From Polytrichum commune (Eukaryota > Streptophyta > Polytrichopsida > Polytrichales > Polytrichaceae), in contig OX485806.1 of the NCBI GenBank assembly GCA_950295325.1, positions 40,362,001-40,426,000 of the forward strand: DNA of 64,000 nt. Reading direction: 5' to 3'. Below, piece by piece: positions 1 to 64,000 of this stretch. Below the pieces are notes generated by a model that worked only from the letters and a program-made list of their open reading frames with translations, had not been told where the DNA came from and ran no database searches. Position 1 is the first letter of the stretch. Each line of letters opens with the position of its first letter. The translations under genes and the position numbers were made by a program.

Positions 1-440
1 CTCCAATCTCAACTAACTAATCATCTAGTAATCGTGGAAAGACAGAGAGAGAAATGTGATGCTTAGTTACAAAGCTAGGATTGGAACTGCTTACCTCATG
101 GTGCTCACCTGAGTGCCTTTTCGAAGACCCCACACCATGGCCATCTAAGTACAATGGTTGTATTATTACATACATCAAGACCACGTGCTTCGACCTCACA
201 GAGCTTTGTACATTGGTACAGTGCCCGGGCAGGTTTTCAGGCATAATGGGTCAAAATTCCTAATGTTTCCAAGCCCAACCAGTTACATTTTGGGAGCTTG
301 ATTTTTTCTTTATTAATTTGAGGTATATACTTTAGATGCCTCTAAAATGATCTACAATTTTCTTGAAGACTTGAACTTCTCAACCTGTGATTTCTCAAAC
401 TCAACTTCATCTGTAAGTTGCGGTCGGTTCTTCCTTTTCA
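1..440. repeat. Local repeat copy, cut by the window edge
   Basis: This stretch matches 39057-39480 and 55720-56095. All three share the run from 'caactaactaa' through 'agctttgtacattggtaca' to 'caaactcaac'. The last 200 bases resemble the short inverted-repeat element seen intact at 37443-37659. In the other two copies an LRR fragment follows immediately; here it does not. The small open frames on both strands are not coding. Confidence 0.7.
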
Positions 441-1364
441 TTGCACTAGTATGTGCAATAAGGTTGTCTTTGTAAATAGGTTGCCTTTGTAAATAGGTCG
501 CCTCCTCACCCATCCACTTATCTTGGGTGAAAACTAGATTACAAAAATGTTTCTCTTTGTTCATTAGTCCGTATAGAAACTATAATATAATTTATAGTAG
601 ATATTACATTTTTATTATTATTGTAGTAGTAGTTGTTATTTAAATAGTATGGAATGTTGATATATTAGCATGGGGCAACCTAATTGCACATATTAGTGTA
701 GGTAACCTTTGTAGTTAAAGCTTGTAATTAACTTCTCATACACTACATTGATTATCCCAATTAGTGGGTGATATTGTTCGGAGTTACGCAATGCAATAGC
801 ATCTTACTCAAGAGTTCATTTTTAACCAACAAAAATTCAATGAGTTGCTCGGACATTATAGAACATCAAGGACTTTGCTTGGTGGAATATTACATTCTCG
901 TTGAACATATTTAGCACTGCGTAACTCCCAAATAGTAACACACACTAACTTTAGGAGGAGGAGGTAATAGTGTGGTTGAGATGGGGTTAGAAGTGCAACA
1001 TGAGTGAAAAACATTTCCTATGTGTGCTCACTAGTAGGTGTGGTCACATGTCATGAACGCACCCTATGCATTCATGAGCCATGAGTGTGTACACGATGGT
1101 ATCATTCGAAGGTGTTTTGTTGACCCCCCCCCCCCCTTTCCTACTAGTGCATGCACGGTGGATATATATGCCACCCAAAGGTAAGGCCCGGTCAATGATT
1201 AATGTAAGGAAAAAATCTTCTTTCTTGGGTTTCGCTTTCTAAACATTATTTAGTTGCACGGTTGTGTTCCAATCTATATTGAGCATCTCGCATGGGCTTC
1301 CACTATCTTACCTTCACGGGAAGAAACTTTTAAAATAAGAAAGAACTGACGCCAATGCAAATAA
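441..1364. other. No gene seen
   Basis: AT-rich intergenic DNA with a C-tract near 1126-1136. I see no coding signature, RNA gene or repeat that I could tie to another part of the window. Confidence 0.5.
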
Positions 1365-1794
1365 TGAATAGTGTCGGTTTGTTTTTTTTTGTTTTTGAGA
1401 CAGAAGGCCAACCCGGCCAATGCCAAATGAATAAAGCCAAAAGGAAAGACGCGCCCTCACCGAGGGGAGGCGGGGCCCCTCGAGCGCGAAAACACCGCCA
1501 CGTAAAAAGAGCCAACCAAGCAACGCCACCACAGACAACCCACCCGACCCACCAAACCAAGGACCGCCCCCAAACCACCGGCCAAGGACAACCCCCAGGC
1601 CACCCAACCCCCACCCCCAACACTACCTACCTATCTCTTAATCCTTTCCAATTCCACTCAATCCGAAGTTGATTACGTCTACACAACACATTCCTGGCAC
1701 CCCAAGACCTATCGAAGCCTTGGATTAAGGCCAACACCGAAAATTTGCTGATCTTGACGAGGTTTGTTCTTATCAGTTGAATAGTGTCGGTTTG
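1365..1794 (-). mobile_element. 5'-truncated LINE-like (or SINE-like) retroposon with 17-bp TSD
   Basis: The 17-base sequence TGAATAGTGTCGGTTTG occurs at 1365-1381 and again, perfectly, at 1778-1794. The 396 bases between them start on the plus strand with a T-rich tract, which is a poly(A) tail when read on the minus strand. A long perfect target-site duplication with an A-tail is the mark of target-primed reverse transcription. The minus strand has a short open stretch upstream of a GC-rich, G-heavy 3' untranslated-like part. It could be the 3' end of a LINE like the one whose reverse transcriptase remains at 63.3-64.0 kb, but that link is only a guess. The open frames here (97-144 residues) are low-complexity and not genes. 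Confidence 0.75.
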
Positions 1795-2227
1795 AATAGT
1801 AAGAATATTGTGAATAATGTTGGCATTTTTTAATGATATATATCTTATTAATAGAAATCTCAAGGAATAATGTTGGGATGAACAATGTATCGTGCAAATA
1901 TTCTTGGGATGAACAATGTTTCCTACGCATAATGTCGAGAGTACAACTCCACCCAAATTTCCAAGTCCAACCTCAATGTATGAATAACAAATATTCCCAA
2001 TTTGTTCGAGGGCCCGCATAATATAATTGACATATTTTGGGGTCACGAAACCAACCCACATGGCTGAATAATGTTAGGTTTGTTGGCTCTGTCTGTAGGA
2101 CAGAGACTATGCATCAACTTCTTCGTTTCAAGAGCAAATTTCCTAACCACTTTGTGTTCACACTTGGACGTTACTTGTTCTTGTTATTTTTGGTCCACTT
2201 TATGTAATGTGGATGTTAACTATAGTT

Positions 2228-2259
<32 letters not shown>

Positions 2260-2659
2260 AGTGCTCCCTAAAATGCATTGAAAGAAATCTAGTTAACTAT
2301 AGTTATTTCGGCAATTCTTGATTATTTATTTTAAAACTTTTGGGTGATAAATGAGTAGCTTCAATCCTTGACCCGTATTTGAGAAGAAGGTGCACAAAAT
2401 CCAAGAAAGGTTTGGTATAGTGAATAGCCATGGATTGGCATGAGCAAAGTAATCAGCTACAATTGTAGTCTTTCATAGCAAAGGACAGAGCCTCACGGTT
2501 CTACCGTTTTCTTGTTAAGCATTCATCCAATACAAAACCTCAAATCTAGAAATGTCCTCGGGAGAGGCAATTCTTCTTGTATATTTGTATATATGTGCAC
2601 TGAGATCTCAGCCAATGATTATTCCAATATTGGTCCACTAATGGATGATATATATGTTG
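1795..2659. other. No gene seen; TA/CA microsatellite
   Basis: Intergenic DNA. A (TA)n then (CA)n microsatellite lies at about 2230-2260. Nothing else is recognised. Confidence 0.5.
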
Positions 2660-4037
2660 GGCCAGGGATTCGTGGCACTCATGTATTCTCATTAGTGAGA
2701 GTTCATTCATCTTCGCGGATGAGATGAATCACTTTAGACACTTCCATACGTCGTCGGCTCCTTGTCTCAAGGGTTTCAAAAATACCAAGTTTTAGTAGTT
2801 TTAAAAATCCTAGTCTAATCTAATACTTAAGGCATCAATATAAAGGGGTATAGACATAAAAACATAAATAATGCCTCATATAGAAGCAAGTGGGGGCATC
2901 ATGTGTTGCCAACCTATCACTACTAATGCGGTTATTTTTAAGAAAAATTAACATGGGCGGATGTTAAATACCCCTCACGAACTTTCGGAGGTATCAAATC
3001 CGGGTTGTGGCAACCCTTAGAAATTTTCTAAACCCGACCGAAAATTGTTGTCCGCCTTGCCCAACTTCGAAAAAAACATTGCCCTTGCATTCTTGAAGGC
3101 CGCTTGACTACAAATCCCATATTGAATGCACTTCACCTTCAAGGTCTAAAATCCAATATATATGTGCACTTCCAATTAGCAAATAAGCAATTGATTGGGA
3201 TTTCATTCCGGAAGTGAAACCATCAATGAAGCACGTAATTAACTTGGAGCTCAAAAACATTACAAAATCCTCATTAACATTGAGGTTTAAATTTTGTGAC
3301 TTACCATTTAAAATTATATGTCATTCTAATGATAGATTAGTGCAAGTGTTCATAAGATGACAAAAATAAAACAATGAAGATAGAATAGAAAACATAGAAC
3401 AATAAAAATAAAAATAAAAATAATTTTTGAGGTAATATAATATAATATATAAATAAATGATATATTATTTGGAATTAGACTTGTGGGACAACGTTATGGA
3501 TGGGGTATACTCAGAAAATCATAAGTTTCTGACTATAGCCTATCTGAATTATTGTAATAATTTATCCTCGTCACATGGTATATATTAGTTATTTTAAAAT
3601 AAATTTTATTTATTTATTTAATTGATTTGTTTAGTTCACCGATTTATCATAAGGTGATATATATTATTTTGACATATTACAAATGTTTGAGCAAGCACAC
3701 CCGTGCAAAATAAATGAATTATGAACAAAAACAATGTTCATGACAACACGTCATAATTATATATTGCACACATTGATATCTTGCGATATTTATCAAAATA
3801 ACCATGTGGAATTCAAAGCCACATCATGGCCTTGGAAATAACTCATGGGAGGTTAGAAAATAGGCTTAGAGCATCCAAGGCCATATCATTGCCCCTTGCC
3901 AACTAATTAATATTTACAAAGTAGCTATGAGGGAGAAAATAGGTCTTACATCCCAACTCGGAGGTGTTTCACTACAGTAAGCTCCATCCGATTTTTGTTA
4001 CCGGATGACTTTACTTGAGTGCCACGAATCCCCGGCC
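2660..4037. mobile_element. Non-autonomous Mutator-like element, copy 1
   Basis: About 1.38 kb bounded by inverted ends: GGCCAGGGATTCGTGGCACT on the left, and on the right the same sequence inverted with one mismatch. The interior is collinear with 60403-61851 over nearly its whole length, for example the shared run 'ggcaacc' followed by 'cccgcccaacttcg'-like sequence and 'gattgggatttcattccgg'. Assignment to the Mutator class rests on copy 2, which has a clear 9-bp duplication. The flanks of this copy (TATATGTTG and GTTACAGTG) do not match, so it is older or rearranged. No transposase is encoded. Confidence 0.75.
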
Positions 4038-4182
4038 GTTACAGTGGAGTAATTAGTAATACGGCCCTTGAGTTACTTTTACCACAAAATATTGCTCTGC
4101 ACGACCATTCTTGGGAGCTGCTTTTAAGCTTAATATATAGGATGCATGAAGTGCTGTCTGTACACTAAGAGCAAGCCCAGTC

Positions 4183-4255
4183 TTCCCTGCATCTGCATCC
4201 GCATCCGGAAACAGAAATGGGCCTCTGTCCGGGATGCGATGGCAGATGCAGGGAA
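4183..4255. repeat. Imperfect inverted repeat (hairpin)
   Basis: TTCCCTGCATCTGC... at 4183 pairs with ...GCAGATGCAGGGAA ending at 4255. The CCGCATCCGG / CCGGGATGCG segments pair inside it, leaving a loop of about 20 bases. It may be the core of a small foldback transposon or a chance hairpin. No related copy was noticed in the window. Confidence 0.45.
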
Positions 4256-4436
4256 GGGCACCCACTCATCACCTTGCATCCCAGCCATAGGACGGTAAAG
4301 TAGGTAATAATTACTTGTTTACGGTACTTCTTCTTACTCTGCTCGACTCGACTAGGACAGGCTGCCCTTCCTAGTCACTCATTTCAGAAATTTATTATAT
4401 TATATTTATTACTATATTTATCGTATTTTTATATAA

Positions 4437-4620
4437 CTAATCAGATAATTACAACAAAATCAGATAATTACATTATAATGAGATAATTACATTATATCAG
4501 ATAATTACATTATATTCAGATAATTACGTTATAATTAGATAATTACATTATAATAGATAATTACATTATAATCAGATAATTACATTATAATCAGATGATT
4601 ACATTATAATCAGATAATTG
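4437..4620. repeat. AT-rich minisatellite, unit about 16-19 bp
   Basis: About ten tandem, slightly variable copies of CAGATAATTACATTATAAT. Variants lack a few bases or carry single changes (for example GATGATTAC). The array sits between the first Mutator-like element and otherwise unique DNA. Confidence 0.85.
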
Positions 4621-7600
4621 CAAGGCAAGTGTCATGTTGATGTCTGCACAAGCCCACTATCTGTCTGCAGACAATGCATGTGTGTACAGGTCCTGGATCT
4701 GTGGCTGTCTGCACAAGCCGTATGTTGATTGCTGCTGTTGCAAGTCCTATTAATGTGATGTACCTCACGGAATACATTACGTTTCGTGTCATCATCAAAG
4801 TCAGGGAACTTTTATTCAAGTGCCATTGCACAATCATCGAGTCAATTTTGGTGGGAAAGGTAGGACCACCTGACGGAGAAGTTCACCCTGGTCATGAATT
4901 CTAGGGGAATTTTAAAATTTGATTAGTCGAGAGTGACATTCTTGGCTGGTGGTGGTTTACACCACGGCCAAGAGTCCACTTTGGTGGAGAACTTTGTACA
5001 GTGATGAAAACATGACATGGTTGCCAACGTGGCGACACGTTTTTTGAAGGGGAGTTTTATGGAGGTCAAGTTTCTTGGGCAACCTCGAAGCCTCGGACAA
5101 GAAACTTCGCCTCTGGAGAATCCAAGGCCATATCATTGCCCCTTGCCAACTGTGGTACTTTTGGGCCACCCCCTTTCGAGGGAGCCTAAAAGTATCACAC
5201 AAGCCCTTCGGTGAAGGTGGCCTGCATTTGCAGGCGCCCAAGCCGAACCCGGATGATAGGTGTATAACGTGAGTAGTTAGATTTTTAAGGGAGATTAAAT
5301 ATGCGTCGTAGTACCTCCGGAGGTTAGGCCTTAGTTTTTTACTAGTGTGGCTTTAAACGCCACTAACCAATTTCATATCTAGTTCTAACCTTAACGTACA
5401 ACCTATTCTACGCGCAGACGCACCAGCCTTGAAACCAAGACAATCCTAATTTGTGAATTGGGATGGTTCTGATACACCCAACCGGGTGTGACTCATACCA
5501 CCCTAACTCAACGAACGGAATAACGACAATTTGATGGACCATTCAATTCTTCCTATTTCTTTATTTAGTTCTATTTAGTTTTCTAAGCGGGGGAACTTGG
5601 CCTAAGTCCCATCCTTCACACAAATTCCTTCTTAATTACTTACTTTTGTTTGCACGTCCTAACTTACTACATTAACATATTAGGCATCACCCCTTACCTC
5701 GGGTCTCTTGCCAACAAGGGTTTACGATTTATTTTGTATGTTTTGATTGTTAAATGTGTTTACACTGGATAGACCACGAAATGCAACTCAATGGGACCAG
5801 GGTGACGGGCGACCTGTAGGTTCAACCTGTTGCGCAATCTTCATAAATTGGGGCCATTACTCCCAATCTATGGGGCCAACAACATAATAGTGGATTCGCG
5901 GGTCATTAACCCCACCTTTCCACCAACAACATTCAGAGTGGTCGTGTCGGTGATTAATCCGACTTACCACACACGAAACTTGCTAATAAATGAAGCTACT
6001 ACCACAAAACATACCAAGGGCCCCGAAAACAATGGAATTGGGTACTCCCTTGGCGGTCAAGTGGTCAAGCCACTTGACCTTACGAGATAGGTGAGTGGGT
6101 TTAGAAATGCGTACCTTAGCCGTGCTCCCTCCAATCCTAAATGGAAGGCTTAAGGTTAGTTAATTTACCTCAATTTTCCTCGGTTGATTTGGGCTTGATG
6201 TAGGCCGAGCCGCTACCTCCTTCCTTGCTCCACTTTCCGAGCGTTGACCTTGCCTCCTTCTTTGTAACTAGTTTGGTAGTAAGCGTACCTTAGTTAACAA
6301 TTAAAATATAAAGTGTTATTCTGCCCTGTAATTTAATCCTAAGCATAATATTTATACTTAGTGCACCAAATTATCTTTCCAATGATCTAAAAATCACTCT
6401 AATCGGATAAGAAATGCAAAAGTTATGAGGGTTGGAAGTGTGAGGTCGATTCAACCGACCCTTCCAACCCACCTATCTACCTTCTAACTTCAAAAATTCA
6501 TAGCACATTCCTTACTACTTGGATCTAGGCTTTCCTTATACCATTGGAAAGCTATGAACAAGCTCTAACTAGAAAAATTATGACATCAGCAGGTTAAGCT
6601 AATAGAAATTCAGCGGACTCCTTGTAACACAGCAGTCAATCAAGAAGGCTTGAACTATGTATCTCGCCTTCAACAATTCATATCTAATTCAAATCTTAGT
6701 CAAATCAAACGTTCTATATGACCCTGGAGAGATATTAAAAAGATGTATTTGATAAAAATATGTGATTAGAAAGGTAAGCCGAAGTGAACCCAGCAGGTCC
6801 TCTGTAATGCAGCAGTCAACCAAAAGTTCTCAAACTATGTGTCCCATCTTGCACAATTCATATCTAATTCAAATCATGCTCAAATCAAATGTTCTAAGCC
6901 ATTTTGGAAAGCTACACAAAAGTTCTACTTGGGAAAAATATAATTTCTTGGAATTAAAATTCCTATTGGGCTCGCAGGTCTGATCCAGCAGCCGCTACCC
7001 ACAAGACCACCCAGTTTTTCTACTCCATCTTTGAAAATCCATAACTAATTGTCATCTCAACCAAATCACAAATGGGAAACGGCTATGGATAGCTATATGA
7101 AATCTCTCTAAGAAAAAAATGATAAGTATCTTGTTCTAGCTTTTGAACTAAGCCTTCAGGGCATTGGCAGATGAGGTCTATAATGCCTCTACTCAAAACT
7201 CTACCATCCAACCTACCTCTACAAAAGAAGGAATAATTTTGTTGGTGTGTTAATAAACACACAACCTAACTAGGAGAGAGAGAGTAGAGGAGGTTCTCAA
7301 GCCTTTCTTTTAGACCATTGAGAATACATGCTAAAGGATTTTTTCCTAACTACATTGAAGCAGGGCTTCGCCCAAAAACTAGAGAAAGAGAGAGAGCTAC
7401 AAGGTGGAAGGAGGGGTTTTTAAACCCTCTCACAAAAGGGTTGGACCCCTCCTCCACCGGATCCATTTTTCAAACCCTTTCCCGAAATTTTGGCTCGGGG
7501 GTTTTCCCGGTTGAGGTTGCCACCCTCTCGCCGAGGTGGCTCCGACAAAAAACCTTTAGAAATCTTTCTAATTTTTCCACCATCGAGTTGGCAAGGGGGC

Positions 7601-8017
7601 AAGTGGGCAAGTATCCCCCTTGCTCTCTTTCTTTTTTGTCTTCAAAATTCTTCACGCCGATTTTATCTTCTTACGTAAAACACCTCCAATAGTCTTGTGT
7701 GCCTCACACTAACTAATAAACTAACACTTGCTTAGCTAGCATCTACTAACATTTGCTTAATAACTAGCATCTACTAATATTTGCTTAATAACTAGCATCT
7801 ACTAATATTTGCTTAGCTAGTTGTTTTTACTAGCTAGCACATTTTTTCTACTTTGCTATCTTCTAGCACTACTTAGTTTCATTTTGACCTTCCTTCTTCT
7901 AGGCTAAATGCTAAATGAACTAATTTTCCCTAAATTCCCTATCAATTCTAACTTTTAATGCTAACATTCTAACTAAAAGTGATCCCGCAGAGTGGTGGAC
8001 CACTCAAAGGGTTCACA
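4621..8017. other. No gene seen; includes a diverged repeat cluster
   Basis: No supportable gene. The block 5610-5705 reappears at about 40740-40830 (shared 'tattaggcatcacccctta'). Three diverged, roughly 170-base repeats occupy about 6600-7100. Each has a run like 'aattcatatctaattcaaat' followed by 'ggaaagcta'. The 124-residue open frame at 7318-7692 shows no recognisable domain and is probably chance. Confidence 0.5.
6600..7100. repeat. Three diverged direct repeats of about 170 bp
   Basis: Units start near 6608, 6785 and 6980. Each has a CAGCAGT(C/-) stretch, then 'aattcatatctaattcaaat' or a close variant, then 'atcaaa(c/t)gttcta', then 'ggaaagct'. They probably belong to a decayed larger repeat. 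No ends or target duplications were found. Confidence 0.5.
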
Positions 8018-8176
8018 CCAACTAATTAATATTTACAAAATAGCTACGAGGGAGAAAATAGGTCTTACATTCGAACTCGGAGGTGTTTCACTAAAGTAAG
8101 CTCCATCCAAGCTTCTTGATGGACTCATCCGATTTTTGTTACCGGATGACTTTACTTGAGTGCCACGAATCCCCGG
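8018..8176. mobile_element. Right-hand end of a Mutator-like element, copy 3 fragment
   Basis: These 159 bases match the right ends of the elements at 2660-4037 and 60403-61851, including the terminal GAGTGCCACGAATCCCCGGC. It keeps 'cttgatggactcatccg', which copy 1 lacks and copy 2 has, so it is closer to copy 2. The rest of the element is absent. Confidence 0.75.
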
Positions 8177-10016
8177 CTGCCTGCATTGAGTGCATCCACC
8201 CCCCACCCTCCCTTTAGAGGTGTTTTTTCGGTGTTTACCATGAACTTTTAGTCTTGATGTACAATGAGGTGCCTAATTTAAGCTATGGAAAATATACTCC
8301 TACCTCAATAAAGCAACAAAACTTTCATCAATAATTTTTTTTTTGGGGGGGGGGTCAAATTTACATGCAACAATTGGTACAGAACAATTTGGTATCCCTA
8401 TTTATCTTGTTACCAGATTACATTATGCAAATTCCACAATATTTTACATAGCAACTTTGTTTTGGATTTTTCTTTCACTCATTTAAGGATTCTTTCTTCA
8501 AACCTAAAAGGTCAAAATGAGACCTCAATATTACAACAATGAGATTCCAACTGTCATATTGATTAGATTGTTACTTCTTGATTAACCGGAATTTTCCCCA
8601 AAGTTTGTTGAATGTGAATCATGCACGACTCTATCGAGAGTGGAATCATAATCCATGCCAAAAACATTAGCAAAAGTCAAGAGGATTTTTTTTTAAAAAA
8701 AAAAACAAATTGCAGATTACGACAAAACCAAGTATAAGTTGGCCATATCACTCAAATGCAACTTGTGATTCCATTAAGGTCGGCAAGTTTAATATGGTAA
8801 GTTATATTAGATGGACGTGTTGAAGGTAGAGCAATAGGTTGCTCGTAGTCATTGTATGGTGATTGTTAGAGGCATAAGAATGAATAATAAGGTTTAAATA
8901 AACCCATATGGTTTGTGGGAAGTGGGAGTCGAGATATCCCACATGCATTATATGAAGGCAGCTTCATGAGGGTTTTAGTGCTTGATTTTGGGATGTCTAG
9001 ATCAGCCAATTTTTAAAATGGAATGTTCATGTATAGCGCTTCTCACCCAAGTTGTGATGGTAATGAGGGGGTTGGTTTTCCATCCATGTCATTGAATGTG
9101 GGAAATATAAGAGAATATTCTATGAAATGCCGTTAGTCCCACAAAACCTTGTTATGGATCTGAATAATATTATGAATTAACATTCAATGCATCACCTAAG
9201 ATAGAATTTGTGCATAATTTGGTTACTTATCTTAAATCAAACACCTATATTTGAGTGGTATGTAGTTAGGTGTGACTAAAAGGACGGATACCATAAAGAC
9301 ATCTATTCAAAAGAGATTGGATTTTGTACTCAAAACATGATAACCATTGTAGGCTCATTAGTAATCATAATTGGGTTGACCTATATTACCTATATAGCAT
9401 GGATATCTTCAATTTGATAGTTCCATTAAGAATTTGAAGTTGGAGATCACTTACGTCCTTTGTGACGAACTCTGAAGGATGTTAAACAATTAAAGCTTCA
9501 CGCATGTTTTTAGGCATGTTCTATACACATACAATTCAAATTTTAGATTTTGACAATGAGATTGAGTTGAACATGTGCTTCACATTTGTAGCGATTGTGA
9601 CGGAATAGATGGAGGTGTAGGGATGGAAAGAGGAGAGATAAAGTGAAGAGGAGGATATATCCTACATCTTTGTTTCCACATGGGTTGGGATGGCAAATGC
9701 CAAGGGTATGCAAAGCAATAGATACGACTCATCTTGAAATCCTACTCAAGGGGCCAAATCAATGAGTATATGTTGTCAATTGTTCCCAAAATAATTGATG
9801 AAAAACAACAATGATGTTGCTAGTTCCAATTGTATGAACGTAGTTTGAAATTCATCTTGTACAATTTCCTTTTGTATGTATGGTCCACAACAAGTATTTT
9901 TGAAATTAAATTACAAATTATAACACATCATTGATTTGACTTGAAATTCCAACGCTTTTGAACAACCTTTTCACCCCTAACCTCTTTCATTTTGAATTCA
10001 TACAAGGTAATATCAC

Positions 10017-10050
<34 letters not shown>

Positions 10051-10800
10051 TCAACACTCAAATTATTAAAATACTCAACATCCAAATTTGGTTTGGCACA
10101 TAATTGAAAACACAAATCATAAATCCTTATACCAATATTATTTGATTTTTTTTCACTACCTAAATGAGTAAAATTTACTAACTGACTAAGGAATATTTAG
10201 AAAATGGTTAAAGCTAAACTTTCATTTATAAAAAAAAATTCACTATGTAATAAGGTTGATTTAAATTGTGTATTAAATAGGGATGTAGTATCAGATCCTA
10301 AAGAGATAAAGTATTTTTAATAGAATACTAAAAGAATCTATAGAGAAGTAAGATAGTTACCATTAAAAAAGTGACAATTTAGATTTTTTTTACTTTTTTT
10401 GTAGGAGAAAAGATAGAAATAGAAAAAAATAAAATTTAGATTCAAAATCAGACATCGTCCTCGATGGTTGGGTGGAGCACTAACAAAACCAATGAATAAC
10501 TTATTCATACAAACTCCAAACATTATGAGGAAAGTGACTACGGCCTCTATTTGGATTGGTTGATCAACTCATTCCAATTGCGTGTTTCATATCCTAGGAG
10601 ATGCAGTGGGCTAGTCAAAAAGAGTAAAAGCATTTAAGACCCATCTATTTTATATAGTGTAGATTCCCGATATGAATACGAAGGTTTTTGGCGTTTCCCA
10701 AAATGTGCTATTCTATCAAAGCAAGGCAGCTTGACTGTAGTTTGGTTGTCCCAGTTTTTTGGCTTTGCCACCGTACTAGGTCAGTCGCGAATTGTTTATT
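8177..10800. other. No gene seen; dispersed-repeat fragments and an (AAT)n tract
   Basis: AT-rich DNA with no supportable gene. An (AAT)n microsatellite lies at about 10015-10050. The pieces 9225-9420 and 10470-10640 belong to the dispersed repeat described at 36360-36730. They share the 'cacctatatttgagtggtatg' type start and the 'gcgtgtttcatatc' type end. Confidence 0.5.
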
Positions 10801-13800
10801 TTTATTTAATTTAAAAAGATTCCTCAATGGGGATGGGAAGTGGGGACAATGACTCGGAGTCCAAAGTGCACATGCCTGGAATCCAAAGGCATGGGATGGG
10901 CCATCTGCCGAAATGCAGCGGTTGAGATTTCAGGGTTACGGTTCGCGTAGGGGCCCTCGCACTGATGAGAGCCGTTGCAGCCCTGCCTCGTCCCCCCATT
11001 ATTGCTCTCCTTCCTGTATGCCCAGATCAACAGCGTCTGTAGGTAGCCTAGTACTGTACATCTCCTGCAACTTAGTAGTGAGCTGCTGTATGCAGTTCTT
11101 TCCAGCACCTTAGCGGGACCTTAGCTCCTATACCTCCTCACACACTCACCGGAAGAGTTCGGAAGAGACAGTGCTGATACCTCTAGGTTTTCTGGGCAAT
11201 AGGTACAAGGAAGAGTGTGACTAGTCTCTAATACTGTATCTCAGGTTTGCAACATTGCATTTGAGAGTGCTCTGTTTCGGAGGAGGCGCGCCTTTATGCG
11301 TGGCTTGTGTCCTGCACATCCTTGGTGAATGCGAGATGCGACGGTGTGGGCGGCAGTGCTGCTGAACATGCAGTAAGTCTTTAAGGTGCCCGTACCGGCG
11401 ACATCGGCTTGAGGTATGTATGTTGCTCACTTTTATCCACCGCCTCCCCTATTTGATGGCTATGGAGTTTTCATCACGAAGTGCCTAGGGAAATGCATTT
11501 AGGACTCAGGAATGCACCGAACGACCTGCAAGATTTCTTGTCTTGTATGAGAGAACTCTGTAGGTTATGGCCTAACCTACAACATTGAGAAATGAGAGTG
11601 GCCTTTTTTTGTGATAGTGCTTAGTGTGTGCACGAGATCGCCATATGTGGAAGCCATGGCGCCTCCCGTTGGGTAGCCCCGGTGTTTGGAAATCGAAGGT
11701 CGCCTTGGAAGTAAGATTAGTCGACTAATTGTGAAGGTAATGTATGAGTTCAGGTGCACGTCCATGTTGCCTTCGACGGCTGGTGGAGCCTGGACTGAGG
11801 AACCCTATGAGGAATCTCTTAAGCGTTTACTCACTAACTAATAAATAGCCTTGATGGTGATTTGACACAATGACAGGGTCACCATTGCTTTAGTAGTTTC
11901 TATCTCCATTGGCCCTTGTTCTGCTTGTTCGCCATGAATCAACAATGACAGTTCGGCGCTCAAAGTCCGCTGTATGTTATTAAGGTGAGGGCGGTCCATC
12001 GAGCGTAGATTGAGGAACTCTGCAGTTTTACGTTGAATAGTACGGTCAAGGGGAGTAGTATTCGATTGATGCTGTTTCTTGCTGAGTTTGGTTTCGACAT
12101 TGAGTTGTTTATATTATTTTCTGTTCGGTGGTTAAGATCTGTACTTTCTGCACGATAGTAAATTAGTACCTGGATCACTTATTGACTCAGTAAACGGGTC
12201 AGCCGCCTTTTATGTCGCGCTAAAACTGATGATGCTGCGAATTAGATGTTCATTCCACCCTTGGCTAGACATCGAGGTTGTGAGCACCTTAAATGGCTCC
12301 ACTTTCTTCCCTTTCATGTGTGACATTTCCCTTGAAAATCCCTCCTTCCTGATGTGAGATCATTGTACCCTTCCTTTTCCGCAATCTCTGATGTTGTCTT
12401 CAAGGAGGAAGTACGATGAATGATGCCACCTTGCAACTTACCTTCCCCTCCTCGCATGCAACGAATCCTCTTCATTTGCACATTTGCTGCATTTGCACAT
12501 TTGTGGGTTTGATTTGAGGTTGTCTGCCTCGGTGCCCCTGTTTCTGTTTCAGCTGCCTCAAAGCTGATAAAGTTGATAGAGTTCATACTTCGAGTTTGTA
12601 CTTGTCACCAACAACCCTTGTTAGCTGGAAGCATTCTATGAACATCATGCATTTCTGGCTCTGTCCTGCTTTACTTTTATTTCTTGAGAATAGATTTTGT
12701 AGCAGTTGAAGCTTGCCGTTGTGAGGATAATAATAAAATTAGGTACACTAAATATGATATTTAGTGTTACTTACTATTTGGATTTACACAGTGCTATATA
12801 TATTTCTATTGTTGATGTAGTTCTTTTATCAAGTAAGAATGTTAATGTTCTATAATGTCCAAACTACCAGTGTCATCTTTGTTGGTAACATATGGGATAT
12901 ACAGTAAATGGATATACCATTGCGTAATTTCAATAGTAAGAGACACTAAATATCATATTTAGTGTACTTTTCTTCTGTTTTTATTCAACGGATGTACTCT
13001 GTTTTGTACAATTCGTCTATCAGCCTCATTGGAAGCCGCAAAGAAACTCAACACACTTTGAATTTGAATTTGATAGAAAGAGTTCTTTGAATTGTAGCTA
13101 TCGTCACAACAATCTCTCTTTGCTGAATCCTGTCACTGAAATGCAGAAGTTCTACAAATCCTCGGCCATGATAACATTCTGAGGTTCGGTAGCCACATTT
13201 TCCTTAGGTCCTGCATCAGAGTCTCTTTCCTCATCATCCGTTCCTTTATCTGTGCTACAGTAGTATACTGTCATTGGCTGCATACTGTGCATACATGACT
13301 ATGCAAGTGACAGTAAACTACTATGTGGTTTCTTTGTAGAGGTCCATGAAAGAGCTGAGTGATGGATTACTAAAATGCTGACGGAAAATATGGACGGAGA
13401 ACAAACTAGATGCGTTTTCTGTACCCGAGCTCCTGCATTGTTCTGCTTAAAGCAAGAATTGTGTGGTTTTCTTGCACTATCGAAGGAATGTGAAAGAACT
13501 ACTGTGTGATAGATTATTAAACGTGGATCCTTTACAGAAAGTAAATTGTCAATTGACAGGCGACCAATTATGTCTCTGTGCCCGAGCTCCTGGAGTAATT
13601 AGGGATGGCATCAGCTCTGTAATCATTTCTTAAAATGAATTTCTTCATGGGAGCATATGTGATTTCCTTCCCAGGAGTTTGATGGAATTGATTGTTGGAT
13701 CATATGATTGTAGGTTCCTTCCCACAAAACTTTGAAATTGGTAATTGACGTTCTACTCCTCACTGTCATGTGTCTATTTTAGGTACAATGAGCTCAAGGG

Positions 13801-14516
13801 AGAGGGCAAACTTCTTGAGGTTTGTTCCAAGCGTGCTTCAATTTGCTGGTTTTGTGAATCTCACCTACAATTACCTATTCGAATAAAGTTATAAGGAGAT
13901 CCATAGCTACAAAAGTCAAGAAAGGATCTACTACTGCATCAATTATGCATACAATAGAAAATGTTGTGATGAATTCTCACTGAGAGGTCCAAACCATGAC
14001 TTAAAATTGCCTAGAAGCCTTGGCGCAACCAGGAGATCCAGGGTTTTCAGTCCTGTGAAGAGAGTGCCTTTGATCGACTCATCACCCTTTTGTCCACGTT
14101 TGCAGTGATTGAAAGGTGGCGTCTCGGTGAGCCTACTGATGTGAACATCGTGTTGCAATTTGAGTGCAACGGCAGTCTGTTAGCTCTGAACATGTCCTCC
14201 AGTTTTTGCAAAATCTGGACAAATTCTCTTTGCTGGACAACTTTAGGGTTGCAGGTGTGGGGTCCTGGGGAAATTGTCAAATTTCACAGAAAGTGGGAAA
14301 CATGTGAGGGTGGGTGCTTGCAGGAGCCTAGTGGATTCCACAGAATAATGCAATGTGCTGTATTCTTGAAGGCCACTTCATTTTGAGGAGTCAATGGATG
14401 TATTCTGATGACCTCTGATTACTTGATGTCTATGTGATATGTTAGTGTCCTCTTGTAAGAGAATGTGTATTTGTAGACATATTTGACTAGAGCTTCGGAT
14501 TTGTGCTGGGGCCAAT
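10801..14516. other. Higher-GC stretch without a recognised gene
   Basis: GC content is visibly higher than in the flanks, with many short open frames on both strands, but no protein family could be recognised. It lies directly upstream of the mevalonate diphosphate decarboxylase exon relic, so it may hold decayed upstream exons or a captured fragment. The only clear element is the MITE at 12746-12964. Confidence 0.4.
12746..12964. mobile_element. MITE with palindromic ends and TA duplication
   Basis: A 219-bp element flanked by TA on both sides. Its end CACTAAATATGATATTTAGT is itself palindromic. The inverted pair extends to about 34 bases (left ...TTACTTACTATT, right complement ...CTCTTACTATT). 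The TA duplication suggests a Tc1/mariner-type transposase as the mobiliser. A one-ended relative lies at about 49343. Confidence 0.7.
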
Positions 14517-14652
14517 GTAGTGGTAATCGATGACACCGGCAAGAGCATCTGCAAAGAAGACTGGAGCAACATTCACATCCACATCGCATCAGAGAACAAC
14601 TTTACAACTGTTGCTCGCTTGGCTTCCTCGGTTGCTGCCTTTCCATGCTTAG
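14517..14652 (+). pseudogene. MVD: Mevalonate diphosphate decarboxylase, single exon relic
   Basis: Mevalonate diphosphate decarboxylase makes isopentenyl diphosphate in the cytosolic mevalonate pathway. The plus strand reads VIDDTGKSICKEDW, then HIHIASENNF, then LASSVA. This follows the family block '(K/C)..DW..(L/I)H(L/I)HIAS.NNFPTAAGLASSAAG'. In that GHMP-kinase signature the Pro after NNF and the first Ala and Gly of AAGLASSAAG are replaced (NNFTTVARLASSVAAF), which points to a decayed copy. The exon is open and ends at CTTAG followed by GTGACC, a plausible donor site. An AG acceptor precedes it near 14516. I found no other exon of this enzyme in the window, so this is a fragment or a gene whose other exons are unrecognisable. 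Identity is fairly sure; loss of function is inferred. Confidence 0.75.
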
Positions 14653-16373
14653 GTGACCAACTTTTCTTTACGCACAATCCATTTCTTCACCCAAATTTGG
14701 GCTTGAGTTGTTTTTTACGTTTTCTTTTATTCTTGTCCAAATTGAAATCTAGTAGCATCAGGAATTAGGATTCGTAGTCTCATTCTTGTAGGTTAGACTA
14801 AACATCTGCAGTTGTCAGTGTCTGTTGAATGATAAGTCTTCTTTTGACGTAGGGCATCCTACTCTTTCGCCTTTTTAGCTGCCAACTTAATTTCATGCAC
14901 ATCCAAATGCTCCCATTCTTTGGAAATGATAAGTTTGTGTAGAGGGTAAGCCCTTGAGGTGTATTGGCAGAGATGTCATATGGTGCAATATTTTGAATAT
15001 TAGCGAAGTTGGCCTGCTGTAAGGCTTCCGCATCACTAAGAAGTGACTCATTTTGGCGGTGTTTGTTCAGCAGCAGCATATCCGGCACCACAAGATCCAA
15101 GCTAGCGTCACCGAGGGTGAGAACAGGTGGGTTATAATAGTACCTCAGGCATTCTGTTTTAGACTTTGTACATTTGTATAATCTTTGGAAATTCTCACAT
15201 TGGAATCAAGAGTTTGAGTTGAAGGGTGGAACATGAATATGGAATTGCTTGGGCTGAGTTATGCGCATCGTGCTTTGGTGTTTTCAAGTCCCTGTTGATC
15301 TATTTTTTCCTTCAAATCGTCAATTTAGTTGAATGCACATTGAGAGTTTAAAGGCCATTTTTTATTTTTGCGATCTGAATTTTTCTTTGAATATTTTGTC
15401 AGCCAAAAAAATCTGTCTTTTATTGAACTTGTTTGATCAAAATTTGTCAAATCAGATCTCTCGTTTAAATGAAAGCCGTGAGAGAAAATCACACCGACAT
15501 CATTAAATTAAGGTGATCCTTTGGAGTGGTGAAAGGTTGCGCTTTTGGTGTTTTTCCCGCGTCTGGGCCCAACCCAACGCACCGTAGAGCTACAACTTAG
15601 GTTCCATTCTGAGGTGCATCTTGCACACTTGTACTCATTGGATGTTGTATTCAAGAGTTGATAACACGATGCTAAACTGAGTTTTATGATGTTGGCATCT
15701 GTTTATATTTTTACTACACTTTATAAATGCGGAAGTTTGCACCAAGATCAAGAGTCGAAGTTGAAGATATCCAGTTCTACTTAAGTTCAATGCACAACTA
15801 GGTTGATTTTCTCCATATTCTATTTCCGCTGGAGGATTTTAAACCTCAATCCGGAATAAGTTACTAAAATGTTGTGACATTACGAGGTGTAATATGTGTG
15901 CTGGTTTAGCTTTTCTAGTCTTCATTGGAGGACTTTGATTTAAATTTGGAGATGGCCCCAATAGAGTCCTAGTGCACCCGTATTAGTGCAATTGGGACTT
16001 CATAAATTGGTCTGGATGTGGTGTGGCAGGAATTCGTCTCTTGCTTTGATCGGTGGTGCAATCTTGTCGGTTTCTAAATCTCTTCGGTGTTCGCAAAGTG
16101 TTCCAAAATCCAAGTGGCGTTTCGCAAAGGCATTATGCCGCAACTCAAGCTCATAGGTCCGAGGATAAATGAACATGGGCTCTTATATAGTCTTGTGCCA
16201 ATTTAAAGTCATGGTTTCAGTGCTGGAGTATACAAAGCAATTGAGTTTGCATGACTCCTTAGTTATGCATAATATTGGACATTCATCATAAATTAGAGTT
16301 TCTTGCATTGTAAATAGTAACAATTTTGTTGTCTCACGTAAACGCATTGTCTATACACATGTGAATTTTGCAG
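14653..16373. other. No recognised gene
   Basis: A minus-strand open frame at 14798-15100 (100 residues) has fairly protein-like composition (VVPDMLLLNKHRQNESLLSD). It matches no family I know and lacks supporting neighbours. The rest is AT-rich and looks intronic or intergenic. Confidence 0.35.
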
Positions 16374-16432
16374 TCTTTTCTCACCTGGCCAGTTGTGGAT
16401 ATTGTTGGCAGATATTGGAGCCAATCTTACAG
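16374..16432 (+). pseudogene. TatD-family DNase, exon 1 region relic
   Basis: After an acceptor-like TTTTGCAG the frame reads ...LLADIGANLT and ends in ACAG before GTATTA, a good donor. 'DIGANLTD' is the N-terminal metal-site block of TatD/TATDN1 metal-dependent deoxyribonucleases. The exon leaves one G, and the TatD exon at 40976 begins with AT, so the two would join exactly as a GAT (Asp) codon: NLT-D-GMF. The intron that follows is recognisable at 16975-17045, where it resembles 40878-40955, just upstream of the 40976 exon. The gene therefore appears split, or two partial copies exist, with about 24 kb of NLR-cluster DNA between. Confidence 0.7.
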
Positions 16433-19400
16433 GTATTAATGTGTTGATGACTCCTTTGAATTTGTGTGGATTTCATTAACGTGTTTGTTTCTTGTTTTTG
16501 ACTGTGTACATAGAATAATGCTCTAGGATTTAAACTAGTGTTGGATTGGTATCTAGGTGAATGTGTGTTATCAATATTGAATTTGAACAACATTATCAAA
16601 GGACCTACCAAACCGGTATCAAAATTGTAATTGAATTAGATATTGATACTTGGTGGGTATCACAAGATGAGATAATCTTTGCATACCCGAGGCATTATTT
16701 GGGTCAACACAATCCGAATACCATATAGATAGTAGGGTAGTTTTACCTTGGTACGAAGGTCTTTGGATGGTATACAAACCCAAATGGTATCCAAATCAAA
16801 AATATCGTCGCCTAACTGTAGCCTAGTTGTTTAAAAAATTGTGAATTCCCCATTACATATACGCGTGTTGTATCATGCAAAGGTTATACCAGTCCAACAC
16901 CGGTGAAATATAGGGTTTCATTTACACGGTTTAGGTTGGAATTTAGGGTTTACCGTCCATGCTTGAATGTGGTTGTTGGGACTTGCTAATACCAGATTGC
17001 TCTTAGACAAAAATTTCAAATGTGGTAATTTTGTGTGGAAAGTTGGATGCAAACATTGTTCATTTTTTGTCCGAAATGATAATGGATGACAGGGACGGCA
17101 CTAGGATGATGGTTATGGTCTAGGGTTTCTTCACGGCTAGGGTTTGCTTCGCGCAATATTATTCCGAGAAGACAGAGCCGGGGATAGAGGCGCCACCGTG
17201 TGTTGGGAGTGCAGGAACGTTGTGGCAATTACCACAAGGCAGGTGGTGTGAGCTTTTGAGTGCGAAAGGAGGGGGGGTGTTGAGTAGGCGAAGTTTCTCT
17301 CATAGTCAAGCTTGGGCCCGTCATGCTTTTTCTTTGAGAGGTTGTCCGTGGGCGTGTACAGAACAATATTGCTCAGGTTTGAGCTCATTCCTTCTATGTG
17401 CCATCACCGTTTGGCCTCTGATTGGCTTTTGGTCAACTTGTCATCATGCATGCGAGGGCTTTCCGAAGTCTAGGGCTCTATTTACATTGGGCTTTGATTC
17501 GGTAACTAAAGAATCTCTTAGATTTCCAAGAAACAAACGACCTCACATGTCTTGGGAATTAGTCTCCCGGTAGTAGTGGCGGGTGGGTGACGTCTTTATT
17601 TGTTGGCCGTGTTCCATCAAGCAATTGTCATCTTCTCGATGACTGCGGGCCAACTCTTGGGTGGGGTCTTACGTCATTATGTCCTTTCTTGATGTCTTTG
17701 AGGATGCTAGTGGATTGAACTCAAGTTAATTTGGATTACCACTTGTTGTGAGGATCATACTACGATTGAAGGCAATGTGGTTGTTGATTTATTTATTTAG
17801 AAGAGAAACAAGAAATTGTGAGACCCTTGTGTGTTTACCTTGCTTTTTAACTTGAGGGATGTTCGCTTTGTGTGGAGAATGTAATTTGTGGGCCCATGGA
17901 TGGGTTATTTCATGACTCAAACAAGGTGGAAGTTTTAGTTCAAGGGTTTTGGGTGGGGGAGCTCTTGGTTAACATTGATGTAGGCCCTCAATTGTGGTTG
18001 CAAGAATGTGAGTGGGTTGAGTTTAAAGTTGATCATGATTACGACTTGAGGGAAAGTTTAGGAAGTGATCGGGATTGAAGGCGAAGTGGTTATTGCATGT
18101 TTTGAACAACACATCATTTATATCCCGTAGTTTCATGGCAGTTTCAAATTTCAATAACTTTGAATTTCAAATATGTGCGATGTCAACATTGTCATTGCTT
18201 TCATTCATGGTTTTATCACACCATTGCACTATCATTGTCACCAAAGCAAATTCAATGAATTAGTGTTCAATCTTCCATGGTACTATGGTAGTTGCAGGGC
18301 GTTTTAAAGTAGCTCAAACCTTGATGTTAATTTGAAGTGCAAGGACCAAGTGGTTGTTCTTCAGTTGTTGGTAAAGTTAGAAAGGAGGAATATAGAAGAG
18401 CTCCCTCTAGAATAGGACAGTAAGAGTTCTTCCTTTCACAAGTGTTGAATCTGGCAATGAGTCTCAGAAGTTTTTTGATTCACCATTAAGTAACTGAACC
18501 ATATTTGCATGAGACCAAGCTGGAGTTTGATGTGAGAGACATCAAATATAAGTACTCAATGGAAGAAGATCTGCACATAAAGATTTAATTGGTTTTTACG
18601 GTGTATAGAGTGTGATATTGGTTGAGATATTATTTGGGCTCATTTATGAACCCTATCTCATTTCCATTGAGAGTAGAGAGCCTTAGAAGGTGACAATCAT
18701 GCACTTTGTTGGACATCTCATGTTGAAGCCATTGCAAGAATTCATTTGGAATGGTTTTTTAGCACATAAACACCTACATGTCATCATTTGTATTACAAAT
18801 GTGGAGCATGATGTCCGATTAGCTATGATCTAGGGTGTTTCCATGAGATGAACCTTTCTTTGGAGCACGAAGCAAGAAGTTTGTGTCAGTGGGCTGACAT
18901 CTCATGTTTTGTAGGCATTGTTCTTATCAATGAAGGAAACATTCGTCGAACTTTGTTGCAGCTTTGGTGCGGGTGTCATTTGATGCATTTCTAAATAAGC
19001 AAGAATACATTGAGGAAGTTTTTCTCTTCCTCTGAGGATCGTTTTTCTCTTCTACAACGATGTGTTAGGTAATTTCATTGAACCTACAAAAATAGAGTGA
19101 ACATTCTTCATTTTGCATTTGATACAAAAACTTGTTGGCCTTGTAACATGCACCATATTGAAAGTCTTGATTGGAGTAGGGGCTAGTGTTATGCGTTGAT
19201 TAGAATTTGAATTCTTTAATGGTCTTTTGAAATCAATTAATTTACATATTTATATGATGATAAACAAATTTGGCACTACAATTTACTGACAATATGAAGT
19301 TGATTTTTTGCCTTTTATGGTTTTAAAAGAACTTATCTTTGGCAATTAATGAATGGAAGGTATGCAATTAAAAGCTTTATCAACTTGAATGTGCACCTTT

Positions 19401-19907
19401 ATTTAATCCTTAAATTGTTGTGATCTTCAAATTTTGATGACTTTCTAGATAATTTCATATCATTCATCTTCACTGCATCCATTGTCAATCCACCCTAAAC
19501 CCTAAACACAAGGATGTCGATATGGGGTTGATGAATATGACAAAAATAGGAGTATAATTATCAATTAAAATTATGAGTATGCACTATGAGAATTGTAACT
19601 TGCAAGAGGTTGCTTTAAGTTTTTGTAAGGGAAATTGAGTAAAATGTTGCCTTCATACACTTGATGACTTACGTTTGGGTGACCACCCACTTTTAGCCCC
19701 AAGAGGCCTATATATCGATGCTAGGAACGAACGAGTTACGTTGAGTTGATAACCTTGCTTTAGTTTTCATGAAGTACAAGTATTATAAAATAGAATTTGT
19801 ATACTTGTATTTAAACTAGAACTCCAAGTCTTATTTCGGCGGAGCAGGGTCTAGTTTTCATAAAGTGGACTCACTTGTGTTACAAATGACGAACTATGAA
19901 ATGTACC
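16433..19907. other. No gene seen apart from TatD intron sequence
   Basis: 16433-17045 is probably TatD intron. 17050-19900 has no recognisable gene. The 117-residue open frame at 17220-17573 has no domain and is judged chance. Confidence 0.45.
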
Positions 19908-20363
19908 ACACTTATGTAGTGTTAGGTGTATCGCATTTGTACCCCGGGGACAATATCCAATGTCACATTTTCAGAGATTGGGGAGTTTGTTGGAAAAATA
20001 TTGAAATAAGCATGATAGTCCCCAACTAAATACAAAGAAAAAATGCATGTGCATACGGAACATAAGTGAGGATGACCTTGGCATGTTTCATATATTTGTA
20101 ATAAGAGTGCACTTGGGGCCAAGACTAAGTAAAGTTATATGCATCCATCTCTTATTGATTACGTTCATGACAATTTGTATGTAGTTGTTCTCATGTGTTT
20201 TTGTAGTTGTGGATATTTTAGGTGGTTGTTACTATGACTTGACGTTACATGGATGTTTGCAGATGGAGTGACCACGTTTAAATGCTTGAACTACAAAGAT
20301 TACCCTCTCTTTGGACATTTGTTGGCGATCGAGACAATTTCGTTATCTAGCAAATATTTCATC
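19908..20363 (+). promoter_or_regulatory. 5' flank of the PNL gene, shared with its paralogue
   Basis: This flank is homologous to 56647-57110, which lies upstream of the second PNL N-terminal relic, so the two shared an upstream region. Homology begins at ACACTTATGTAGT in both. An upstream in-frame ATG exists at 20253, but the aligned sequence in the paralogue has a one-base shift and stops before its own ATG. I therefore treat 20253-20363 as untranslated or degenerate. No TATA box is assigned. Confidence 0.5.
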
Positions 20364-22049
20364 ATGCCGAAGTTTTTACAATTGTTTTTTGAGCAACTAT
20401 CAAGGTTTTGGGATTTTATTGGCACTTGCTTTATGATGTTTTGGACATATCGACAAAGAGGATCCATTTACGAATATGACATTGGAGGTTTATTGCAATG
20501 GCAAAAGGAAGAAATACGTACACTTGAAGAGATTTCGAATGGACATGAAGTATTGAATAAGAAGCAATGTAAACATCTTCTCACCCAGCTTAACAAAGTT
20601 GTAGAATGTGTTGGTGAGATTATCACATTGAGTAGTGGGGTGCAAGAGTTTGGTGTTGCACTTGAGGAGCTATGTCGCATTACACAAAGAATGGGAGTTG
20701 TGGTGCGTGAATGCGGGAATCAAAATCGGTGGCGAGCAATTGCATTCCAAATAAATAACAAAGAGGCGTTTCGAGAACTTGTGTCCGATTTGAAGTGTTG
20801 TTGGGATGTGATATATGAGATGCACTCAGCAAACCATCCAGGGTTGGATCCTTTGAGGTTTACCATTGAACTTGACATGCCCACCTTGAAAGAGATTGAA
20901 CACGATGAAAAGATTCTTCAAGAAACTCTCAAGGACAGTAGCAACCATGAATGGAGAGAATATTTACAGCGAAGATTGCGGGACTCGCAACTAGAAGGTG
21001 GAGAGCTCGATAGTGTGGAGGTTTCGAATGTCATTGATTCATTGAAACCAAAGCTTCTTAAAAAGATTGGGATTGGAGTATATGGTGAAATCTATGAATC
21101 AATGTGGTTGGGATTTCAATGTGCAACAAAGGTTTTTCCACTTTGGAATGGAATCTATGGTTTCCGCAACGAGCTTGGAATTCTAGCAGGCTTGAGCCAT
21201 CCGAATCTCATCAAATTCATTTATTGTGGACTTGGATGGAGTAAAGATGAGTTATGTTCTTGGCCTCTCAAAGTTTTACGGAAATGGAAAGGAAGAAATG
21301 GTCAAAATTTTGAAAATTTGTATTTGGTGATGGAGTTCATGGACATGAGCTTGAGTGGCATGTTGAAGAAGCAATCTAAACCGTTATCATATCTTGTTGC
21401 AATTGATATCATGCACCAAATTGCAAGTGGCATGTGTTATCTTCATGACATGCATGTTGCTCATCTCGATTTAAAGCCTGAAAATGTGCTTCTGAGACCT
21501 AATTCCATGAAAGGAGGAAAATTGAATTCTAGCGGATTTTTGGTCAAGTTGGCTGACTATGGCACTTCCAAAACTGAGGTTCAAAGCAAAATTCTCAAGA
21601 AACAAAAATGCTATCGTGTTGGTACACCTAAGTATATGGCACTGGAGATAATTGATAAAGATCTTGGATCTCATGCAAGTTTATTTCAAGCTGATGTATG
21701 AACCTTTGCTATGACATGTTCAGAGATCTTGTCACAAACTGCTCCGTTTGGGGGCAATCATGTTCAAATCAGAGACATTTTGAAAAATATAAAGGAGTTT
21801 GAGAGGCCAGAATTGCCAATGAATTGTGAAGAGCTTACGAGGTTGATTGAGGAATGTTGGGTGGAGGATCCTTTACAAAGGCCAACATTTTTTGAAATTT
21901 GTGAAAAATTGGTTGCTTTGAAGAAAATGTTTTTGAGAGGAACATACTCGGCAACCCTATGTCCCGAGTTTGAAAACGATGGAGCCTTGCTCCAAAGGAA
22001 TTCAAGAATTGAGAAGGCAAAGGAGGTCAAAGAGAAACCTATCATAGAG
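20364..22049 (+). pseudogene. PNL exon 1: helical N-terminal region plus kinase-like domain
   Basis: Residues 1 to about 215 are predicted mainly helical, with heptad-like leucines (LLTQLNKVVECVGEI, ALEELCRITQRMGVVVRECG, FRELVSDLKCCWDVI). This layout resembles the four-helix HeLo/MLKL-type or plant UND-type bundles that precede kinases and ARM repeats; that likeness is an inference. The kinase-like domain follows. Its glycine loop GIGVYG is at 21069-21086 (about residue 236) and its lysine in CATKVF is at 21129 (about residue 256). Next come HPNLIKF, the catalytic loop HLDLKPENVLL (Asp about 369), DYG in place of DFG (Asp about 398), and ALE in place of APE. Lys, both Asp and Asn are kept, so catalysis is possible although HRD, DFG and APE are all altered. 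The C-lobe ends with ECW..DP..RPTF. TGA at 21699 truncates the protein within the kinase. Confidence 0.85.
21699..21701 (+). other. In-frame TGA stop in the kinase domain
   Basis: The frame reads GCT GAT GTA TGA ACC TTT GCT ATG. Plant kinases have an aromatic residue here (ADV-Y/W-S/T-FA), so the change is most simply TGG to TGA. The overlapping GTATGA looks like a donor site, but conserved kinase sequence continues without a gap, so no intron fits. Confidence 0.85.
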
Positions 22050-22198
22050 GTGCAAACCGTTTTGGTGTTGAAATGCCTAATAAAAACTATTTTCGTTTAG
22101 ATAGCTTGTCATTTGTATTTATTTGGATTAGAATATAGGTCGTTGAGGATGTAATTTGAATCAAAAGTAGGTTCTAATTGCATGCATTGTTTATGTAG
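22050..22198 (+). other. Inferred PNL intron 1 (149 bp)
   Basis: The donor is GTGCAA after ATAGAG; the acceptor is TTTATGTAG before GTGAAGGAAACAAC. Joining gives IIE-VKETTKQ in phase 0. The donor is not a strong consensus and a nearby alternative is possible; the acceptor is convincing. Confidence 0.55.
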
Positions 22199-23275
22199 GT
22201 GAAGGAAACAACAAAGCAAATGAACAACAAGGTGGTTGGTCTTCAACAAAACCTTACAAAAGTCAAGGATCGCCTCAAGGAAGTGAGGATTTTGGGCCTC
22301 ATTGGCATGGGTGGAATTGGGAAGACTACATTGGCAAATGCCGTATTTGATGAATTGAAGTTTGCATTCAATGCATCATGTTTTGTCAAAGACTTGAAGA
22401 ATAAGAGTGATTCCCTTGAGATTTTATGTGACATGTTAATAGACTTTAGAAAAGATCGTGAAAGCCTGCCAACAAATTTGGTGGATGCACAAACCATGTT
22501 GAAGCAATTCATGGTTGGTAAGAAGGTTCTCATAATATTGGATGATATAAGGGATCAAGATCAACTAGATGAACTTCTCCGTCCAGATTTTGTGAATGAC
22601 AATGCGGGCATCACATTGATTATAACAACCCGCAATTGGGACAAGATTAAATACCATGTCGAAGAGAAGGGCAAAATTGAGGTGGACACATTGGATGAAA
22701 ATGCAGCAAAGGAGCTTTTTATCTATCATTCATGTGGGACCGGAGGTTCTTTACCAGTTGAATTTTGTGATATAGGAGGAAGAATAGTAAAAGCTTGCAG
22801 TGGTTTGCCTTTAAGCCTAGGAGTATTGGGTGCATTTTTGCGGGATAAACGGAGGTTGCAAAGCTGGGAGCGAGCATTACAAAGAATCAATAGGGGAAGA
22901 TGTTTGGATGGTAACAAAGAAGAATTTGAAGCCACGAAACTTTGGAGCACATTGAGAATGAGTTTTGATGGATTGGGAATGTAGGAAAAAAAAATGTTTT
23001 TGGACATAGCGTGCTTCTTTTGCAAGGATGTTTGCCCTGAAGGCATGTCAGTAGATAGAGCCTTGTATGTGTGGACTAGTAATGGTTACCCCCCAATACA
23101 GTCATTCAATATTTTGACAGAGCGGTCATTGGTGAATATTGATGAAGATGGATGCATAGAAATGCTCGACCAACTACGTGACATGGGACGAATGATTGTG
23201 GAAACGTATGAAGAATATTTGGGCACTCGAGTTTGGAGTGTTGACTCAAAACCTTCAACTCAATCTACAAGCAAG
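22199..23275 (+). pseudogene. PNL exon 2: NB-ARC nucleotide-binding switch
   Basis: All main NB-ARC motifs are present in order. The P-loop GMGGIGKTTLANAVF starts at 22304. The kinase-2 block is VLIILDDI, near 22530. RNBS-B is LIITTRN and the GLPL block is CSGLPLSLGVLGAFLRD. RNBS-D is MFLDIACFF, from 22994, and the MHD position reads MLD (ATG CTC GAC, 23162-23170). The domain should bind ADP/ATP and switch the receptor. The LDDI aspartates and the P-loop lysine are intact. Histidine to leucine at MHD is notable because this residue holds ADP in the resting state. TAG at 22982-22984 falls between the winged-helix entry and RNBS-D. The motif set resembles TIR-type and PNL receptors rather than coiled-coil NLRs. 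No TIR domain is present. Confidence 0.9.
22982..22984 (+). other. In-frame TAG stop in the NB-ARC domain
   Basis: The frame reads GGA ATG TAG GAA AAA AAA ATG TTT TTG GAC. It replaces one residue of the acidic/basic linker that normally precedes MFLDIACFF (probably Lys, Gln or Glu). Reading resumes in the same frame. Confidence 0.85.
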
Positions 23276-23538
23276 GTATGAATTGATATGAACGATTTGT
23301 ATCAGAATGTTTGTTCCACGCAACCTTTGTAAAGTCTATACAAACCAAATGTGCAATTTGATTTAGATTTTATTTGACGGTTAATTTCATGTTTATGGCG
23401 GTCAAGATATTAATAATGAATTTAGATTCTTCTTTAGTCTTTGCAATGGATTACTTTATTCCATCATTATGCAAACCAATATGTGATTCTATTAATAATC
23501 TATATGTTTTGATATGATTTGTACAACTTGCAAAGTAG
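23276..23538 (+). other. Inferred PNL intron 2 (263 bp)
   Basis: The donor AAG-GTATGA at 23276 and the acceptor CAAAGTAG ending at 23538 join SK to GTNKVEGIL in phase 0. 'GT.KVEGI' is the usual start of the exon after NB-ARC in TIR-type and PNL receptors, which supports the junction. Confidence 0.8.
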
Positions 23539-25233
23539 GGAACCAATAAAGTGGAAGGTATATTATATAAAGGTTCGAACTACCATCTAGATTATTATTT
23601 AGACTTGGATCTAAGCCACCTTCGACTATTGTCAATTCATGCTGATATGGACAATGCATCAACCGACTTCCAATTATTCAAAGCATTTCTTTCACAAGCT
23701 CAAGAACACTCACGTCAATTGAAGGCCATATTTATCAATGGTATCTTACAACAACTGCCTCAACAACTATGGGAATTGCGTTCATTGGAAAGCTTTGATT
23801 TACAGGGATCGAAAATGCTTAAAGCATTGGATGAGGGACTTGGAAACTTGATTTTCTTGACGAATCTTCATCTTGAGGGATGTTCAAGCTTGACAACATT
23901 ACCCGAGGAACTTGGAAACCTCACTTCTTTGACAAAGCTTAATTTGAGCAGATGTTCAAGGTTGACAACATTACCCGAGGGACTTGGAAACCTCACTTCT
24001 TTGACGAAGCTTGGTTTGAATAAATGCTCAAGCTTGACCACATTACCCGAGGGACTTAGAAACCTCACTTCTTTGATGGAGCTTGATTTGAGGGAATGCT
24101 CAAGCTTGACAACATTACCTGAGGGACTTGGAAACCTCACTTCTTTGACGGAGCTTAATTTGTGGAGATGTTCAAGGTTGACAACATTACCCGAGGGACT
24201 TGGAAACCTCACTTCTTTGACGGAGCTTAATTTGTGGAGATGTTCAAGGTTGACAACATTACCCGAGCGACTTGGAAACCTCACTTCTTTGTCGAAGCTT
24301 GGTGTGCGAGAATGCTCAAGCTTGACAACATTACCCGAGAGTCTTGGAAACCTCACTTCTTTGACATGGCTTGATTTGAATGAATGCTCAAGCTTGACAA
24401 CATTACCCGAGGGACTTGGAAACATCACTTCATTGAACGGACTCTATTTGTACCTATGTTCAAGCTTGACAACATCACCCGAGGGACTTGGAAACCTCAC
24501 TTCTTTGACATGGCTTAATATGAATGAATGCTCAAGCTTGACCACATTACCCCGCGGACTTGGAAACCTCACTTCGTTGAAGGCACTCTATTTGTGGCAA
24601 TGTTCAAGCTTGACAAGATTACCTGAGGGACTTGGAAATCTCACTTCTTTAACGGAGCTTGATTTGTGGGGATGTTCAAGGTTGACAACATTACCCGAGG
24701 GACTTGGAAACCTCATTTCTTTGACGGAGCTTAATCTGAATGAATGCTCAAGCTTGACAACATTACCCGAGGAACTTGGAAACCTCACTTCTTTGACAAA
24801 GCTTAATTTGAGCAGATGTTCAAGGTTGATAATATTACCCGAGGGATTTGGAAACCTCACTTCTTTGACGGAGCTTAATCTGAATGAATGCTCAAACTTG
24901 ACAACATTACCCGAGGAACTTGGAAACCTCACTTCTTTGACAAAGTTTAATTTGAGCAGATGTTCAAGGTTGACAACATTACCCGAGGGACTTGGAAACC
25001 TCACTTCTTTGACGGAGCTTAATCTGAATGAATGCTCAAGCTTGACAACATTACCCGAGGGACTTGGAAACCTCACTTCTTTGACAAAGCTTAATTTGAG
25101 CAGATGTTCAAGGTTGACAACATTACCCGAGGGACTTGGAAACCTCACTTCTTTGACGGAGCTTGATTTGAAGGAATGCTCAAGCTTGACAACATTACCT
25201 GAGGGACTTGGAAACCTCACTTCTTTGACAAAG
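23539..25233 (+). pseudogene. PNL exon 3: LRR domain, 19 full 72-bp units plus a partial unit
   Basis: After a linker (GTNKVEGILYKGSN to LQQLPQQLWELRSLESFDL) come units of exactly 24 residues from 23827. Each follows LPEGLGNLTSLTELNL..CS.LTT. Nineteen whole units end at 25194 and thirteen codons of a twentieth end exactly where the LTR-like insert begins. Variable residues are confined to the solvent-exposed positions of each beta-strand and to Glu/Arg/Asn/Trp before the Cys. Units 13-18 alternate between a TELNLNECSSL and a TKLNLSRCSRL type, giving a 144-bp higher-order repeat, so the array expanded recently. After the insert junction the frame adds CHGMRC... and stops, so the encoded C-terminus is truncated. 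The array continues at 25651-25789 and beyond. Confidence 0.9.
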
Positions 25234-25650
25234 TGTCACGGTATGCGGTGTCGACGGCCGCACCTTATCCATTAGATTTCATCCATCTAGATTTGGATGG
25301 ATGAATCTAGATGTGGAGAGGAAGGTTCCTAAGGGAGGAGCCTCCTCCTTGGCTTGGCATTCTTGCCAAGTCAAGTCTTGTGAGTGAGTGTGTGGAAAGA
25401 GCTTGTGTGAGGTGTAGATTGCATGTGTATGCAATAAATCTTGAGTTCTTCTCCCCTCTCTTGCACTCTTGGATTCTTTTTTTGTGGAGTGAGAGATAGC
25501 TTGACTAATTATGTGCATTTGAAGAGAGATTAGAGCTCTTATGAATGTTTGACTCTCTTTCTTCTCTGTCGAGGTGTGTTGTTTATGTGTGTCTTTGCTA
25601 TGTTTTAGTGTTGTTTGTTAATGGTGGTTGGTACTCGAGCTGCAGTGACA
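25234..25650 (+). mobile_element. LTR-like insertion in the LRR array (probable solo LTR)
   Basis: The insert begins TGTCACGG exactly at the break in LRR unit 20. It has an inverted match GTGACA ending at 25650, giving TG...CA ends. An AATAAA is present near 25432. About 22 further foreign bases (to about 25672) precede the resumed LRR sequence, so the right edge is uncertain. The possible duplication (CAAAG versus CAAGAG) is imperfect. No coding sequence is present. Confidence 0.6.
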
Positions 25651-25672
25651 CACGATCGCTATTTACACGACA

Positions 25673-25789
25673 AGAGCTTAATTTGTGAAGATGTTCAAGC
25701 TAGACAACATTACCCGAGGGACTTGGAAACCTCACTTCTTTGACGAAGCTTGGTGTGCGAGAATGCTCAAGCTTGACAACATTACCCGA
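25673..25789 (+). pseudogene. LRR array fragment between two insertions
   Basis: The sequence resumes as GAGCTTAATTTGTGAAG and runs to TTACCCGA. It matches units 6-7 of the main array, including the distinctive 'SKLGVREC'-type unit. It is not the continuation expected after unit 20, so it starts a second, duplicated block of units. Confidence 0.8.
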
Positions 25790-28327
25790 TGTGAGCCCAA
25801 AATTGTGCACACATTCTAATTTGATTCAAAATTACATTCAAACATTAGGATTAGCACTTGGTAGAATCCGCCTTAGAGCTATTTAGAATTGAAGAGGTTT
25901 TAATGTCGTTGTTGTTGAACTCGAATTATGGAGCTCAACTTTGCGGAAAAGAGAAAGAAACCAAAAAGAATGTAGTTCAATTTAATTAGTTGGGGGTTGA
26001 TGTTAAGTAAGGAATGGGTTGGGCAAGTAATTAAGTGTTCGTTTTAGGCAGTTGCTATTGTCATTTTTGGGAAGTGGCTAGGTTGAAGAAGGAGAGGAAC
26101 CGCTACTCCGAGTTGTGGATGAGGCCTCGGGGGGTGCACCTTTCATTAAAACCTAGAATCACGTGCGTTCACTGCATACTCTAAAAACCCCCTATATACA
26201 AGTTATTTTTTGTGAAATGAAGTAATACACATACAATTGCAACAATAAATATACAAGTGACAATATGTATACACAAAAAAACATCCATTCATATATAGTC
26301 ATTAACATAAGTATACAAATATACTTTTGAACAATAACCAACCCCTATAATATGTATAACAAAATATCCTAGCTTTCATCAACAAAGTCGTTGAAAACTT
26401 TTTCATCTCCCGGATGTAACTCATAAACATTTGATTCACCAATATATGTCATTATAGCCAATGCAATTATTGTCTCTAAGTCTACCATCAAATGATCAGT
26501 AAGATAATATGTCCACTTGTTGTTAGCCCCTTTTTGATACCAACATAAACCAATCTCCTTGTTACTTTGAGCTGAACGAATCATTTCAAAACCCTAATAC
26601 TGCCTCTTTCCCCGATATTACCTTGACACCTTGTACATGGTTCATACTACCCTATACGGTTGCTAACGAAAATCGTTAATCCTAATTTCATCCAATATGA
26701 AAACTTATGATATGTAGTATAGTAACAGTACCATACAAGTACAATTATTGTATACTTTTTAAAGGCCTTCCATATATGTACGTAACTATAAATTATAACA
26801 TGTATACCATATATATACGTAATATGGCAAGGTCCAAATCAATACCCCTCCTGTGCACTCACGTATACTCGTACATGTTTAGTACAGTGCACCCCCCGAG
26901 GATGAGGCCCGAATCTCGGATCCAACAGGGGGGGTCCCTGGAAGGCTAGAGAGCGGCCGCATTTTCTCTCTCTCTCTCTCTTGGTCTGAGCAAGGAGGGG
27001 CCGAAGCATTGGCAGCGGGGAATGACCCAAGCGCGAAGGTCATGGATTGTGATTGATAGCTGGGCACAAGGCTGCGAGAGCCTCCCAACCCCTGCCTACT
27101 AGGGAAGGTCGGAAGACACAGAGAAAAAGAGGAAACCAGGAGGGACATGGCGGGTTTCATCTACTGGGGGTTGGAGCTTGGCGGAATTCAACGGCCGTCC
27201 AGCTTCGGAGTTGAGTCGCACATTGTGAGGATTGAGGTGGAGGTTGCTGGCCTCTGGTTGGGAAAGCAATCTAGAGTGAAGCAGGGTGGTGTCGATTTGG
27301 GAGAGGTAAGAGGAATTCAGGTGATGGCCATCAGGGCGAAGGAAGGAGAGATGAGTATAATGCACCAGGGGAGGAGTTTTATGGAATGCTGAACTGCGGG
27401 AGGCCGGGGTTTAAGGCATTCAGTCACCCACATCCACTCAACAGCGGAGAGAAATACAGAGGAGGCAAGGGGAAATGGGCAGCTTGGGTTAGGTAGGAAG
27501 AAGGGGACGAGCATTTTGCTCTGGGTGGTCATGCAACCGCGCGGGAAGTGGACTGGGTGACCGACTGAGATCAGAGCGGGGAACTGCCTCCATAACCTTG
27601 ACTGCAAAATGCAGAGGACGGTTGGATCAGGGGATCAGCTGATGGAGTGATGGGCCGCAAGTGAGAAGAAGTTCACCCGTGGTAATCCTCGAGCTGGGAG
27701 GTTGGGGGTGATTCGGTGGCAGCAGAGAAGTCTGCCCCCTCAAAGATTGACCTGTGAATTGAAGAGGAGTGGACAGGAGGCAGTTCGGTGGGGCTTCGGG
27801 CAACAGGGCTCGGGCTGCTGAGTCCAGGGACTCGGTAATGGTATGATGTGAGGCAGACTGGGAAATGAAGACCGGCAGAGCCGGTGGTTAACTGAATTGA
27901 ATACCACGGCCAGAGTCACGTTGGAATGAGGCTGGATTGAAGGAAGGGAGGTTGATAGGATTAGGAAGTGTTTAGGAAAGGGAAGACTTAATTAGATGAA
28001 TCCTAGTTGGAAGGGCGGCCAGGCCTAACTCTCAATTGAGGTGGCCTCAAACCAAACTTGAACTAGCGAGTTAGGATAGGGGTTGGGGTTTAAGGATTAG
28101 CATGATGAGGAATTAAGGAGGGGGTGTGTGGAGCGAGGCTCACAAGGAAAGAGGCATTTCTAAATGGTTGTAACTCGATCCCTTGGAGTAAAGTTGTGTG
28201 TGTGAAAGCATGATTGTGGAAACATTGGCTACCACCCCAAATTGTCTTAGTGGTGTGGGTAGATCACATGTGAGCCATAAGCACTCACCCGGACTACGAC
28301 GCATAGGGTGGGGGTTTGTGGCTGACA
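25790..28327. mobile_element. Non-coding TG...CA element A with 5-bp TSD (CCCGA)
   Basis: A 2,538-bp insert starting TGTGAGCCCAAAAT and ending GTTTGTGGCTGACA. The ends form a short inverted repeat (TGTGAGCC / GGCTGACA, one mismatch). CCCGA is duplicated at 25785-25789 and 28328-28332, and removing one copy restores the LRR unit. TG...CA with a 5-bp duplication fits an LTR retrotransposon derivative (a long solo LTR or a large non-autonomous element). I could not find internal LTR boundaries or gag/pol. The middle (26.9-27.9 kb) is GC- and G-rich with a (CT)n tract. The open frames there are low-complexity shadows. Confidence 0.75.
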
Positions 28328-28405
28328 CCCGAGGGACTTGGAAACCTCACTTCGTTGAAGGGACTCTATTTTTACCTATGTTCAAGGTTGACAACATTAC
28401 CCGAG
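28328..28405 (+). pseudogene. LRR array fragment between elements A and B
   Basis: Just over one unit, reading PEGLGNLTSLKGLYFYLCSRLTTLPE. It corresponds to unit 9 of the main array (the LYLYLC type). Unit 8 is missing in this duplicated block or was gained in the first. Confidence 0.85.
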
Positions 28406-30075
28406 TGTGAGCCCAAAATGTGGGCCACATGACTTAGTAATCATAAAAATCATAAAAATATGGAAGTTGTGGGTTGTTTGGGATAAAAGGGAACAAAAGC
28501 TTAGAATTAGTTAAAGGGGTAGAGTTGTGTGTCGATTGGGATTTGATTGGGTTACTTATGGGAGCCAAGTTATCAATAAAATAAAAATAAACAAAAGAAG
28601 TTGGCTGGGTAAACGGAATGCCCAATGACTATAGGGCTGGGAAGGTGTTTAGGCCGGGGTAATTATGTTTTAATATGCATTGTTTTAGTTTTTCTCTTTT
28701 TAGACACTGCCAGCAAGGAAATGGGGAAGGCCTTCCTGGAAGGGGGAATTCGGTGAACACAGGGACCGAAGATTGAGATCAGGAGGGGCTTATCCACGGG
28801 AGAGGAGAGAGAACAGGAGCCTGCCGAATTCCTCCTCGGCAGCAGGGGAAGGCATTAGGCTACAGAGGATGCTTGGGTAAGGGCCGACGATGAAAATGCG
28901 AGGGGGAACGGAATGTTCTTTCTTGAGGATGGATGCGCCGTTGGTGAAGGGCGGTAGGCTTGCATAAGGGAGAGCGTGGATCAGAAAAACACAAGACTGC
29001 AAGGGTGGCAGCCGAGGGGGAAGACCAGGCAGAGTTCAAAATGCCGAAGGGGTGAGTGACCTGAAATTGACCCATCCACATTCTCCTTCAATGCTACCCA
29101 ACTGGCTGTGCAATCCTCAGCTGCGGGTTGAGGAAGGGGCCGATGGAATCTGGGCGAGTGGCCAGCAGAATTTTGAGGACGGTGATGGAATGCTGAAGAA
29201 AGGCGTGGAAGGGGGATTGCACTGGGTGGAGAGTGCTGGATAGTGGTGTGTGCAAGTAGAGGGAAGGGGAGGCACGGAGTGACAATGAGCTAGGCGCCAC
29301 ATTCTCAACCCCCGGAACGCCCACATTCATACCATAGTTGAGCACATTGAAAAAAAAGGTTGGAAGGGAATTCCCCAGCATTGAGATCAGTTGACGGCGG
29401 CGGCCTGATGGGGAGCTGGATCGGATCAGAAGGGAGGATAGGATGGCCTCGCTTGGATAAGGTGCCGTTTTCAGTTGCTGGGAACAAAGGGTTGGGCCTA
29501 ACCGAGGAAGCGCTGCCATTCCTCAACGCTGTCACTCAAGGGGGAGCTGGTCTCGGCCCATAGACCGAACTGCAGCTGCAAGAGTTGGCTGCCGCCCTCG
29601 AGACAGACCACCAGGGGGGAGGGTAACGGCAGTAGACATTCTGCCCAGTAGGTTCTAGTTAGTGAGTGTGAGATTTGCTAGCAGCTGGTAGGGAATTGAT
29701 TTCGTTTTGAGAGGCTTGGGATTTTCAATGCCCATGCACCCTTAAGCATTGTGATAGTTCAATGGGGGGGACTAATGGGGATTAGGATAGTGAGTGAGAA
29801 TTAGGTTTATTCCACAAGCATTGGTGAATGCTAATGTATGGTATTTCCTTCATTATTAAGTGCATGTGTGCATTGATTTCAATTATTAAAACACCAACCA
29901 ACATAGCTGGGAGGATTGCACGGGTTGATTCGGACATGTAAGCGGTGGGCTACACATGAACGATGACATTAGAGGGGTTGGAGTGTGGAGTTACATGTGG
30001 ATTGTGTTAAAAGCGTGTGGGCCGTGAATTCTCACCCGGATTACGACGCATAAGGGTGGGAGTTTGTGGCTGACA
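28406..30075. mobile_element. Non-coding TG...CA element B with 5-bp TSD (CCGAG)
   Basis: A 1,670-bp relative of element A. It starts TGTGAGCCCAAAATG and shares the last 45 or so bases with A, including TACGACGCATA and GTTTGTGGCTGACA. CCGAG is duplicated at 28401-28405 and 30076-30080. The interior is G-rich (28.7-29.7 kb) and only loosely similar to A, so the two are diverged family members and not a recent pair. The open frames of 60-141 residues here are chance. Confidence 0.75.
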
Positions 30076-31306
30076 CCGAGGGTCTTGGAAACCTCACTTC
30101 TTTGACATGGCTTAATATGAATGAATGCTCAAGCTTGACCACATTACCCCCACGGACTTGGAAGCCTCACTTTGTTGAAGGCACTCTATTTGTGGCAATG
30201 TTCAAGCTTGACAAGATTACCTGAGGGACTTGGAAACCTCACTTCTTTAACGGAGCTTGATTTGTGGGGATGTTCAAGCTTGACAACATTACCCGAGGGA
30301 CTTGGAAACCTCATTTCTTTGACGGAGCTTAATCTGAATGAATGCTCAAGCTTGACAACATTACCTGAGAGACTTGAAAACCTCATTTCATTGACGAAGC
30401 TTGATTTGAATAAATGCTCAAGCTTGATAACATTACCCGAGGGACTTGGAAACCTCAATTCTTTGATGTAGCTTGATTTGAGTGAATGCTCAAGCTTGAT
30501 AACATAACCCGAGGGACTTGGAAACCTCACTTCTTTGACGAAGCTTGGTTTGAATAAATACTCAAGCTTGACAAGATTACCCGGGGGACTTGGAAACCTC
30601 AATTCTTTGATGGAGGTTGATTTGAGTGAATGGCCAAGCTTGAGAACATTCCCCGAGGGACTTGGAAACCAAACTTCTTTGACTGTGCTTTATTTGTGAG
30701 AATGTTCAAGCTTGACAACATTACCGGATGGACTTGGAAACCTCACTACTTTGACGGAGCTTCATTTGTCAAATTGTTCAAGCTTGATAACATTACCGGA
30801 GAGACTTGGAAACCTCACCTCTTTGACAAAGCTTGATTTGTCAAATTGCTCAAGCTTGTCAACATTACCCGAGGGACTTGGAAACCTCACCTCTTTGTTG
30901 GAGCTAATTTTTTCATATTGTTCAAGCTTGACAACATTACATGACGGACTTGGAAACCTCACTTCTTTGACAAAGGTTGATTTGTCAAATTGTTCAAGCT
31001 TGACAAGGTTACCCGAGGGACTTGGAAACCTAACTTCCTTGATGGAGCTTCATTTGTCAAATTGTTCAAGCTTGAGAACATTACCGGAGGGACTTGGAAG
31101 CCTCACCTCTTTGACAAAGCTTGATTTGTCAAACTACTCAGGCTTGACAACATTACCCAAGGGACTTGGAAACCTCACTACTTTGATGGAGCTTCATTTG
31201 TCAATTGTTGTTTAAGCTTGACAAGAGTACCTCACGAACTTGGAAACCTCACCTCCTTGATGGAGATTAATTTGTCAGATTGCTCATGCTTGACAACATC
31301 ATCGGA
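30076..31306 (+). pseudogene. Decayed LRR array downstream of element B
   Basis: About seventeen 72-bp units. The first four or so match units 10-13 of the main array in order (TWLNMNEC, ALYLWQC, TELDLWGC, TELNLNEC). An extra base near 30150, a TAG at 30469 and a TAA near 30505 break the frame. From 30712 the units change to an LSNCSSL type and stay open for 167 codons to 31215, where an extra T ends the frame. The last unit runs into non-LRR sequence at 31307. This is the 3' part of the same or a neighbouring receptor and is not translatable as it stands. Confidence 0.85.
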
Positions 31307-34300
31307 GGGAGGCCCCTGTACACGAGCCTTACGCGTTACACTAGATGTCCATGAACTCACACCAGGCACCTCCATGCTATTATATCTTAAGACCTTTGTG
31401 CAACAGAAGGCCTAGTTGAGCCATGTGGGTGTATTAGAAGATCAATTCACAAATTTTGTTGTTGGCCGTCGTAACATACGACCTAGAGAAACATGGCTAA
31501 TCCTTGCTAAAATTTCTCTTCAACTCTAGCCAATGTATTTATCCCGGTCAAGTATTATGTTGACTACCATGAAAATTAACCGATTGACATTCATAAATCA
31601 AGTGCCCGCTAACCGCGGTTGTAACCTCTTCCGACCATGCACATATTTGTGATGAATCTTTTAAATGAATATCTAGGTTCTAGGGCCACCTTGTGGCAAA
31701 ATGTAAGTATCACTTTAGGCTCAAGGATGTTTTTGAATATTTATAGACATGTTGCTTTAACATGAAAAAGTTCCCCCCAATCTTCACACAAACCAAAGGC
31801 ATATATAGGTCAACTTTGTGCCGAGAAGGATTATTGGGGCATTTCCATGCATGTGAAGATTTTTGACATGCAAGTCAAGATCAACAAGGATGAAAATTGC
31901 AACCGAATTCGAATTATGGGATCAATTATGGGCCTTTGTATCTAAGTTGTAGTGCCTTTTTTTTCAAAATTTCAAGAAAGTCAAGATGACAACAACATTG
32001 GATTGATGAAACCACATTTGGATAATAACGCATGTTTTTATCCATATATGAGCACATTTGTACACAAAATATTATTTTGGGGGATGGTTATGATGATTTC
32101 ATCAATGGAAAATGATAGACTATATTATTTGTATTTTTACATTTTGCAATATGTTATTCTTTGCCTAGAAATATAGGGTTGCGTGAAACTGAGCTTCAGT
32201 GGGTGGTTGATGTCAGATTTGCATAACATCACGTAACAAACACAATACAATTAGCATGATGTTTGCAAGCAGGGAGACAAAATGAAGTTGTAACAAGACT
32301 TTCGCTCATCCAGGTGGAGAACACTTCATGCATCTTCGTTGTGACAATGTTGCAAATCACTTATTGTTTGTATGTGGAAGCCAATGGCAATGTATGAGTT
32401 TCTTCTTCATGTTGCGTGTTAGGGTTTTGTGGACTAGACATTGGATTGCGACCGTTCAAATATCCACAATTTGAACATTCTTTGGAGATTGCCATAGGTC
32501 ACACAAAACCCACCCACTATTCTTATGATAAGTTCTAGTGACCAATTGCCCAAGTTGAGGAATGAATAAGTTTACTCACCTGACAAATGTTATCAAGTGC
32601 GCATACAGTAATATGAAGGAATGTCGTAGAATATGTGACTGCGGTCCATTCCATGAGTTTTAGTGTATTTTTGTTACACGCTTCCATTGCACAATTCACT
32701 GCGCTCAGGCTTTGGAAATCGTAACATACATTACTCCTTGGTTCTTGCGTTTCAGTTGGAAGATGCAAACATACATTGATATAAGTAAGCTTTCCTAGCT
32801 TTCAGGTTCTCTTCGTAAGTTATCTTCATGAACTCGTTGACTTGAAGAAGCTCCGAGAAGCTCCAACATGGGTTAGTGTTGGAGAATATTCCCGAGATAG
32901 AGTCCATTGTTTAAATTTTGAATTTTACCATTGGTTTTCCACTCTTATAATGCCTCAATTAATCTGGAAATGCCTATGGGTGAAGCACTTCCATTATAGA
33001 CTTGGATGTTTATGTGATTGGATTCCGTCAAAGGTTGATTATAATATGGGTTGAATATTGGATGAATGTGAAATTTTGAAAACAAATATCTTTGAGCGAA
33101 AATGGGACAATTGGCATGATGATTGCAAATAGGTGAATCAAATCAAGTCATTGCCTACAATATTGGGTGATTGCATAATATTATTCACATGGCCTGCCAA
33201 ATAGTTGCCGCACACTCTGCCAACCTGGTTATCTTCCACATTCAAATTAAATGTGGCCACTATTTGGGAACCATTCTCACTAATAGGGGGCCCCACTAAA
33301 CAACTCACAATATCTTAATAAAATTATGGGAAGAATTTTTCATGTAAACATACTTTTAGTATTACAATGTCGATATTATTAGTCCAAACAAGGTCCTAGG
33401 GTTGATTGACATGTTAATAGACATGAGTTTGACCCAAATACAAAATTGGGTTTAGATGCAAAGGTTAGGTCATGTCAAGTGTGTAATAACTCATGCTATG
33501 AGTTAGGTCAATTTTGACAATTCATTGTGACACAAGTAGGATTTGTGCGAAACTCAATTTTGAAACAATCCCATGTTTTGTACCAAGTAATGTGGTGCAA
33601 CTTGTGTCTTTATTTGGTGACATTGCAAAACAAAATTTATTCATGTAACCTAATGGCATTGAGGCATATTCCAAGGATTATTCGTTTTTACCACATGTTC
33701 CTAGGTGCTAAATTACCCAAAGCTCCTTGTGGTTGTAGTTTTGCAATCATTGTTCTGGAGTTGTGTGTGTAGTGGTCGATCTACATGTAATTTTGAAGAG
33801 GGCATCTATAGAATCAATCAATCTTGGTCAACCCTACCTTACTACATCATCAATAGCTAGACTTATAGAATGTATACACCAACAAAAATGCAGATGTAAC
33901 TACAATGGAGAAAACAAAATTTGAAGGTAATCACAAAGGATTGCAAAATATATTTTTTAACCCTTAAATGTCCAAGGAGTTTCCATGGGACTTTGAATTC
34001 TTTGGCATGATTTGTACCTAGGTAATTGTGTTCTAAGACAATTTTGCAAACCATGACCGAACTTAATTTAGGCAATCTACCTATTTTAAAAAAAACAATC
34101 ATCCAAGTAAAAGATAAATTTTGAATGAGAAATCATGAGAATTCCCTACAAATGTTATTTCATTTGTAGTTTATTTGTCATGTATTGCCATATTTGTTTG
34201 TCACTTCTCACAACACATTGGGCTCAATATAGGTTGACCATGATGTACACTATTACATGTTATTTTTATTGTATATCTAATTTACATGATCTCAGAACTG

Positions 34301-36359
34301 AAATCATCAAACATTGATTCCTTCATTCCACAAGTGTGAATGCAATTTCATGATAATTTCAACCCATATGCATGTTTTTCTTAGGTTATTTCCATATGTT
34401 ATTTCCAAAAATTCTCCATCTATAGATATTTGAAATTTACAACCCTCATGTCAAAGATCATCGTTTGTGTCCAAAAAAGCCTTGGACCTTCAACCCTAGA
34501 GAATGTAGGGAGCTCATTGTAACAGATATATACGCAAATTTGGAATCCTCACGACGTCGTCAAATCATTATTTTGAAATTTATGGGTTTGAAACTTGTGT
34601 GAGTAATTTTATTGGAGCTTGTACACAGCCTAGGGAGTTCACTTAGTACATTTTCAAAATGACGTGTGGCATAATATAGCGGGATTAAATTTTTTTTACA
34701 TAAAATTATAAAATAATTCCAAATAATGAAGGGTCCGTTAAAAGTAAATAACCCCATTACAAGTAAGGTAGATAGGTTTGAAATGTGGGCCATTCTTTTT
34801 TGTAAAAATAATATAGGGGTTGAAAATAAGGATCCTAGGATGTAAATTTAGTAGGATAAATTTTGTACGAATGCCTCACGAGGGATGGATGAAAAATGGC
34901 TCATCATTTGCCCAAAAATAAATGAAAATGGCAGTGCCGTTACTAGTTGTCTTCCTACACTGCCATTTGTATAATACACCTAGGATTTTGTTTCGTCCTC
35001 GTGTCTACTATGTTTTGGGCAATTTTTTTTGTTGAAGCTCCTTCTTGTTGAAGCTTATGGTAACAAAGTCCATTAAGTATGTCTTGTTGTAGTTGGTTTA
35101 GGATCTCCTTTGTAGAGTCTCCTTTGTAGTTGCTTTAGGATCAAGGATGGTTGTGAAGTTCCATATATAGGGCCGTGACAATGTGAGAGTTTGGGTAACC
35201 CCTACTCTTAGATTTTGACGTTTGTATGTTTTTTTTTTTTTTTTTTTTTTGGGTCATAAATCGCTTGTTTATTTAGTGCATAATTGGACACTAAGGTATA
35301 GGACATGGTTACATAGGTTTGTTTTGTTTTGCATACCCTAAACCCACATGCACAAACTTGTAGGGAACCACAAGAATTCTACATAGCTATGTTGATTGGG
35401 GTTAATTTTGGGCAACACGGTCACACTTTTACGAAGCATGTGCTTTGTTTGTGAACACACACTCAATCTTGTTGTGTTTCCACCCTAAGCCTTCTTTTTT
35501 TTATGCATGAAGGTTATGTTTTATGGGCTGTAAAACTGCAAATTTTGAAGCAAATTTTAAACTGCATAATGCTTAAGTATCCTTGTGTTCTTCATCACTT
35601 GCAAATGTATGATATCATTCAAGTTATGGTATGGGAATGATATGCATCATGTTATCACATTTGTTCTTTTATGAAGTGGTTAACAATACACATATTTTGC
35701 ACAAGTTAAGATTTGTTTTGATGAGCACAAGTCTTTCACATGTATGATAAGTATTTGCACTTAGTTTTTGCAATTATATGTATGCTTTATGCCTTTTTTT
35801 TGCCAAGTTTTTCCCCACCACTTTTCCATTACATACACTTTTAAATTTTGTTTAAAATTATTAAAAGGAATGTAGACTACAAAAAAATTGCAATGACATG
35901 GGCAATATAAGTAGTGATAGGGTGCAAAAAAAAGTGTATGTAATGAAATTATAGAGAATTAAGTAATTATAGAGAGCTTTTAATTCATGCCTTGGAGGTA
36001 AATAGCCCTTAAACAAATAGCCCTTCACCGCACGTGGTGCACAAAAATCCTATAGAGTGACCTACCTACTTAAGGTACAAAGCCAATGCTAACTGCATTA
36101 TTAAGGTTCTACATTCTAACGTCAAGACATAGGAAGGATTCGAGTGAAAATTCACTTGAAGGGAGGTACCCCTCCATTATCATACAACTAAAAAAATTTA
36201 AGGTATTAATCTAGATCAACTCTACAAAATGTACGCAAATCCATGTCACCATCCATGTATTATAATGATGAATAGTAGTTGAAACCATTGATGTAAGCTT
36301 TCTTAGCCTTTATTATTATTATTATGAACCTCATCAATGACTTGAAGATGCTCCAAGAA

Positions 36360-36730
36360 GCTCCAACATAAGGTAGACGTGCCTAAATAGAACAAAGTGG
36401 TATGTGATTATGGTTCACATCTAAGAACAAACATCAAAAAGACACATTTCTAAGAAATGAGTGAACTACTAGCTCAAAATATGTTGACCATTCTAAGTTC
36501 AGTATTCAACACAATTGTGTGTTGAACTTATATGACCACTCAATGAGTAGGAGAATCTTCACTTTGACAATGAATAAGATATTCATATGAACTTTGAAAA
36601 TTATGAGGCAAACCACTACGGTCACAATTTGGATTCCCTAATTATGTCACGTTAATAACGTATTTCGTATTCTATGAGAAGCGAGTGCAAATAGGAAAGT
36701 ATCCATCTAAGGCACATCTACCTTAGGTCG
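36360..36730. repeat. Dispersed middle-repetitive element, best local example
   Basis: It begins near 'taaggtagacgtgcct', passes 'gtggtatgtgattatggttc' and 'tatgaccactcaatgag', and ends near 'tttcgtattctatgagaag'. Relatives occur at about 9225-9420 with 10470-10640, 37665-38050, 50820-51240, 51600-51733 with 53329-53570, 59890-60130 and 62050-62450. Ends and duplications were not resolved, so its class is unknown. Confidence 0.6.
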
Positions 36731-37112
36731 TTGTGAAAGAATGCTCTTAAGAACTCTCTCCACGTGACATTAGAGAACCCTAGAGAGAAGGTCCTTAGGG
36801 CTGATTCTCTTCTTAGCTACAAAGGATTCACATGAATGTACATGGTGTTAGCTCCAAAGCAAGGTGGACAGGACATGGCCTCATATAGTACCAAGGATAA
36901 TATCCCGTCGTTCCCCGAGCCACTTAACTTAGTATTATTTTGTAGGTCTCCGAACTCTTACATTGCTCCTGGCTAGCCAAAATGGCATGCAAGGATTGGT
37001 TGAGGGCTGCCTAGCTCCAGTCTTTTCGTAATGTCTGCACTTGGTGGCCATTTGCAAACATTTGTGTCACTGAAGACTTGAATGCGAAGGTGGCAATTGT
37101 CCAAAGGGAGCA

Positions 37113-37443
37113 CACTACACTAAATAGGTAGATTAGTGTTGGAAACACTAATAGTCAACGAAAACGCTAAATGTAAATTGTCTCTATAGTGTTAGAACAC
37201 TAAATGTCAACTCTAACACTATTTGTACCAAGTAGTAACTTTAAATATTTACATGAGCGCATTTAGTGTTAGATGATATTTTGTAAATCTTGGAATGAAG
37301 AATTGAAGGAAGAAGAATATGAGAACCTCGTAAAAGGTATAATTTGTTCAAACCCTATTCAAACACTAATTGTAATATCAGTTGAAAATTAGTGTTTTAG
37401 GTAACTATTGCATCTAACACTAATCTACCTATTTAGTGTAGTG
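37113..37443. mobile_element. MITE with 28-bp perfect terminal inverted repeats
   Basis: The left end CACTACACTAAATAGGTAGA plus TTAGTGTT is matched perfectly by its inverse ending at 37443. It is absent from the matching place in copy 2 (near 51602), so it inserted after the segmental duplication or was lost there. The interior holds several further AACACTAA motifs. No obvious target duplication is visible because another element abuts its right end. Confidence 0.8.
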
Positions 37444-37659
37444 ATCGGGGAGATTTTTGGGCATGATCGGTTGAGATCCAAGTGTTTGCAAGTCCAACCG
37501 GTTACATGTTGACAGCCTTCGGTTTCTTTTACTAAAGTGGGGTATATTCTATAAATTCCTCTAAAATGATCGGTAATTTTCCTACAATTTTGAACTTCAA
37601 CCGGTTATTTTTCAAACTCAACCGGTTCATTTGTAACTAACTGCCTGTTCTCCCCGATC
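37443..37659. mobile_element. Short inverted-repeat element (217 bp), copy 1
   Basis: Ends are GATCGGGGAGA and its inverse. The interior carries repeated AACCGGTT motifs. Close copies of nearly the same length lie at 55424-55644 and, inverted, at 62473-62692. Decayed relatives form the last part of the repeats at 230-440, 39285-39480 and 55905-56095. It is non-coding. Confidence 0.75.
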
Positions 37660-39056
37660 CGTGGAGGACACTTGGGTTGGGCTCAAGTAGACATGCCCAA
37701 TTTGGTTACTTTTTTTTTGGGACACCTATATTTCAGTGGTGCATGGTTTGGTGTGGTTCCAAGAACACATACCAAAAATACATGTTTTGTAAAAGAGATT
37801 AGATTGCATGTTGAAAGCATGATAATGATTCTAGGCTCGTATATCAATTTAACAAGGGGGACCTAGATGACCGTATAAATGAGCACGAGAATGTTAACTT
37901 CGTGATAATGTGTTCATCTTAGCTCCAAAAGTTCCGAGAAAAGTGGCTACAGCCTCAATTTGGATTTGCTAACCAACCCGTATTAAATACGTGTTTCATA
38001 TCTTGGGAAAAGTGGGCTATTCGTAAAGAATAATCCTTTAACACTCCTTTACTTTTCCAACAATTTGGATTTTTGGAAATACCCTATGTGAATGTGTGCA
38101 AAGCAAAATCTTTAATTTTTTTGCCAAGTGGTGGCATTTTAGATAATTTATTGATGAAGTGTGAGTAGCCAATAGGTAAACATCCATATAAGGTAGAGGG
38201 TACTAAAACCAACACCCCACCCAAAACCAACACCAATAAATGCCTCCCAATCACCGACAACCTATTGCCTTGAACCGTTTCCCATGGTGTAGGAGTGCCC
38301 GGGCCCACGGAGTGATGGTTCTAGGTGCCATTAGTAGTGCCACCTCATACCAGCCTCCACTACCTCCATGTAGGGTAGGTAATGGGTTCCACTTTATCTC
38401 GGGTGACTTTCAACGTGGGTTTAGGGTGGCATGTCAATGCATATTCTAGCCATTCTATTCACATGGGGGAATGGTTGAAGCCCACAATGCCAAGGAGGTA
38501 CGCCCACAAAGCCTAAGGGGGTCAGTTATGGATACAAAGGGGGTCAATTCTAGGCACAAAGGGGGTCAGTTTTAGGCAACAAGGGGGACGGTACTTGGGA
38601 TACAAGGGGATGGTTCTACAACCAAACCTAATGGGGTCATGAAAGTGGCCATGTTGGACTTTGATCTAGCTTGAGTCTTGCACATGATTATGTTGTGTTG
38701 GTTCTAAACAAACTTGTGTTCATTCTAGGCAATGGATGTGGAGGTCCTCATCATATGCAAAGGCTATCATACATGGGACCTAGAGATTGGTTCAAAGAAG
38801 CTAATAGTTTTGACTTTGAATATTCATCAAATATTCAATGGAGGCTTTTATTTCTTTGCACCTGTGTTTAGCCCAAAAGTTATTAAGAATTTTCTTATAT
38901 AACAACCACATAGCAAGGCTAGATGAGGCAAACATCAACATTAGGCACGCAGTAAGTACCTAGACGAGGTGAGGTAAACCTAGTCCATAAATTCGTAAAA
39001 GCTTGAGTGAGGTAAGCAGCCTACCTTGCTCTGCAACTAAGGGGAAGGCCTTCCAA

Positions 39057-39480
39057 ACTCAACTAACTAAGCATCCACGTGGAGAGACAGAGAAATGTGC
39101 TCCTTAGTTACAAAGCTAGGATCCTCAAACGTGCTACCTCCTGCTGCTCACCTGAGTACCTTATCCAAGACCCCACACCATGGGCCATGGCCATTTGATT
39201 AATTTTGTTGTATTATTACATGTATGAAGACCACGTGCTTGCACCTCACAGAGCAGAGCTTTGTACATTGGTACAGTGCCCAGGCAGATCTTTGGGCATA
39301 ATGGGTCAACAATCCTAGTGTGTCTAAGCCCAACCAGTTACATGTTGGGAGCTCGATTTTTCTTTATTAATTCGAGGTATATTCTATAGATTCCTTTAAA
39401 ATGATCTGCAGTTTTCTCGAAGACTTGAACTTTTCAACCAGTTCTTTCTCAAACTCAACCAGTTCATCTAAGTTGTCGAA
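39057..39480. repeat. Local repeat copy abutting an LRR fragment
   Basis: Matches 1-440 and 55720-56095. Its right end is a diverged form of the 217-bp inverted-repeat element. The LRR fragment starts immediately after 'ttcatctaagttg'. Confidence 0.75.
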
Positions 39481-40095
39481 TTGTTGGAGCTTGACAACAT
39501 TGCCCGAGGGATTTGACAATCTCACACCTTTGGCCACACTTGATTTGTCAAGAGGTTCTCAAGCTTGAGAACATTACCCGAAGGATTTGGAAAGCTTATT
39601 TTGTTGATGGAGCTTTATTTGAAGAATATTTTAAGCTTGACAACATTACTTGAGGAAATTGAAAACTTCATTTCTTTGACAAGGCTTAATTTGTCAAATA
39701 TGCTCAAACGTGGGAACGTTATCCGAGGGACTTGGGAGCCTCATTCTTTGACAGAGCCTTATTTGAGGAATATTTACAGCTTGACATCATTACTTGAGAA
39801 ACGTGGAAACTTCACTTCTTTGATGAGGCTTAATTTGTCAAAATGTTCAAGCTTGAGAACGTTACCCGAGGGACTTGGAAACCTCACTTCTTTGACCACG
39901 CCAATTTCTCAGTATATTGGACGTTGGGGACATTACCCGTGGGATTTGAAAACCTCACTTCTTTGATGAAGCTTAATTTGTCAAATTTGGTCGAGCTTGA
40001 CAACAATACCCAAGGGACTTGGGAAACCTCACTTCTTTGACCACGCTTGATTTGTGGGGATGCTCAAGCTTGACAACACTAATTGAGGGACCACA
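39481..40095 (+). pseudogene. Decayed LRR fragment of an NLR, array C
   Basis: About eight LRR units with the AACATTACCCGAGGG(A/G)(C/T)TTGG core. The reading frame shifts several times, so it appears as short pieces (for example LPEGLGNLTSLTTP near 39890). Its unit types (LMRLNLSKCSSLRTLPEGL) match array D at 56096-56640. It ends near 40095, with no kinase relic after it, unlike array D. Confidence 0.85.
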
Positions 40096-40975
40096 AACTA
40101 TGAGTTACCAGAGTTAGAGAAGAGTCTTCTACTAGACATGTTCTTAGTCGATCAATTTCTTGACACATCGTGCAAAGCTTTTTGTAAAAAAATTCAAAGA
40201 GTCGTGCATAGATTGGAGGCTCCTATAACCACATATAGAAGCACCCGTAGATGTATTGCATCGGAGCACAAATTGTAGCAGAATAGCAATTGTTAGAGTA
40301 ATCATGGGTTCCACAGTTTTTTGGGAGTTTTGGAAACAATTTAATAATTTCATTGAGTTGTATACATGGCAGGTGCATGACTGCAAATACTCTCTGACGT
40401 ATGAGCAACATTTTTTGGAAATTGTAAGTTTTCAACTTAACTTGCTTCCCGAATCCTTCTTGTTCAACTCCTTACTAGTCACTCTTCCTTCACATGTGCA
40501 TCATAACAATGTTGGACCGTAGTTTACTTTTGGTAATTATGTAAATGCATTCAACATAATTACATATGTTCATAAATGGGCCTCCTTTAACGGTTCCTTC
40601 AGTCACGAAGGGTTTACTTTTTGTGCTCAAGAGGTCTAGTTGAGGTTTGCATCATAATATAAAGTCCCAATTTTGTAAAACTTTGTTGGTTCTCCAAGTC
40701 AATCTATATTTTCAACTCTAGCTATGGCACATCTTAGTGTCACACAAATTCCTTCTTATTTACTTAATTTTGTTTACACATCCTACCTTACTACATTCAT
40801 GTATTAGGCATCACCCCTTACTTGGTTGGTGCACCCCTTAGCTCGGAACCTTCTAAGGCCTTGTGCAGTTTTAATCTGGATGTTGGGACTTGCTAATACT
40901 GGATTGCTCCTAGACAGAAATCTCAGATGTGGTAATGTTGTGTGGAAATTTTGTTGTTGGTTATCTTGTGATCAG
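40096..40975. other. No recognised gene; TatD intron at the right end
   Basis: A stretch at 40110-40280 is open and protein-like (CKKIQRVVHRLEAP) but unrecognised. 40740-40830 repeats 5610-5705. 40878-40955 resembles the TatD intron at 16975-17045. Confidence 0.45.
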
Positions 40976-41444
40976 ATGGCATGTTTGCTGGGAACTACCA
41001 CGGCAAGCAATGCCACCCAACAAATCTAGTTCATGTTCTGCAGCGTGCATGGGACGCAGGAGTTGATCGTATCATTGTGAGGCTTATTTCATAACTTGGC
41101 TACTTCTAGATAGTTTTCTCTTTTGGGAGGGTTCAGAAATCTTCAACTCAAACCTGGACCAAGTTTTAAAGTCTAGAATTAGAGTTTGAGCCAACGATAG
41201 ACATTTCAGGTCTTTGATATGAAAATATCACCAGCAGAGGCATGTTGGGGTTAAAAGTTGATGTGAGGCACTCACAAAGTATACTTCAGATGTCAGTCAG
41301 TTCAATGATAGTGAGATTTTGATGCAATGTCTAATCTATTAGTAGCAGCAATTGCGTTCGAGTTGTTCTGATTTTGAACTCTGCTAGGTGACTGGAGGCT
41401 CTCTGAAGAGTCAAAGGAAGCCTTGACCTTGGCTGAGACAGATG
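40976..41444 (+). pseudogene. TatD-family DNase, exons 2 and 3 (frameshifted)
   Basis: Exon 2 (40976-41076) follows an ATCAG acceptor and reads GMFAGNYHGKQCHPTNLVHV then LQRAWDAGVDRIIV, ending before GTGAGG. TatD/TATDN1 enzymes, which are metal-dependent 3'-5' DNases of the TIM-barrel amidohydrolase type, have 'GMF.G.YHGKQ.H..D...VL.RAW.AGVDRIIVTGGSLEES'. Exon 3 (from 41398, after CTGCTAG) begins VTGGSL and then loses one base. ESKEALTLAETDG follows in the next frame, up to a donor at 41445. The family motif continues across the shift, so this is a one-base deletion and the copy is dead or mis-sequenced. No later exon was found. Exon 1 is 24.5 kb upstream at 16374. Confidence 0.85.
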
Positions 41445-44400
41445 GTATGAAGCTGCACTCTTATCATGAATGCCAGATAAATTAAAGTGACAACATCTAC
41501 AAACAACTTCAATCCGAACTCATCCCTCAGAGAATTGAAATTCTCTATATCTTGGCTTAGTTCTGGAACATAGAGGCTTTCACATCACATGTGCATTACC
41601 TGAAGAGTAGTGTTCTAATTCAATCAACTTGATTCTTAGTGTACATGGAAAAATGGACCTCTACCAAAGAGGCAAACAATTTTGAAATCTTCCCTATTTG
41701 ACTATAACATGGAATGCTTACATGTTATAATGAGTTAAGCATGTAGATGTTACATGTTTACAAAACCTTGGTTTTCAAAATTATTGAGACTTAGATTCCA
41801 TGATGAAGTGAAGCTTAATTCTGGAATCCATCAAGCTATGCAAAATCCCTAAACCTTGGAATCTCCAACATGGAAGTCATCAATGGGGAAAGTTTAATGT
41901 GCAAATTTGTATTGATAAGGTATAGGTATAATTTAAAATGTTATGATGGAAAGCAATTCCAAATAATCTACTCAGATTTCATATTCACTTAACATTCACA
42001 TAATAATGTTTGAAAACTCATTTGACCTCTTCATTGCCTATTGGAGTTTCAACAAACAAATTTATGAAGTTCTCTCTTTATTTCTTGATAACATGCTCAC
42101 TCACAGTGCAAGGTGCCAACAAATACATTCTCTTCTCCAAGAGAAGTGTCAAGTTGGATTCTACCCCAATCTACTTCTTGCATGTTTGAATATGTAATCG
42201 AGAAAAAGACATAACAACTTCTTGATATTCCAAATTCAAACTCAGGCGCAAGCGCAGTCAAGTACAAAACTCCATTACCCTACATAGGTCCAAGTGAAAG
42301 TGATTTAGAATTATATACCAACTTTGAGTTTTGTATGGGAATTATCATAAATATTTGGAAAACACATTGATCTACAAAGCCAAGCAATTTATGTTGATAA
42401 ATAAATTTTCAAGAAAAGTTTACATATTTTAGAAGATGGTGCAAGTAGTGTGCACGTAGGTACATTGAACACACAACTAAATTTTGTTTCAAATATGATA
42501 AAATAAAACTAAATTGATATTTTCTACAGATTTTTGTGATGTTGCCGGTGAGTGTATAATGAATTCAAGGAATATGAAAGAAATTCAACTTCAAAATATC
42601 CAGGACTAGATTTAGTCATTACCTTTTGAGCATTTACTGATAAGTTTTAAAGATCTCATGTTGAGTACCTAACACAACAATAGAGGGTGTCATGAAAAGA
42701 AATCCTACTTAAACAACATTTTTCTACTATTTTTAGGAATTTGAGCAAAAAATTATGGAATTAGTATACCGGAGCACTTTTTCCGTATAATTGACCATGC
42801 TTGCTCCCATTGACAAATCTTTGTTGCATGTAAAACTTCCAAAGAGTAATTGTGCAACAAAATTCTCTCGCTCTGAAAGATTTTGAGGATGTTACCAATG
42901 CACAACTTTGAACATCTACCAATATCTTCAAATTCAAATCTAGCACGTAGAGAGTACAAGGCAAAAACACATAGTTCTTTGACCAAAACTAAGAGAAAGA
43001 CCTAAAAATGATTTGGAAAACTTCTCAAAATGCAAAAGTTTTGAATCTTAGGAACTTTAATTATGAAAATTATAAAAATTCCTTCTCTTTAGTGCAAGCA
43101 AAATAAAAAAAAGATGGAATTAATGCTATCATAATTCTCATGACAACATGTCAAGTAAATAGCCATTATCATCAAATTTTAAAAGCGTGGAGATCTCAAG
43201 TTTCCAAGGATTAACAACTCATACACCATATCTAAATTGTTTCCTCTTGGTTGAGGGGAAATAAAGATGTCAAGTCTTGCAAGAGAGCAAATTTAATGAG
43301 ATCTTTCGCGTACGAAACGCCCCCGCCGAAAAAATTGGCACCACACTTATCTCATGATAACGTATGACTCTCACAACCCATAATATCTTGTAAAGTTGGA
43401 TTAAGTCCAAGTTAACAAATCACACGCATAAACAAAATAATATTGGGTAATGGATGCCAATAAGAACCAATCTTAAGCAATACCTCTTCACAATGAGCAT
43501 GCCAAAAAGCCAAACTCCAAATTCTTCAAGGTTGATACAGAACACCTTCAACCTATCAAGAATAATTCCAACAATTATGAAATCTTCTAGGTTGCATCAT
43601 AATTACATGAGCCAGTGAAAGGCCACAAAATTCATAGCTAGGAGGAATAGACTAACATGACATGTCGTTGCAACCTTGACCTTTCATTTTGGAATTTTTT
43701 TTGTAATGGTTTGCACATTTTTAACCCATCCCTAGAGGTCCTTGCCTCAAGAAAATAAAATTTAGCATGAAATTGCATATGTGATTATGTCTCTAATGCT
43801 CATTTAACCTCCACAATATGAAGTGGAAGTGTTTCCATGCCAAATGCACAAAACCTAACTTCTAGATTCCACACAAATAATGAAATTCTAACAAGTTATA
43901 ACTTTGGAAGGAATTTTTTTGACTCAACCCAAGTTTATATAAGAACTTAAGAGTTGCTATGGGTTGATTCCAATGCCTCAAATTCAAAGCTTCAAAATAT
44001 ACTTAGATATTCTCTATTTCTAGGTGAAACAAAGCTAAGTGCTTCAAAATTCAAACCCATAATATGGATTACTTTTTATCTCCAAATCATATTTTTGGCG
44101 AAAGCATATAAAAAATGCTTCAAAAACTAGAAGCTAGGGGAGTTTACTGGCAATTTATGTGGAATCAAAGTGCAAGAAAAGGTAAGGTGGCATAAATCCG
44201 TAAGATGTAACTTTTATATTTTGTTTAGTCCTACATTAGGCTCTAATGAAATTTCATAAGTAATTTATAAATAACTTACAATAATTACCAAATGTGGTAA
44301 TTCACTTCTTCTTGTTGTAAAATAGCCTAACAATTAGAATGAATTATTTTTTGGAGTATGAGTACATTTGGAGGGTGTGTTGAGTTATGTTAAAACAATA

Positions 44401-45034
44401 GTGTTGGTTCGTTGGAAACATGAATGGAATTTCATTCAAAATGGACGAGATTTGGTTCACGTGGATGGACTTTGGTTCACAATGGATGAGACAAGAAAAC
44501 TATTTTTTATAAGGGCTAGAAGCATGTTGAGCTAGTTTTCTCTTCCATTGCCATTTCGCATAACTCCTTCAATTTGCAATTTCATTAAGATTTTCATTGT
44601 CTTGACCCAACTTTCTATAACAAATGAGTTGCTAAGGTTGCTTTGAAATGCTTCAAAGTTAAAGCAACCAAATATCCTTCAAGCTTTTCTTCTTCTTCCT
44701 TATGCTCTTAGATGCAACGAGCCCAAGTGCTTCAAAGTTTAATCGAGCAGCTAGAATTACAATTTTCTCAAGTATTGGAGATCTAACATATTTGCAAGTC
44801 CAAAGGAGTTTATGTGGCACATACCACCAAACAATGAGCTATGGAGAGGGAATTGAGAGCAAACAACATGGAGATAAATGAATTTATGCATGCTCCCCTT
44901 CTCTTTGCTTTCATAGGCTCTTCCCCTACGCCTCAAATAACTAGAGTTCTCTATAATTTGGCCTAGTTTTGTTTATACAAAAGCTTGCATATCACATGCT
45001 CATCTTAGAGTGGAGTTATAGTTTAATTAATTAG
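41445..45034. other. No gene seen
   Basis: 3.6 kb of AT-rich DNA without recognisable exons, large open frames or repeats related to the rest of the window. It may contain further TatD intron sequence. Confidence 0.5.
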
Positions 45035-47169
45035 AATTCCCGGTGTGGGCACCTTCACATAGGCCTTACATGTTACACCAAATGTCCACCAAACTTAGAC
45101 ATGGCTATTATATTTTATTTCCTCTGTGCAACTGAAGGCCTAGCAAAGTCATGTAGGTGTATTACAAAATTGATTTACAAATTGTGTTGTTGGTCATCAT
45201 AACATATGACGTAGAGCAACATGGCTAATTCTTACTAAATTTTCTCTTTAACTTTAGCTAATGTAATACCTCTAGTTAAGGTTTTTGAAGATTAACCAAC
45301 TGATATTCAAAAATCAAGTGTTTGCTAACCTCAGCCATAACCACTTCCAACCATGCACATATTTGTGATGAATCTTTTTGAATGAATATCTAGGTTCCAA
45401 ATCCACCTTGTGGTTAAAATGTAAGGATCGCATTAGGCTCAAGGATGTTTTTGGATATTTATAGACACATTCTTTGCTTTAGCATAAAAAATCCCCCCCC
45501 CCCCAATCTTCACAAGAACCAAAGGCATATAGGTCAATTTTGTGTCGAGAAGGAATATTGGGGCATTTGAACGCATAATGAATATTCTTGACATGCAATT
45601 CAAGATCAACAAGAATGAGGATTGCAATTAAATTCAGACTGTGGGATCCATTATGGGCCTTTGTTAATTAAGTTGTAGGTTGACTACAATCATGTCATCA
45701 TGTGGAATCGGAGCCTTTTGTTTTCAAAATTTCAAGAAAGTGAACATGACGACAACATTGGATTGATGAAGCTACATATGCATAATATTGCATGTTTTCA
45801 TCCATATCTGAACACATTCAATATTGTTTTGGGGGATGGTTTTGATAATTTCATCCATGAGAAAATGACATAATGTCTTATTTTTAATTTCACATTTTAG
45901 AATCTACTACTTTTCGCCTCAAAATATAGGGTTGCATAAAAATGAGCTTCACTACACGAGTAGATCACTCCATTGTCAAGTTGAACACCACATGCGACCA
46001 AAAAAAATCTTCTTTTGGTAAGTTGCACCACCAAAATGGGTCAAAATTTTATCAATTTTTTTTCATGAGTAGATATACACAGTACCTATGACATAGTTAG
46101 AAGTGGTAACTAAATTTGATGATTTGTTTTTTTCATAAAACATACCATTTCTAACTAGAATGACACAAAATTGAACTAAAAGAATTACTATAAATAAATA
46201 CAGATGACAAAAAAATTCAAAAAGTATACAAACGATACTATCAATGGTTATGTATATGTAGGAAAAATATCATAAATTTTAAAATTATATATGGCATGTA
46301 ATATAGGGGTAGCAAACTTTGTCCTCACGTGGTGTCAACTTGACAATGAAGTGACCTCCCTGTGCTTCACTAGGTGCCTTGGGGGGGGGGGGAGGCATTG
46401 GCAATGTTTTGGAAACGACGTGTGATAAAATATAGGGTATTTAAAATTTATTCAAGGTAAAATTTTGAAGAATTCTATATAAAATATTGGGGGTGAATTT
46501 ATGTTGGAAACCTCTTATAAAAATTCCATGCAATATAATATGTGTAATTGTATTATATATTTAAACTAAAAATAGCCCTGAATTGCATGATGTACAAGCG
46601 ACGGCGGCTAGCGGAGCACGGTGTCGATACAAGTTATGGCAATTTGCATGATGTTTGCAATTAGGGGGACAATATGAAGTTATAACCAAGCTTCTGCTCA
46701 TCCGGGTGAAGAACACTTCATGCATCTTCGTTGTGACAATGTTGCAGAGCTCTTATCATTTGTTTGTGGAAGCCAATGGCAATGTGTGAGTTTCTTTTTC
46801 ATGTTGCGTGTTAGGGTTTTGTGGATTGGACGCTGGACTGCAACCATTAAGATATCCACAGTTTGAACAACCTTTGGAGATTACCATAGGTCACACAACC
46901 CCACCCACTATTCTAATGATGAGTTCCAATGACCAATTTCCCAAGTTGAGGAATGAATAAATTTTCTGACCTGAAAAATCTTATCAAGTGCACAAAATAC
47001 GAAGGAATTTCATAGAATATGTGACAGCGGCCCATTCCACGAGTTCCAGTGTAATTCTGTTACACGCTTCTATTCCACGATTCACCGCCTCAGGCTTTGG
47101 AAATCGTAATATACATTACTCCTTGGTTCTTGCATTTGAGTTGGAAGATGCAATTGTACATTGACAGTA

Positions 47170-49192
47170 CAGTCTAACCTTGATAATATCACACCATCCG
47201 TTTCACCATAAAGTGTGATATAAACAAGGTGTGACATATTTGATAATGTCACATTTTGAAGATTTGTGCATAATGTGATATTATCAAAAAAAAAAGGTAG
47301 AAAATCAAAATGAAATTACAATGTCAAAAAAAAAAAAAACAAACACAAGACTTCAATGTTTTTGAATGTAAAATATAATTCAAAATTGTGAATAACAACA
47401 TGAGCACATCACAATGTGTCATTGAGATCAGGTAAAGACCTCTCACTAGAGACAAAGAAGCTTCTAATGTCACATTGTTTTAGTGATGTTAAATGTCCAA
47501 CACCAATTCTAATGAGTTTGTCATGGATGTTTTCCATTCCTAACAACTCATGAGTGTTGAAAATCTGAGAACCATGGCTAGCCATAAAATTCAAAACATC
47601 TTTAGCATATTTTTGTGCATCGCTTAGCTTCACTACTTTAGACTCATCATCATTGCTATCAACAATCAATGGGTCTTCTTCCATGGAATCAAGTACATGT
47701 TCGCCATCTTGCACTAATTGCACAAGCTCCTCAGTAGAATATTCCACCTCAAAATCATCTTCACCTTCCATGTTTATGTACTCTAAAGGACTAAGCTTTT
47801 CTATAGGCTTGCCTTCAACATCCAAACCCAAATTCAATGCGGCGATGAGATTGCCCAATTCCAAAGCTGCTTCCTCCATTTTGGACTTCATACGTTCATC
47901 AAAATTGTTGATATCTGCATTCCACGCTGCAAGCAATATGGCAGACTTTCTCCAACAATTTCTAATGGTTTGATCATCTAATTCATGCCATGCCGCCACA
48001 CACCATAGCATTGCTTGAAATAGATCAACATTCAGTTTCCCCAAATCTTCATTTGAGTTATCAATTTGTTGCAAAGTCCAAGCAACAAGCTTGCGTTTAT
48101 AGCACATTTTGAATGCTGCAATCACTCCTTGATCCAAAGGCTGAACAACTGAAGTCACATTTGGTGGAAGAAACAATATAGTGATATGGGAGAGTACAAA
48201 AGCATTAAATCCATCTATAACTTTTTTGACCTCACCATGAATATCATGGCTTCCTGCATTATCCATAATAATGCAAATTTTTCTATCTTGCAATGCCATT
48301 CTTCGGTTCTCACTCTTCACCCAATGTGTAAAAGCATCACCATTCATCCAGGCTGAATTGTTAGAATAATAATGTACTATACTATTTGGATCAAACTTCC
48401 GAGGAAAGCATCTGGGACGTGTTGATTTGTGAATGAAAACAAGCTTCAATCGCTCCTTCCCTGAGATATTAGTGCAAAGCCCCAATGTCACATGGTCCTT
48501 CTTCTTTTTATTTCCTTTTGCCTTCCCAATATTCAAAGTCTTGCAAGGAGAGGCTTTATAATACAAACCTGTCTCATCAAAATTGAAGATGTCTTCAGGA
48601 TCTTACTAGATTCTCCTATGCGACTATTGACTATAGAAACAGTGAAGACCGTGCCACATATCTTGAGATTTCTACATTGCAAACCAATTGAACTAATTTA
48701 GCTTGAGTTGACACTACTCTGTACCAGCTCAGCTAAACCGTAGAACTTAACATCCTAAATTACTTCACACAAGCTGAAACCCTCAAAGACACATAGGTGA
48801 ACACATGTGACGGAAGGTGGGGTGCATAGAGGCCAAGAAGTCTTGGCAGCGCCGTCAAAGACAACACCTTTGAGTGTCGTGTATAGACAACACCGTTCAG
48901 GGTTGGTGCACAGAGGCGGCTCATGACCCTTTGAATAACATTGCATTTATCACAGGGGTGGCTCATGACCCTTTTGGCTACTACAATATGTCCATCCAAC
49001 CATCACATACAATCCATCCATATTTGATATTATCACATTTACACTACGGATTTTGGAAAAAAATAGTGACATTAACAAGGGTGATAGGGATAATAACGAG
49101 GGAGTTTTACACTAAGAAAATCGGTTTCAAACTTTTAGGTGACAGTATCAAGGTGTCCCATTAACAAGGGTGACATTATCAAGGTTAGACTG
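47170..49192 (-). mobile_element. Pogo/Tigger-like DNA transposon
   Basis: A 2,023-bp element with TA on both sides and inverted ends CAGTCTAACCTTGATAAT(A/G)T (about 23 bp, one mismatch). The matching place in copy 1 (near 32775) lacks it, which fixes the boundaries. CAGT ends, a TA duplication and a DDE_1-type transposase together define the pogo/Tigger branch of Tc1/mariner. Short motifs such as GTGACATTA recur inside both ends and could be transposase-binding sites. Confidence 0.9.
47409..48602 (-). CDS. Pogo/Tigger transposase, catalytic DDE_1 domain, N-terminally truncated
   Basis: An open frame of about 397 codons on the minus strand. It reads DPEDIFNFDETGLYYKASP (first catalytic Asp), then GLCTNISGKERLKLVFIHKS, then ICIIMDNAGSHD (second Asp), then FLPPNVTSVVQPLDQGVIAA (third Asp, 42 residues on). 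This is the DDE superfamily endonuclease of Tigger/Jerky proteins, which cuts and joins DNA in the nucleus. An acidic C-terminal tail (GEDDFEVEYSTEELV) is normal for the family. The DNA-binding N-terminal part (CENP-B-type helix-turn-helix) is missing: TAA and TAG stop codons lie directly upstream at 48603-48608, and nothing further up to 49192 resembles it. Either an upstream exon was deleted or the element is a defective derivative. No true ATG precedes the catalytic block. Confidence 0.9.
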   Translation of the reverse strand, partial: DPEDIFNFDETGLYYKASPCKTLNIGKAKGNKKKKDHVTLGLCTNISGKERLKLVFIHKSTRPRCFPRKFDPNSIVHYYSNNSAWMNGDAFTHWVKSENRRMALQDRKICIIMDNAGSHDIHGEVKKVIDGFNAFVLSHITILFLPPNVTSVVQPLDQGVIAAFKMCYKRKLVAWTLQQIDNSNEDLGKLNVDLFQAMLWCVAAWHELDDQTIRNCWRKSAILLAAWNADINNFDERMKSKMEEAALELGNLIAALNLGLDVEGKPIEKLSPLEYINMEGEDDFEVEYSTEELVQLVQDGEHVLDSMEEDPLIVDSNDDESKVVKLSDAQKYAKDVLNFMASHGSQIFNTHELLGMENIHDKLIRIGVGHLTSLKQCDIRSFFVSSERSLPDLNDTL

Positions 49193-49334
49193 TAGCAAGC
49201 TTTCGTAGCTTTCAAGTTCTCCTCGTAAACTATCCTCATTAAAATATGGACTTGAAGAAGCTCCGAGAAGCTCCAACATGGGTTAGTGTTGGAGAATATT
49301 CTTGAGGTAGAGTCCACTGTCTGAAGCTTTGAAG

Positions 49335-49835
49335 CTACTACACTGAATATCATATTTAGTGAGGGAGTGTTGATAGTGTGCGTGGGAAATTAGTGAAGGT
49401 GATACTAAATTTCCTCATGCTATGAAATTAGTGCCATCAAAAGATCTAGGAAGCATTATTCATCTCAACACTATTCACTAAAATACTATTCATAGTAAAG
49501 TACTAGGGTATTCATATTGGCATTGTTCACTAACAACCATGTGTTTGTACATAGTCATTTTTATCACTTTTCAAACACCTTAGAGCACGCACTAATTTCC
49601 TTGAAGTGTGTGGTAAATGAGCATGTATTCATGAATTTAGTATCACTTAGTAAAACAATTCAGCCCTTAACCAATCTAGAGACTTGGCAAAATAGTGAGT
49701 GTTCCCGTAATTAGTACCCCATGCACTATTTGGGATAATCAATGTGGCTCAAAATAGATGCCACGTGGAAACGTGACTATTAACTCATGGGATCGGTGTT
49801 GATGTTATGAAAAGTGTTTTTCTCGGTGAATCATT
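49335..49835. mobile_element. Unclassified insertion present only in copy 2
   Basis: Copy 1 runs straight through at about 32910. Here about 500 bp intervene, starting near CACTGAATATCATATTTAGTG, a palindrome related to the end of the MITE at 12746. No matching right end was found, so it is either a one-ended relic or a different element. Confidence 0.5.
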
Positions 49836-51733
49836 TTAGATCTTGAGTTTTATTATTGGTTTTCATACCCTTATAAAATCTTAGTTAATCTAGAAACGCC
49901 CATGGGTGAAGCACTTCCTATTATAGATTTTCATGTTTATGTGATCACATTTTGTCAAAGGTTGATCATAATATGGGTTGAATCTTGGATGTATGTGAAA
50001 TTTTCATAACAAATATCTCTATACAAATATGGGACAACTAGCATGATGATTGCAAATTGGTGAAATTAAGATATAAACCTCAAGATTAGGATAGATTTTG
50101 CCATTCCCAGCAAAGCCCCCCACATAACCCAGCGAGGCCTATTCCCAAGGATTTATCGGTTTTACTACATGTTCCTAGGTGCTAAATTGCCCGAAGCTCC
50201 TTGTGGTTGTAATTCCACAACCAATGTTATGAAGTTGTGTGTGAAGTGCTTGATCTACATGTAAATTTGAAGAGGGCATCTATAGAAACAATGAATCATA
50301 GTCAACCCTAACTTACTACATCATCAATAGGTAGGGACTTGTAAAATGTACACACCAACAAAAATGTACATGTAACTACAATGGGGAAAACAAAATATGA
50401 AGGAAATTACAACACATTGCAAAATATGGTTCTTAATCCTTTAATGTCCAAGAAGTATCCACATGACTTTGGATTTTTTGCAGTGATTTGTACCTATGCA
50501 TAGTTTTATGAGCTTGAAGCTAGTGTGATTAATTTTATTGGAGCCTTGTACAAAGCCAAATGTTAACCGCAATAGTAAGGATCGACATTCTAATGTCAAA
50601 ACATAGGAAGTGTTTGAGTGAAGATTCACTTGAAGGGAGATACCCCTCCTTGTCATACAACTATAAAAGTAATGGGTAATAATACATATCAACTCTACAA
50701 AATGTACACGAATCCATGTCACGATCCACATATTCTAATGATAAATAATAATTGAAACCATTGATGTAATATTCTTAACCTTTAAAAAAAATTATTATTA
50801 TTATTACTAATGACTTGAAAAGGCTACAAGAAGCTCCAACATAAGGTAGACGTGCCTAAATCGAACATAGAATTAATGTGGGCACCTATATTGAGTGGTA
50901 TGCAATTAGGTTCACATCCAAGAACGGACATCAAAAAGTCACGTGTCTAACAAGGATTGGACTACTAGCTCAAAATATGTCAACCATTCTAAGTTCAATA
51001 GTCAACACGATTGTGAGTTGAACTTATTGACCACTTAATGAGTAGGAAAATCTTCGCTTTAACAATGAATAAGATATTCACACTGACTCTAGAAATTATG
51101 AGCCAAATGACTACGGTCACGATTTGGATTCGTTAATTATGTCACGCTGATAGCATGTTTCATATTCTATGAGAAGCATGTGCAGGTAGAAGAATATCCA
51201 TTTAAGGCACATCTACCTTAGGTCGTTGTGAGAGAATGCTCTGAAGGTCTCTTCGCTTGACATTAGAGAACCCTAGAGAGAGGGTTCTTAGGGCCAATTC
51301 TCTTCTAAGCTACAAAGGATTCACATGAATGTACATGGTGTTAGCTCCAAAGCCAAGTGGACAGGGACATGGTCTCATATAGTACCAAGGATCATATCCC
51401 GTCATTCCCGGAGCCAGTTAGCATTATTTTTGAGGTCTCCGAACTCTTATGTTGCTCCTGGCTAGCCAAACTCGCATGCAAGGATTGGTTGAGGGTTGCC
51501 TAGCTCCAGTCTTATCATAATGTCTGCACTAGGTGGCCATTTGCAAATACTTGCATCACCGAAAACTTGAATGCGACGGTGGCCATTGCCCAAAGGGAGC
51601 ACGCTTGGGTCGAGCTAAGGTAGGCATGCCTAATTCGATTAACTTTTTTTTTGGACACCTATGTTTCAGTGGTGCATGGTTTGGTGTGGCTCCAAGAACA
51701 CATACCAAACATACATGTTTGTACAAGATATTA

Positions 51734-53328
51734 GGGGCGCTTCACACTATGGCCGAAGGTTGAGAGGCCGTCGATCTCCACCAATTAAATTGCAAGAAAC
51801 CAAGAGTTTGGCATCTCAACCAATCTCACCGGTATTTATTGTAATGGCAGCCGGTTGGTTTTGTGAAAAATCTGGTTAAATTGGGAAAGTGGAGGATGTG
51901 AAACCGGTGGTCTAAAATTATAATTAAAAAAAACAAAAAAAACGGATTTCAAATAGGAACCATTTTGAGATAGGCGGAATTTCATCAATTGTGAAATTGT
52001 TCTATTTCATCCAGTTTGATTCATCTAGGGTCAGATATCATCTGGTTCTAGGGTTTAGGTTATGTGTTCGTTGTAGGCTTGTAGCGATTTGGTGAATGGC
52101 GGACAGGCGAAGCTTTTGCTTCATTATTGCATTTCATTGTTGATGGCTAGCGTTTAGAATGTTGTATGAGTGTGTCTATGGAAGGTCTTCGTGGTGATCT
52201 TGATAACATACTAATGGAAGCCATAGCTTCATGGAGGAACTCTGCAAAGTTTAGATGGTTGTTTTCACATCCACAAAGATACCTTTCAAGGCGTTTTCCT
52301 CTTGAAGATGAAGATGATACTGCTAATTTTGACTCTAACAGTTCATGAATTTCATTTTTGTATATTGTATGGTACGTTAGGTTACTCTTTTATCATGTTG
52401 TGGCCTCAAATCTAATATGAGGTTTTAAGACCTAGGTATGATAGAAGAGTAAATCCACGACCATCAACCGGTTCATGGGTTATTTTAGGTTCAACTCCTG
52501 CTGTGGATAAATTGTTGATCATTGTTGTTGGATGTTGATATCATTACATATTATTGGTGTATGTTGATATGCTCTTTGAACATTGTTGTTGAATGGTGTA
52601 TGTTGTTTGTAGATATATCTTTGCTACATTGCAAAACCGGCTTACTTATCAATGCCCAAGTTTTTGGCCGGTTGTCATTACAATGAAGAGGAAATTAGCC
52701 GGCACTTGAAAAAAACTATAGGATATTGGCCGGTCCAAATTAATGTCAACAAGTTTGCAACCGGTCAAATCTTGAAAAAACAGGTTGAAGTTGTGAAGGG
52801 GTGGATTTTAGTTGGTTGAGCTCAAATATCTCCCGAACCCTGATCTCGACCCTTCACACTATGGCCAAAGTCCAAAGGCCGTTGCAATTTAAAATGATTA
52901 CTTTTTGAAAAAGGCGGCGGACTCTCGAAGGAAGCTTGGGTCGGATGGGAATGAAAACCCAAACTATGGTCGAGAGGCCGTCAGTTTTTTTTCATAAAAG
53001 ATCAAACATTGACAAGATCTTGGCCGTTAGATTGAAGGGGTTATTTTGGGCAAGGAATAAAGTGGGATGCTCCTTTGGGTTTGGACTTTAGGCTTGGCCT
53101 TTGGAGGCTTCACACTATGGCCATCCAAGTCAAGAGGCCGTGGGGGTTCATGGCCACAGGTTTGGACTTTGGGCTTGGCCTTTGGAGGCTTCACACTATG
53201 CCCGGCCGAAGGTTCCACTTACTATATTTTATTGGCTATTTTCAGCTCATTTCTTTGGACTCTCAACAAAGTTTGGCCACTCAATCCCACCGCCTCTCAA
53301 CTTGGACGGCCATAGTGTGAAGCGGCCC
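51734..53328. mobile_element. PIF/Harbinger-like non-autonomous element, H1
   Basis: A 1,595-bp insert with TTA at 51731-51733 and 53329-53331. Its ends are GGGGCGCTTCACACTATGGC and, inverted, GGGCCGCTTCACACTATGGC. Copy 1 has the empty site (GATTAGATTGC near 37797). The CTTCACACTATGGCC motif recurs inside at about 52853, 53107 and 53188. A block of about 80 bp ending in that motif is tandemly repeated at 53080-53202. A 60-residue frame at 52166-52348 is unrecognised. No transposase is visible. Confidence 0.8.
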
Positions 53329-54436
53329 TTAGATTGCATGTTGATAAATATGATAATCATACTAGGCTCATACAGTCAATTTAACTATGTGGACCTAAAT
53401 GACCATATAAATGGACACAAGAATGTTAATTTCGTGAATAATATATTCATATGAGCTCCAAAAGTTACGAGAAAAGTGGCTACGGCCTCGATTTGGATTT
53501 GCTAACCAACCCGTAGTAATTGCGTGTTTCATATCTCAGGAGAAGTGGGCTACTTGTCAAGAGTAATCATTTAACACCCCTCTATGTTTATGGCAGCTTG
53601 GTTCTTAGGAAATGCCCTATGTGAATGTGTGGAAAGCAAAGTCGACATTTTTTGCTAGGTGGCGGCATTTTGATGAATAACTTATTGACAAAGTGTGAGT
53701 AGCCAATAAGCAATAACCCATATAAGGTAGAGGGTGCTTAAAGCAACACCCCACCCAAAACCACAACCTATTCTAGCCATTTTATTTACAGGGGGAACAG
53801 TTCAAGCCCACAAAGTTGAGGAGGTACGCCACAAACCCAAGGGAGCTAGTTATGGGTACAAAGGGGGTCAATTCTAGGCACAAAGTGGGTCGGCTCTAGG
53901 CAACAAGGGGGCGGTATCCATGATGCAAGAAGATGGTTCTACAACTTAACCGGGTGGGATCATGAAGGTGGCCATGTTGGGCTTTGATCTAGCTTGAGTT
54001 TTCTCGATTATGTTGTGTTGGTTCTAGCAATAGAGGTGGGGGGTCCTTGTCATATGCAAAGGTCGTCATAGACGTATGTGCAATAGCTTAAAGTTTTGTT
54101 TTAAGCACCCTCTACCCTATGATAATCGAACTTGGTTATGAGCTAGGTATTGCGATGTGATTATGCATATTGTACAATTGGTCCAAAGTTCTTTGCAAAT
54201 TCCATCACTACATGTTAGGTAGGGTCAACTCGGGTAAGGAGAGACCTTTAGGGCCACTTCACACACAAGGCTGAAGGCCCTTGACCATGGCAATGTAAGA
54301 GCTCTCATTGGTCGAAAAGGCGGAGACCGTCCAAGTTCACTTCACACTAGGAGGTGAAGGCCTAAAGGCCCAAAGAAAAGTTCGTGGATGAAAAGTCTAC
54401 ATGGAGTCCTACATGGCTAGTTGTGGATAAGGGTGC

Positions 54437-54505
54437 ATGGTCTACTGGAATTTGCGTCAGACCCACCTCCAAGAGGTGGGCTTGACGCAAATTCCGGGAG
54501 ACCAT
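54437..54505. repeat. 69-bp near-perfect hairpin inside H2
   Basis: Arms of 33 bases (54437-54469 and 54473-54505) pair with four mismatches around a 3-base loop. The core is GGAATTTGCGTCA. It could fold as a single RNA stem if transcribed. Confidence 0.85.
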
Positions 54506-54545
54506 GACTTTTTTAATATTTTTTCCAGCAGGACAGATTTCTGGA

Positions 54546-54610
54546 CAGACTGCATGGCAGATTCCAAGACAGATTCCAAGACAGATTCCAAGACAGATTC
54601 CAGGACAGAC
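54546..54610. repeat. 12-bp minisatellite inside H2
   Basis: About five tandem copies of GACAGATTCCAA, with variant first and last units. The minus-strand frame across it gives a repeated CLGI motif that is not a gene. Confidence 0.8.
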
Positions 54611-55423
54611 AAACACCACCAAGTAGTTATCTTAAATTGATAAACTTGGAGACATATTATATTAAACCAAATCCTCCCCTCTTTTTCCGCCAACAAAATA
54701 TGCAATGGTCCCGCAACATGGTTCATTCTCACTTCACACTATGCTTGAGGGCCAAAGACTACATAAAATGGCTTTCCCAACACCCATGGTATGGCCTTTG
54801 GATGAGAGTCAAGGGTCCTCACCATTACAAGGTCACGGCTCTTGGCTCATGTGTGAAGTGGCCCTTAGTAGGACAGAGTCCACCTTTTCATGCACTCAAG
54901 CGGTCCAATCCTAGGAGATCACTATTAGGAAAGGTGTGTCAAGGGGACACTAGAATAACATTGAAATGACACCATTCTAACCAATCTAACTTATGTCAAA
55001 TTCCATGCGGGGTTAGCCTTGGCCATGTCGAAGTGGTTTCATCTTGGACGTGGTCTACTACTAGGGAGTAGAGTACATGCCTCACTACATGTTAGGTAGG
55101 GTCGACTCGGGTAAGGAGAGAACTTTAGTAGGACAGAGTCCACCTTTTCATGCACTCAAGCGGTCCAATCCTAGGAGATCACTATTAGGAAAGGTGTGTC
55201 AAGGGGACACTAGAATAACATTAAAATGACACCATTCTAACCAATCTAACTTATGTCAAATTCCATGCGGGGGTAGCCTTGGCCATGTCGAAGTGGTGTC
55301 ATCTTGGACATGGTCTACTACTAGGGAGTAGAGTACATGCCCCTACGAACCTAAAGGTACCAAGCTAGATGAGGTAAACATCAACATTAGACACCCAGTA
55401 AGTACCAAGACTAGATGAGATAA

Positions 55424-55644
55424 GCCAATGAAAGGGGAGATTTTTGGACATAAACGGTTGAGATCCTAGTGTTTGCAAGTCCAACCAGTTACATGTTCCT
55501 TCGGTTTTTCTATATTCATTTGAGATATATTCCATAAATTCATCTAAAGTGATCGGCAATTCTCCTTAAGCCTCCAACTTCAACCGGTTATTTCTCAAAC
55601 TCAACCGGTTCATCTGTAACTAACTGCCGGTTCTCCCCGATCAT
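55424..55644. mobile_element. Short inverted-repeat element, copy 2, with 8-bp TSD
   Basis: TGAGATAA occurs at 55416-55423 and 55645-55652 around a copy of the element at 37443-37659. Copy 1 of the segmental duplication has the uninterrupted site near 38970. An 8-bp duplication would suit a hAT-type mobiliser, but the ends are not decisive. Confidence 0.7.
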
Positions 55645-55719
55645 TGAGATAAACCTAGTCGGTAAATTTGTAAAGCTTGAGTGAGGTAAGTAGCCTACCT
55701 TGCTCTGCAACTAGGGGAA

Positions 55720-56095
55720 GGCCCTCCAATCATGTAATGCTTAGTTAGGAAGCTAGGATTGGAACTCCTTACCTCCTGGTGCTCACCTGAGCACCTTATC
55801 CAACACCCCACACCATGGCCATCTAAGTAACATTGTTGTATTACATACATGAAGACCACGTGCTTCGACTTCACAGAGCTTTGTACATTGGTACAGTGTC
55901 TGGGCAGATTTTTGGGCATAATGGGTCAAAATCCTAGTGTTTCCAAGCCCAACCTGTTACATGTTGGGAGCTCGATTTTTTTTTATTAATTTGAGGCATA
56001 TTCTCTAGATGCCTCTAAATTGATCTGCAATTTCTTTGAAGACTTTAACTTCTCAACCTGTTATTTCTTAAACTCAATCAACTCATCTAAGTTGC
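55720..56095. repeat. Local repeat copy abutting LRR array D
   Basis: Matches 1-440 and 39057-39480. Its last 190 bases resemble the 217-bp inverted-repeat element. LRR sequence starts directly afterwards. Confidence 0.75.
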
Positions 56096-56640
56096 TAAAT
56101 TGTTGGAGCTTGACAACATTACCCGAGGGATTTGGAAATCTCACGTCTTTCATGAAGCTTAATTTGTCGGCATGTTCAAGATTGACAACATTACCCGAGG
56201 GACTTGGAAAACTCACACCTTTGACCACGCTTGATTTGTTAGGATGTTCCCAAGCTTGAGAACATTACCCGAGGGATTTGAAAGGCTCATTTCTTTGACG
56301 GAGTTTTGTTTGAGGAATATTTTAAGCTTGATAACACAACTTGAGGGACTTGGAAACCTCACTTCTTTGATGAGGCTTAATTTGTCAAAATGTTCAAGCT
56401 TGAGAGCGTTATCTGAGGGACTTGGAAACCTCACTTCTTTGACGAGGCTTAATTTGTCAAAATGTTCAAGCTTGAGAGCGTTATCCGAGGGACTTGGAAA
56501 CCTCACTTCTTTGACAAGGCTTAATTTGTCAAATTGTTCAAGCTTGAGAACATTATCCGAGGGACTTGGAAACCTCACTTCTTTGACGGAGTTTAATTTG
56601 TCAAATTGTCGAAGCTTGACAATAATACCTAAAAGGGACT
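56096..56640 (+). pseudogene. Decayed LRR fragment of an NLR, array D
   Basis: Seven to eight 72-bp units, with one partial frame from 56244 (LPEGFERLISLTEFCLRN, then LMRLNLSKCSSLRALSEGL) that stays open for about 140 codons. Two adjacent LSKCSSLRALSEGL units are nearly identical, so there was recent unit duplication even in this relic. It ends where the 5' flank of a second PNL copy begins. Confidence 0.85.
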
Positions 56641-56646
56641 TGGAAT

Positions 56647-57560
56647 ACACTTATGTAGTATTAAAATGTGTTATGAATCTGTACTTCCAGGAACACTCTT
56701 AGATATTACATTTTAAAGATTGGGGAGTATGTTGGAAAAGTCTTAAATTAGGCATAGTAGGCCCTTTCTAGATACTCAAAAAATGCATGTGCATATGAAA
56801 CATACGGGAGGATGCCCTTGTCGTGTTTCACATGATTCTAATAAGAGTGCACTTGGGGCCAAGACTAACTAGGTTTATATGTTTGAATCTCTTATTGGCT
56901 ACTTTCATGACAATTTGTATGTGGTTGTTTTCATGTATATTTTCGTTTTGAGTTGTGGAGATTTTAGGTGGTTGTCACTATGAATTTAGGTTACATGGAT
57001 GTTTGCAAATAGAGTGACCACTTCTACATGCTTGGGACTACGCAAATTACCCCTTCATTGGACATTTGTTGGCGATTGAGAGAATTTGGTTTCCTAGCAA
57101 ATATTTGATCATGGCGAAGCTTTTACAATTTTTTTTTGAGCAACTATCAAGGTTTTGGGATTTTATTAGCACTTGCTTTATGATGGTTTGGACATGTCGG
57201 CAAAGATAAACCATTTACATACATGACATTGGAGGTTCATTGCATTGGCAAAAGGAAGAAATAAGGAGACTTGAAGAGATTTTGAATGGAATTGAAGTAT
57301 TGAATAAGAAGCAATGTAAACATCTTCTCACCGAGCTTAGCAAAGTTGTGAAATGTGTTCATAAGATGATCACATTGAGTAGCAAGGTCTAAGAGTTTGG
57401 TGTTGCACTTGAAGAGCTATGTTGCATTACACAAAAATTGGGAGTTGTGGTGAGTGAATGTGGAAATCAATATCGGTGTTAAGCAATTGCATTTCAAATA
57501 AATACCAAGGAGGCTTTTCGAGAACTTGTGTCCAATTTGAGGTGTTGTTGGGATGCCCAC
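56647..57560 (+). pseudogene. Second PNL copy: 5' flank and N-terminal region only
   Basis: 56647-57110 matches the 5' flank at 19908-20363. From ATG at 57111 the frame reads MAKLLQFFFEQLSRFWDF and follows the first gene's N-terminal helical region codon for codon for about 147 codons. Three in-frame stops interrupt it: TAA at 57207, TAA near 57393 and TAA near 57483. There is no frameshift. Homology ends at TGTTGTTGGGATG near 57554, before the kinase domain. The truncation plus stops make this a clear relic. It shows that the helical N-terminal region is conserved as coding sequence between paralogues. Confidence 0.9.
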
Positions 57561-57656
57561 CACCAAGACAAAGCCTTCAAGACATCAATATCATAATAAC
57601 AATTAATCTAAAGTAAGAAGACATCAAGATTTTTAAGTACATCAAAACTTGAGTTA

Positions 57657-58051
57657 GGGGCACTTTACACTAGAGCTTAGGATATGTGACCATTCAAATC
57701 TAGAATCTCTCATTGGTGAAAATTACCGAGATGGCCTTCCCACGTCACTTGACACTAGAGCTTGAGGGCCTAAGGGTCCACGGAGGGTGAAATGGATGAC
57801 CATGACATTTCAAACTCCCACACCCCTTGCTTTCTTGTAGCTTGTTGTATACAAATGGCCACATGAGTAGGATGGTAATGAGATAGGATTTGGATGAGAA
57901 TCCGGTCGAGTACAATGTCTTTGTACTACACTTGAAGGCCCGTGACCACACTAAATTTAATCTCAAATCTCAATGGTACGGTCTTTGGATGAGTTTAAGG
58001 GCCCCTCACAACTCTACGGCCACGGTCCTTGGCCGTAGTGTAAAGTGGCCC
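57657..58051. mobile_element. PIF/Harbinger-like MITE, H3
   Basis: About 395 bp with ends GGGGCACTTTACACTA and, inverted, GGGCCACTTTACACTA. TTA precedes it and TAA follows it, consistent with a mutated duplication. It lies between the PNL relic and the acyl-CoA synthetase exons and belongs with H1 and H2. Confidence 0.7.
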
Positions 58052-58187
58052 TAAGCCTCGGTATGTTAGCTTACAAAGGCTAATTTTCTAAACTAGTACA
58101 CAATGGTCCATTTGGAAGCATACTTTTGCAAAATACACATCCCAATTATTACTAGCAACAAATATCAAATATTTGCACGCTTATCAC

Positions 58188-58355
58188 TTCATTCAAGGAT
58201 TTCAAATAATGGTTGAGACCCACAATGGTGAACAAAACATTTTCGTGGGTGAACTCCACTCCTTTGGGTTCTCCTATGGTGCCACTTGTGTACATGATTG
58301 TGGAGAGATCCTCTTTCTTTGGAGGTGCCAATTCAATCTCCTTATCTACGGCACC
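58188..58355 (-). pseudogene. LACS: Long-chain acyl-CoA synthetase, AMP-binding exon
   Basis: A fully open 56-codon exon between a TTTAG acceptor and a GTGATA donor. It reads [20 protein letters not shown], then [16 protein letters not shown]. '[16 protein letters not shown]' is the AMP-binding signature of acyl-CoA synthetases, and PPKK.D before it is typical of plant LACS proteins. These activate fatty acids to acyl-CoA at the ER or peroxisome. The signature has one change (second Thr of SGTTG to Ile). The next exon downstream on this strand would fall where H3 and the PNL relic lie, and it is absent, so the gene is truncated here. Confidence 0.85.
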
Positions 58356-58739
58356 CTAAATCACCAACCAAAGCTCAATCGTTGACTATTGAAGTTAGCA
58401 CTGAGAAATTATTAAAACCCTGAAAGGTGTGCATCAACACTCAGATTGAGCATTCACTGCTGACCGGTCACTTGCATTTGAAAAAAAGATAATATTATTC
58501 TTAAAAATACTTGGACTCAACTATATGAATTTGAAACTATACATGTGATCTTTAATATTTTTCTTTTAAAAAATGTCCTAGAGAATTAGTGTGGACTACA
58601 ATACTTATAAGGAGAACTTTGAAGGCGAGACATGCTAACATGCTTCAAGTACCCATGTCATTTAACATAGGGAACATCCGCTTAAAAAATCTTCCAATTT
58701 CTAATTTTTTTTCTTGTTCTTTTTAATAACCAAGACTAC

Positions 58740-58825
58740 TTACTAGGTTCAAGAATTCCTCCCATGTGTATATTCCTCAACTTTAGATTTATGCTCTGCC
58801 TTGACACCACCGAAACTCACTATAG
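58740..58825 (-). pseudogene. LACS: Long-chain acyl-CoA synthetase, upstream exon relic
   Basis: After a CTTGCAG acceptor the minus strand reads (T)IVSFGGVKAEHKSKVEEY and then meets a stop. Plant LACS proteins have LKTIVSFG...(E/D)..K just before the AMP-binding exon. The order and strand agree with 58188-58355. The exon end is decayed. Confidence 0.65.
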
Positions 58826-59084
58826 CTGCAAGGAAGCAAAGTTCGCACCAAATATAATTTCTAAATGAGAAACAAATACCAGTCTAGATTTCTACATCTA
58901 ACTACTTGTTACCATAATATATTTATATATTTATATATTTAAAAATCCAAAAACTTGTTTATTTTGGGTGAAGTCCTCGTAAAGATTTATACTTCTATTT
59001 CTCCCTTTTTTTTTAAAAATAGAGGAAGGAGGAATAATCCAAAACTCTAACATCACTTTTATTTATATATATCTATATCTATAC

Positions 59085-59370
59085 CTATGTCTCTCTCTCT
59101 CTATATATATATATAGGTAGGAGAGTTTTTAATCAATCAAAAAGGTCAAGACATGATTGTAGACATCAAGTAGGTGTTGTTCAAAGTCTAGGTATAATCC
59201 TAAATTTGTGTTGAGAGTACACACGTACTCTTTAAAAATGTTGTGGAGTTGGGGAGTACTTCAATCATCTGTAAACCCGCTATAGATTTGCAGTTAGTAT
59301 CAAAACAATGAAGAAAAGACCAACACATAACTTTAACATATATCTACATATATATATATATATATATAAG
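59085..59370. repeat. CT/TA microsatellites in a LACS intron
   Basis: (CT)n and (TA)n tracts at about 59090-59117 and (TA)n at about 59347-59370, separated by unique AT-rich DNA. Confidence 0.7.
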
Positions 59371-59564
59371 GTATGGATACCTATAACTCAAGACTATAAC
59401 ATTATAATTATAGATTAAGAGGTTCCAATGTATGACAATGGTACATAATGTTTTGTTCGTTTGGGGTATGCCTATCCTTAAAAAAATATAGTCAAAACAT
59501 CGCAGGAGAAATAAAGAAATAAAAATTATGTGACATACAAAAGAAAAAAAAGCCAGTCTTGTAC

Positions 59565-59641
59565 CAAAGGCCGTTTAGCCTCGTGGACCATGGCAATCGA
59601 AATCTCTGCATGATTTGCAATATACGCCACTGCTTTCAGAC
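59565..59641 (-). pseudogene. LACS: Long-chain acyl-CoA synthetase, further upstream exon relic
   Basis: After a CTGCAG acceptor the frame reads LKAVAYIANHAEISIAMVHE then AKRPL, before a GTACAAG donor. It corresponds to the LACS block '(G/E)NAVEFI.NHAE(V/I)SIAFVQE.K'. It is the third exon in consistent order on the minus strand. The short exon expected between this and 58825 was not seen. Confidence 0.8.
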
Positions 59642-60393
59642 CTGCAGATAATAACAAGGTAGGTCGTTATTTATGAGTAACAGGGTGGGTATCGTCATTT
59701 ATTGAAACCATTGGGGTATCTATAATGAGGATTTCGTGATTTGTTGATACCTGAAGGGTATGGGTATTTGATGGTGTTTTTGTGTCCGATATTCACTCCG
59801 GTATACATATACCTAGGGTATAATTGTCCTCGTATCAATATGGTTTTCGGATGGTAAAATGACCCAAATAATATTTCGGGCACACAAAGAAATGTGTTTA
59901 AAAGATATGGAACTACATGCGTCAACATGATCAGGGGGGATCTATATGACCACTTAATGAGCATAAGAATCTTCGCTTTGATAATGAACAAGACATTCAT
60001 ATGAGCTCCGCAAGTACTGAGGGAAAGTGGCTTACGGCTTCGATTTGGATTTGCTAACCACCTCATACTAGTTGAGGTGTTTTGTGTACTAGGAGAAGCG
60101 GGCTAGTTAGAAAAAATATCTATTTAAGGCGCATCTACCAAGAATATATTTGTGACTCAGTGCTCCTAATTTGGACACCATTCTAGGTTCGATAGTGAAC
60201 GTCACGATTGGGAGGCCTTGTGTGATAATTTAAAGAAAAAGGAGACTATTCACTTTGGACTCTTGTAACTTTTGCATCTCAACTCTAATTTTTTTTTTTT
60301 TAAAAACAGACTTTGTGATTTGCAATGGCAAAATGGATGAGACGATTCCCAAGTTGATCCAACGGTTAGTAACGTGAGTGGAGTTGGAAGTGG
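59642..60393. other. No further gene; dispersed repeat fragment
   Basis: No earlier LACS exon was recognised. 59890-60130 belongs to the dispersed repeat described at 36360-36730. The 123-residue minus-strand frame at 59695-60066 has no domain. Confidence 0.5.
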
Positions 60394-61860
60394 CCACAAC
60401 AAGGCTGGGGATTCGTGGCACGTACACATGTATTTTCATTAGTGAGAGTTCATTCATCTTTGCGGATGAGATGAACTTTAGACACTACCTCACGTTGTCG
60501 GCTCCTTGTCTCAAGGGTTTCAAAAATACCAAGTTTTAGTAGTTCTAAATGATCCTAGTCTAATCTAATACTTAAGGCAATAATGCAAAGGGGGTTAGAT
60601 AAAATAAAAATGCCTCGTATAGAAACAAGTGGGTGCGTCATGCGTTGCCAACCTATGATTACTAGTCCAGTTATTATTAAGAAATTAATATGGGCGGACA
60701 TTAAATACCCCCTCACAAACTTTCGGGGGTGTCAAATCCGGGCTAGGGCAACCCTCTAAAGAAATTTTTGAACCCAATTAAAAATTGTTGCCCATCCCGC
60801 CCAACTTCGAAAAAAACATTGCCCTTGCATTCTTGAAGGCCCCTTGACTACAAATCCCATATTGGGTGCACTTCACTTCAAGGTCTAAAATCCAATATAT
60901 ATGTGCACTTCCAATTAGTAAATAAGCAATTGATTGGGATTTCATTCCGGAAGTGAAACCATCAATGAAGCACGTAATTAACTTGGAGGTCAAAAACATT
61001 ACAAAATCCTCATTAACATTGAGGTCATAATTTTATGACTTAAAACTATCTTTGTCATCCTAATGATAGATCAGTGCAAGTGTTCATAAAATGACCAAAA
61101 TGAAACAATGAATGTAGAATATAAAACATACAACAAAAAATATACATATAAATCACTTTTTTTTTTAGGTAATATAATATGAGCTATAAATAAATGGTAT
61201 GTTATTTGGAATTAGACTTGTGAGACAACGTTATGGATGGAGTATACTCAGAAAATCATAAGTTTTTGACTATAGCCTATCTGAAATATTGTGATATTTT
61301 ATCCTCGTCAAATATTGTATTATCTTTAAAATCACATGGTGTATATTAATTATTTTCAAATAATAATAATTAAATAATTAAATAATAATAATATTGAATT
61401 TATTTTTGAGTTCACCAATTTATCATAAGTTGATATATATTATTTTGACATATTACAAATGTTTGAGCAATCACACCCGTGCAAAATAAATGAATTATGA
61501 ACAAATAAATGTCTATGACAACACATCATTATTATATATTGCACACGTTGATATCTTGCGATATTTATCAAAATAACCATGTGGAATTCAAAGCAACATC
61601 ATGGCCTTGGAAACAACTCATGGGAGGTTAGAAAATGGGCTTAGAGCATCCAATGCCACATCGTTGCCTCTTGCCAACTAATTGATATTTACAAAATAGG
61701 TATTAGTTCACAATAGCTATGAGGGAGAAAATAGGTCTTACATGCCAACTCGGAGGTGTTTCACTAAAGTAAGCTCCATCCGAGCTTCTTGATGGACTCA
61801 TCCGATTTTTGTTACCGGATGACTTTACTTGAGTGCCACGAATCCCCGGCCCCACAACAA
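60394..61860. mobile_element. Non-autonomous Mutator-like element, copy 2, with 9-bp TSD
   Basis: CCACAACAA occurs at 60394-60402 and 61852-61860. The element between (60403-61851, 1,449 bp) has ends GGCTGGGGATTCGTGGCAC and, inverted, GGCCGGGGATTCGTGGCAC. A 9-bp duplication is the Mutator signature. The interior matches 2660-4037. It carries no transposase; the 73-residue minus-strand frame at 60778-60999 is unrecognised. Confidence 0.85.
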
Positions 61861-62472
61861 GTCCATATACTGTACAGTAACTTCCCAGTGTTTTATGTAT
61901 TATTTGCAAAAACGCAATTTCTATGCTAGCTTTTAGAGTTACTCTTTTTCTTTGCTAAGGAATCTCACTACCCCCATCATAATCAATAGATACATAAACA
62001 TTATGGTAACATTCAAGGTTCCAATCACCACATTATTATTGGTTGCAATTTACTCCACCATAAGGTAGACGTGACTACTTCAGTTACTTGTCTGTTTCAG
62101 ACATCTATATTTGGGTGGTATGTGGTTACGTGTGGCTCCAAGAATGGATATTAAAAAGGCATCATGAGTTTGAAAGAAATTACATTGCATGCTCACAATA
62201 CGATAACCATCATAAACTCAATAGTCAACATAATTTTCTTTTGGGGGGGGGGGGGGGGGCTATATGACCATTTAGCAAGCATGAATTTTTTTCACTTTGA
62301 TAATGCATAAAATGCTCATTTGACCTCCGAAAATTATGAGGAAAATCCCTACGGCCTCAATTTGGGTTTGCTCCCATCTTATACTAATTGCATGTTTCAT
62401 ATTCGAGGAGAAGTCAGCTAGTTAGAGAAAAAAGTAACCATTGAAGACCCATGCACCTCAGTTGGTGCCAAT
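61861..62472. other. Dispersed repeat and poly-G tract, no gene
   Basis: 62050-62450 is a copy of the dispersed repeat (compare 36360-36730), with a run of about 18 G residues near 62243. No gene is seen. Confidence 0.55.
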
Positions 62473-62692
62473 GATCGAGGAGAACTGATAGTTAGTTACA
62501 GATGAATCGGTTGAGTTTGAGAAATAACTGGTTGAAGTTCAAGACTTTAGGAGAATTACCGATCACTTTAGAGGAATTTATAAAATATACCTCAAATTAA
62601 TATAGAAAATCTGAAGGATGTCAACATGTAACCAGATGGACATGCAAACACTAGGATCTCATCCGATTATGCCCAAAAATCTCCCCGATCTC
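62473..62692 (-). mobile_element. Short inverted-repeat element, copy 3 (inverted)
   Basis: Reverse-complement copy of the element at 37443-37659, of similar length. CAGTTGGTGCCAAT at 62459-62472 and CAGTTGGTGGCAAT at 62693-62706 flank it as a direct repeat with one mismatch. Confidence 0.7.
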
Positions 62693-62706
62693 CAGTTGGT
62701 GGCAAT

Positions 62707-63284
62707 ATGACGCTACCTAGTTACAGTTTGATGGAAGTTGTTACACTGACTTCCAGTATTTTATTTTTATTTTTATTTTTATTTTTGTTCTTGAAACAGA
62801 GAGCTACATGAGTGACTCCTGACTTAAAGTTGGAGATGTATTACGTTATGTCCTCTCAGCCACTGCCAGGCTCCCATGTGTTCCATGCTTTGACACTGCA
62901 AAAAACTGGAGGATTTTCTCACAACTGGTGACGACTTAACTCCAAATGACTGAAATGCAACAAAATCCATAACATTATTCAGATGCATAACAATGTTATG
63001 TGGGATTGACAATATTATGTGGAATATTTTTCACTTTCCAATGGATATTGTGGGGAACATTCAGTAGAATATTGTCAGTTATTTTTTTCACATTCAATGT
63101 TATGGATATGAATAATGTTGTATCACTACAAAAAGTCCAGATAGTAATAAATAGTTTCTAACACCACGAGCTCGTGTGACTCTGGTTTTTTGAAGTCCCT
63201 GACACTTACACACATACACACGGTCTTAACTTTTCTGAAGTCTTAATTTGTGTTACCAGAGGAATTTTTTACATCTCTCTTTCC
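62707..63284. other. No gene seen
   Basis: A (TTTTTA)n tract lies at about 62755-62790. The rest is unrecognised AT-rich DNA. Confidence 0.5.
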
Positions 63285-64000
63285 TGCAGCCATCACTCTA
63301 TTGTGGGTTGCATGTGTCGCATTGTATCATACCTTTGTTGATCTTGATTGGTGGTGTGGCACTGAAGTGGTTGCCATGGAAGGAGGTGGTGGAATTTGTG
63401 TAGATGTTATTGATTAGTTCTACTACATTTTTTGGGGTAGCCCATCAAGGCGAGCAATCTCGCATGGTCAATGAAGCCAGAAATAAATTTCTAAAGTCAA
63501 TGTATGTTAGGTAAATATTATTATTTGTGAGCTTAACTTCTTCTAGCACAACAACAATTACTTGTATTTGACTTGTGGTGTCTCTTTTGTGGTTTAAACC
63601 CTTCTTGGCTCAAGTGTAGTACTATGTATTTTCCACCGTAATTTGTAAGGAGGGCCATGAGGGTACTAGTATAGAGTATGTAGATAGTGTTGGCTAGGGC
63701 TATGCGTCTATTGTTATTGAGTAGTAAGAGGTCATCTTTCTTGCAGAGTAATACAATTTTGCTATGTTTCTAGTATACTTGGATGTTCTTTTGAAGATAG
63801 GATTGTTGAAAATATAGGAAAGCATGTCGTGGAGGGTCGTGGGTAATGCTTTGAGGATGTCATTGGGGATGGTATCGAGCCTGGTGTTTTCCTTCTTTTG
63901 CTAGTTCTTTTGAGGTTGCTAATGAAGACTTCTCTTGTGGAATATTTGGTTAAGGTGGCATTTTGGGGGGCTATTGCCTCAATGGTGAGGCCACCTAGGC
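63285..64000 (-). mobile_element. Decayed LINE reverse transcriptase, entering from the right edge
   Basis: Read on the minus strand from 64000 downwards, the expected reverse-transcriptase blocks appear in order but in different frames. They are TIPNDILKALPTTLHDML, IALANTIYILYTS (63661-63705), SQEGFKPQKR (63586-63615), IYLTYIDFRNLF (63481-63516), and then VVELINNIYTNSTTSF, PIKINKGMIQCDT and SP-like sequence near 63310-63410. These match the non-LTR retrotransposon pattern 'NYRPIAL...QEGFR...YIDF..AF...RG.IQGDTLSP'. Several frameshifts and stops make it inactive, and it decays before the catalytic (F/Y)xDD motif. The clade was not determined. Confidence 0.8.

Follow-up and report, generated by a model that had tools for sequence, protein, structure and literature searches.

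What is the state of a gene whose frame, over 4458 nt encoding a large immune receptor, is interrupted by only two stop codons? The question is raised by a locus in a 64,000-nt window of Polytrichum commune DNA (contig OX485806.1, forward strand; coordinates are positions in this window, and all features described lie on its + strand). A first-pass annotation of positions 20364-25233 judged the gene to be nearly intact, stopped only by TGA at 21699 and TAG at 22982. The locus is very probably a pseudogene, broken in steps, whose product would have been an immune receptor of the moss-type kinase-NB-ARC-LRR (PNL) class.

The proximal gene

From 20364 to 25233, three exons make up 1486 codons in a consistent frame with two in-frame stops and no frameshifts, as the annotation had found (it gave about 4.4 kb). 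When exons 1, 2, and 3 were each shuffled 1000 times, they acquired on average 42, 27, and 33 stops (minimum 25, 12, and 16), so the openness of the frame is far beyond chance.

Exon 1 (20364-22049) encodes an N-terminal region (about residues 1-225) and a protein kinase domain. Its ATG, at 20364, has a counterpart at 57111 in a sibling copy considered below. The Pfam kinase match has an E-value of 2.3e-26 for the piece of exon 1 before the stop and 5.1e-35 when the stop is replaced by X. Exon 2 (22199-23275) encodes an NB-ARC domain (E 8.1e-33) and a winged-helix domain (WHD_ROQ1, 4.8e-9), and Pfam finds LRRs after the NB-ARC (LRR_14, E 4.9e-58). The proximal part of exon 3 (23539-25233) consists of a linker, 19 complete LRR units of 24 residues, confirming the number reported, and part of a 20th, with no stops or frameshifts. 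Intron 1 (22050-22198, 149 bp) and intron 2 (23276-23538, 263 bp) have GT-AG splice sites, and both are in phase 0.

The order kinase, NB-ARC, LRR, together with phase-0 introns at both domain borders, supports the assignment of the locus to the PNL class, the class proposed for it, insofar as gene structure can place it. The accompanying statement that all NB-ARC motifs and most kinase motifs are intact needs a small correction: with the motif names as we apply them here (MHD, APE, GLPL, RNBS-D, and for the kinase Lys, HxD, and DFG-type), the MHD-type triplet of the NB-ARC reads MLD and the APE-type triplet of the kinase reads ALE. In an intact receptor of this class, the LRR would be expected to sense a ligand, the NB-ARC to act as a nucleotide switch, and the N-terminal region and kinase to provide the output.

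The two proximal stops

The first stop (TGA, 21699-21701, residue 446) lies in the C-lobe of the kinase and the second (TAG, 22982-22984, residue 824) between the GLPL and RNBS-D motifs. That the proximal frame is open apart from this lone pair of stops might suggest that a full-length protein is made despite them, through readthrough or through U-to-C editing of the transcript, both of which the annotation had put forward. Leaky stop contexts are known, but the bases that follow these stops, ACC after TGA and GAA after TAG, are not known to be among them, and readthrough is not supported. Editing has a precedent in the seven nuclear U-to-C sites claimed in Arabidopsis (PMC8001311, in the part available), but at the first stop it would yield a non-aromatic residue in a column that is aromatic in 5/5 of the alignments listed (four distinct proteins). 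Either route would deliver an LRR exon split by insertions regardless, and neither is seriously to be expected.

The stops might instead be avoided by a splice form that skips both and keeps the kinase and NB-ARC domains. A donor-like GTATGA at 21696, just before the first stop, consists of the same six bases as the donor of intron 2, and a weak acceptor need not prevent use, since the real intron 2 acceptor is only 38% pyrimidines. However, a scan of all frame-keeping introns of 50-500 bp that lie within an exon and remove a stop gave 147 candidates for TGA and 115 for TAG. Even the shortest would cost the kinase C-lobe 32 codons in the first case and the NB-ARC region 26 in the second. A loose donor pattern is passed by 17 and 12 of these (shortest cost 33 and 60 codons), and if a pyrimidine-rich [CT]AG acceptor is required as well, none is left for TGA and one for TAG, at a cost of 97 codons. 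Rescue by splicing is thus barely conceivable.

Insertions in the LRR exon

Position 25233 is the edge of an insertion, not the end of the gene, and the end of the LRR exon lies much farther on, near 31310. Insertion 1 (25234-25672, 439 bp) has TGTC...GACA ends and an imperfect 4-bp duplication (AAAG/AGAG). The exon then resumes for about 1.6 units (25673-25789) with nonsense codons at 25686 and 25701; positions 25674-25789 are 95.7% identical to 24223-24338. Insertion 2 (25790-28327, 2538 bp) has TGTGAGCC...GGCTGACA ends and duplicates CCCGA, and the duplicated CCCGA forms the first five bases of the next piece of exon, about one unit long (28328-28405). Insertion 3 (28406-30075, 1670 bp) resembles insertion 2 in its terminal sequences and duplicates CCGAG. 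The target-site duplications of insertions 2 and 3 are exact, 5 bp each, and with their TG...CA ends the two resemble solo LTRs of LTR retrotransposons; a self-comparison of the window showed no longer stretch in common. The distal part of the exon (30076-31310) has 17 recognizable unit cores, nonsense codons at 30469, 30505, and 30697, and two frameshifts, which shift the register by +1 between 30087 and 30160 and by +2 between 31168 and 31242.

The 72-bp repeat register is carried on across all three insertions. After subtraction of the insert and one duplication, the spacing of repeat cores is 72 at insertion 2 and 72 at insertion 3, and at insertion 1 it is 76, or 72 + 4, before the imperfect 4-bp duplication is removed. 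In total, the LRR exon comprises about 39 units, split by insertions after unit 19. To the two stops first noticed must be added three insertions, a pair of frameshifts, and another five nonsense codons, which brings the nonsense total to 7. The gene, in which these lesions prevent a full product, is multiply disabled, and the description of it as nearly intact, with only two interruptions, was mistaken.

Perhaps, though, the LRR is naturally short and the locus is a working allele. The LRR frame running into insertion 1 meets a stop at 25273-25275, which would be usable for a shortened receptor, and apart from its two stops the proximal gene shows no damage: its splice sites are intact and its frame does not shift. 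Those stops would then have to be sequencing or assembly errors. This requires two independent base errors within 4.46 kb, and the sibling copy in the window likewise has nonsense codons, from which it appears that real decay is common here. Base errors, also suggested by the annotation, are possible for single bases but leave the insertions and distal lesions together unexplained. A working allele is accordingly unlikely.

Uneven damage and a possible order of decay

The lesions are not evenly spread. Distal to insertion 1, 473 codons contain 5 nonsense codons and 2 frameshifts, compared with 2 and 0 among the 1486 codons proximal to it (binomial P 0.0011, or 0.011 for nonsense codons only); the comparison was made post hoc, and the counts are small. 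If the comparison is made with the 467 proximal LRR codons only, P is 0.008 (nonsense alone 0.032), likewise post hoc and with small counts. Amino-acid changes at conserved LRR positions affect 31/380 codons proximally and 41/280 distally (Fisher P 0.011). Silent rates in the two parts are equal (0.0816 proximal, 0.0821 distal), and the ratio of changed to silent does not differ significantly between them (Fisher P 0.15).

The denser damage past insertion 1 suggests that an insertion may have shortened the receptor and that constraint on the upstream part lasted for some time afterwards. The order of events we infer is as follows. Insertions would have interrupted the LRR exon (about 39 units) beyond unit 19, and the part downstream of insertion 1 would have been free to decay. 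The upstream part would have kept its open frame for longer, possibly as a receptor with a short LRR and its end at 25275, before it acquired its two nonsense codons. Other histories may be envisioned: gene conversion among repeats could have kept the proximal repeats clean, and the insertions might be later than the nonsense codons. The neutral divergence implied by the two proximal nonsense codons is some 0.8-1.0%, with a 95% range of 0.1-3.7%. Recent loss, as had been proposed, is thus supported for the proximal 4.46 kb but not for the gene as a whole, which is heavily broken.

Relatives in the window

A sibling remnant (56647-57555), 84% identical to 19908-20808, preserves a related gene as far as codon 148, together with its 5' flank; three of the 148 codons, those at 57207, 57390, and 57480, are nonsense. 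The two copies differ at 84/453 positions of the flank, more than in the coding part, where the differences at codon positions 1, 2, and 3 number 22/149, 14/148, and 15/148. Indels number 0 in 445 coding positions and 6 in 456 flanking positions (Fisher P 0.03). With fewer differences and no indels relative to the flank, the coding region was therefore constrained at some time. As proof of lasting constraint, the sibling copy is unconvincing, since the coding differences show no third-position excess.

The same comparison bears on whether the locus might express a short product, comprising the N-terminal region and part of the kinase and ending at 21698, that functions by itself as a truncated immune protein. 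From 20364 there are 445 open codons, plants are known to have truncated receptors that consist of just their N-terminal domains, and the rarity of differences and indels compared with the flank would fit such a product. However, the sibling copy of the region has nonsense codons, there is the same want of third-position excess, and, to judge from alignments, the kinase would probably not fold, because the stop sits inside its C-lobe. A short product is most unlikely.

The window contains further broken relatives. The finding is an ordinary NLR pseudogene within a cluster of NLR remnants. It illustrates how reading up to the edge of an insertion only can make a dead gene appear almost intact, how a repeat register permits proof of insertions within an LRR array, and how uneven lesion density leads to a testable order of decay. 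No moss NLR pseudogenes with insertions were found in the open-access literature, which is weak evidence of novelty. NB-ARC relatives were not found in bacterial, archaeal, and viral contigs, which tells little about a plant gene, and a search of the window for tRNA genes and Rfam families gave no matches.

Comparison with known proteins

When exon 1 with X at its stop was compared with 177635 distinct solved sequences, the best matches were 6ka4 (E 3.7e-27), which we take to be a plant MLKL, and 6lba (7.8e-25), with the next best at 4e-18; this is nearness among solved structures. PMC10881975 gives 6lba as an MLKL protein. The piece of exon 1 before the stop, used by itself, places 6ka4 at rank 1 and 6lba at rank 27, and with residues 1-324, neither is in the best 60 listed.

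The kinase and the plant MLKLs have common C-lobe wording around PF..(N/S)H.Q and ERP. They differ at the catalytic residues: at the aligned places, 6ka4 has R for Lys, E for the HxD Asp, and G for the DFG-type Asp, and 6lba has R for Lys and G for the DFG-type Asp but keeps the HxD Asp. All three are kept here (Lys, HLD, DYG), and the domain would appear not to be a pseudokinase, in which catalytic residues are lost. Also unlike the plant MLKLs, this kinase is fused to NB-ARC-LRR.

The four-helix HeLo family of plant MLKL (PF06760) was not found in the N-terminus at E up to 1, and the N-terminal region alone, compared with solved structures, found no MLKL but three chance-level matches (best E 0.83). 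Addition of that region raises the 6ka4 score from 92.8 to 98.3 bits, with the alignment running from residue 185 on. The 6lba alignment extends back to residue 64, but its reach was rejected as evidence of a HeLo domain, as the gain is only from 90.1 to 90.6 bits. AlphaFold predictions were too poor to use (mean pLDDT 37.2 for exon 1 before the stop and 43.6 for the N-terminal region).

Tentatively, and with more doubt than confidence, one may suppose that moss PNLs carry at the N-terminus a catalytically competent relative of plant MLKL, which with the N-terminal region would make up a built-in output module, and that the present copy is a fossil of such a protein, for a time a short-LRR receptor once an insertion had cut into its LRR domain. 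That PNL kinases are MLKL-like is not stated in the available parts of four open-access papers (PMC11218826, PMC10952240, PMC8559963, PMC9950082), weak evidence that the idea is new. If true, an NLR switch and MLKL-type execution would be joined in one chain, and the likeness to MLKL, if valid for intact moss PNLs, would hint at the role of a poorly understood receptor class.

The NB-ARC domain of exon 2 is closest, among solved proteins, to Roq1 (E 2.4e-38), presumably a TNL. This likeness is expected, because the PNL class is grouped with TNLs in what is available of PMC3352924. Monocot kinase-NLRs such as wheat Tsn1 also have a kinase ahead of NB-ARC-LRR (excerpts of PMC11218826 and PMC10952240). 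They are described as falling within the CC/CC-RPW8 clade, a hint that acquisition was independent (same excerpt of PMC11218826), and on that description they are unlike the locus.

The closest parallel to the locus is the moss PNL class itself (protein kinase-NBS-LRR, also Pkn-NLR), described from Physcomitrella patens (PMC3352924, in the sections available). In that description, one phase-0 intron separates the kinase from the NB-ARC and another the NB-ARC from the LRR, and the locus shares both these introns and the order of domains. What sets it apart from the P. patens class is its damage (3 insertions and 2 frameshifts in addition to 7 nonsense codons) and its LRR array of about 39 units. 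Incomplete members are nonetheless common in the class, since according to the same sections just 6/45 of the P. patens members are full PNLs.

Structure of the gene and its split LRR exon

The locus is a multiply disabled PNL (protein kinase–NB-ARC–LRR) pseudogene, ordinary as a finding but with a neat history of decay. Exon 1 (20364-22049; N-terminal region and kinase), exon 2 (22199-23275; NB-ARC and winged helix) and the proximal part of exon 3 (23539-25233; LRRs) together comprise 4458 nt, or 1486 codons, with no frameshift and, as the first-pass annotation stated, stops only at residues 446 (TGA, 21699-21701) and 824 (TAG, 22982-22984). Shuffling each exon 1000 times gave a mean of 42 stops in exon 1, 27 in exon 2, and 33 in exon 3. 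Both introns (149 and 263 bp) are GT-AG and in phase 0, and Pfam matches were found to Pkinase (E 2.3e-26), NB-ARC (8.1e-33), WHD_ROQ1 (4.8e-9), and LRRs. In the paper defining PNL genes, the intron at each of the two domain borders is described as phase 0 (PMC3352924). Because the domains and introns agree with that feature, the claimed PNL class is well supported, and from this class we infer the moss source of the gene.

The claim that two stops alone interrupt the gene did not survive, as the LRR exon runs past 25233, is split three times, and carries more lesions distally. Position 25233 is the last base before insertion 1 (25234-25672; 439 bp, ends TGTC...GACA, imperfect 4-bp duplication AAAG/AGAG). 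LRR coding restarts at 25673, breaks at 25790 for insertion 2 (25790-28327; exact 5-bp flanking duplication CCCGA), restarts at 28328, breaks at 28406 for insertion 3 (28406-30075; exact 5-bp flanking duplication CCGAG), restarts at 30076, and ends at about 31310. The LRR repeat unit is 72 bp. Core-to-core spacing, less the insert and one duplicate, is 72 bp at both insertions 2 and 3; at insertion 1, less the insert, it is 76 (72 + 4), which fits the imperfect 4-bp duplication. The repeat register is thus kept across the inserts, and therefore this is a single LRR exon, with 39 recognisable cores, split three times. Insertions 2 and 3 have terminal sequences in common, starting TGTGAGCC and finishing GGCTGACA (88% identity over 25 aligned positions on the left, 93% over 45 on the right); judged by ends and duplications alone, they are most likely solo LTRs. 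They possibly represent one family with a preference for this LRR repeat. Their interiors are largely unrelated, and they sit in adjacent LRR units, 78 bp apart.

A proposed order of decay

Read into insertion 1, the LRR frame reaches a stop at 25273-25275. The distal part (473 codons: 414 + 24 + 35) has nonsense codons at 25686, 25701, 30469, 30505, and 30697, and its register shifts by +1 within 30087-30160 and by +2 within 31168-31242. In comparisons picked post hoc, with the data already seen, the 473 distal codons carry 7 lesions and the 1486 proximal ones 2 (binomial P 0.0011, or 0.011 for nonsense only); set against the 467 proximal LRR codons, which carry none, the distal count gives P 0.008 (0.032 for nonsense only). 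Likewise, amino-acid changes at conserved LRR positions number 31/380 codons proximally and 41/280 distally (Fisher P 0.011). Silent rates are equal (0.0816 and 0.0821), and the changed/silent ratio does not differ significantly between the two parts (P 0.15; 19 vs 14 complete units). Because lesion density and conserved-position changes are both higher distally, the favoured, though not proven, order would start with the insertion, after which the proximal part remained under constraint for a while. If the two proximal stops reflect free decay, they correspond to neutral change of about 0.8-1.0% (95% range 0.1-3.7%).

Could the stops be bypassed?

Readthrough, as had been proposed, is not favoured by context: ACC follows the first stop and GAA the second, neither of which is known as a leaky context. 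Nor does U-to-C editing, also proposed, fit the first stop. The corresponding column is aromatic, beyond the reach of such editing, in 5/5 alignments among the matches listed (four distinct proteins; two of the five chains are MAP3K9). One report claims seven nuclear U-to-C sites in Arabidopsis (PMC8001311). As for splicing, on paper 147 in-exon introns of 50-500 bp would remove the first stop and keep frame, and 115 the second, the shortest costing 32 and 26 codons; 17 and 12 of these have a loose-consensus donor, the shortest costing 33 and 60 codons. Since GTATGA, immediately upstream of the first stop, is identical to the real donor of intron 2, a splice form that truncates the product may be possible, but this donor would not give one that preserves the kinase. 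None of the three routes would mend the split LRR exon.

Related remnants

The window is an NLR graveyard. A related PNL gene has left a truncated 5' remnant (56647-57555) that is 84% identical to 19908-20808, 456 bp of flank included, and has 3 nonsense codons in 148. Its coding differences by codon position are 22/149, 14/148, and 15/148, those in the flank 84/453, with no indels in the coding part and 6 in the flank. It adjoins an LRR remnant on its upstream side (about 55990 to 56645 or 56702); another lies at about 39480-40105. Regions 31376-40022 and 45104-56643 share collinear stretches of 77-87% identity, each block ending in LRR remnants, and are probably an old segmental duplication fragmented by insertions and deletions. 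Also present are a DDE_1 superfamily transposase-like open frame (Pfam E 1.7e-35; 47409-48566, minus strand, 385 codons), two dispersed copies of a repeat of about 1.4 kb (2665-4037 and 60408-61851; 84% identical), and a 217-bp near-tandem duplication (54865-55081 and 55125-55341), which is probably young, being 98% identical.

The kinase and plant MLKL

Among 177635 distinct solved sequences, exon 1 (with X at the stop) best matched 6ka4 (E 3.7e-27), which we take to be a plant MLKL, and 6lba (7.8e-25), with MAP3K9 third (4e-18). The exon 1 piece before the stop still ranked 6ka4 first (3.3e-12) but 6lba 27th, and with residues 1-324 neither was among the best 60 solved-structure matches. The likeness thus resides in the C-lobe. 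6lba has been identified as an MLKL protein (PMC10881975). The N-terminal region gave no match to PF06760 and, alone against solved structures, no match to MLKL; structure models of it and of exon 1 before the stop were too poor for use. Its first ~30 residues (20364-20460) are strongly hydrophobic, with a helix predicted at low confidence, and may be a membrane-active N-terminus. Two tested features speak against placing the gene within MLKL. For a P. patens kinase, one account gives a modest, variable cell-death response (PMC11218826). Given the sequence likeness, it is reasonable to suspect that the PNL kinase is MLKL-like, a lead worth pursuit in intact genes. At aligned places, 6ka4 is without the Lys, the HxD Asp, and the DFG-type Asp, and 6lba without the Lys and the DFG-type Asp, whereas the kinase here has all three.
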